Of a stretch of 26,073 nt of DNA, positions 1-26,073 are shown in pieces. The notes under the pieces were generated by a model. That model worked only from the letters and a program-made list of their open reading frames with translations. It did no database searches and had not been told where the DNA came from. Numbering within the stretch: position 1 is the stretch's first letter; each line of letters begins with the position of its first letter. The position numbers were made by a program, and so were the translations under genes. Source of the stretch: a virus; the IMG/VR virus record IMGVR_UViG_3300047377_000574, positions 1 through 26,073 of that record; one strand, written 5' to 3'.

Positions 1-828
1 GTTTGTGTCCATAATGATTTCGCCACGCCTAACATAGCTGTTATTAAACGTCTCAATTGTTTTGTTAAGGTCAGAATTTGCTTCAAGCTGTTTAAGAGTC
101 GTTGAAGCAATTGAGTTAAAGATTTTACCAGCTTCACTAAGATATCCATTAACTTCCTCCGTATCTTTGGCTGACATAGTAAATTTAGTGAGGTCTCTCA
201 ATAATGCGTCTTGAGACCATACGTTTTTTGATTTTTTTAATGATGATGCATTGAAATTGTATTGGGCTTTCATTGTTTCAAATGTTTTTCCTACATATGA
301 AGTATGCCATACGATTCCTATTTTACTTGCTTTGATCGTCTTGGCCATTTCCGTGCCTGCAGGAATTGCATATACAATTGTATTAGGGTGAAAGGTGACA
401 TAGCTTTTACCTTTGATTTTTTTCGTCTGCACATCTCCAGGCCCATATAAGAAGTCTCCTTGAATAACACCTTTAATACCTAAGTCTGGTAAATAACGTA
501 AAGCTTGCTTTAATTTTGAATTAAGATCACCGCTAGTATCAGCATCAATATCAGCGTTAGTCTTATAGACGACTGGTGATTTATTAAAAATTCCTTTCTT
601 AGCAACAAAAAATCTACCATCTCCTGGATCAATACCAGCGAAAACAGCTGGCGCACCATCCCATTTAACCGAGATAGAACCTTCATGCACACCTCCTAAA
701 GTATCTCTTAAAGACCGTAAAGCTAAAATTGCTTCACGAGTACCATTAACTCCACCATAGATAACTTTATCCTCAATATGAGTCATATGTGTATTTTTTT
801 GTTCAGTAATAAATTCTTTGAAGTTCAT
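1..828 (-). CDS. Nucleotidyltransferase-like phage protein (3' end off window)
   Basis: The frame is open from an ATG at 828 to the window edge (276 codons), so the C-terminus is missing. Function is not established. Residues 54-58 read V-K-W-D-G, which resembles motif I (KxDG) of covalent nucleotidyltransferases (ATP-dependent DNA/RNA ligases, capping enzymes), where the Lys is adenylated. About 60-90 residues on, a GDFLYGP stretch sits where ligase motif III would be, and a hydrophobic GIVWHTSYVG strand resembles motif IIIa. Motifs IV and V are not clear in the visible part. The start overlaps the stop of the upstream gene as TAATG, so the two are probably translationally coupled. It could be a diverged RNA ligase relative, or a phage-specific family whose KxDG is coincidental. 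The gene is certain; the enzyme class is inference. Confidence 0.75.
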   Translation of the reverse strand, partial: MNFKEFITEQKNTHMTHIEDKVIYGGVNGTREAILALRSLRDTLGGVHEGSISVKWDGAPAVFAGIDPGDGRFFVAKKGIFNKSPVVYKTNADIDADTSGDLNSKLKQALRYLPDLGIKGVIQGDFLYGPGDVQTKKIKGKSYVTFHPNTIVYAIPAGTEMAKTIKASKIGIVWHTSYVGKTFETMKAQYNFNASSLKKSKNVWSQDALLRDLTKFTMSAKDTEEVNGYLSEAGKIFNSIASTTLKQLEANSDLNKTIETFNNSYVRRGEIIMDTN

Positions 829-1649
829 TATTTTATGCCTAACATATGATTAAATATCACTTCACAGTCTTTTTCATCGTCTAAAGAGTATGTTGACTTG
901 CCTTTTAATTTTAATTTACCTTGAGCTCTTAGATTAACTGTAGATACATTTTCACCTTTTAATTCACCAGTTTTTAACATCGATGCGCCGCCTCTAACTA
1001 GTCTCATAGTAATTTCAATATCGCCTGCAAGTTGTGGTACTGGTAGTTTTAATGGATTTGATTTTAAATAAAACAATCCTAATTTACCTATTTGCATATA
1101 ATAGCAACCTTTGCCAGCATACCAGTCATGAATAAATTTTGCATTAAATTTTACTGTAGTATTTGTAGGCTTTAACTTTCCAGCAGCAACAGCCTGTTCC
1201 CATGCCGGTTTTGTACATCTAAATGGAATTTTTTTAATTTCTTTGTGTAATTTTTTAGGCTCATAAGTTTTTAAATGTGTCATTAGAGCTTTATATTCAC
1301 GAACTTTACCTTGCGCAGCTTTAATTAGCAGTTCTTGGGTATCAGCATCAATATTAGCTTTGCCTTTTTCTGCTAGAGTCCAATTGCTTCCGTCAAATTT
1401 TACAGATGACCCACCCATTTGAGCGTTCTTATCCATCTTAATTTCAAATGCAATTTCTTTACCTTTTAGATCCATATACATGTCGACTACATTACTAGCA
1501 AATCCGCCCGCAAGATCAGGTTTAAGTGTTAAGTCTGAGTTTTTCATTTTTTTAAGAGTCGCTTTAACTGCTTTGCGTACTTTTGCTTCATATTGTAAGC
1601 CTCCTACTGCCACAGTACCCTCCTCTAAAAATGATTTAAATTTTAGCAT
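828..1649 (-). CDS. Hypothetical protein with PD-(D/E)xK nuclease-like pattern
   Basis: I prefer the ATG at 1649 (273 residues). The frame extends to a TTG at 1661, but the GGAGAG lying across those upstream codons is a good ribosome binding site for the ATG. The N-terminal third is Lys-rich. It contains VVDMYMDL followed about ten residues later by AFEIKMDKNAQMGG, giving the spaced D...E-x-K pattern of the restriction-endonuclease-like fold. The middle carries an aromatic HDWYAGKGCYYMQIG segment and the C-terminal half is rich in short beta-prone strands. No named family is recognised. It is the first gene after a strong early-type promoter and is coupled to the nucleotidyltransferase-like gene (TAATG), so the pair may act together on nucleic acid. 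That role is a guess. Confidence 0.75.
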   Translation of the reverse strand: MLKFKSFLEEGTVAVGGLQYEAKVRKAVKATLKKMKNSDLTLKPDLAGGFASNVVDMYMDLKGKEIAFEIKMDKNAQMGGSSVKFDGSNWTLAEKGKANIDADTQELLIKAAQGKVREYKALMTHLKTYEPKKLHKEIKKIPFRCTKPAWEQAVAAGKLKPTNTTVKFNAKFIHDWYAGKGCYYMQIGKLGLFYLKSNPLKLPVPQLAGDIEITMRLVRGGASMLKTGELKGENVSTVNLRAQGKLKLKGKSTYSLDDEKDCEVIFNHMLGIK

Positions 1650-1669
1650 AACACTCTCCAATTAAGGTA

Positions 1670-1698
1670 ATTATACACTATTTATAATTTTTTGTAAA
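1670..1698 (-). promoter_or_regulatory. Early-type promoter overlapping a late box
   Basis: On the minus strand TTTACA (1698-1693), a 17-base spacer and TATAAT (1675-1670), preceded by AGTG, match the T4 early consensus closely. The spacer also contains TATAAATA (1686-1679), the T4 late box. The gene at 828-1649 could therefore be read both early and late. Confidence 0.75.
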
Positions 1699-1726
1699 TA
1701 AAAAAAGCGCCATTGAGGCGCTTTCT
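1698..1726 (-). terminator. Rho-independent terminator
   Basis: On the minus strand an 8-bp stem (AAAGCGCC / GGCGCTTT) closes a 5-base loop and is followed by six or more T. It lies about 20 bases after the stop of the Na+/phosphate transporter-like gene and just before the promoter of the next unit, so it separates two transcription units. Confidence 0.85.
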
Positions 1727-1744
1727 TATCTATTTTTAATTTAC

Positions 1745-2224
1745 TTAAAACTTCCCTAGCCATTTTGCAATTGGTCCAACAAATGGTAATAGTGCAGCTG
1801 CCATCAATAAGTTAGCTCCAGTATGTGCCATTGCTATTCGAAGAGTATCGCCTTTTGGCATACCATCTGAAACTAGAACACCTGCTAACCAAATAGTGCC
1901 AGTAGTACCTAAGTTTGCACCAAGAACTGCAGCAATAGCAGCTGGAAGAGGTAGGGCTCCAGCAGCAACTAAACCAATAATGGCAGTAGTTGATAAGCTA
2001 GATGATTGCCATAAAAGTGTCATAACAATTCCACCTACAAACATATAGATCGGATTACCGAGGAACCATGCAAGATGTTCCATGTTTCCCATAGATTTCA
2101 TTCCACCTGAAAACATTTTTAATCCTACATAGAATACGACTAGACCTACTAAAGTAGTAATAATGGGATTTCCTAGATCCATTTTACTTACTTTCTTCCA
2201 TAGCTTTTGCGCCTCTTTTGTCAT
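1745..2224 (-). CDS. Half-size Na+/phosphate cotransporter (PF02690-like)
   Basis: A hydrophobic protein of 159 residues with four or five membrane segments. It has the hallmarks of one Na/Pi-cotransporter repeat: an early GLKMFSGGMKSMG helix, the QSSS signature (around residue 88) and GANLGTTGT (around 123). Family members (NptA/YjbB type) carry two inverted repeats, each with a QSSS, in about 300 residues or more. Here only one repeat is present, so the protein would have to dimerise or modify a host transporter. It ends at a strong terminator. Its ATG overlaps the stop of a 56-residue gene (ATGA). In a phosphate-poor sea it would be a plausible auxiliary metabolic gene for phosphate uptake; that role is inference, the family match is strong. 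Confidence 0.85.
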   Translation of the reverse strand: MTKEAQKLWKKVSKMDLGNPIITTLVGLVVFYVGLKMFSGGMKSMGNMEHLAWFLGNPIYMFVGGIVMTLLWQSSSLSTTAIIGLVAAGALPLPAAIAAVLGANLGTTGTIWLAGVLVSDGMPKGDTLRIAMAHTGANLLMAAALLPFVGPIAKWLGKF

Positions 2225-2391
2225 TTGTCATAAATGCCCTTTTCTTCGCGGGCTTTACGCTCTCGCTCTAGAGTTTTTTGAATACCATAAGTTCGCCGCT
2301 TTGCTACTTCTTTTTTATCTAAATGTTCATAGCCACGAATGCCATTTTCTTTTGCCCAATCAGCAATCATATCAAGTTTATGAGCCTTCAT
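2221..2391 (-). CDS. Small basic protein, 56 residues
   Basis: The frame runs from an ATG at 2391, preceded by AGGAG at eight bases, to a TGA that overlaps the next gene's ATG. The product is highly charged and largely helical, with a Lys/Arg/Glu-rich second half (LEREREK-type pattern). No family is recognised. The good ribosome binding site and the overlaps with both neighbours argue that it is real. Confidence 0.65.
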   Translation of the reverse strand: MKAHKLDMIADWAKENGIRGYEHLDKKEVAKRRTYGIQKTLERERKAREEKGIYDK

Positions 2392-2518
2392 TACAATTTC
2401 TCCTTCTAATAAGTGAACCTAGCCAAATGCTTCCGACACGCTGAACCCAATCATTATCAGGATTTAGATTCATCCAATGTTGAACAAGCACTGATCTCAT
2501 ATGATTTCGATCATCCAT
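2378..2518 (-). CDS. Small hypothetical protein, 46 residues
   Basis: The ATG at 2518 overlaps the stop of the upstream gene, and the TAA falls 13 bases inside the next gene. The product is rich in Trp and Asn (LVQHWMNLNPDNDW) and ends in a basic stretch. There is no strong ribosome binding site, so translation would depend on coupling. No known family. The tight packing is the main support. Confidence 0.5.
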   Translation of the reverse strand: MDDRNHMRSVLVQHWMNLNPDNDWVQRVGSIWLGSLIRRRNCNEGS

Positions 2519-2729
2519 TGTTAATTGCTTTCAATTGATCTACCAATGACACAGAATCTTCAGGTGACTCTATGAGATGCTTTTGAGCTTCATACAGCCT
2601 CCACAAACGATGTCTAATAGATTTAGTTTTCTTTTGATTACCTTCCCATAAAGCAATCTCAGCATTAACGCGAGGTAGTCCCATTGCAATTGCTTTGGTA
2701 TCCCTCATCACGCTTCTTTCATAACTCAT
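2511..2729 (-). CDS. Small helical hypothetical protein, 72 residues
   Basis: The ATG at 2729 overlaps the preceding stop (ATGA) and has a GAAGG site eight bases upstream. The product is basic in the middle (KKTKSIRHRLWRLYEAQKHL) and predicted helical throughout. No family is recognised. It sits in a run of tiny coupled genes of the type common in early regions of T4-like phages, where many encode host-takeover factors. No function can be assigned. Confidence 0.65.
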   Translation of the reverse strand: MSYERSVMRDTKAIAMGLPRVNAEIALWEGNQKKTKSIRHRLWRLYEAQKHLIESPEDSVSLVDQLKAINNG

Positions 2730-2917
2730 ACTGAACTTCCTTCTCCAATTGGTTCACTGGTATATGTATCCACATAATCACCATCGACATTATATCTACG
2801 GGTATTAGTAATCTTATATAACTGACTACTTACATATCTATAGGTAATCAAGGAGTGTTGATACACTCCTTGACTTGGTAGTTGATCTAGAGCAGATTTA
2901 AAAGGACCATCTGTCAT
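2726..2917 (-). CDS. Small hypothetical protein, 63 residues
   Basis: The ATG overlaps the upstream TAA (TAATG) and the stop overlaps the downstream ATG. The product is Tyr- and Thr-rich with a probable beta-rich second half. No motif or family is recognised. The coupling on both sides supports expression as part of the 2221-4142 cluster. Confidence 0.6.
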   Translation of the reverse strand: MTDGPFKSALDQLPSQGVYQHSLITYRYVSSQLYKITNTRRYNVDGDYVDTYTSEPIGEGSSV

Positions 2918-3171
2918 TATGCAACTCTTACATTAATTCGTGCACCGCTGGTATAACCATTTTTGTGTGGTTTACCTTGGAACAAATACTGATTCCCATC
3001 AACATCTGAAAGAATAAGCGACTTTCCATTTACTTTAGTTACTTTTAAATTTTTGAATGTAACAGCACCTTTAGAATTAAGAACAATTTCCGGCTGTTCT
3101 TCAAGTTGGTTAAGTTTATTTGACGCAAATTGAATCATTGCTTCGAGTTGTTCACGTGTATAGCTTTTCAT
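2917..3171 (-). CDS. Hypothetical protein with SH3-like beta-rich C-terminus
   Basis: An AAGGAGG site about eight bases before the ATG fixes the start. The first 25 residues form an amphipathic helix (REQLEAMIQFASNKLNQLEE). The rest looks like short beta strands: VTFKNLKVTKVNGKSLILSD, then YLFQGK and INVRVA. That suggests a small barrel, but no family is recognised. It follows the DUF932 gene with a 14-base gap and is coupled to the next gene by TAATG. Confidence 0.7.
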   Translation of the reverse strand: MKSYTREQLEAMIQFASNKLNQLEEQPEIVLNSKGAVTFKNLKVTKVNGKSLILSDVDGNQYLFQGKPHKNGYTSGARINVRVA

Positions 3172-3185
3172 AATATATGCCCTCC

Positions 3186-4142
3186 TTAGGCGGTTTCTGC
3201 CATTTCAAGTGCCTTTTGCAAGGCGTTAGTTTTACGAGTTTGATTTCCACCGAACCATGATGAATACAAACGGTTGTCGGCATTACGACCTTGTACATGA
3301 TCAGTAATGTATGTGACAGAATTAAATGCCTGCCACCAAGAGCCTTCTGCATATTTTGCACCAGGCTGTTGCTCTAAAACATCGTAAGCAAGTTTAGCAT
3401 TACGAGACAAAGTATCTACTGAAAGATCTTTTCCTTGTACACGCTTATCTGCAGTACGAGGAAATACTTCGTTAAGATACTCGATGTAAGAATCGCTAGT
3501 GAATCGCTTTTTACCAAGAAATTCAGCATATTCTTTGTACGTATTAAGCTTTGATTTAGCGATGCCAAGAGTTTCTTTGACAGACTGTGGATCAAATTCA
3601 GTGCGATGACCGACTTTCACAGAGTTACTTGACTTGCTCTCAAGTGATAGTGACAAAGTATTGTTACATACTACACGAATTGGAGTAAAGCGAACATCGA
3701 TCGCTTTGCCGTACTGATGTGGATTAGAGAAAAGAAGATACGAATCGACTTGATCTCCACCAAAGAGCTCGAATGACTCTTTGACTTTGGCAAGTGCCCA
3801 TACCATCTGACCATCTTTAAGAGATCCAGCAGTATGCATTTCCATATCGCCTGCCATTACGTATTCATTAAAGAATTCGAATGCAGTTTCATTTTGTACA
3901 GGATTCCAATTCTCACCGACATTGGTGAGAATACGACCATCAGTTTCTCGTACAAGAGACTTTTGACCAGTAGATCGACGTTGTCCGTCAAATTCAATAA
4001 AGGACTCAAGCTCACGAACATTCCAATTCAGATCAGCTTTATCCATCATTTGTACTGGAGTCAAATCGTTTGAGACCGGTACACCGAGACCATGCCAGGG
4101 AACCTGTCCTGCATATGCCATTGTTTCAACCATATGTGCCAT
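3186..4142 (-). CDS. DUF932 phage/plasmid-like protein
   Basis: A 318-residue protein matching the phage/plasmid-like DUF932 family (TIGR03299). It has the N-terminal WHGLG motif (residues 16-20), the PVQN and GAMVWAL-like segments, and the central TPIRVVCNNTL block (about 156-166) typical of the family. It ends with a Trp-rich AEGSWWQAFNSVTYITDH region. Biochemical function is unknown, although the family is widespread on mobile elements. The start is set by GAGAGG about ten bases upstream and by overlap with the stop of a 31-residue membrane peptide gene. The length is normal and the gene appears intact. Confidence 0.9.
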   Translation of the reverse strand: MAHMVETMAYAGQVPWHGLGVPVSNDLTPVQMMDKADLNWNVRELESFIEFDGQRRSTGQKSLVRETDGRILTNVGENWNPVQNETAFEFFNEYVMAGDMEMHTAGSLKDGQMVWALAKVKESFELFGGDQVDSYLLFSNPHQYGKAIDVRFTPIRVVCNNTLSLSLESKSSNSVKVGHRTEFDPQSVKETLGIAKSKLNTYKEYAEFLGKKRFTSDSYIEYLNEVFPRTADKRVQGKDLSVDTLSRNAKLAYDVLEQQPGAKYAEGSWWQAFNSVTYITDHVQGRNADNRLYSSWFGGNQTRKTNALQKALEMAETA

Positions 4143-4237
4143 TATTTGTTACCTCTCAAGATAGTGAAAGAATCGATGATCATCATCATCGCTACGCCTA
4201 GGAAAAACCCAGTAAGTAAAATCAAGACTTCATTCAT
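4142..4237 (-). CDS. Single-pass membrane peptide, 31 residues
   Basis: An AAGGAG site lies seven bases before the ATG at 4237, and the TAA overlaps the DUF932 start codon. Nearly all of the product is one hydrophobic helix (VLILLTGFFLGVAMMMIID) followed by a short basic tail, which predicts N-out/C-in insertion. No family is recognised. The strong site and the exact coupling make it more credible than a chance frame. Confidence 0.6.
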   Translation of the reverse strand: MNEVLILLTGFFLGVAMMMIIDSFTILRGNK

Positions 4238-4248
4238 AATATAGCTCC

Positions 4249-4524
4249 TTAAGCTGCTTTTAAAAGAGAAGGTGAAACAGACCACATACCTGCGGCAGTT
4301 TTAACTTTGATAGTTTTACGATTGACTTTCGTAACGGTACCAGCCATTGCACCTGCTTTGCTACTGACCCATTTTACTTTTTGGCCAGTTGTAAAAGAGC
4401 GAGCAGTATTCGCTTCACTCATTTTCCGTGCTTCGTTAAACATACGAGCAACGGTATTAAAATCATCGCCTTCCATTTTATTTAGAATGGCATAGATCTT
4501 TGCGATATCATCTTTTTTCAACAT
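4249..4524 (-). CDS. Small Tudor/KOW-like domain protein
   Basis: I choose the ATG at 4524 (91 residues). GAGGAG lies six bases upstream of it, while the longer frame from 4548 would start almost on the transcript's first base. The N-terminal half is helical. Residues about 46-85 read GQKVKWVSSKAGAMAGTVTK and then a second strand pair, the layout of a small SH3/Tudor/KOW-type barrel found in several nucleic-acid-associated proteins. It is the first gene behind the promoter at 4560-4588. Exact function is unknown. Confidence 0.75.
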   Translation of the reverse strand: MLKKDDIAKIYAILNKMEGDDFNTVARMFNEARKMSEANTARSFTTGQKVKWVSSKAGAMAGTVTKVNRKTIKVKTAAGMWSVSPSLLKAA

Positions 4525-4559
4525 GTTTAGCTCCTCAGCTTTTTTCATTTTATAGATAT

Positions 4560-4588
4560 ATTATACACTATTTTTAAGCAAATGTACA
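4560..4588 (-). promoter_or_regulatory. Early-type promoter, copy of a repeated module
   Basis: TGTACA (4588-4583), a 17-base spacer and TATAAT (4565-4560) preceded by AGTG. The block from -10 into the leader (TATAATATATCTATAAAATG) is identical to that of the promoters at 5159 and 19739. The -35 region is preceded by A/T-rich DNA. Confidence 0.8.
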
Positions 4589-4597
4589 CAGTTAATT

Positions 4598-4846
4598 TCA
4601 CTTTAATTGCATTTTTTTTCTGTAATTTTTCACAGCACCGATTACCATCGATGGATATTCACCAAGAAATGTGCCAGCTTCGAGATCACCCTTTGTGATA
4701 AGATGCTTATGCATATGCTCGACACTATCATAGTTTTCAGAAAGCCATTTGCCTAGCTCGTCAAACTCTGCATCTGAGATAAGAGGACTATCCTCTTTAT
4801 AATATGCATAAGCACACATCAGATATTTTGCGACTGGATTTTTCAT
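4598..4846 (-). CDS. Small protein resembling the Ia domain of NAD-dependent DNA ligase
   Basis: The ATG at 4846 (82 residues) overlaps the TAA of the preceding membrane peptide (TAATG); an in-frame GTG at 4852 is the alternative. Residues about 12-35 read YAYYKEDSPLISDAEFDELG. This closely resembles the NMN-binding Ia segment of bacterial LigA, where a pair of Tyr and an ISDAEYD motif contact NAD+. There is no adenylation domain in the frame or nearby. It may be a free-standing NMN/NAD-binding or ligase-interfering domain, or a small helical protein with a convergent motif. The resemblance is seen in the sequence; the role is inference. Confidence 0.7.
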   Translation of the reverse strand: MKNPVAKYLMCAYAYYKEDSPLISDAEFDELGKWLSENYDSVEHMHKHLITKGDLEAGTFLGEYPSMVIGAVKNYRKKMQLK

Positions 4847-4917
4847 TACCACACCAACATAATTGGAAGAGATGCGACTAACAACATACCAAAGGTACCT
4901 ATAAGAAACTTAAACAT
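4846..4917 (-). CDS. Very short membrane peptide, 23 residues
   Basis: A GGAG site lies five bases before the ATG at 4917, inside the end of the upstream gene, and the TAA overlaps the next ATG. The product is one hydrophobic helix (FLIGTFGMLLVASLPIMLVW). It is comparable to the 31-residue membrane peptide at 4142. It could simply be a coupling peptide, but two such peptides in adjacent units is notable. Confidence 0.5.
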   Translation of the reverse strand: MFKFLIGTFGMLLVASLPIMLVW

Positions 4918-5128
4918 AGTTACTCCAAAATTCGTTCCATGTATCAGTCACGATGTACTGATAAGTTGAATGGCCAACTTCTCTCATAAACTCAATCATG
5001 CCAGGAGTTTCAGCTAGCTTTAAATTAAAGTGGCTAAATGTTTCAGATTCAGAAACAATCGCTTCGATGTCAGCAAGATCATAAAAAGCCTCTTGTGCAT
5101 CCATCAACATTGACTTAACTTTACCCAT
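4910..5128 (-). CDS. Small acidic hypothetical protein, 72 residues
   Basis: It is the first gene of its unit, with an AGAGGAG site eight bases before the ATG at 5128 and an early promoter immediately upstream. The product is acidic and helical (DAQEAFYDLADIEAIVSESE) with an aromatic C-terminus. No family is recognised. Placement directly behind an early promoter suggests an early host-interaction protein, without further evidence. Confidence 0.7.
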   Translation of the reverse strand: MGKVKSMLMDAQEAFYDLADIEAIVSESETFSHFNLKLAETPGMIEFMREVGHSTYQYIVTDTWNEFWSNYV

Positions 5129-5158
5129 TCTTATCTCCTCTTTTCATTTTATAGATAT

Positions 5159-5187
5159 ATTATACACTATTCTGGCGTAAATGTACA
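5159..5187 (-). promoter_or_regulatory. Early-type promoter, repeated module
   Basis: TGTACA (5187-5182), 17 bases, TATAAT (5164-5159). From the leader to the -35 this block differs from the one at 19739-19767 by only two bases. The predicted start point is near 5152, giving a leader of about 23 bases to the ATG at 5128. Confidence 0.8.
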
Positions 5188-5220
5188 CTAAAAAATGCAC
5201 TTAATTGAAATTTTTTTTTT

Positions 5221-5228
5221 GATAAATA
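5221..5228 (+). promoter_or_regulatory. Possible late promoter (GATAAATA)
   Basis: One base off the T4 late box TATAAATA, about 34 bases upstream of the only plus-strand gene in this part. It follows a run of ten T. Weak on its own. Confidence 0.35.
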
Positions 5229-5261
5229 ATAGTTACCTACAACAATTAATAGGAGTTCTGC

Positions 5262-5447
5262 ATGAACTTGCAAGAAAAAGTGGGACATAAAGTTTTAGTA
5301 AGAGGAGATGTTGTAAAATCTCCGTCTGGCTCAAACGACTGGGTTGTTATAGATAATAGTAGTGATGGCAAATTAATCTTAGCATGTATTAGCAAATACA
5401 TGTCGAAGGAGCCAAGTGATGTATACGAATGGTATAAGATTAAGTAA
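5262..5447 (+). CDS. Small hypothetical protein, 61 residues
   Basis: A plus-strand gene among minus-strand genes. TAGGAGTT lies five to six bases before the ATG. The product starts with NLQEKVGHKVLVRGDVV and continues with alternating strands (DWVVID, GKLILACIS), suggesting a small beta barrel. No family is recognised. The stop overlaps the stop of the convergent gene at 5440 by eight bases. A near-consensus late box upstream hints at late expression. Confidence 0.6.
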   Translation: MNLQEKVGHKVLVRGDVVKSPSGSNDWVVIDNSSDGKLILACISKYMSKEPSDVYEWYKIK

Positions 5448-5919
5448 TTTTTGCTGCCACTGAATCAAAGTTTTCATCAAATATTGATATCTTGAATAAG
5501 ATTCTGTCTTCAGATCCGTTTTGTACAGAATGCTCATGTTGAGTGTTGATAAGCGCTACATTGTAATAGTGATTAGATATCTTATTTTGTATTCGAAAAG
5601 ATATAGGTGCTGGCTGATTTGAAAGTATTACGTTTATAGAACATTGAGTACCACGGTCTGTGTGAAAAGGTAAGAGCTCATTAGCTAACAATCTGTAAAA
5701 TCTAGCATCAACTCGTCCTTCAATATTGTATTTGTGTTTTATATTCTTAGCCAGATTCTTACAGTATTCGGAAGACATATCCTCATGCCTAATTACTTTC
5801 CAATAAAGTGATGAGCCTCTGTCATCACCATAAAATTTTTCATTAGGTAAAAGATTTTCATATTCTAATAGTAACCTCTCTACATCAAATTCCAACTTTA
5901 AATTTTTAGCAAGCATCAT
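5440..5919 (-). CDS. 2-oxoglutarate/Fe(II) oxygenase, Asp/Asn hydroxylase-like cupin (A)
   Basis: The first usable start is ATG at 5919 (159 residues); the frame upstream of it opens only with TTG. It has the aspartyl/asparaginyl beta-hydroxylase-like arrangement: LLPFHTDRG with the HxD iron ligands (residues 86 and 88), a central beta-rich stretch, and a distal QHEHSV with the third His ligand (about 130). These are followed by R139 in EDRILFKISI, the expected 2-oxoglutarate anchor. It overlaps the preceding radical SAM gene by 14 bases and is the last gene of the 16-gene operon. The substrate is unknown; members of this fold hydroxylate peptides or small molecules. Confidence 0.8.
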   Translation of the reverse strand: MMLAKNLKLEFDVERLLLEYENLLPNEKFYGDDRGSSLYWKVIRHEDMSSEYCKNLAKNIKHKYNIEGRVDARFYRLLANELLPFHTDRGTQCSINVILSNQPAPISFRIQNKISNHYYNVALINTQHEHSVQNGSEDRILFKISIFDENFDSVAAKIT

Positions 5920-7063
5920 AATAACTTTCAAATTCAGGAAAAATATCTATTAAGCATGTCCCTCTTCTCATGTCCAATTCCTTTAATCTTTGTATGCCAG
6001 ATAAAAATAAGTTATGATCACCTTTAGTCTTTAATATTTTTATACACTCGTTTTTATATACGAAATCATTTTTTTCATATTTGTTAAGATATATAGAAGC
6101 TATGTCGGATGGTAGATTACTTGCTTTAAGATTTGAAGGATTAGTTAGAATGGATCCATCAAACGAAACCTCTGTATTGAAGTTATCTCTTATAAAATTG
6201 GATATATCTGTAATATAGCCTATATTTAGAAGTTGCAGCGTTACCCCAAAATTGAGTTTTACGTTATCTATTGATTGCATGTTTCTAATGTTATCAATTT
6301 TTTCTTTCCATATAGTTCCTGTTCTTATATACTCATCCTTTTCTTCTATGCCATCTACAGATGCAGTTAATAAAATCTCTTTGAAACTCTTAAAATAACT
6401 TAGCAGTTCATAATTTATTTCCATACAGTTTGTAGTTAAATTAAGAACAAGATCTTTGCTTAAATTACTGTCGACAATCCACTTTACAAATTTTAGTATG
6501 TCTGAGTTGATAAGAGGTTCTCCTCCTAATATTTCAAGTTTCTTTACAGCTGGAAGAATAATCTTAAATTCTTTAAAGAACTTTTCCTGATCCATATCCT
6601 TCCATGGATTCACAAGAACTTTTCTTTTAGCTCCATATTTAACTTCCTCAGCAGCTATTTTAGAAGATGCGCTAGCAAAACACATTCTACATTTTAGATT
6701 GCAGAGATTACCAAAAAATTTAATTTTCAAACTGTCTAAATCTGTTGGTATAAGATCTGATTTAGACTTGGCGTTGTTTATCACATCATCATCAATATTG
6801 TAGTTTTTCAAACCAGTTCTTCTTGATTTGCCAGATATGCTTTCTTGTTCTATACATTTGCTGCAAGTATCTTCTATAAGATCTGTATGTCCAAATATCA
6901 TATCATGTCTTAATTGCTTCATATATTCAGAGTTAAAAAATTCTAACATAGAAGTGTTTTCAACTGTCATGTTATGTATTCCATTCCACTTAGCAATACA
7001 GCATGCTTGGTACACTCCTCCAGGTGTTGTAGAAAATTGAACAAAAGGTAAAGGACAATACAT
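5906..7063 (-). CDS. Radical SAM protein with N-terminal Cys cluster (twitch/SPASM type)
   Basis: 385 residues. The canonical CxxxCxxC iron-sulfur motif is CNLKCRMC (C121, C125, C128), followed by GGEPL near residue 180, the SAM-binding strand. Before the core lie PFVQFSTTPGGVYQACCIA (C21, C22) and CSKC (C67, C70), four Cys that could ligate an auxiliary cluster placed at the N-terminus, as in twitch-type radical SAM proteins. It should reductively cleave SAM to a 5'-deoxyadenosyl radical. Enzymes with auxiliary clusters often act on peptides or sugars, but the substrate here is unknown. The start overlaps the upstream stop (TAATG). A short isolated Cys precedes the stop at the C-terminus. 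Confidence 0.88.
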   Translation of the reverse strand: MYCPLPFVQFSTTPGGVYQACCIAKWNGIHNMTVENTSMLEFFNSEYMKQLRHDMIFGHTDLIEDTCSKCIEQESISGKSRRTGLKNYNIDDDVINNAKSKSDLIPTDLDSLKIKFFGNLCNLKCRMCFASASSKIAAEEVKYGAKRKVLVNPWKDMDQEKFFKEFKIILPAVKKLEILGGEPLINSDILKFVKWIVDSNLSKDLVLNLTTNCMEINYELLSYFKSFKEILLTASVDGIEEKDEYIRTGTIWKEKIDNIRNMQSIDNVKLNFGVTLQLLNIGYITDISNFIRDNFNTEVSFDGSILTNPSNLKASNLPSDIASIYLNKYEKNDFVYKNECIKILKTKGDHNLFLSGIQRLKELDMRRGTCLIDIFPEFESYYDAC

Positions 7064-7572
7064 TATTTTGAGTCAGTTGTAAATAAAAGATGTAATCTGT
7101 GAGAATTATTTTTAGAAGCGTTTATAGCTGTGTGTTTCTTTCTACCATCAAAACCATATAATGATCCTATCTCTAGCATCTCATATAGATTATCATCTAT
7201 AATAAAATAGCAACCTTTTTCTGTTATTAGCGGAATATGATATCTTAGACCCTGATCACTGTGTAGTCGATATGCTGACCGCGGTTGCATGTTCATAAAT
7301 CTTACACGATATGTTTGACCCACTTTATGGTTGACTATATTTAATACTTCTTCAAGATATGTGTTATGAAAAAGAGGATTTAGCTCCTTATAGTCGTACA
7401 TTGTCTTACCACTATTTTGTAAAGATCCAACCCCATCAAGAACATCTTTAGACGTCACACATAACTGATCTTTACTCGTGTCAAGTGTTTTCCATATGTC
7501 AATTAACTTTTGACTATCAAATTTAAGTTTTGTGTTGTAAACTGAATCCGCATTGGTATCGTTCTTTTGCAT
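7063..7572 (-). CDS. 2-oxoglutarate/Fe(II) oxygenase, Asp/Asn hydroxylase-like cupin (B)
   Basis: 169 residues. YRLHSDQGLRYHIPL gives the HxD ligands (H104, D106). KKHTAIN gives the distal His (H147) and SHRLHLLFT supplies the Arg (R159). The FIIDD...EIGSLYGFDG strand pattern matches oxygenase C (8215), with which it shares clear similarity. The ATG at 7572 lies 50 bases inside the methyltransferase gene, the longest overlap in the operon; no other Met is available before residue 58. A GGAG lies about 12 bases upstream. Substrate unknown. Confidence 0.82.
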   Translation of the reverse strand: MQKNDTNADSVYNTKLKFDSQKLIDIWKTLDTSKDQLCVTSKDVLDGVGSLQNSGKTMYDYKELNPLFHNTYLEEVLNIVNHKVGQTYRVRFMNMQPRSAYRLHSDQGLRYHIPLITEKGCYFIIDDNLYEMLEIGSLYGFDGRKKHTAINASKNNSHRLHLLFTTDSK

Positions 7573-8215
7573 GAGTTAATAATGCTCCTGGAAATTGTTT
7601 TAACAAAAAATTATCATTATATAATGTCACACATTGATTAGTTTTGTGATCTGGAAAGATGTTTGTTGGTTCGTGATTATCGATAAGATAGCAATAATCC
7701 TCTATGAATTCAAATCCATTATAATATTGATAACACGTTCCATACTTTTCAATTCTTTTCTTATACAAAATGTCTCTGAGCCAGATTTGACTACGTGTTG
7801 TACTAACATATGTATGACAGCTATATCCTCCCGGAACAAGATAAGTTTCAAATTTGTTTAGAGCTTCATAAAATTCTTCAAAACTCATATGTGTGTAAAC
7901 GGATTGCGAAAACACCACATCATATTTTTCTAAACTGGGGTACGGTAAATTTTTTTCTCCAGCTGGATTGTAGCAAGTGTTCCATCGATTCCAATGAATC
8001 CATGTCGCATCAGGAAATTCTCTTCTGCCCTCTTCAATAGAATCAAGTCCTACATCTAAACAGGTATAGTTGCTTGGATCGATCAATCCATCAGATGCTC
8101 TTAACAAATTACCGTCATTCCCACCCCAATCTAAAATTTTAGCGTTGGTCCAATCTACAAATGGGAATAGAGATGTTGCTCTTCTGAAAGTGTCTTTATG
8201 TGCTACTATAGCCAT
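7523..8215 (-). CDS. Class I SAM-dependent methyltransferase
   Basis: 230 residues. Motif I is KILDWGGNDGNLL (about 26-38), the glycine-rich SAM loop. It is followed by a CLDVGLDS strand ending in the acidic residue that binds the ribose, and by YDVVFSQSVYTHM (motif IV/V region). This is a Methyltransf-type small-molecule or sugar methyltransferase fold. The C-terminal part is Tyr- and Asn-rich and diverges from known families. Its start overlaps the previous stop (TAATG, with GGAG just upstream). It is flanked on both sides by 2-oxoglutarate oxygenases, suggesting modification of a common intermediate. Confidence 0.85.
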   Translation of the reverse strand: MAIVAHKDTFRRATSLFPFVDWTNAKILDWGGNDGNLLRASDGLIDPSNYTCLDVGLDSIEEGRREFPDATWIHWNRWNTCYNPAGEKNLPYPSLEKYDVVFSQSVYTHMSFEEFYEALNKFETYLVPGGYSCHTYVSTTRSQIWLRDILYKKRIEKYGTCYQYYNGFEFIEDYCYLIDNHEPTNIFPDHKTNQCVTLYNDNFLLKQFPGALLTHAKERYQCGFSLQHKT

Positions 8216-8754
8216 TATCTACTCCATAATGTTATACCGAGATTAACTCTTTCTCTAGTTTTGTGAAGATTAACAGGTGAGTGTAACACAGAAGTGTCTA
8301 AGAGATACATCTTTCCAAGTTCTAATTTATTTAGTTTATTATCCATTATCAAATACGAATGTTCGTTATCAATTATAGGAATCAGCAATCTGTTTTTTTG
8401 CTGATCTACATGAAAACTACGGGCTGATGGTCCACTCAAATCATCAACTGATTTAAGTGTTATGAATCTAGCCCTGCATGCAAAAAAATCTGAAAATATA
8501 GTATTAACTTGGTGTATAACTTCTTCAATATATGTTCCTGTAAAATGTGATAGAAGATGTGTGCAATCCTTATCCGATACTTTTCCAAAATTTTTAGTAC
8601 CAAAATTAAGAGTGTTCTGATGTCCAGCACTACATTGTATAGGTGTTAAAAAACAGCCAGAAGTGTTTTCAACTGTTTTGTATAGTGATAACAACTTATC
8701 AACATTAAACTTTACGCCTGTGTCAGTAATGTAAGGTGATTTAATGCCATCCAT
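8215..8754 (-). CDS. 2-oxoglutarate/Fe(II) oxygenase, Asp/Asn hydroxylase-like cupin (C)
   Basis: 179 residues. RSFHVDQQKN carries the HxD ligands (H115, D117). YLIMDNKLNKLELGKMYLLD is the strand pair that precedes the distal His (H158, in LHSPVN), and R169 follows. The same layout occurs in oxygenase B, suggesting an old duplication with the methyltransferase gene inserted between. The start overlaps the sulfotransferase stop by 14 bases. Substrate unknown. Confidence 0.82.
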   Translation of the reverse strand: MDGIKSPYITDTGVKFNVDKLLSLYKTVENTSGCFLTPIQCSAGHQNTLNFGTKNFGKVSDKDCTHLLSHFTGTYIEEVIHQVNTIFSDFFACRARFITLKSVDDLSGPSARSFHVDQQKNRLLIPIIDNEHSYLIMDNKLNKLELGKMYLLDTSVLHSPVNLHKTRERVNLGITLWSR

Positions 8755-9301
8755 TTTTATAATCTTCTTTATAAAATTCTTCAGCCATTCTTATTTGAGA
8801 ATGGTGTAACCTTATCTTATTTTTTGTTTTTCTAATGTGCTGCACTCGAATATTTATATTTGTATAATCGGATATAAGTTCAGCTACTTTATTCATTTCA
8901 GTGACGTCAAATATATGATCATATGTGTCAGCTGAACCGGCAAAATATGTTTGAGTGTTAAAATGTTTGTCTTTATAGTTTCCTTGTAATATTTCTTCAA
9001 TCGACAGATTTTCCTTTTTTCTAAATAATACAATGTCACTATATGCAGATATAAATCTATCAATAGGATTTCTTTTCACAGCAAACTTAACAGCTTTAGA
9101 TCTTACTGGGTTATAATACTGAAACAACTTTGTTTTAAAATTAATGATATTGTAATCACTATCATAGTAATCGTTTAAATCAGGCACGTCTTTTATTGTC
9201 TGCAGCATCATATGTCTAACCGACGAACATCCATTTTTAGGTATAATGTAGTAATCTAGATCGTTACCTATCCAAAACGATTTTGTTTTATCGAAGTTCA
9301 T
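8741..9301 (-). CDS. Sulfotransferase (Sulfotransfer_2-like)
   Basis: The frame is open to 9373, but the ATG at 9301 (186 residues) reduces the overlap with the upstream gene to 14 bases and has GGA seven bases before it. The 5'-phosphosulfate loop is IIPKNGCSS and the 3'-phosphate site is AVKRNPIDRFISAYSD, the two signature PAPS-binding motifs of Golgi-type/bacterial sulfotransferases. The enzyme should move sulfate from PAPS to a hydroxyl or amine acceptor, often a carbohydrate. It is compact but has both motifs. The upstream gene is a second sulfotransferase-like protein. Confidence 0.82.
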   Translation of the reverse strand: MNFDKTKSFWIGNDLDYYIIPKNGCSSVRHMMLQTIKDVPDLNDYYDSDYNIINFKTKLFQYYNPVRSKAVKFAVKRNPIDRFISAYSDIVLFRKKENLSIEEILQGNYKDKHFNTQTYFAGSADTYDHIFDVTEMNKVAELISDYTNINIRVQHIRKTKNKIRLHHSQIRMAEEFYKEDYKNGWH

Positions 9302-10016
9302 ACACAGATCCATCTTCTTTATACCATGTGTGTACATGTTTTTGAATTGTATTAACCAAGGCTTTATAGTCATTAGATGATAATAATCTCTTCTTTTCCT
9401 CTAATGGAGTTTGTTTAAATCTATAAGCTTCTGTATGAGAATCACATTTTATATATTCTAAAAAACAGCTGGATTGTTCTATTACTTGATTGTATGAAAA
9501 AAGCTGCACCGAATTCATAAGCTGCGTCATTACATTTACGTTATGAGATAATGAATACATTAACGAATCTATAATATCTAAGTCAATTGATTTATTATTA
9601 AAGAATTCGCTAAGAGCTTTGTTTCTTTTTTCTGCTCCACTTGAATAAACTGATGACATTTTCACGTCTGTTAAAGGATTGAACAAGTCGTAATAAACAT
9701 TTATTAATAGACTTAGATAATGATCCACATAATCTGCTCTAGGAGTTATAGCAAAAGAATGGCTTTCCCTTAGCATTTGGTCTACAGGTTTGAAGATATA
9801 AGCTGCTTGTCTTACGTTCACGATGCTAACAAATTTTGTGAACGTTGTTATACTATGATCACTATATTGTTTTACATATTCTGCGTTTTCCTTAGGCCTT
9901 ACAGGTTTAAAGGCTTCAGACTGAATATAACAATTGTGATTTTGTTTTATAAGACTTACTGTAAATGTAGATGCAGAACGAGGCAAACTAACACATAACA
10001 TATTCATTGGCTGCAT
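9288..10016 (-). CDS. P-loop sulfotransferase-like protein
   Basis: 242 residues. The N-terminus reads MLCVSLPRSASTFTVSLI, which matches the phosphosulfate-binding loop of sulfotransferases (PRSGST type) immediately after the first strand. A later RADYVDHYLSLLINVYYD segment has the position and shape of the 3'-phosphate site (R...S...Y). Possible starts are ATG at 10016, 10007 (ATGA overlap with the upstream stop) and 10001. It could be a sulfotransferase with an unusual acceptor, or a related nucleotide-binding protein. The adjacent definite sulfotransferase supports the former. Confidence 0.72.
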   Translation of the reverse strand: MQPMNMLCVSLPRSASTFTVSLIKQNHNCYIQSEAFKPVRPKENAEYVKQYSDHSITTFTKFVSIVNVRQAAYIFKPVDQMLRESHSFAITPRADYVDHYLSLLINVYYDLFNPLTDVKMSSVYSSGAEKRNKALSEFFNNKSIDLDIIDSLMYSLSHNVNVMTQLMNSVQLFSYNQVIEQSSCFLEYIKCDSHTEAYRFKQTPLEEKKRLLSSNDYKALVNTIQKHVHTWYKEDGSVYELR

Positions 10017-10642
10017 TTTTTAATTACTTCTAATCCTTTTTTTACAAAATTGTTATGACGTATTCCTGCAAAAGTGTAAATATGATCATAATAGAAATCA
10101 TCAAATTTTGGCTTACCGAATTTGTTATACAGATCATAATAATCAATCTCTACATTATTTTTTGTAAGTCTTTGCCAAACACGTAAACAAAAAAATAATC
10201 CTAATGCTTGTCTATCGACATTCATTGCAAACGAATCCATGTCAATAAATGTAATATTATTTTCAAAGATAAAATAATTCTTTAACGCACAATCGTAGTG
10301 AATAGGGTATCCTTTGTCGCATGGCTCGATAAAATCATAGTAGATCTGAAGAATATGTTTCTCTTGAGCAAACTCAATATTTTTATTTTGATTCTTATCA
10401 GAACCTACAAACACCTTGGGATTTAATAAAGGCATTTCATAATCAATAATATTATTTGCTACTCGCTCATACTTAAAATCAATAATATCACTTTTGAATT
10501 TAGATCTATCTAGTTTAGCATAACAATCTTCTAGATAGTTTGCAAACTTTGCGTCCGTAAATTCAACCCTTTTCTTTACAGTATAGCCACAAAACTCTAC
10601 TGTTCGTTTAGAAAAAAAGTCGCAAAACCAGTACTTATTCAT
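10004..10642 (-). CDS. Kinase-like phosphotransferase (APH/LPS-kinase fold)
   Basis: The start is ATG at 10642 (212 residues); the frame upstream begins only at TTG. The catalytic signature is IHYDCALKNYFIFENN (H115, D117, N122) followed by FIDMDS (D134). This is the HxDxxxxN...D arrangement of aminoglycoside phosphotransferases and lipopolysaccharide core kinases. The N-lobe is weakly conserved and no glycine loop is obvious, as is common in sugar kinases of this type. It probably phosphorylates a small molecule or sugar. The ATG overlaps the stop of the TauD-like gene. Confidence 0.7.
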   Translation of the reverse strand: MNKYWFCDFFSKRTVEFCGYTVKKRVEFTDAKFANYLEDCYAKLDRSKFKSDIIDFKYERVANNIIDYEMPLLNPKVFVGSDKNQNKNIEFAQEKHILQIYYDFIEPCDKGYPIHYDCALKNYFIFENNITFIDMDSFAMNVDRQALGLFFCLRVWQRLTKNNVEIDYYDLYNKFGKPKFDDFYYDHIYTFAGIRHNNFVKKGLEVIKKCSQ

Positions 10643-11258
10643 AAGCAAATCTCAAAAGAGTTTTAGTGCCAGTAGATGCATCTCTTCGATGAGTATATCT
10701 AATGTTATTAAAAATGATTAAGTCATTTGGTTTATAGTCATGTTTATAGATATATTTTTCTTGGTAGCAATGTTCTTGTATTCTTTGTTCAAGATTTAAA
10801 TTAATCATAGTATACGCTTCACTATAGTAAAAACAGTTTTGCCATATTAGTGGCCTTTCACATCTACCATATTTTTTTGCAAATCTCTTTTCTTTTTCAT
10901 TTTTAAATTTATATACAAAGCCATTATCGATATATTTACTAGCTGAATGAAGCGCTGTTACGTTTTGGCATTCTCTAATTAAAGATTGTGGTGCTTCTTG
11001 ATATGCTTTTTGCATATCACATATGTATAAGCTACCTGCGTTATTATCTGCCTCTACACAAAACAAACCAACAGTATGATGTACATCTATTGAATATCCT
11101 TTATCATGGTGCCATGGCATTGCTGGAGTCACCTCCAAGTCTGTTTCACTTGGAGTTCTACAAATTCTTACAATATGAGATCCTGGATCTTGTTGTACTA
11201 AATTACCGTAATCATAAATTTGATTTTGTTTGGCGTTTCTTTTAATTATCATGGACAT
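10635..11258 (-). CDS. TauD/TfdA-like 2-oxoglutarate/Fe(II) dioxygenase
   Basis: 207 residues. PWHHDKGYSIDVHHTVGLFC carries the HxD iron motif (H50, D52), as in the TauD family where W/H-H-x-D precedes a hydrophobic strand. AGSLYICDM follows in the family position (the GG.t.f.d strand). PNDLIIFNNIRYTHRRD gives the distal His (H190), and R203 is the 2-oxoglutarate partner. It is shorter than TauD (about 280 residues) because it lacks the N-terminal extension. This is a different subfamily from the six small cupin oxygenases here. Start is at 11258 or 11252, overlapping the radical SAM stop. Confidence 0.82.
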   Translation of the reverse strand: MSMIIKRNAKQNQIYDYGNLVQQDPGSHIVRICRTPSETDLEVTPAMPWHHDKGYSIDVHHTVGLFCVEADNNAGSLYICDMQKAYQEAPQSLIRECQNVTALHSASKYIDNGFVYKFKNEKEKRFAKKYGRCERPLIWQNCFYYSEAYTMINLNLEQRIQEHCYQEKYIYKHDYKPNDLIIFNNIRYTHRRDASTGTKTLLRFAYE

Positions 11259-13068
11259 GAGATCTCAACATAGCATTCATAGAATACAAAGGAGCACAAT
11301 TCCTTTCATCGTATTCTTTAATATCTCTGTAATCTACTTCATCATATATCTCATTTAATTCTTCAATAGCTTGATCTAAATTTAAATATATCTCAGCAGC
11401 ATGAGGTTTAATGTTATGAGGATATTGAGATGCAGCAATATTATCAGTGAAAATTCTCATTCTATTGTCAGTCCTTTTTCCAAATGAATCGTTAAACACA
11501 TAAGATAAGTTATCTGATACTCTCTTAAACAATGGTGCTTTACCTTGTTCCATAACATTTTTGTATTTATCATACTGTTTACGATATGACATATTTGATG
11601 TATACATCCACTCTCTAGCTAACCTAGAATTATACATAATATCATGCCACCACGCCATCTGATGCATTTCCTCTAAATCCTTCATTGAGAAACTTTTGCA
11701 TGATCTTACAAGATGTATTTGTGAATATTCAAATTCATCGAAGTTGTCTCCTATAAACTTGGTTTTTACTTCTTTCAAACCTTCAAGTGCTAATTTACCT
11801 GAAAAGTGTGGTTCATACATTTTTCTTGTCACTAGATAAAGGTCATCTGGTACATGAAGATGTACAAGTTCTATTTCGTGTTCTTCCATATATTGTTTAC
11901 TGTAAATTTGAGTATTATGCAAGGTGTGGAGAGGATACATTTTTGAATGCCTCATCTTATACTCAAATTCTTTTTCTAGTGTATAAAACCAGTTGTCTAC
12001 TTTTTCTCCTGGTAATCCAGTAATGAGCTCTGAAGATAATATAGACCCAGTTGAAGCGGCCATCTTTATAAGTTCTTCTGGCTTAATGTTGTGTCTACTA
12101 ACTGCATTTAAGGTTTCGGGATGGTGAGACTGAATCCCTACTCTAAAACTCTTATACACATTATTTAATTTATTTGCGTTTGCATCATCATCAGAAAGTA
12201 ATTTCACAACTTCAAAGGCATGTTTCTTAGGATTCTTAGCTAAACCGGCAAACGTAAATATCATGTTTGGATGCTTGTTTCTTTTTTCGTCAATAACTTT
12301 TTTCACTAGTTCTACATCTTCAGGTAACATGCCGGTGTTTGCATCTCCTAAAACAATCCATTTCATTTTTTTATCAGCAATGTATTCAATTGTTTTGAAT
12401 ACATCTTGTTGATCAAACTTCTGTACTTTGGCTCTGGTCATAGCTCCCCAGTCACAAAATGCACACTGGTAAGGACATCCTCTATTTGATTCGATAACAC
12501 CAGCTAAATTGCCCTTTTCTTTTTCAATGATTTTTTCAAAGATGCCATCTGTGTAGGGAGTAGGCATTAAATCAGGAACAGCATAAGCCTTTCTACTAGA
12601 TGAGTAATTGTGCCAACCTAGTCCGATTGTAAATTCGTGTTCATGCAATTGTTTGCTGTCAAGGTTTAATAGAAAATCTTCAAAAGTTTTTTCTGATGGT
12701 CCAGGAAAAGCTACGTCAACCACCTCTTCTCGGTCCATCATATATTCTTGAGAGAAGTCCATAGTTTCAGGTACATTAGGTCCTCCATATATTACAAGTC
12801 CAGAAGGGTTTTGTTCTTTAAAAATCTTTGAGATTTTATCATTGAACAACTGGTTCCATATGTAGTTTGTAAGACCTAAGATATCAACATTTGTAAAATC
12901 ATAAGTTTTGGCTTGATCAAAATGATATAATGGTTCTAAGAAGTTGAACTTTTTGTTTATTATATCATTTTTTTGGCAGTGTGATATAAGGCATCCAACA
13001 GGATAAGGAACAAATTTTTGATTCCTTACCGATATTGTTCCAAGAAGAATGTTACGTTTCTTCGTCAA
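11242..13068 (-). CDS. B12-binding-type radical SAM protein
   Basis: I start at TTG 13068 (608 residues). The frame runs to 13182, but those codons only overlap the preceding gene, and KKRNILLGTISVRNQ looks like the usual first strand of B12-type radical SAM proteins. The N-terminal part is Rossmann-like with GLVIYGGPNVPE. No DxHxxG cobalamin-His motif is visible. The core has CPYQCAFC (C198, C202, C205) and a TIM-barrel-like stretch with VLGDANTG and SSELITGLPGE. The family carries out C-methylation, ring contraction and other radical steps, and the C-terminal 200 residues are unassigned. Substrate unknown. Confidence 0.88.
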   Translation of the reverse strand: MTKKRNILLGTISVRNQKFVPYPVGCLISHCQKNDIINKKFNFLEPLYHFDQAKTYDFTNVDILGLTNYIWNQLFNDKISKIFKEQNPSGLVIYGGPNVPETMDFSQEYMMDREEVVDVAFPGPSEKTFEDFLLNLDSKQLHEHEFTIGLGWHNYSSSRKAYAVPDLMPTPYTDGIFEKIIEKEKGNLAGVIESNRGCPYQCAFCDWGAMTRAKVQKFDQQDVFKTIEYIADKKMKWIVLGDANTGMLPEDVELVKKVIDEKRNKHPNMIFTFAGLAKNPKKHAFEVVKLLSDDDANANKLNNVYKSFRVGIQSHHPETLNAVSRHNIKPEELIKMAASTGSILSSELITGLPGEKVDNWFYTLEKEFEYKMRHSKMYPLHTLHNTQIYSKQYMEEHEIELVHLHVPDDLYLVTRKMYEPHFSGKLALEGLKEVKTKFIGDNFDEFEYSQIHLVRSCKSFSMKDLEEMHQMAWWHDIMYNSRLAREWMYTSNMSYRKQYDKYKNVMEQGKAPLFKRVSDNLSYVFNDSFGKRTDNRMRIFTDNIAASQYPHNIKPHAAEIYLNLDQAIEELNEIYDEVDYRDIKEYDERNCAPLYSMNAMLRSHVHDN

Positions 13069-13552
13069 GTTTAAGATTCCCTGTCCACAGTATTTGTTGC
13101 ACACCACCGTTTCCAGTTGCAACTCTATAGTTGTGACCTGTAAAATGCCATTGGTGCCGTGATTGTATATTGATAGAATCAATTAAAGAAGCCATTGCTT
13201 TACGTGATCTTTCCATAGAAATAAAGTATCCATCGAATCCATATTTTTGTATAAATTGGATTTGATGATCAATCATTGTAACAGCAAATGGTCTTATACC
13301 TTTACCAAACCCCTTCAAGTTGCTATATTTTAGATTACAGTAGTAACGATTTTGTACTCTACACATATTGTTAAACATATCTCGTTCATATGCTGATGAT
13401 ACAGCTATAGGAGTTTCATTATGATATGCAACAGCCACACAATAAACATCATTGGGAATATTTTGAATAGAGTAGTTTATAAATCCTCGTTCTTCCGCTA
13501 TCCTGTAAAGGTATTTTGCATCGTCAGTATAATGTTTTGATATTAATATCAT
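13052..13552 (-). CDS. GNAT-like acyltransferase (tentative)
   Basis: 166 residues. The order of secondary structure and the YCVAVAYHNETPIAVSSAYE beta hairpin resemble the GNAT fold. NLKGFGKGIRPFAVTMIDH resembles the acetyl-CoA loop (Q/RxxGxG/A) with the following helix, and GFDGYFISME is the next strand. Acyl donor and acceptor are unknown. The gene overlaps the preceding oxygenase by 29 bases and the following radical SAM gene by 17. The fold call is moderate; a phage-specific protein with a similar pattern is possible. Confidence 0.55.
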   Translation of the reverse strand: MILISKHYTDDAKYLYRIAEERGFINYSIQNIPNDVYCVAVAYHNETPIAVSSAYERDMFNNMCRVQNRYYCNLKYSNLKGFGKGIRPFAVTMIDHQIQFIQKYGFDGYFISMERSRKAMASLIDSINIQSRHQWHFTGHNYRVATGNGGVQQILWTGNLKLDEET

Positions 13553-14051
13553 TTAAGTGGTCACATAATTTGTCGTATGTAAAATCGTTTATTTGGATCC
13601 TAACAATAGCTCTAGGTGGCTTTCCAGTATTATCAAACTTGTGTTTTTTTCTGGTAGCATCAACAATTGCAATTTTATATTTATATTCTTTATCTTCAAA
13701 TACAGTGGGAAAAGGATCCGTTAAAAGAATATTAATTCTTGTTGTATTAGGAAATGGATCTACGTGCCAGTCCAGATAATCTTCCGAACTATAAGACATT
13801 ATTCTTACTTTATAGTCTTTTATTCCCAATGCAGCACACAGTCTTGAACATTCGTCATAAACATAACCATCGTATAAATCCAAAATCCAACCTTTGTGAT
13901 CAGCGTCTTCTTCATTAGCTAATTCTCTGCCATCACCTTTTTTGAGTAGACGCTTACTTTGATTTTTTCTTCTATTGAATTCTGATAACATACCAGATAT
14001 ATCTAAATCAAAATTAAATTCGTTAACTGGAGATTCTTTCATAAAGCTCAT
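13524..14051 (-). CDS. 2-oxoglutarate/Fe(II) oxygenase, Asp/Asn hydroxylase-like cupin (D)
   Basis: 175 residues. YLDWHVDPFPNTTRINILL contains the HxD ligands (H96, D98) and the R-I-N strand typical of the aspartyl/asparaginyl hydroxylase family. KYKIAIVDATRKKHKFDN gives the distal His (H137), and an Arg (R147 or R151) follows. It is the third of three such genes in a row. The start is ATG 14051 or 14042. The 5' end overlaps the upstream gene by 29 bases. Substrate unknown. Confidence 0.82.
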   Translation of the reverse strand: MSFMKESPVNEFNFDLDISGMLSEFNRRKNQSKRLLKKGDGRELANEEDADHKGWILDLYDGYVYDECSRLCAALGIKDYKVRIMSYSSEDYLDWHVDPFPNTTRINILLTDPFPTVFEDKEYKYKIAIVDATRKKHKFDNTGKPPRAIVRIQINDFTYDKLCDHLNDINIKTLY

Positions 14052-14676
14052 TATATTCTACATCTCTACTAGTTATTTTTAATGTAATTCTGTCTTGGGT
14101 ATCATTATTTACCACAGCATGATACTCTTGTATATTTAATAGCGCTGTTTTATATGTATATGAATTTGAAATAAAGTCAACTGTCGCTTGGCTACCAAAA
14201 TTGTAGTTTATTGCTGCCTTTGTATTGATACTATCTTTATGCCATGACAAATATTCATTTTGTTTCAAAGTTATTAATCTTAAATTGTAATCATGGATGT
14301 CATAAAATAAACAAAGTTTTTTACATTCTTCTCTAATAAGTTTGGCAGCATCAGAAGTTATCTTTTTTAGATCTGTATTGCTATATGGATATGAAACTTT
14401 AGGCCTAGTGTCACTTAACAAAAATGACGTTTTATGATTAGACACTCCTTCTTTTACATACCAAAACTCTTCTTCGTTACCATGAACATATCGATAGTAT
14501 CCATCTTCAGTTATTTGTGAAGGATGAATATTAACATCGGTGTGATTCATATTGTGAGGATGTTTATAGCCAGATTGTAATATATCTTTATAGATTTCAC
14601 TGTACGCGTGATGTATGTCTTTACTCCACGGCCATTGAAACTCCAATAGATTTGGCAATTTGTTTAAGTTCTTCAT
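14023..14676 (-). CDS. 2-oxoglutarate/Fe(II) oxygenase, Asp/Asn hydroxylase-like cupin (E)
   Basis: 217 residues. YLSWHKDSINTKAAINY holds the HxD ligands (H146, D148). YKTALLNIQEYHAVVNNDT holds the distal His (H186), and R196 in QDRITLKI follows. The first 120 residues are longer than in its neighbours, rich in His and Tyr, and probably a substrate-binding cap. Its C-terminal half is clearly related to oxygenase F (YKTA...I...HxVVN...R.TLKI in both), so these are tandem paralogues that have diverged widely. The start overlaps F by 56 bases. Confidence 0.83.
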   Translation of the reverse strand: MKNLNKLPNLLEFQWPWSKDIHHAYSEIYKDILQSGYKHPHNMNHTDVNIHPSQITEDGYYRYVHGNEEEFWYVKEGVSNHKTSFLLSDTRPKVSYPYSNTDLKKITSDAAKLIREECKKLCLFYDIHDYNLRLITLKQNEYLSWHKDSINTKAAINYNFGSQATVDFISNSYTYKTALLNIQEYHAVVNNDTQDRITLKITSRDVEYNELYERISS

Positions 14677-15175
14677 AACTTTTATCCATAGGAATAATTT
14701 TCAGTGTATATCGTACTTCATCGCTAGTATTAACTACTTTATGGAACACATTAGATATATCAATTATGGCTGTCTTATATTCAACAACTTCTGTTTGATT
14801 AAAAATAATGGGAGCAGATCCTCCGAATAAATGATTGATAGCGCACGGATTCAAACTTTTATTATCTAGGTGACTGAAAATTCTATCTCCTGGTGAATAT
14901 CGAAGAACTTTAACTCTCCATTCTTTTACACTAAACAAGTCACATACTTGTTGAGCCACATCATAACAATAACCATGAGTTAGATCTAAAGTCTTTTCAA
15001 AGTATGAGACCTCTTCATCAAGAAGTGATATACTTCCTGTACTCATATGTACTAAACCTGATGAGTCAGCTTCATAATCACATGCGTGTACAGAAATCCT
15101 CTTGAATGTAAGTTGCTGACTTTCTTCTAAAAGTTTAGTGTCATCAAATTCCAAATCAATGTGAGTGATGGTCAT
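14621..15175 (-). CDS. 2-oxoglutarate/Fe(II) oxygenase, Asp/Asn hydroxylase-like cupin (F)
   Basis: The ATG at 15175 (184 residues) has GAAGGT seven bases upstream and is better than the 15199 start that lies deeper in the desaturase gene. The HxD ligands are in FSHLDNKS (H102, D104), the distal His in NVFHKVVN (H145), and the Arg in EVRYTLKI (R155). It is closest to oxygenase E among its neighbours. A possible internal late promoter lies 28 bases upstream. Confidence 0.83.
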   Translation of the reverse strand: MTITHIDLEFDDTKLLEESQQLTFKRISVHACDYEADSSGLVHMSTGSISLLDEEVSYFEKTLDLTHGYCYDVAQQVCDLFSVKEWRVKVLRYSPGDRIFSHLDNKSLNPCAINHLFGGSAPIIFNQTEVVEYKTAIIDISNVFHKVVNTSDEVRYTLKIIPMDKSYEELKQIAKSIGVSMAVE

Positions 15176-15680
15176 AATGATTACCTTCAAATGGAGCAAA
15201 TATATTTATATACCATTTATTCTGAGGGCCATTAGTAGAATGACCAAAATAATTCAAAACACCTATACCTATGTAACCATATAATATTGTCAATGGACAA
15301 CACACAATTATTGGCCAAATAAGATATTTTCCATACTTTTGAAAAAAACGGATTCTGGGGTTTGAAACAATATCCCTTACAATAAATAAAGGTACTTTAG
15401 TATCTGACCAATCTGACACTAAAACTTTCCAACCTTTGAATTTGGGACAGTGTGGATCTTTTTCGGAATCACTATACTTATGATGAAGTCTATGGATACC
15501 TATCCATCCTAGTGGTTTATATACTCCTAAAAACAAACTGCATACAAGTGATATCCACTCAAATGCAGTGTTTCTAGGACCTTGCTGGTGGGCCCAATAT
15601 CTATGTAATCCATACGTTGCTCCAACAATTGCTAATGGTAGATACACTATGTACCATAGCACTAGCGTTTTAAGAAGCAT
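15156..15680 (-). CDS. Compact membrane fatty acid desaturase
   Basis: 174 residues with all three histidine boxes of the acyl-CoA/acyl-lipid delta-9 desaturase family: HRYWAH (about 26-31), HRLHH (about 63-67) and NHYDHH at the very C-terminus. Two to four hydrophobic segments surround them. Usual members have 280 residues or more, with about 60-100 residues after the third box; here the protein ends two or three residues beyond it. All diiron ligands known for the family seem present, so it may be active as a minimal enzyme. It would put a double bond into membrane acyl chains or a lipid-like substrate. It overlaps the Rieske-like gene by 11 bases. Confidence 0.85.
   Translation of the reverse strand: MLLKTLVLWYIVYLPLAIVGATYGLHRYWAHQQGPRNTAFEWISLVCSLFLGVYKPLGWIGIHRLHHKYSDSEKDPHCPKFKGWKVLVSDWSDTKVPLFIVRDIVSNPRIRFFQKYGKYLIWPIIVCCPLTILYGYIGIGVLNYFGHSTNGPQNKWYINIFAPFEGNHYDHHSH
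15203..15210 (-). promoter_or_regulatory. Possible internal late promoter
   Basis: An exact TATAAATA inside the 3' end of the desaturase gene, 28 bases before the ATG of oxygenase F, a typical late-promoter distance. A few such octamers are expected by chance in DNA this AT-rich, so support is positional only. Confidence 0.35.
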
Positions 15681-16755
15681 GCTTCAACCTGGGTCTCATC
15701 GGATCTACGTCCAACATATCACCCCATGCAGCATAGTAATGTCTCATACCAACCTCATCATGGATAGTTCCATTCTCGTGGCGACCATGTAAAATACGTC
15801 TTGCCTCTGTACCTTCACGCATTGTTGTACCTTGACCAGCAACACCAATCAGATCTTCATGCAGGTTACGTCCAAACGGACCCCAGATAGAATTATGATG
15901 GTTGATACGAGTAAGTCTTTCTTCCTTAGTGTCTTTCTTCAAACCGTAGCCACGGAACTCAATCAATACTTTGTTTGGACCAAGTGGTGTGACAGAATCA
16001 CTGCGGTATGCACTGCCTCTCAGGTTGAAGTTGAAACCTGGGAACAGGTCAACCATGTACCACTGGTTGGGTGGCAGATTAGGGAAAGATAATTCGCCTC
16101 TATCTTCAAAACCTTCATATTCTGTATAGTTTACAGTAAAACTACTTACATTAACGTGACCATTGTCAAATGGGATGTTCTTACGCGCAAAGTAAGCGTC
16201 GTTGAATCCTGACACACGATTAAAATAGTGCATAAAGTCATGATAGAATTCGCTATTAGTATCATGCCACAATTTATAGTTAGTGTCTATAACTGCTTTA
16301 TGATAATGAAAGACCTCCATCTCTTCAGTGTCAATAGCATCTGCAATACAGTCAAATGCTCCTGCTGTCCATTCTTCAACACTTTGTGTAGGATTTTTAT
16401 TTAAGGTAGTCCATACCATACCTCCGTGTTTTACTTCTGTATATAGCGGAGTATAGTCATCCATTAAAAATTCTACTCGTGACATTGTTCCTGAAGGTGT
16501 ATTAAACTTACCTGTATTTAGATAAGATTTAATTGTATCACCGTTATTAATTGCAATAATGTTGACACCTGCAATTTGTGTTGTTCTAAAATTGCCTGGC
16601 TCGGGCATCTCAGATTTATGACACATTGGAACCCAAACCTTACTAAAGATTTGTTCCATCTCTTGGTCATGGATCTGCTGGTTGTTATAGCATTCACTAG
16701 AGATATATTCTATGCTCGGTGTCTCTAACCACTTCTTATGATTTCTTGGCGGCAT
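15670..16755 (-). CDS. Rieske-oxygenase-like protein lacking the [2Fe-2S] ligands
   Basis: 361 residues following the alpha subunit of Rieske non-heme iron oxygenases. The N-terminal IFSKVWVPMCHKSEMPEPGN matches the entry to the Rieske domain. The cluster ligands (CxH...CxxH) are missing: the strand after DTIKSYLN continues GKFNTPSG instead of CPHRG. Only three Cys occur in the whole protein. The catalytic domain is kept: NYKLWHDTNSEFYHDFMH with two His, and HEDLIGVAGQG with the third ligand Asp. The His spacing is HxxxH instead of the more usual HxxxxH. GGAG precedes the ATG and a late box lies 25 bases upstream. It is first in the 16-gene operon. It may work with another electron donor, or bind without oxidising. 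Confidence 0.82.
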   Translation of the reverse strand: MPPRNHKKWLETPSIEYISSECYNNQQIHDQEMEQIFSKVWVPMCHKSEMPEPGNFRTTQIAGVNIIAINNGDTIKSYLNTGKFNTPSGTMSRVEFLMDDYTPLYTEVKHGGMVWTTLNKNPTQSVEEWTAGAFDCIADAIDTEEMEVFHYHKAVIDTNYKLWHDTNSEFYHDFMHYFNRVSGFNDAYFARKNIPFDNGHVNVSSFTVNYTEYEGFEDRGELSFPNLPPNQWYMVDLFPGFNFNLRGSAYRSDSVTPLGPNKVLIEFRGYGLKKDTKEERLTRINHHNSIWGPFGRNLHEDLIGVAGQGTTMREGTEARRILHGRHENGTIHDEVGMRHYYAAWGDMLDVDPMRPRLKHAS

Positions 16756-16779
16756 ATAGCTCTCCTTTAATTATATCTC

Positions 16780-16787
16780 TATTTATA
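16780..16787 (-). promoter_or_regulatory. Late promoter of the oxygenase operon
   Basis: An exact TATAAATA on the minus strand, 25 bases before the ATG of the first operon gene and between a terminator-like hairpin and a GGAG site. It is one of the three octamers in the window lying in true intergenic DNA, which favours function. Confidence 0.6.
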
Positions 16788-16796
16788 TAACAGCTT

Positions 16797-16833
16797 ATAA
16801 AAAGTTACCACTTTTCTGTTTCTAGGTAAGTGG
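16797..16833 (-). terminator. Weak terminator-like hairpin after the tmRNA coding piece
   Basis: CCACTT (16833-16828) pairs with AAGTGG (16813-16808) across a 14-base loop and is followed by TAACTTTTTAT. It may terminate the tmRNA precursor, or be the last helix of the tmRNA itself. Read-through into the oxygenase operon is possible. Confidence 0.4.
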
Positions 16834-16971
16834 CCAACCCACAGATTACGCAGCTAAGCGCATCTCAGGAGCAAAGTTATCGTTTGCATTTAGTCATGTC
16901 TTGCGTTAACCCAGCTTGCGCGGGATAGCTCCACGTTCCTATCCAATATCCGTCGATCCTATTTCGCCCCC
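16808..16971 (-). ncRNA. ssrA: tmRNA coding piece with resume codon and tag frame
   Basis: The mature 5' end is G at 16971. A GGATAG/CTATCC helix follows, then the resume codon GCA (16887-16885) and the TAA at 16848-16846. After the tag frame, GTGG/CCAC and CCACTT/AAGTGG can pair, probably as part of the pseudoknot region. The 3' boundary is approximate. Confidence 0.85.
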
Positions 16972-16983
16972 ATCATAAGAACA

Positions 16984-17217
16984 CTATTCGAACCAAAGGA
17001 GAAAATCCATGCTTCCTGTAATCTTGTATAAGACAAACATCATCATACAAAACCACAATAGCCAAAATAACCAAAAGCCTAAAAACCTGTACACTTTTTC
17101 CATAGGCAAATACTTTTCAAGTAATGTAGTAATGTCCCACACATATCTAAATTGTATGATCCAACAAAACCATCTTATGTATTTGTTAGGTGTATTTTCT
17201 TTAGTTATCTTAACCAT
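16984..17217 (-). CDS. Membrane protein encoded inside the tmRNA intervening segment
   Basis: The ATG at 17217 is preceded by AGGAG at three bases, 18 bases after the CCA of the acceptor piece. The TAG ends 12 bases before G1 of the coding piece, so the 77-residue frame fills the spacer that must be cut out to mature the tmRNA. The product has a basic N-terminus, an aromatic RWFCWIIQFRYVW segment and a strong transmembrane helix (FLGFWLFWLLWFCMMMFVLY), ending in an acidic tail. No family is recognised. A plus-strand frame overlaps it but lacks a ribosome binding site. Translation would have to occur before precursor processing. Function unknown; a holin-like or membrane-depolarising role is one possibility only. 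Confidence 0.65.
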   Translation of the reverse strand: MVKITKENTPNKYIRWFCWIIQFRYVWDITTLLEKYLPMEKVYRFLGFWLFWLLWFCMMMFVLYKITGSMDFLLWFE

Positions 17218-17235
17218 GATCTCCTAGTGTGCTTA

Positions 17236-17301
17236 TGGTGGAGGCGGCGGGTACTGCCCCCGCGTCCGGCCTATCTTTCAGTCTGTTTCATCACTATAAT
17301 A
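17236..17301 (-). ncRNA. ssrA: tmRNA acceptor piece ending in CCA
   Basis: CCA is encoded, ending at 17236. The upstream limit is the predicted start point near 17301, 12 bases from the first base of TATAAT. The T loop lacks the canonical TTCGA. Confidence 0.85.
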
Positions 17302-17307
17302 TTATAT

Positions 17308-17336
17308 ATTATATCACACTCTTCTGAGAATGTAAA
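17308..17336 (-). promoter_or_regulatory. ssrA: Early-type promoter of the tmRNA
   Basis: TTTACA (17336-17331), 17 bases, TATAAT (17313-17308), preceded by GTGTGA, which is close to a textbook T4 early promoter. The predicted start falls only about 65 bases before the CCA, so it would begin right at the acceptor piece. Confidence 0.8.
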
Positions 17337-17338
17337 CA

Positions 17339-17346
17339 TATAAATA
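17339..17346 (+). promoter_or_regulatory. Late promoter for the plus-strand genes
   Basis: An exact TATAAATA about 64 bases before the first plus-strand gene, back-to-back with the early promoter of the tmRNA (two bases between its -35 and this box). Intergenic position and orientation support it. Confidence 0.55.
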
Positions 17347-17410
17347 AAGTAAAGAGCGAATTATATTTTCAATTGATATAGACTATGGCAATACTTATTT
17401 AGAGGTTACC

Positions 17411-17884
17411 ATGGTAGATCCAGTATCAGCATTAGCAACGGCTTCTGCTGCATTCGGCGTACTGAAAAAGGGCTTTGCAATCGGTAGAGATATCGAGTCC
17501 ATGGCAGGTGACCTTGGGCGCTGGATGTCAGCTATGTCTGATTTAAGTGAAGCTGAAAAGCAGGCAAAAAATCCTCCAATATTTAAGAAACTAGCCTTTA
17601 AGGGTTCAGTTGAACAAGAAGCAATGGAAATATTTGCTGCTAAGAAAAAAGCAGAACAAATGAGAGAAGAACTTAAAAATTATATTGGGTTTACTTTAGG
17701 TCGTAGTGCATGGGACGAACTAGTTCGTATGGAAGGAACAATTCGTAAGGAGCGCCAAGAAACAATTTACAAACAGGCAGCTAGACGTAGAAAGTTTTTA
17801 GAAGCAGTAGCTATTGTATTAGCTATTATATTATTTGCTGGATCGTTTATCGGTCTTCTTTGGTTTGCCATTTCGTTAAATTAG
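17411..17884 (+). CDS. Helical protein with C-terminal membrane anchor
   Basis: 157 residues, ATG preceded by AGAGGTT. The N-terminus is Ala-rich (ALATASAAFGVLKKGFAIG). The middle is a long charged helix with coiled-coil character (AKKKAEQMREELKNY). One transmembrane helix (AVAIVLAIILFAGSFIGLLWFAI) ends the protein. This fits a C-terminally anchored membrane protein. No named family is recognised. It is the first gene behind the late box and is followed after seven bases by a secreted protein, so a late envelope or lysis-related function is conceivable. Confidence 0.75.
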   Translation: MVDPVSALATASAAFGVLKKGFAIGRDIESMAGDLGRWMSAMSDLSEAEKQAKNPPIFKKLAFKGSVEQEAMEIFAAKKKAEQMREELKNYIGFTLGRSAWDELVRMEGTIRKERQETIYKQAARRRKFLEAVAIVLAIILFAGSFIGLLWFAISLN

Positions 17885-17891
17885 GTGTTAC

Positions 17892-18242
17892 ATGAAATTG
17901 TATGTCATAATAGGTAATAGCCTACTCATCTTATTCTTTATATTGTTTTTATCATTTGCTGCATATATACCAACAGCTAATGCTGTTGATTGGACTCCTA
18001 TGCAAAAGTTATGGAGAGGAATGGTTGAAGAAAAGCGAATGACTACATGTCGTTTAGCTAAGAGAAAAGTAGTAAAAGAACAAAAAATATGTTTGTACGA
18101 AGGTGCAAATAAGACAAGAGAAACTATTTTCGTAGATAAATTTGAGCAGTGCCCTAGAACTTTATCTTGCGTATATGAGCCAGATAAAGATGCTCCTAGT
18201 ATTTTAGAAATGATGGAAAGTTTAGAAGAGAGCTTAAAGTGA
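17892..18242 (+). CDS. Secreted small protein with paired Cys
   Basis: 116 residues, AGGTG before the ATG. The N-terminus is a clear signal sequence (long hydrophobic ILFFILFLSFAAY core, then a TANAV-like cleavage site near residue 30). The mature part is basic with Cys at CRLAKRK, ICLYE, QCP and SCVYE, four Cys that could form two disulfides in the periplasm. No family is recognised. The GTG of the next gene overlaps its stop, suggesting a coupled secreted pair. A shadow frame on the other strand lacks a ribosome binding site. Confidence 0.7.
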   Translation: MKLYVIIGNSLLILFFILFLSFAAYIPTANAVDWTPMQKLWRGMVEEKRMTTCRLAKRKVVKEQKICLYEGANKTRETIFVDKFEQCPRTLSCVYEPDKDAPSILEMMESLEESLK

Positions 18243-18475
18243 AACATGTATTTTTGTTATTGGTATATTTAGGTACAGGAGATTCTAGACAAGTTGTTAG
18301 CCAAGATATGTTTTTTAGAGACTTAAATAGCTGTAATTGGTATGCATCTAAAATAGTAAAAACTTATGGTAATTATAGCTATTCACAATTTATAGATCCA
18401 AGAGATAGAGTAACTGCTTATTGTCTACCAAAATATGTAGACGTTGGAGATGAGAGAGTAAATCTTTATGATTGA
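18239..18475 (+). CDS. Small exported protein, GTG start
   Basis: 78 residues. The start is GTG overlapping the preceding TGA. The N-terminus KHVFLLLVYLGTG is short but hydrophobic, as a minimal signal or membrane anchor. The rest has the pattern MFFRDLNSCNWYASKIV with a second Cys (AYCLPKY), two Cys that may pair. No family is recognised. Its stop overlaps the ATG of the next gene, so the three genes are probably translated in series. Confidence 0.6.
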   Translation: MKHVFLLLVYLGTGDSRQVVSQDMFFRDLNSCNWYASKIVKTYGNYSYSQFIDPRDRVTAYCLPKYVDVGDERVNLYD

Positions 18476-18758
18476 AATTAATGACATAATTAAATTAAAA
18501 ATTACTAATATGAGAGAAAAGCGAGATCTTCTAAATCACAATGGCGACTTAGAAGATCGAATAGATGATATCAAACTTAGAATTTATAAGATGAAAATAG
18601 ACTTAGGACATTCAGTTCCAACAGAACCAATGGTTATTAACCCTAAGATTCAGAATCATGCACGTAAAGTTGAATCAGCGCATAATGCAAAACCTTCATT
18701 AAGTCTTTCCGAGCGTCTGCGGCAGAACCCTTCTTTCCATAACGCTGCGCGTACTTAA
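18468..18758 (+). CDS. Charged coiled-coil protein overlapping a convergent gene
   Basis: The ATG at 18468 overlaps the previous stop. Residues 1-50 form a charged helical stretch (REKRDLLNHNGDLEDRIDDI) with coiled-coil potential; the tail is basic and Ser-rich. The last 116 bases run antiparallel over the 3' end of the DUF3310 gene. No family is recognised. The N-terminal part is credible; the tail may just be read-through of the other gene's antisense. Confidence 0.5.
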   Translation: MIEINDIIKLKITNMREKRDLLNHNGDLEDRIDDIKLRIYKMKIDLGHSVPTEPMVINPKIQNHARKVESAHNAKPSLSLSERLRQNPSFHNAART

Positions 18759-18960
18759 GAACATTACCAATACAAAAACCCGTGCCATGACCACCGTCAA
18801 TAATAAACTCTGTGGCTTGGAAGTTATCTTTTGAATAGTGACCACCATATGTGGAATCAATATAGTCTTTAAATTCAGCAATTAATTCTGCTTCATTAAA
18901 TTTATATTGAATTTTTGGTATTGTTACAGAAGGTGTTGACCGATTTAGATCGCGTATCAT
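18643..18960 (-). CDS. DUF3310 family protein
   Basis: 105 residues. The C-terminal half has the DUF3310 core: TGFCIGNVLKYAQRYGKKG, then ARKDLMKVLHYALI, with the family's GN..KY..R.G.K and DL.K...Y pattern. It is widespread in phages and often annotated as nucleotide-kinase-like, though its function is unproven. The N-terminal 45 residues are specific to this phage. It directly follows the cell-wall hydrolase gene (start next to its stop). The last 116 bases are shared antiparallel with the plus-strand gene. Confidence 0.82.
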   Translation of the reverse strand: MIRDLNRSTPSVTIPKIQYKFNEAELIAEFKDYIDSTYGGHYSKDNFQATEFIIDGGHGTGFCIGNVLKYAQRYGKKGSAADARKDLMKVLHYALIQLYVHDSES

Positions 18961-19494
18961 TTATTTCTCCCAACGATAAAAGATGTGGTCTTTGATGCGT
19001 ATAGTGCGTGTCTTTGTTTCTGCCCAAGCGGGCTGAACATATGTTGCATGATAGTGTGTTGCGCCTTTAGTGAAATCTTTCATAGGTGATCTACCTACAA
19101 CCTTAAAGGCGATTATACGAGCCAACTCATAAACATCTAAATCATACTCAGGAATAATATCTGACTTTCCATCACAATACCAACTAAATTGACAGCGGTT
19201 TTTGATTGGATAATATGTTCCTGGTGTTTTCCAAGATTCACGAGTTGGTCCTTGCTCAACTACACCACAATATGTATTTGGATAACGATCATCAAGAACG
19301 CGATTACGAGTTACTAAAGCTACAGCAATCATACCTTTAGTCGGTTGATTGCGAGCTTCCCAATAGATATTATCAGCAAGACAATTAACTTGAGCATCTA
19401 AATCAGTATGATGACCAGCAAATGCAGATTTGCCTGTAACAAATCCGCCTACGAATGCTGCAGTGCAGCCAATGACAAAGAGATGTTTAAGCAT
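18961..19494 (-). CDS. SleB-type cell wall hydrolase with signal peptide
   Basis: The frame extends to 19632, but the ATG at 19494 (177 residues) starts a clear signal peptide (LKHLFVIGCTAAFVGGFV...AFAG) and overlaps the preceding stop by eight bases. The mature part is the SleB/Hydrolase_2 fold: CLADNIYWEARNQP with the catalytic Glu, VALVTRNRV, CQFSWYCDG and GATHYHATYVQPAW, then HIFYRW. It would cut peptidoglycan glycan strands in the periplasm, as a lysin reaching its target by Sec export. No membrane anchor is seen after cleavage. Confidence 0.9.
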   Translation of the reverse strand: MLKHLFVIGCTAAFVGGFVTGKSAFAGHHTDLDAQVNCLADNIYWEARNQPTKGMIAVALVTRNRVLDDRYPNTYCGVVEQGPTRESWKTPGTYYPIKNRCQFSWYCDGKSDIIPEYDLDVYELARIIAFKVVGRSPMKDFTKGATHYHATYVQPAWAETKTRTIRIKDHIFYRWEK

Positions 19495-19708
19495 GGAAAA
19501 ACAACTCGTCTGTTGCAAGCTTTTCAACCAGGCGAAGCTTTGACTGAAGACCTTTGATAACTTTTTCGTTTTGTATTGGACGATTGTATTCTTCTTCAAT
19601 CCAACGTGGAAGAACACGAAGTTGACGAGCAATTGATTCTTGCTTTTCTTTAGAACTCATAGAAAGAATCATACGCTTGAAGGCTGCATTCGAGATTGGC
19701 TTAGACAT
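19487..19708 (-). CDS. Small basic hypothetical protein, 73 residues
   Basis: The first gene behind the promoter at 19739-19767, with a GAGGA site before the ATG. The product is helical and basic with RQLRVLPRWIEEEYNRP in the middle. No family is recognised. Its stop overlaps the lysin start, so an early promoter may also feed the lysin, or translation of the lysin is coupled to it. Confidence 0.7.
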   Translation of the reverse strand: MSKPISNAAFKRMILSMSSKEKQESIARQLRVLPRWIEEEYNRPIQNEKVIKGLQSKLRLVEKLATDELFFHA

Positions 19709-19738
19709 TTTGATTTCCTCTTTTCATTTTATAGATAT

Positions 19739-19767
19739 ATTATACACTATTCTGGCACAAATGTACA
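19739..19767 (-). promoter_or_regulatory. Early-type promoter, repeated module
   Basis: TGTACA (19767-19762), 17 bases, TATAAT (19744-19739). Almost the whole block, from the ribosome binding site of the downstream gene to the -35, is identical to the promoter at 5159 (two differences). Confidence 0.8.
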
Positions 19768-19797
19768 CAAAAAAGTGCATTTACATATTTAATGAAA

Positions 19798-20463
19798 TCA
19801 ATCACTTGTAATTTTTTTTATAAGAGGAAATATTTTTATTAAAGAATTAGCACATGCTACAGCAATTTCTCTGTGCTCTTTTTGTGTTTCTATGCCAGAT
19901 CTAAGTTCAATGTAATGCATCCATGATCTAAGAGTACCATTCATGTAAATACGAGATTCCATATTACCTTCTGGCAAAACGGCTCTAGCTTGTTCTTTAG
20001 CTATACCGTTATCGATAGCCCATTTATATGCTTTCTTAGATACTACTGCTACTTCAGATTGCTGTTTCAGCCATTCAAGTCTTAGATCGGCATCATCAGT
20101 CTCAATACTGTTTTGTCTATTTTTGTGATCTTGAAGACGAGCATCCTTAAACATAAACTTAAGATCTTCTGTAGGATCTGCATAGCGCTGACTAAATTCT
20201 TGGAATGAGAATGATCTATGTCTTAAGATTTGACGAGCAATATCTCGAGTAGTTTCAATCTCTAGGCAAGCGCTAACCATTTCAAACGGCGACCAGTGCT
20301 TGTGTTTAGCGAGGTACGTGAGGAGTCTTTCGGACGTTTCATGGTTTGTTTGGTTGGACGGATTCGAGACACGGGCGCAATAAGCGACGAGCTCTTGTAA
20401 ATCTTCACCGACATAAAGTTCTCCTTCTACTGGTTGACTATAGCTAATTAGTCTTACGTTCAT
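19798..20463 (-). CDS. thyX: Flavin-dependent thymidylate synthase
   Basis: 221 residues from ATG 20463, which begins NVRLISYSQP as in other ThyX; a longer start at 20481 is possible. The signature RHRxxSxQExSxRY is present (RHRSFSFQEFSQRY, about 81-94). SPFEMVSACLEIE and the C-terminal RSWMHYIELR complete the core. It makes dTMP from dUMP using methylene-tetrahydrofolate and reduced FAD, supplying phage DNA synthesis. It lies downstream of the helicase gene. Confidence 0.95.
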   Translation of the reverse strand: MNVRLISYSQPVEGELYVGEDLQELVAYCARVSNPSNQTNHETSERLLTYLAKHKHWSPFEMVSACLEIETTRDIARQILRHRSFSFQEFSQRYADPTEDLKFMFKDARLQDHKNRQNSIETDDADLRLEWLKQQSEVAVVSKKAYKWAIDNGIAKEQARAVLPEGNMESRIYMNGTLRSWMHYIELRSGIETQKEHREIAVACANSLIKIFPLIKKITSD

Positions 20464-20650
20464 CGTTACGCCACTCTTCATATTGCTTCATACGATCAAT
20501 TGTTTCTTTATTTTTCTTAATGGTTTCTTCTGTCATGCCACACCAATCACATTCTACTCCTTTTTCAAAGGACATAATATCCTGCTGTGCATGACAATAA
20601 TGTTGCCACCAATTTTCTTTTGGTGGAATTTTAGTATAAAAGGGTGTCAT
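20444..20650 (-). CDS. Small hypothetical protein with CxxC
   Basis: 68 residues. The ATG overlaps the helicase stop (ATGA) and the end overlaps the thyX start by 20 bases. NWWQHYCHAQQD and ECDWCGM supply one C, one H and a CxxC, a possible zinc site. A charged helix (EETIKKNKETIDRMKQYEEW) ends it. No family is recognised. Placement between helicase and thyX suggests a nucleotide-metabolism or replication accessory. Confidence 0.65.
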   Translation of the reverse strand: MTPFYTKIPPKENWWQHYCHAQQDIMSFEKGVECDWCGMTEETIKKNKETIDRMKQYEEWRNDERKTN

Positions 20651-22029
20651 AGCTTAAAATCTCCAAATTTTTCTGATGAAACTCTTTGACCAGATTGAGA
20701 GTTATCAAATACAGGAGTATCATCAGTTAAAGTTTGCTCTTGCTCATCAACGTCATATAATCTCATTTTTGATCTATCAACGCCAATAACAAAACGTTTA
20801 TGTTGAGTTGGATCATTATATCTATTTTTCAATTGTTTTACCATTAGTTGACCCATTTGCTCTAGTTCTTCCGTCGAGATAAGAGCGAACATAAGATCCG
20901 CCGTAGCTGGTAGACCGAAAGACTCAGATGTATCTTCCAAACCAACATCCGAATTTGAAAACCCAGAACGAGTCGTTTGTGTAGCTGACCATAAAGGCAC
21001 ATCAAATTCCACTGCAAGACCTCGAAGCTCTTCTGCAATTGCTTTAATATACGTGTAAGAATTGATCGATCCTCCCATTGCTTTCATTCTTGAAGAAGAA
21101 CAAATGTTTAAGTAATCAATAAAAATAACATCAGGTTCAAATTGCTTCTTTAGTTTTAGTTCATTTAGTAAAGCTCTAAAATGACCTACATGAGCAGATC
21201 CAGTTGGATACTCTTTAACAATTAGTTTGCCATTTGTTTTAGTTGCAAGATTATTTATCTTAGTAGTAAACAAGTCTTTTGATAAATTTTCTAATTGATC
21301 AATAGGAACATTCAAAAGATTAGCATCTATACGTTCAGCAATTCTTTCTTCAGCCATTTCCATAGTAATGTATAGTACATTACGACCTTCTGTTAATGCA
21401 GCAGAAGCAAGGTGACACATATAGAGAGACTTGCCGACACCAGTACCTGCAAGGCAGATATTAAGAGTCTTGCTCGGTACACCTCCCTTTGTAATTCGGT
21501 TAAAGTAATCGAGATCAAAGGGGATTCGGTCTTCTTCTGTGTGGTAGAATTCATAACGTTCTTCAACATTTTCAATGTAATCATGTCCAACATTTTTGTC
21601 AAATGAAACTCCTAATGCTTTGGATAAAATATCAGGTAATGCATTTTTAGTAAGTGCTTCATGCTTACCATCAATAATAGAAATCGATTCCATAACAGCG
21701 TTATATAATGCGCGATCTTGACACCATTTTTCTGTAGCATCAAGTAGCCAATCTTGATCAATTATATCTGTACTAAACAATTGAGGAATAATATCCATAG
21801 ACATTTGAAATTGTTCGTCAGACATATTCGAAGACTCTTGTAACTCAATAACGAGAGTCTCTGAAGTTGGAAGCTTATTATACTTGCCAACGTACTTACC
21901 GGCTTCCTTGAAAAGAGACCGATAAGCACCTTGGAAATAATCTGGCTTGATGAAAGGTAACACTTTACGCATGTACTTTTCATCAGTAAGAAGATTGCGA
22001 AGAATCGTTTGTTCTATATTAGCTTTCAA
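20647..22029 (-). CDS. DnaB/gp41-type replicative helicase
   Basis: 460 residues, close to T4 gp41 (475). The start is TTG 22029, supported by AAGGT just upstream; the next Met is at residue 20 and would cut the N-terminal domain. Walker A is LAGTGVGKS (about 193-201), Walker B VIFIDYLN (about 300), with LYITMEMAEERIAERID and SATQTTRSG in the DnaB order. It is a hexameric 5'-3' helicase that unwinds the fork ahead of phage polymerase. It sits downstream of uvsX in the same strand block, as expected of a replication cluster. Confidence 0.93.
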   Translation of the reverse strand: MKANIEQTILRNLLTDEKYMRKVLPFIKPDYFQGAYRSLFKEAGKYVGKYNKLPTSETLVIELQESSNMSDEQFQMSMDIIPQLFSTDIIDQDWLLDATEKWCQDRALYNAVMESISIIDGKHEALTKNALPDILSKALGVSFDKNVGHDYIENVEERYEFYHTEEDRIPFDLDYFNRITKGGVPSKTLNICLAGTGVGKSLYMCHLASAALTEGRNVLYITMEMAEERIAERIDANLLNVPIDQLENLSKDLFTTKINNLATKTNGKLIVKEYPTGSAHVGHFRALLNELKLKKQFEPDVIFIDYLNICSSSRMKAMGGSINSYTYIKAIAEELRGLAVEFDVPLWSATQTTRSGFSNSDVGLEDTSESFGLPATADLMFALISTEELEQMGQLMVKQLKNRYNDPTQHKRFVIGVDRSKMRLYDVDEQEQTLTDDTPVFDNSQSGQRVSSEKFGDFKL

Positions 22030-22399
22030 GAGTACCTTCTTCTTTCATTTTAGCACGAATTTTTGTTGCTGATATATCATGTATTTCTTTACCAAGATCA
22101 TGCTCAGTAAATGTATAACCAACATTTCGCCCATAACTAACGTTAACTATATTTGGTACTTGTATTATAACATAGTCTACAGCGCTTGTAAACCCTTCTT
22201 TATTTAATTCAATAGAAATTCTGGATGAAACTTCATTAATATCAAATGGGTTCTCATCATCTGTAGAAACAATTCTAATCATAATGCAAACTTGACCAGT
22301 AATAGCATGAGCTCTTTTAAAAAGCTCTGTATGACCATCATGCCATGGCTGCCATCTTCCTAGCATTTGAACAGTAGGCTTTTTCCAATCAAATGACAT
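22019..22399 (-). CDS. HIGH-family nucleotidyltransferase
   Basis: The ATG 22399 gives 126 residues; a GGAGGAG lies about 11 bases upstream. GRWQPWHDGHTELFKRA holds the T/HxGH nucleotide-binding motif and ISATKIRAKMKEE the second conserved motif of this superfamily (NMN adenylyltransferases, cytidylyltransferases, ATP sulfurylase). The size best fits a NadM/cytidylyltransferase-like enzyme. The adjacent APS-kinase-like gene makes an unusual minimal ATP sulfurylase conceivable, but that is speculative. It overlaps the helicase and kinase genes. Confidence 0.8.
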   Translation of the reverse strand: MSFDWKKPTVQMLGRWQPWHDGHTELFKRAHAITGQVCIMIRIVSTDDENPFDINEVSSRISIELNKEGFTSAVDYVIIQVPNIVNVSYGRNVGYTFTEHDLGKEIHDISATKIRAKMKEEGTLES

Positions 22400-22805
22400 A
22401 GTTATTAATCTCCTCCGCAATTGCTAATATTTGTTCGTCAGTTAGGTAATTATCAATTACCCAATCTATAAGTGCTGGTTTTTCAAATATTTCATTAGTG
22501 TCTTGAAATTTACTTGCACTAATAGTATTTAACCAAATAACTAAATCCGGATTAAAGGCTTCTCTTGTTGCTCGAGTAGGACAGACAAAATCGCAGATAA
22601 CAATTCTGTTATGAGATTTTTCATAATCAGCATATGCCTTCATACGATTTGCCTGTCTTACTCTTCCTTCAGGAGAGAAGTCCCAGTCATTAGTCATTGA
22701 TCTAACGCTATCGGCATTAAACCAAGCGCAGTCTAAATAAGACTGTAATCTTTTAGCTAGCCATGTTTTACCTGAACCAGGTAACCCCATTACTAATATC
22801 TTCAT
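22389..22805 (-). CDS. Adenylylsulfate-kinase-like P-loop kinase
   Basis: The ATG 22805 begins KILVMGLPGSGKTWLAKRL, with Walker A directly after the first strand, so the longer frame to 22850 is rejected (138 residues remain). WFNADSVRSM and DWDFSPEGRVRQANRM correspond to the D.D.R and DLGFS...R..N..R motifs of APS kinase, and ICDFVCPTRATREAF to its FI.P...R. It should phosphorylate a nucleotide-like acceptor, most likely APS to PAPS. It is shorter than CysC (about 200 residues). The match is good but a related P-loop kinase cannot be excluded. Confidence 0.8.
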   Translation of the reverse strand: MKILVMGLPGSGKTWLAKRLQSYLDCAWFNADSVRSMTNDWDFSPEGRVRQANRMKAYADYEKSHNRIVICDFVCPTRATREAFNPDLVIWLNTISASKFQDTNEIFEKPALIDWVIDNYLTDEQILAIAEEINNYVI

Positions 22806-22960
22806 TATTTTAATTTTTCTTTGATTTCTTCTACACGGCTTTCCATCCAATTAATAGCAGTATGAATATGCCCTGTATCTTGAGGCTGGAGTTGTGACTT
22901 TGCGTATGCAATCTCTTCCATTAAAATAACTAAACGATCAACTTCAGACGTTTTACTCAT
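22805..22960 (-). CDS. Small helical protein, 51 residues
   Basis: AAGGAGA lies before the ATG at 22960, which overlaps the preceding stop; the TAA overlaps the kinase ATG (TAATG). The product is a helix-rich charged peptide (MEEIAYAKSQL ... WMESRVEEIKEKLK). No family is recognised. It fills what would otherwise be a gap in a tightly packed operon. Confidence 0.65.
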   Translation of the reverse strand: MSKTSEVDRLVILMEEIAYAKSQLQPQDTGHIHTAINWMESRVEEIKEKLK

Positions 22961-23243
22961 CATCTTTCTCCTTTGTAATTACTGATCCTGTTTCCATACC
23001 ATCTCTTATAATAGCTTGCAATAGATCTCCGGCATATTCTTGTAATTCTACTATTTCTGTTGTAAGCTCTGGATCAGGAGAAGAAACAACATAAAAATTA
23101 AATGACATTACTCCTTCTTCATTTAGACTAATAGCACCAAAGCGTAGTACAGTTTCGTTAAAAGGTCCTGTTAATAGTCTAACATTCCATGCCTGATCAT
23201 CTTCATCGGATGGCACTAATTCATAATCTTTAAGCTCAAGCAT
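22953..23243 (-). CDS. Conserved-looking acidic phage protein
   Basis: 96 residues. The ATG overlaps the uvsX stop by eight bases. The product is acidic, with a beta-rich start (WNVRLLTGPFNETVLRFG, then VMSFNFYVVS) and a helical second half (EIVELQEYAGDLLQAIIRDG). No family can be named. The coupling to uvsX suggests a role in recombination-dependent replication. Confidence 0.7.
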   Translation of the reverse strand: MLELKDYELVPSDEDDQAWNVRLLTGPFNETVLRFGAISLNEEGVMSFNFYVVSSPDPELTTEIVELQEYAGDLLQAIIRDGMETGSVITKEKDDE

Positions 23244-24285
23244 TTTCTACTATTTCTTCTTCTACTTTAGCAGATGTATCTTGAACAATAGAATATTTTT
23301 GTTTAAGATAAGTACCAAATCCATCCTTAAAGATAGGACTCCAAAACTCTTCTTCTAGTGTTTGTTTTTCTCGTACTTTTGGCTCAAGTAATTCACCAGT
23401 TTCCTGGTCAACTCTGCAATACCAACCATTAGATGGCTTAGCAACATATTTACCTTCGAGAGCAACGTCAAGCAAGCCAGACCACTTTTGTACTCCACCT
23501 TCCCAAGAAACTGAGATAGGTATTTTAGATTTTTCTTTAACATAACGGGATTTCTCTACGTTGATGACAAAGTGGTAACCTTTGATTTCAGTACCAACCT
23601 TATCTTGTTGACGACCAAGAATCCAAATATTATCTGCAGAATAATAGATACCTGTACCACCAGATACTACTGCTTTAGGGAATAGCCCCATCTCTTGATA
23701 CGTATGATTAACAGCAATTAAAGGAATATCTTTCATGTTCAAGTATGGCGTAGTCATACGAAACAATCCTTTTAGTGCTTTTGCTCTAGACATATCAGCT
23801 ACAGATTTTTCGTCAATTGCATCTTGTAGTTCTTTTTTAGATGCTAGATTACCGATTGAATCAATTACTGTGATAACCTTATCGCCACGTTCTAGATTTT
23901 CAAGTTGACCAATTAGATCAAATTTAAGTTCTTCTACATTAGTGATTGGTGTATGCAATACTCGATCAGTATCGATATTAAATTGTCTAAAATATTCTTG
24001 TGGTGAACCAAACTCTGAATCATAAAAAAGCATTACAGATTCTGGATACTTTTTCATATAAGCAGCTGCCATTATTAGAGCAAATGATGTCTTAAAATGT
24101 TTAGATGGGCCAGCTAATACTGTAAGACCTGGCGCAAGTCCGCCATCCACGGAACCAGATAGGGCACAGTTGATCATAGGAACATCTGTTGGTACCATAT
24201 CTTTCTTTGTAAAAAATTTAGACTTCGAAAGAATAGCAGTTTCTTTAACTTTACTATTCTTCTTCAGTTTATCCATTATACTCAT
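23236..24285 (-). CDS. uvsX: UvsX recombinase (RecA family)
   Basis: 349 residues. The nucleotide-binding loop is AGPSKHFKTS (about 58-67), the modified Walker A typical of UvsX. VMLFYDSEFGS follows, and KVITVIDSIGNL is Walker B. VVSGGTGIYYSADNIWILGR matches the conserved segment in the DNA-binding region. It forms filaments on single-stranded DNA and drives strand exchange in recombination-dependent replication. CAGGAG precedes the ATG and an early promoter sits directly upstream. It heads the operon uvsX to thyX. Confidence 0.95.
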   Translation of the reverse strand: MSIMDKLKKNSKVKETAILSKSKFFTKKDMVPTDVPMINCALSGSVDGGLAPGLTVLAGPSKHFKTSFALIMAAAYMKKYPESVMLFYDSEFGSPQEYFRQFNIDTDRVLHTPITNVEELKFDLIGQLENLERGDKVITVIDSIGNLASKKELQDAIDEKSVADMSRAKALKGLFRMTTPYLNMKDIPLIAVNHTYQEMGLFPKAVVSGGTGIYYSADNIWILGRQQDKVGTEIKGYHFVINVEKSRYVKEKSKIPISVSWEGGVQKWSGLLDVALEGKYVAKPSNGWYCRVDQETGELLEPKVREKQTLEEEFWSPIFKDGFGTYLKQKYSIVQDTSAKVEEEIVENA

Positions 24286-24314
24286 TCGTTTCTCCTGAAT
24301 TAATTTTATATAGT

Positions 24315-24343
24315 ATTATAACACGCTTTTACTAAAAAGTACA
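24315..24343 (-). promoter_or_regulatory. uvsX: Early-type promoter of uvsX
   Basis: TGTACT (24343-24338), 17 bases, TATAAT (24320-24315) preceded by GTGT. It is like the other early promoters but outside the near-identical repeat group. The leader is about 20 bases. Confidence 0.78.
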
Positions 24344-24346
24344 CAG

Positions 24347-25099
24347 TTAAACGGGAATTCCTGCCAAACAAATTTGATGTAAGTATTCTTTTACATCAAC
24401 GGTGGGTTCCCAGCCGAGCTCTGTCATATCAGTAATATCAGCAGTATTATCTTGTGCTTCACAGGCATCACCATCATTAACTGGAAGATTACTATAACCT
24501 GCAATATCTCCTAAATCAGCAACGATATTACCTTTACCGGTGCCAATATCATATGCAGGCTTTAGCCGCATAATATCTTTACTCATGAGTAATACAATAG
24601 CATTTACTACATCAGACACATGTACAAAATCTCTTACATGATTAGTAAGATATTTAATATCACCAGTTGCTAGTCTTCCGATAAGCATTGTATCACGTGC
24701 ACCTTCACCATAAACTGTAGTAAATCGAAGACCTACTTGTTTATCAAATGCCGTTTCTTCGTTTACCTTTTTACTTATACCATATGGAGATAACCACCAA
24801 TTATGGATACATGAAGACGAAGCATAGATAAGAGGTACATTATTATGAAAACATTGTTTTTGAATAGCAGTTGTGTACTCTACATTATTTACCCAATATT
24901 TTTGAGGATCGTCAATACTAGCCCTTACATCTGCCCATGCTGCTAAATGAACAACATAATCTGCCGCCTTCAAATTAAAATCTTTTATATCATTGCCATC
25001 ACGAAGATCCCATTCAATAATTGAATGGCCTTCTTTCTCTAATCTTTTCTTTAAGTGACCCCCAATAAAGCCACCTGAACCCGTAATTGCTACTTTCAT
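24347..25099 (-). CDS. NAD-dependent sugar-nucleotide epimerase/dehydratase
   Basis: 250 residues of the extended SDR family. The N-terminal AITGSGGFIGGHLKKRL is the GxxGxxG NAD(P) loop, WDLRDG ends the second strand, and HLAAWADVR is the conserved HxAA. The catalytic SSSCIHNWWLSPYGISKK includes S and YxxxK. It is somewhat shorter than GalE (about 330). It acts on a nucleotide sugar. The ATGA overlap with the mutase gene shows they are co-translated and probably used for the same surface glycan. Confidence 0.88.
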   Translation of the reverse strand: MKVAITGSGGFIGGHLKKRLEKEGHSIIEWDLRDGNDIKDFNLKAADYVVHLAAWADVRASIDDPQKYWVNNVEYTTAIQKQCFHNNVPLIYASSSCIHNWWLSPYGISKKVNEETAFDKQVGLRFTTVYGEGARDTMLIGRLATGDIKYLTNHVRDFVHVSDVVNAIVLLMSKDIMRLKPAYDIGTGKGNIVADLGDIAGYSNLPVNDGDACEAQDNTADITDMTELGWEPTVDVKEYLHQICLAGIPV

Positions 25100-26073
25100 T
25101 TGTTTGCCTCAATAAATTTTTCTGCTGTCGACATGGATGAGTTGATTGCTTGATGCATATCTACATACACATACATTCCACATCGACCAATAAATGTCAT
25201 ATTATCTTTAACCATTGACTTATATTTCTCGTATGTCTTACGATTTTCTCCGTCAACATCTTTAACTGGATAATAACGCTCCATATTGTTTTCACGATAG
25301 TCACATGGCTCTTCATATGTAAGAGTCGTATAGCGAGGATTGTCACCATGATTAGGAAGATTTTTCCATTCTGTTACTCGAGTGTATGGACCGTCATGCG
25401 TAAAGTTAACCGTACCAGTTGGAAGTATATATGGCGTAGGTAAAGTCACATCATGAAACTTGATAGAGCGATAAGGTAATACACCATGTGCATGATCAAA
25501 ATATACATCAATGGGCATAGAATTAAAAACATGATCATAATCATCTTCCATCTTCTGCTCAAATGACGTATCTAACTTGACTGTAATATTATCATGAGTT
25601 AGAATATTATCTACAATTTTTGTATATCCATTTAACGGCATTACCTGAAATTCGTCATTAGGGAAATAATATTCATTATCATCATCACGGACAGGCACAC
25701 GCTGCAAGATGCTTGGATCAAGCTCTTCAATAGGTTTACCCCACATTTTATAAGTGTAAGGTCTAAAGAATGTGTCAATAATATTATCTTCACCTACAAT
25801 CTCTTTTGTTTTACGATTGACAGGTAAAGTGACATAAGTACCATCTTTTAATACAGCTTTTACTTTATGCTTATATGGTACCCATGCACCAAATTGTTGA
25901 AGCCATTCATAGACTTTTCGATTGTTCGTATGAAATAGATGAGGACCATATTTATGTACTCGAATCCCATATTGATTTATATAATCATATGCATTACCGG
26001 CTACATGCGGTCTTTCATCAATAACTGTAATTTTATGACCAGCTTCTGCTAACATACGAGCTACTGTTGCGCC
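25096..26073 (-). CDS. glf: UDP-galactopyranose mutase (5' end off window)
   Basis: The frame is open to the edge: its first visible codons read GATVARMLAEAG, the FAD-binding region that normally lies about 10-20 residues from the start, so only a few N-terminal residues are missing. VIDERPHVAGNAYDY, GIRVHKYGPHLFHTN, a PVNRKT segment, WGKPIEELDP, MPLNGYTKIVDNIL and C-terminal GRCGMYVYVDMHQAI follow the Glf order. It converts UDP-galactopyranose to UDP-galactofuranose. A phage copy would alter host or virion glycans or supply Galf for a sugar modification; no further partner is visible beyond the epimerase. Confidence 0.92.
   Translation of the reverse strand, partial: GATVARMLAEAGHKITVIDERPHVAGNAYDYINQYGIRVHKYGPHLFHTNNRKVYEWLQQFGAWVPYKHKVKAVLKDGTYVTLPVNRKTKEIVGEDNIIDTFFRPYTYKMWGKPIEELDPSILQRVPVRDDDNEYYFPNDEFQVMPLNGYTKIVDNILTHDNITVKLDTSFEQKMEDDYDHVFNSMPIDVYFDHAHGVLPYRSIKFHDVTLPTPYILPTGTVNFTHDGPYTRVTEWKNLPNHGDNPRYTTLTYEEPCDYRENNMERYYPVKDVDGENRKTYEKYKSMVKDNMTFIGRCGMYVYVDMHQAINSSMSTAEKFIEANK

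Follow-up and report, generated by a model that had tools for sequence, protein, structure and literature searches.

Cyanophages reportedly carry lipid desaturases, the vFADs attributed to Roitman et al. 2018 (a study cited in PMC11480375), and these are said to occur as single auxiliary genes. In phage HMO-2011 of SAR116, the product annotated as methanesulfonate monooxygenase (Gp61) stands alone amid structural genes. Pelagimyophages, which are T4-like marine phages, possess hypervariable host recognition cluster islands located by the tail fibres, between VrlC and gp14; these islands are large, non-syntenic and rich in envelope-modifying genes, and include radical SAM cassettes, with AspH noted as core (PMC7029224). 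One cultivated member of this world, Pelagibacter phage Mosig EXVC030M (MT647606), has a set of such genes among its host-recognition-cluster genes 00071-00094, annotated gene by gene, and the announcement of its genome does not discuss them (PMC7892664).

The window analysed here is a stretch of 26,073 nucleotides from a T4-like marine phage (IMG/VR record IMGVR_UViG_3300047377_000574). An original prediction had described 16 consecutive overlapping genes on its minus strand, and we reproduced both the coordinates (5440-16755) and the overlaps, which amount to 1-131 nt between the longest ORFs of every successive pair. Catalytic motifs are intact. Genes 3, 7, 9 and 16 have TTG starts, and these ORFs are probably too long. 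The features are as follows.

5262..5447, plus strand: convergent ORF of 61 aa, its 3' end marking where the exchangeable cassette stops on the right (5443)
5440..5931, minus strand: gene 16, last of the cassette, AspH-type 2OG-Fe(II) oxygenase (superfamily grouping and alignment)
5906..7063, minus strand: gene 15, twitch-domain radical SAM protein (NF033640)
7063..7572, minus strand: gene 14, AspH-type oxygenase, Asp_Arg_Hydrox (family match and alignment)
7523..8215, minus strand: gene 13, SAM methyltransferase (family match)
8215..8754, minus strand: gene 12, AspH-type 2OG-Fe(II) oxygenase (superfamily grouping and alignment)
8741..9373, minus strand: gene 11, sulfotransferase (Sulfotransfer_2, E=9e-7)
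9288..10016, minus strand: gene 10, sulfotransferase-like (P-loop-like motif only)
10004..10648, minus strand: gene 9, phosphotransferase-like kinase (motif only)
10635..11258, minus strand: gene 8, TauD-like oxygenase, N-terminally short (TauD profile)
11242..13182, minus strand: gene 7, B12-dependent radical SAM C-methylase, TokK/CysS/KedN5-like (profile and solved-structure matches)
13052..13552, minus strand: gene 6, GNAT-fold protein, module core (alignment A5; AlphaFold model of a homologue)
13524..14051, minus strand: gene 5, AspH-type 2OG-Fe(II) oxygenase (superfamily grouping and alignment)
14023..14676, minus strand: gene 4, AspH-type 2OG-Fe(II) oxygenase (superfamily grouping and alignment)
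14621..15199, minus strand: gene 3, AspH-type 2OG-Fe(II) oxygenase (superfamily grouping and alignment)
15156..15680, minus strand: gene 2, short acyl-CoA-desaturase-like membrane protein, module core (three His boxes; PDB profile match)
15670..16755, minus strand: gene 1 (o1), Rieske-type ring-hydroxylating oxygenase alpha-subunit homologue (Ring_hydroxyl_A)
16780..16787, minus strand: T4-type late promoter box TATAAATA, 25 nt before gene 1 (motif scan)
16803..17340, minus strand: alpha-type tmRNA gene in two pieces (permuted), immediately upstream of gene 1 (Rfam RF01849/RF04321)

This gene run lies in the replication half, with tmRNA, endolysin, ThyX and DnaB as neighbours. It does not lie in the pelagimyophage host recognition cluster between VrlC and gp14, a location that related modules do occupy in other genomes. 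G+C content is mostly 0.29-0.35 in the cassette compared to 0.33-0.39 in the flanks.

In the recurring core set, a short acyl-CoA-desaturase-like protein is combined with a GNAT-fold protein and several AspH-type oxygenases, and TauD, methyltransferase and radical SAM genes are often present as well. An AspH gene lay within 8 kb of the desaturase in 72 of 74 viral loci but in 2 of 40 control loci drawn from similar phages, and for a GNAT-like gene the figures were 68 of 74 and 0 of 40. In a reciprocal scan, the order desaturase-AspH-GNAT-AspH was present in all 24 testable loci, which belong to one clade. The core genes occur together at two distinct genomic positions, also in diverged phages whose desaturases are as little as 38% identical. 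Of 94 loci examined, roughly 37 had the module next to tail genes (Mtd_N-type or other), and about 30, including the window, had it in a replication-side slot without tail genes. Thus the desaturase, GNAT-like and AspH genes are not scattered through phages with no shared neighbourhood, the pattern that the original prediction had named as counting against it.

Mosig was the only one of 50,697 phage records found to contain the core set. It resembles the window in having AspH, fatty-acid desaturase, TauD, methylase, N-acetyltransferase and AspH in one run together with radical SAM genes, but the site and gene order differ, and the Mosig module adjoins tail fibres and glycosyltransferase-like genes. 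Mosig additionally encodes an aminotransferase, an FMN reductase, a peroxiredoxin, nitroreductases and a carbamoyltransferase; its GNAT match is weak (E=2e-5) and no gene-1 homologue was present among the genes compared. In cellular genomes the core set is nearly absent: two contigs filed as bacterial MAG contigs (L209 and L210) are phage contigs, and two others (L211 and L212) matched at 36-37%. The module, carried by large ocean phages, is largely phage-specific and extends across hundreds of marine viruses. The locus had been proposed as an undescribed phage system, and we found no description of the module as a system in the searchable literature, although Mosig holds it as individually annotated genes.

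Genes 2-16 constitute a replaceable cassette in a slot bounded by the tmRNA and gene 1 on one side and by the convergent ORF at 5443 on the other. Two contigs from two samples (L036 and L037) share 100% identity with the window over positions 2-5443 and 94-96% over 15692-22311; in both, seven other genes stand in place of the gene 1 allele and the entire cassette, and the right border is still 5443. The desaturase/GNAT core is entirely absent from the L036 cassette. Another contig (L040) has the same borders as the window and a 12-gene cassette, and the slot is nearly empty in L034 and empty in L094. In contig L004 the cassette half is 100% identical to the window and the backbone 80% identical; because L004 comes from one assembly and may be a chimera, it was not counted as proof of transfer. 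The pelagimyophage islands were described in terms of gradual divergence and glycosyltransferases (PMC7029224), whereas the window shows a precise whole-cassette swap in a replication-side slot. The original reading is thus supported in part: the core genes do recur together, but the 16 genes are not one operon in the sense of a fixed unit, as gene 1 is separable, genes 9-11 are accessory and the cassette is swapped.

Gene 1 had been called Rieske-like. It matched Ring_hydroxyl_A (E=2e-7), and the mononuclear-iron (2-His-1-carboxylate) ligands H172, H176 and D301 are invariant, D301 being assigned as the third ligand from a PDB alignment. The oxygenase domain and its iron ligands therefore agree with that description, but the Rieske [2Fe-2S] ligands (CxH...CxxH) were absent from the N-domain in 79 of 79 homologues, and the alignment to solved enzymes ends where the first cluster ligand should come next. 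The AlphaFold model was poor (pLDDT 49); its structural matches were Rieske oxygenases. From its sequence, gene 1 is a ring-hydroxylating oxygenase homologue that has lost the [2Fe-2S] ligands, and thus it cannot be an ordinary Rieske oxygenase. Gp61 of HMO-2011, at 71% identity to gene 1, likewise lacks these ligands and, unlike the window, has no tailoring cassette, and the MsmA annotation of both proteins is doubtful. Gene 1 was found in at least 599 viral contigs, was solitary in most of the 80 loci examined from these, and usually adjoined a tmRNA or tRNA gene, the tmRNA neighbour being kept in many phages. It is an independent, very widespread phage gene that anchors the slot and lies outside the module core; its membership in the pathway was rejected, as it stands alone in most phages and neighbours tmRNA/tRNA genes.

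The late box expected before the first gene was located at 16780-16787. The window contains 6 copies of TATAAATA against 4.8 expected, which is not above chance. Of 79 gene-1 homologues, 17 keep the box at -32 to -34 relative to the gene, against a background of 0.9%. We infer that the box heads a predicted T4-type late transcription unit and that the genes are transcribed late.

The desaturase assignment of gene 2 was upheld. It is of DesA type by profile search and contains eight histidines; all three His boxes are invariant in its family, and the family profile matched the solved acyl-CoA desaturases PDB 4zyo/4ymk (E=5e-14). The protein thus combines three histidine boxes with homology to the membrane protein SCD1, although it is much shorter than SCD1. 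It is a desaturase with a putative acyl-CoA or fatty-acid substrate. The cyanophage vFADs are likewise phage-encoded fatty-acid desaturases; when the phage records were searched by tblastn with gene 2, no cyanophage record matched, only Mosig.

The gene 6 family matched no Pfam family. An AlphaFold model of a homologue (L187) had a core pLDDT above 90, and its top Foldseek hits were all GNATs (E~2e-5), so that the GNAT-like label stands for the fold. The family may be acyltransferase-like, with putative acyl-CoA transfer; the matches point to no particular acyl donor.

Six small oxygenases with an HxD...H motif had been predicted, and genes 3, 4, 5, 12, 14 and 16 indeed fall in one AspH-like superfamily. 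All 11 aligned proteins, among them the six window copies, share the iron triad and a distal Arg without variation; broader AspH and GNAT-family alignments were too diverse for pattern scans, and a narrower alignment worked. Asp_Arg_Hydrox matched gene 14 and, weakly, gene 12. The closest solved relative of the family profile is a Cpz10-type beta-hydroxylase (PDB 7v4f, E=7e-21), and the solved proteins nearest to it have amino acids or aminoacyl-nucleosides as substrates. Similarity to the lipid hydroxylase LpxO was negligible (one homologue, E=0.05). Cpz10, the beta-hydroxylase of caprazamycin biosynthesis (PMC9814697), occurs as one enzyme within an antibiotic gene cluster of bacteria, whereas the phage modules contain 2-9 diverged AspH paralogues.

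Family matches bore out two radical SAM proteins (genes 7 and 15, both matching Radical_SAM, with CxxxCxxC seen by eye in the translations) and a methyltransferase (gene 13, with relatives in other modules). TokK (E=6e-66) and CysS are the closest matches to gene 7, which falls short of the NCBI KedN5 cut-off (NF033712; 147.5 vs 700 bits). It belongs to the same wider family as the B12-dependent methylases TokK, CysS and KedN5, and from its relation to TokK it probably works like a C-methylase of that type. Unlike TokK and KedN5, gene 7 has no beta-lactam or enediyne pathway around it. Searches for close relatives of gene 7 gave only copies of the same cassette in viral contigs and none in isolate phages. 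Gene 15 exceeds the cut-off for twitch-domain radical SAM proteins (NF033640; 284 vs 170 bits).

Other assignments held in part. The match of gene 8 to TauD covers just the final two thirds of the profile. A family match confirmed gene 11 as one of two proposed sulfotransferases; gene 10 matched no family and was recognised by eye from a P-loop-like PRSAST. The kinase proposed for gene 9 shows HxDxxxxN...DxD by eye, and family searches gave no match. Genes 9, 10 and 11 had no homologue among about 4,100 ORFs compared across modules and are therefore regarded as accessory. Taken as a whole, an oxygenase and radical SAM tailoring set lacking a scaffold synthase, as originally proposed, is what the window encodes.

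With a probability of roughly 0.4, we suggest that the module carries out late tailoring steps on a product of lipid or aminoacyl origin, with the host envelope as the most likely site. Transcription would start late, at the TATAAATA box. An acyl group taken from host lipid metabolism would be handled by the desaturase and the GNAT-fold protein and joined by them to an amino-acid-, peptide- or sugar-like partner; AspH/TauD enzymes, the B12-radical-SAM methylase, the methyltransferase and sulfotransferases would then hydroxylate, methylate and sulfate the conjugate. During infection the product would most likely be put on or in the envelope, so as to alter what rival phages or the phage's own progeny encounter. 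By analogy with bacterial O-antigen loci, this could explain whole-cassette swaps between otherwise identical phages.

This reading draws on the cassette swap, the recurring core, the lipid link given by the desaturase profile, the GNAT fold, the natural-product-type chemistry suggested by the relatives of gene 7 and AspH, and the late box. The envelope link comes from the tail genes beside the module in Mosig and about 37 of 94 loci and from the glycosyltransferase-like genes next to it in Mosig. The replication-half position of the window cassette, away from tail genes, points the other way, as do the amino-acid-acting relatives of AspH with negligible LpxO similarity, L036-type cassettes that lack the core, GNAT-fold matches without acyl-donor preference and a window count of TATAAATA at chance level. 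An ornithine-lipid or lipid-A route by analogy with OlsB/OlsC/LpxO is attractive but conjectural, as AspH has no real similarity to LpxO and the GNAT family no Pfam match.

The product may instead be a diffusible or cell-retained natural-product-like molecule, such as an acylated amino acid or short peptide serving as a signal, siderophore-like compound or antimicrobial; we regard this as rather unlikely. The nearest relatives of gene 7 are the antibiotic-pathway methylases TokK and CysS, with KedN5 also related, and that of the AspH family is Cpz10; acyl-homoserine-lactone synthases are among the GNAT-fold hits, and AMP-ligase-like, PP-loop ATPase-like and small aminotransferase-like genes, mostly recognised by eye, occur at other loci. 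However, the modules share no constant ligase, synthase or precursor gene, a secreted compound offers little obvious gain to a lytic phage, and whole-cassette exchange in clonal backgrounds fits a surface trait better. A RiPP cluster was rejected, as the overlapping, gap-free gene run contains no small precursor ORF; the record is a genome fragment, and a precursor could lie elsewhere in the phage.

Post-translational modification of virion proteins, chiefly tail fibres, with altered adhesion specificity, seems improbable. It would suit the modules beside tail genes, the late box and the peptide modifiers known in the AspH and twitch radical SAM families. The most constant member, an acyl-CoA-type membrane desaturase, is a poor fit, and the replication-side loci have no tail genes. 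Little credence is likewise given to a hypervariable island of unrelated auxiliary genes in an insertion-tolerant slot, with no joint pathway. The accessory genes 9-11, the separable gene 1 and entirely different cassettes in the same slot are what such an island would produce, but not a core that co-occurs at two sites in diverged phages, keeps its order in one clade and is missing from controls in similar phages.

Phage DNA hypermodification is known to employ 2OG oxygenases and radical SAM enzymes. A DNA base, nucleotide or tRNA modification pathway would draw on both enzyme types and on the tmRNA/tRNA neighbours of gene 1, but it is highly improbable, as the window proteins include no modified-nucleotide synthase, DNA kinase or base transferase, ThyX looks ordinary, a membrane desaturase has no role there, and a late promoter comes too late for already replicated DNA.

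Tailoring at the envelope, our preferred reading, can be tested now, as the cultivated pair of Mosig and Pelagibacter HTCC1062 carries a version of the module. These results also correct how gene 1 ('msmA'), which is very common in viruses, is annotated. Should the core prove to be a pathway, uncultured ocean viruses in their hundreds would each devote 5-15 kb to oxidative chemistry that is nearly absent from cells. The module would then yield new iron and radical enzymes and supply a molecular reason for the hypervariable islands in phages of SAR11-like hosts. By analogy with O-antigen and natural-product diversification, we tentatively suggest that marine phages may own a virus-specific class of small-molecule biosynthesis, in which a desaturase, a GNAT-fold acyltransferase and multiplied AspH oxygenases act together with radical SAM, methyl and sulfo decoration, its product diversified by cassette swaps between clonal phages.

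The window is a whole virus record of 26,073 bases, and the virus itself is present as a fragment. It carries T4-like core genes (UvsX is 75% identical to that of the Kyanoviridae phage C48C1), as well as a DnaB helicase, ThyX and an endolysin. ORF calls bore out the sixteen minus-strand genes proposed at 5440-16755, numbered here in order of transcription, and every ORF overlaps its successor. Family assignments in the original prediction held in part: ten of the sixteen were backed directly by Pfam, NCBIfam or PHROGs, some weakly, and genes 9 and 10 rely on motifs recognized by eye. Iterated profile search groups the six small AspH-type oxygenases into a single superfamily whose HxD...H...R pattern is invariant. 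All sixteen genes appear intact except gene 8 (TauD-like), which matches only the last two thirds of the TauD profile. An 83-nt promoter-like repeat, TGTACA...TATAATATAT, precedes small genes and ThyX, and its copies are probably early promoters:

Window 4522-4604, first copy of the repeat
Window 5121-5203, second copy
Window 19701-19783, third copy

We scanned 2.9 million viral contigs with a gene 2 desaturase alignment. The best 80 of 238 relatives were fetched, and profiles of the cassette families (genes 2-16) were run on every ORF of these loci. Of 74 usable loci, 72 had AspH-type genes no more than 8 kb from the desaturase (2.9 per 10 kb) and 68 had a member of the gene 6 (GNAT-like) family there, compared with 2 and 0 of 40 control loci that had gene 1 and no desaturase; the 74 loci are not fully independent, as some contigs are near-duplicates, and desaturase identity extended down to 38%. 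Within the same distance we found TauD in 29 loci, twitch radical SAM in 18, methyltransferase in 14 and B12 radical SAM in 11. A reciprocal scan with the GNAT-like protein gave 24 loci with upstream sequence, about half on contigs new relative to the desaturase scan, and all 24 had the order desaturase-AspH-GNAT-AspH. To the question whether the gene order recurs as a unit, the answer is yes for this core, with conserved order in one clade, but gene 1 is separable and the cassettes differ. At least two genomic sites hold the module: a replication-side slot as in the window (for example in contigs L136, L140, L141, L149 and L184) and, in roughly 37 of 94 loci, a position beside Mtd_N-type or other tail genes. 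In L131 and L133 it adjoins the terminase gene.

Gene 1 (15670-16755) is a homologue of the ring-hydroxylating oxygenase alpha-subunit. Among 79 marine-phage homologues the catalytic domain is nearly invariant, including H172, H176 and D301, and the N-terminal (former Rieske) domain is variable, with no Rieske cluster ligands found in any; alignment to solved enzymes ends where the first ligand would be. Because the electron-transfer cluster is absent, gene 1 cannot act as a normal Rieske oxygenase. Nor is it a fixed part of the proposed 16-gene operon: it is carried by at least 599 viral contigs, and tailoring genes are missing after it in most of the 80 fetched loci. In phage HMO-2011 the homologue stands alone, annotated as methanesulfonate monooxygenase. 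Most tested loci place gene 1 next to a two-piece alpha-type tmRNA, replaced by tRNAs in three; this arrangement is conserved in many marine phages. In the window these features are:

16803-17340, minus strand, phage-borne two-piece (permuted) tmRNA of alphaproteobacterial type
16984-17217, 77-aa hydrophobic ORF between the two tmRNA pieces

The slot after gene 1 exchanges its contents. Contigs L036 and L037, from two samples, share 99.97% identity across 11.5 kb and match the window at 100% over 2-5443 and at 94-96% over 15692-22311. Sliding comparison with L036 showed about 100% identity from 17.9 kb down to about 16.76 kb, a diverged gene 1 interior (about 45-90%), and then a wholly different gene set until position 5443. 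L040 has the same borders and a third cassette of 12 genes, the slot of L034 holds only about 600 bases, and L094 has the tmRNA and flanks with gene 1 and cassette both absent. Contigs L002 and L003 back the window arrangement. A convergent 61-aa ORF marks the right border with its 3' end, and cassette G+C is mostly below that of the flanks. Diverged gene 1 alleles travel with different cassettes in near-identical phages. In L036 and L037 an 83-bp copy of the tmRNA 3' end, late box (T4-type late promoter) and ribosome-binding site directly follows gene 1, so that the swapped-in cassette has a promoter copy of its own:

L036 2506-2588 and 3671-3753, 83-bp duplication, also in L037

Homologous recombination in the conserved flanks is the simplest mechanism, though not proven. 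In L004 and L005, half of the window cassette (12560-16978, 100% identical) is joined to a backbone of only about 80% identity, pointing either to phage lineages that recently exchanged DNA or to a chimeric assembly; as a single contig, L004 was not used as evidence. Cassettes after gene 1 in L042 (4394-14316) and L026 (10261-19412) include, as judged by eye, genes of tripartite tricarboxylate transporter-like (TctA/TctC), radical SAM and AMP-ligase-like type, so that phages would bear transporters in this slot. Another cassette type near the same flank is a glycosyltransferase-like and methyltransferase-like run (by eye; L104 2746-9364), located upstream of a gene homologous to the window's 84-aa flank gene.

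Among 50,697 phage records, the GNAT-like query had no match, the desaturase query one, and an AspH query from the SAR11 phage Mosig matched only Mosig itself. Mosig has a version of the module in its host recognition region, in the order AspH, desaturase, aminotransferase, FMN reductase, peroxiredoxin, 2OG oxygenase, TauD, methylase, GNAT and AspH, followed by the tail fibres; a divergent block there also holds radical SAM, nitroreductase, carbamoyltransferase and glycosyltransferase-like genes. A pattern scan of 84,980 species genomes, which demands exact matches and so may miss distant cellular relatives, found only two close relatives, both misfiled phage contigs: L209 and L210, filed under Paceibacter and Opitutia MAGs, the latter including the window's flank genes. 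Vibrio T4-like phages have radical SAM blocks with several diverged relatives of gene 15, and the K566 block has a PagP-annotated gene within a few kb:

L088 (Vibrio phage K566) 13962-20698, radical SAM block
L089 (KVP40) 1654-11095, radical SAM block

Hypervariable islands with glycosyltransferases, radical SAM and AspH genes have been described in pelagimyophages, with surface alteration against co-infection proposed as their role (PMC7029224). Phage desaturases are likewise known (Roitman 2018, as cited in PMC11480375), including those of Lake Baikal viruses (PMC7678222). In the open literature searched, no paper was found that describes the desaturase-GNAT-AspH set as one system. Since the islands and desaturases are known and the set itself is undescribed there, we see a fair chance that it is a new kind of viral pathway within known phage auxiliary-gene islands.

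The desaturase family matches solved acyl-CoA desaturases (E=5e-14), and its constancy points to an acyl substrate. The GNAT-like family matches no Pfam family; its AlphaFold model has a high-confidence core whose best structural matches are GNATs of many kinds, acyl-homoserine-lactone synthases among them, and the protein could link an amine to an acyl group. Decoration of the product would then fall to the multiplied AspH enzymes, together with TauD, radical SAM, methyl- and sulfotransferases. Further gene types in other cassettes, mostly assigned by eye, are glycosyltransferase-like, AMP-ligase-like, PP-loop ATPase-like, SDR-like, sulfotransferase and transporter-like.

Gene 7 (B12 radical SAM) resembles CysS and TokK (E=6e-66 for the latter), which add methyl groups in antibiotic pathways. 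The AspH family resembles a Cpz10-type beta-hydroxylase (E=7e-21; PMC9814697). These two likenesses back the nearest rival explanation, a natural product, which we consider less probable than a surface-related role. A surface-related product is favored because of the late box, the tail-side site in many relatives and the O-antigen-like swapping. We tentatively propose, with a probability of about 0.4, that the product is displayed on the host surface or alters it; both explanations would be compatible with a lipid-anchored natural product.
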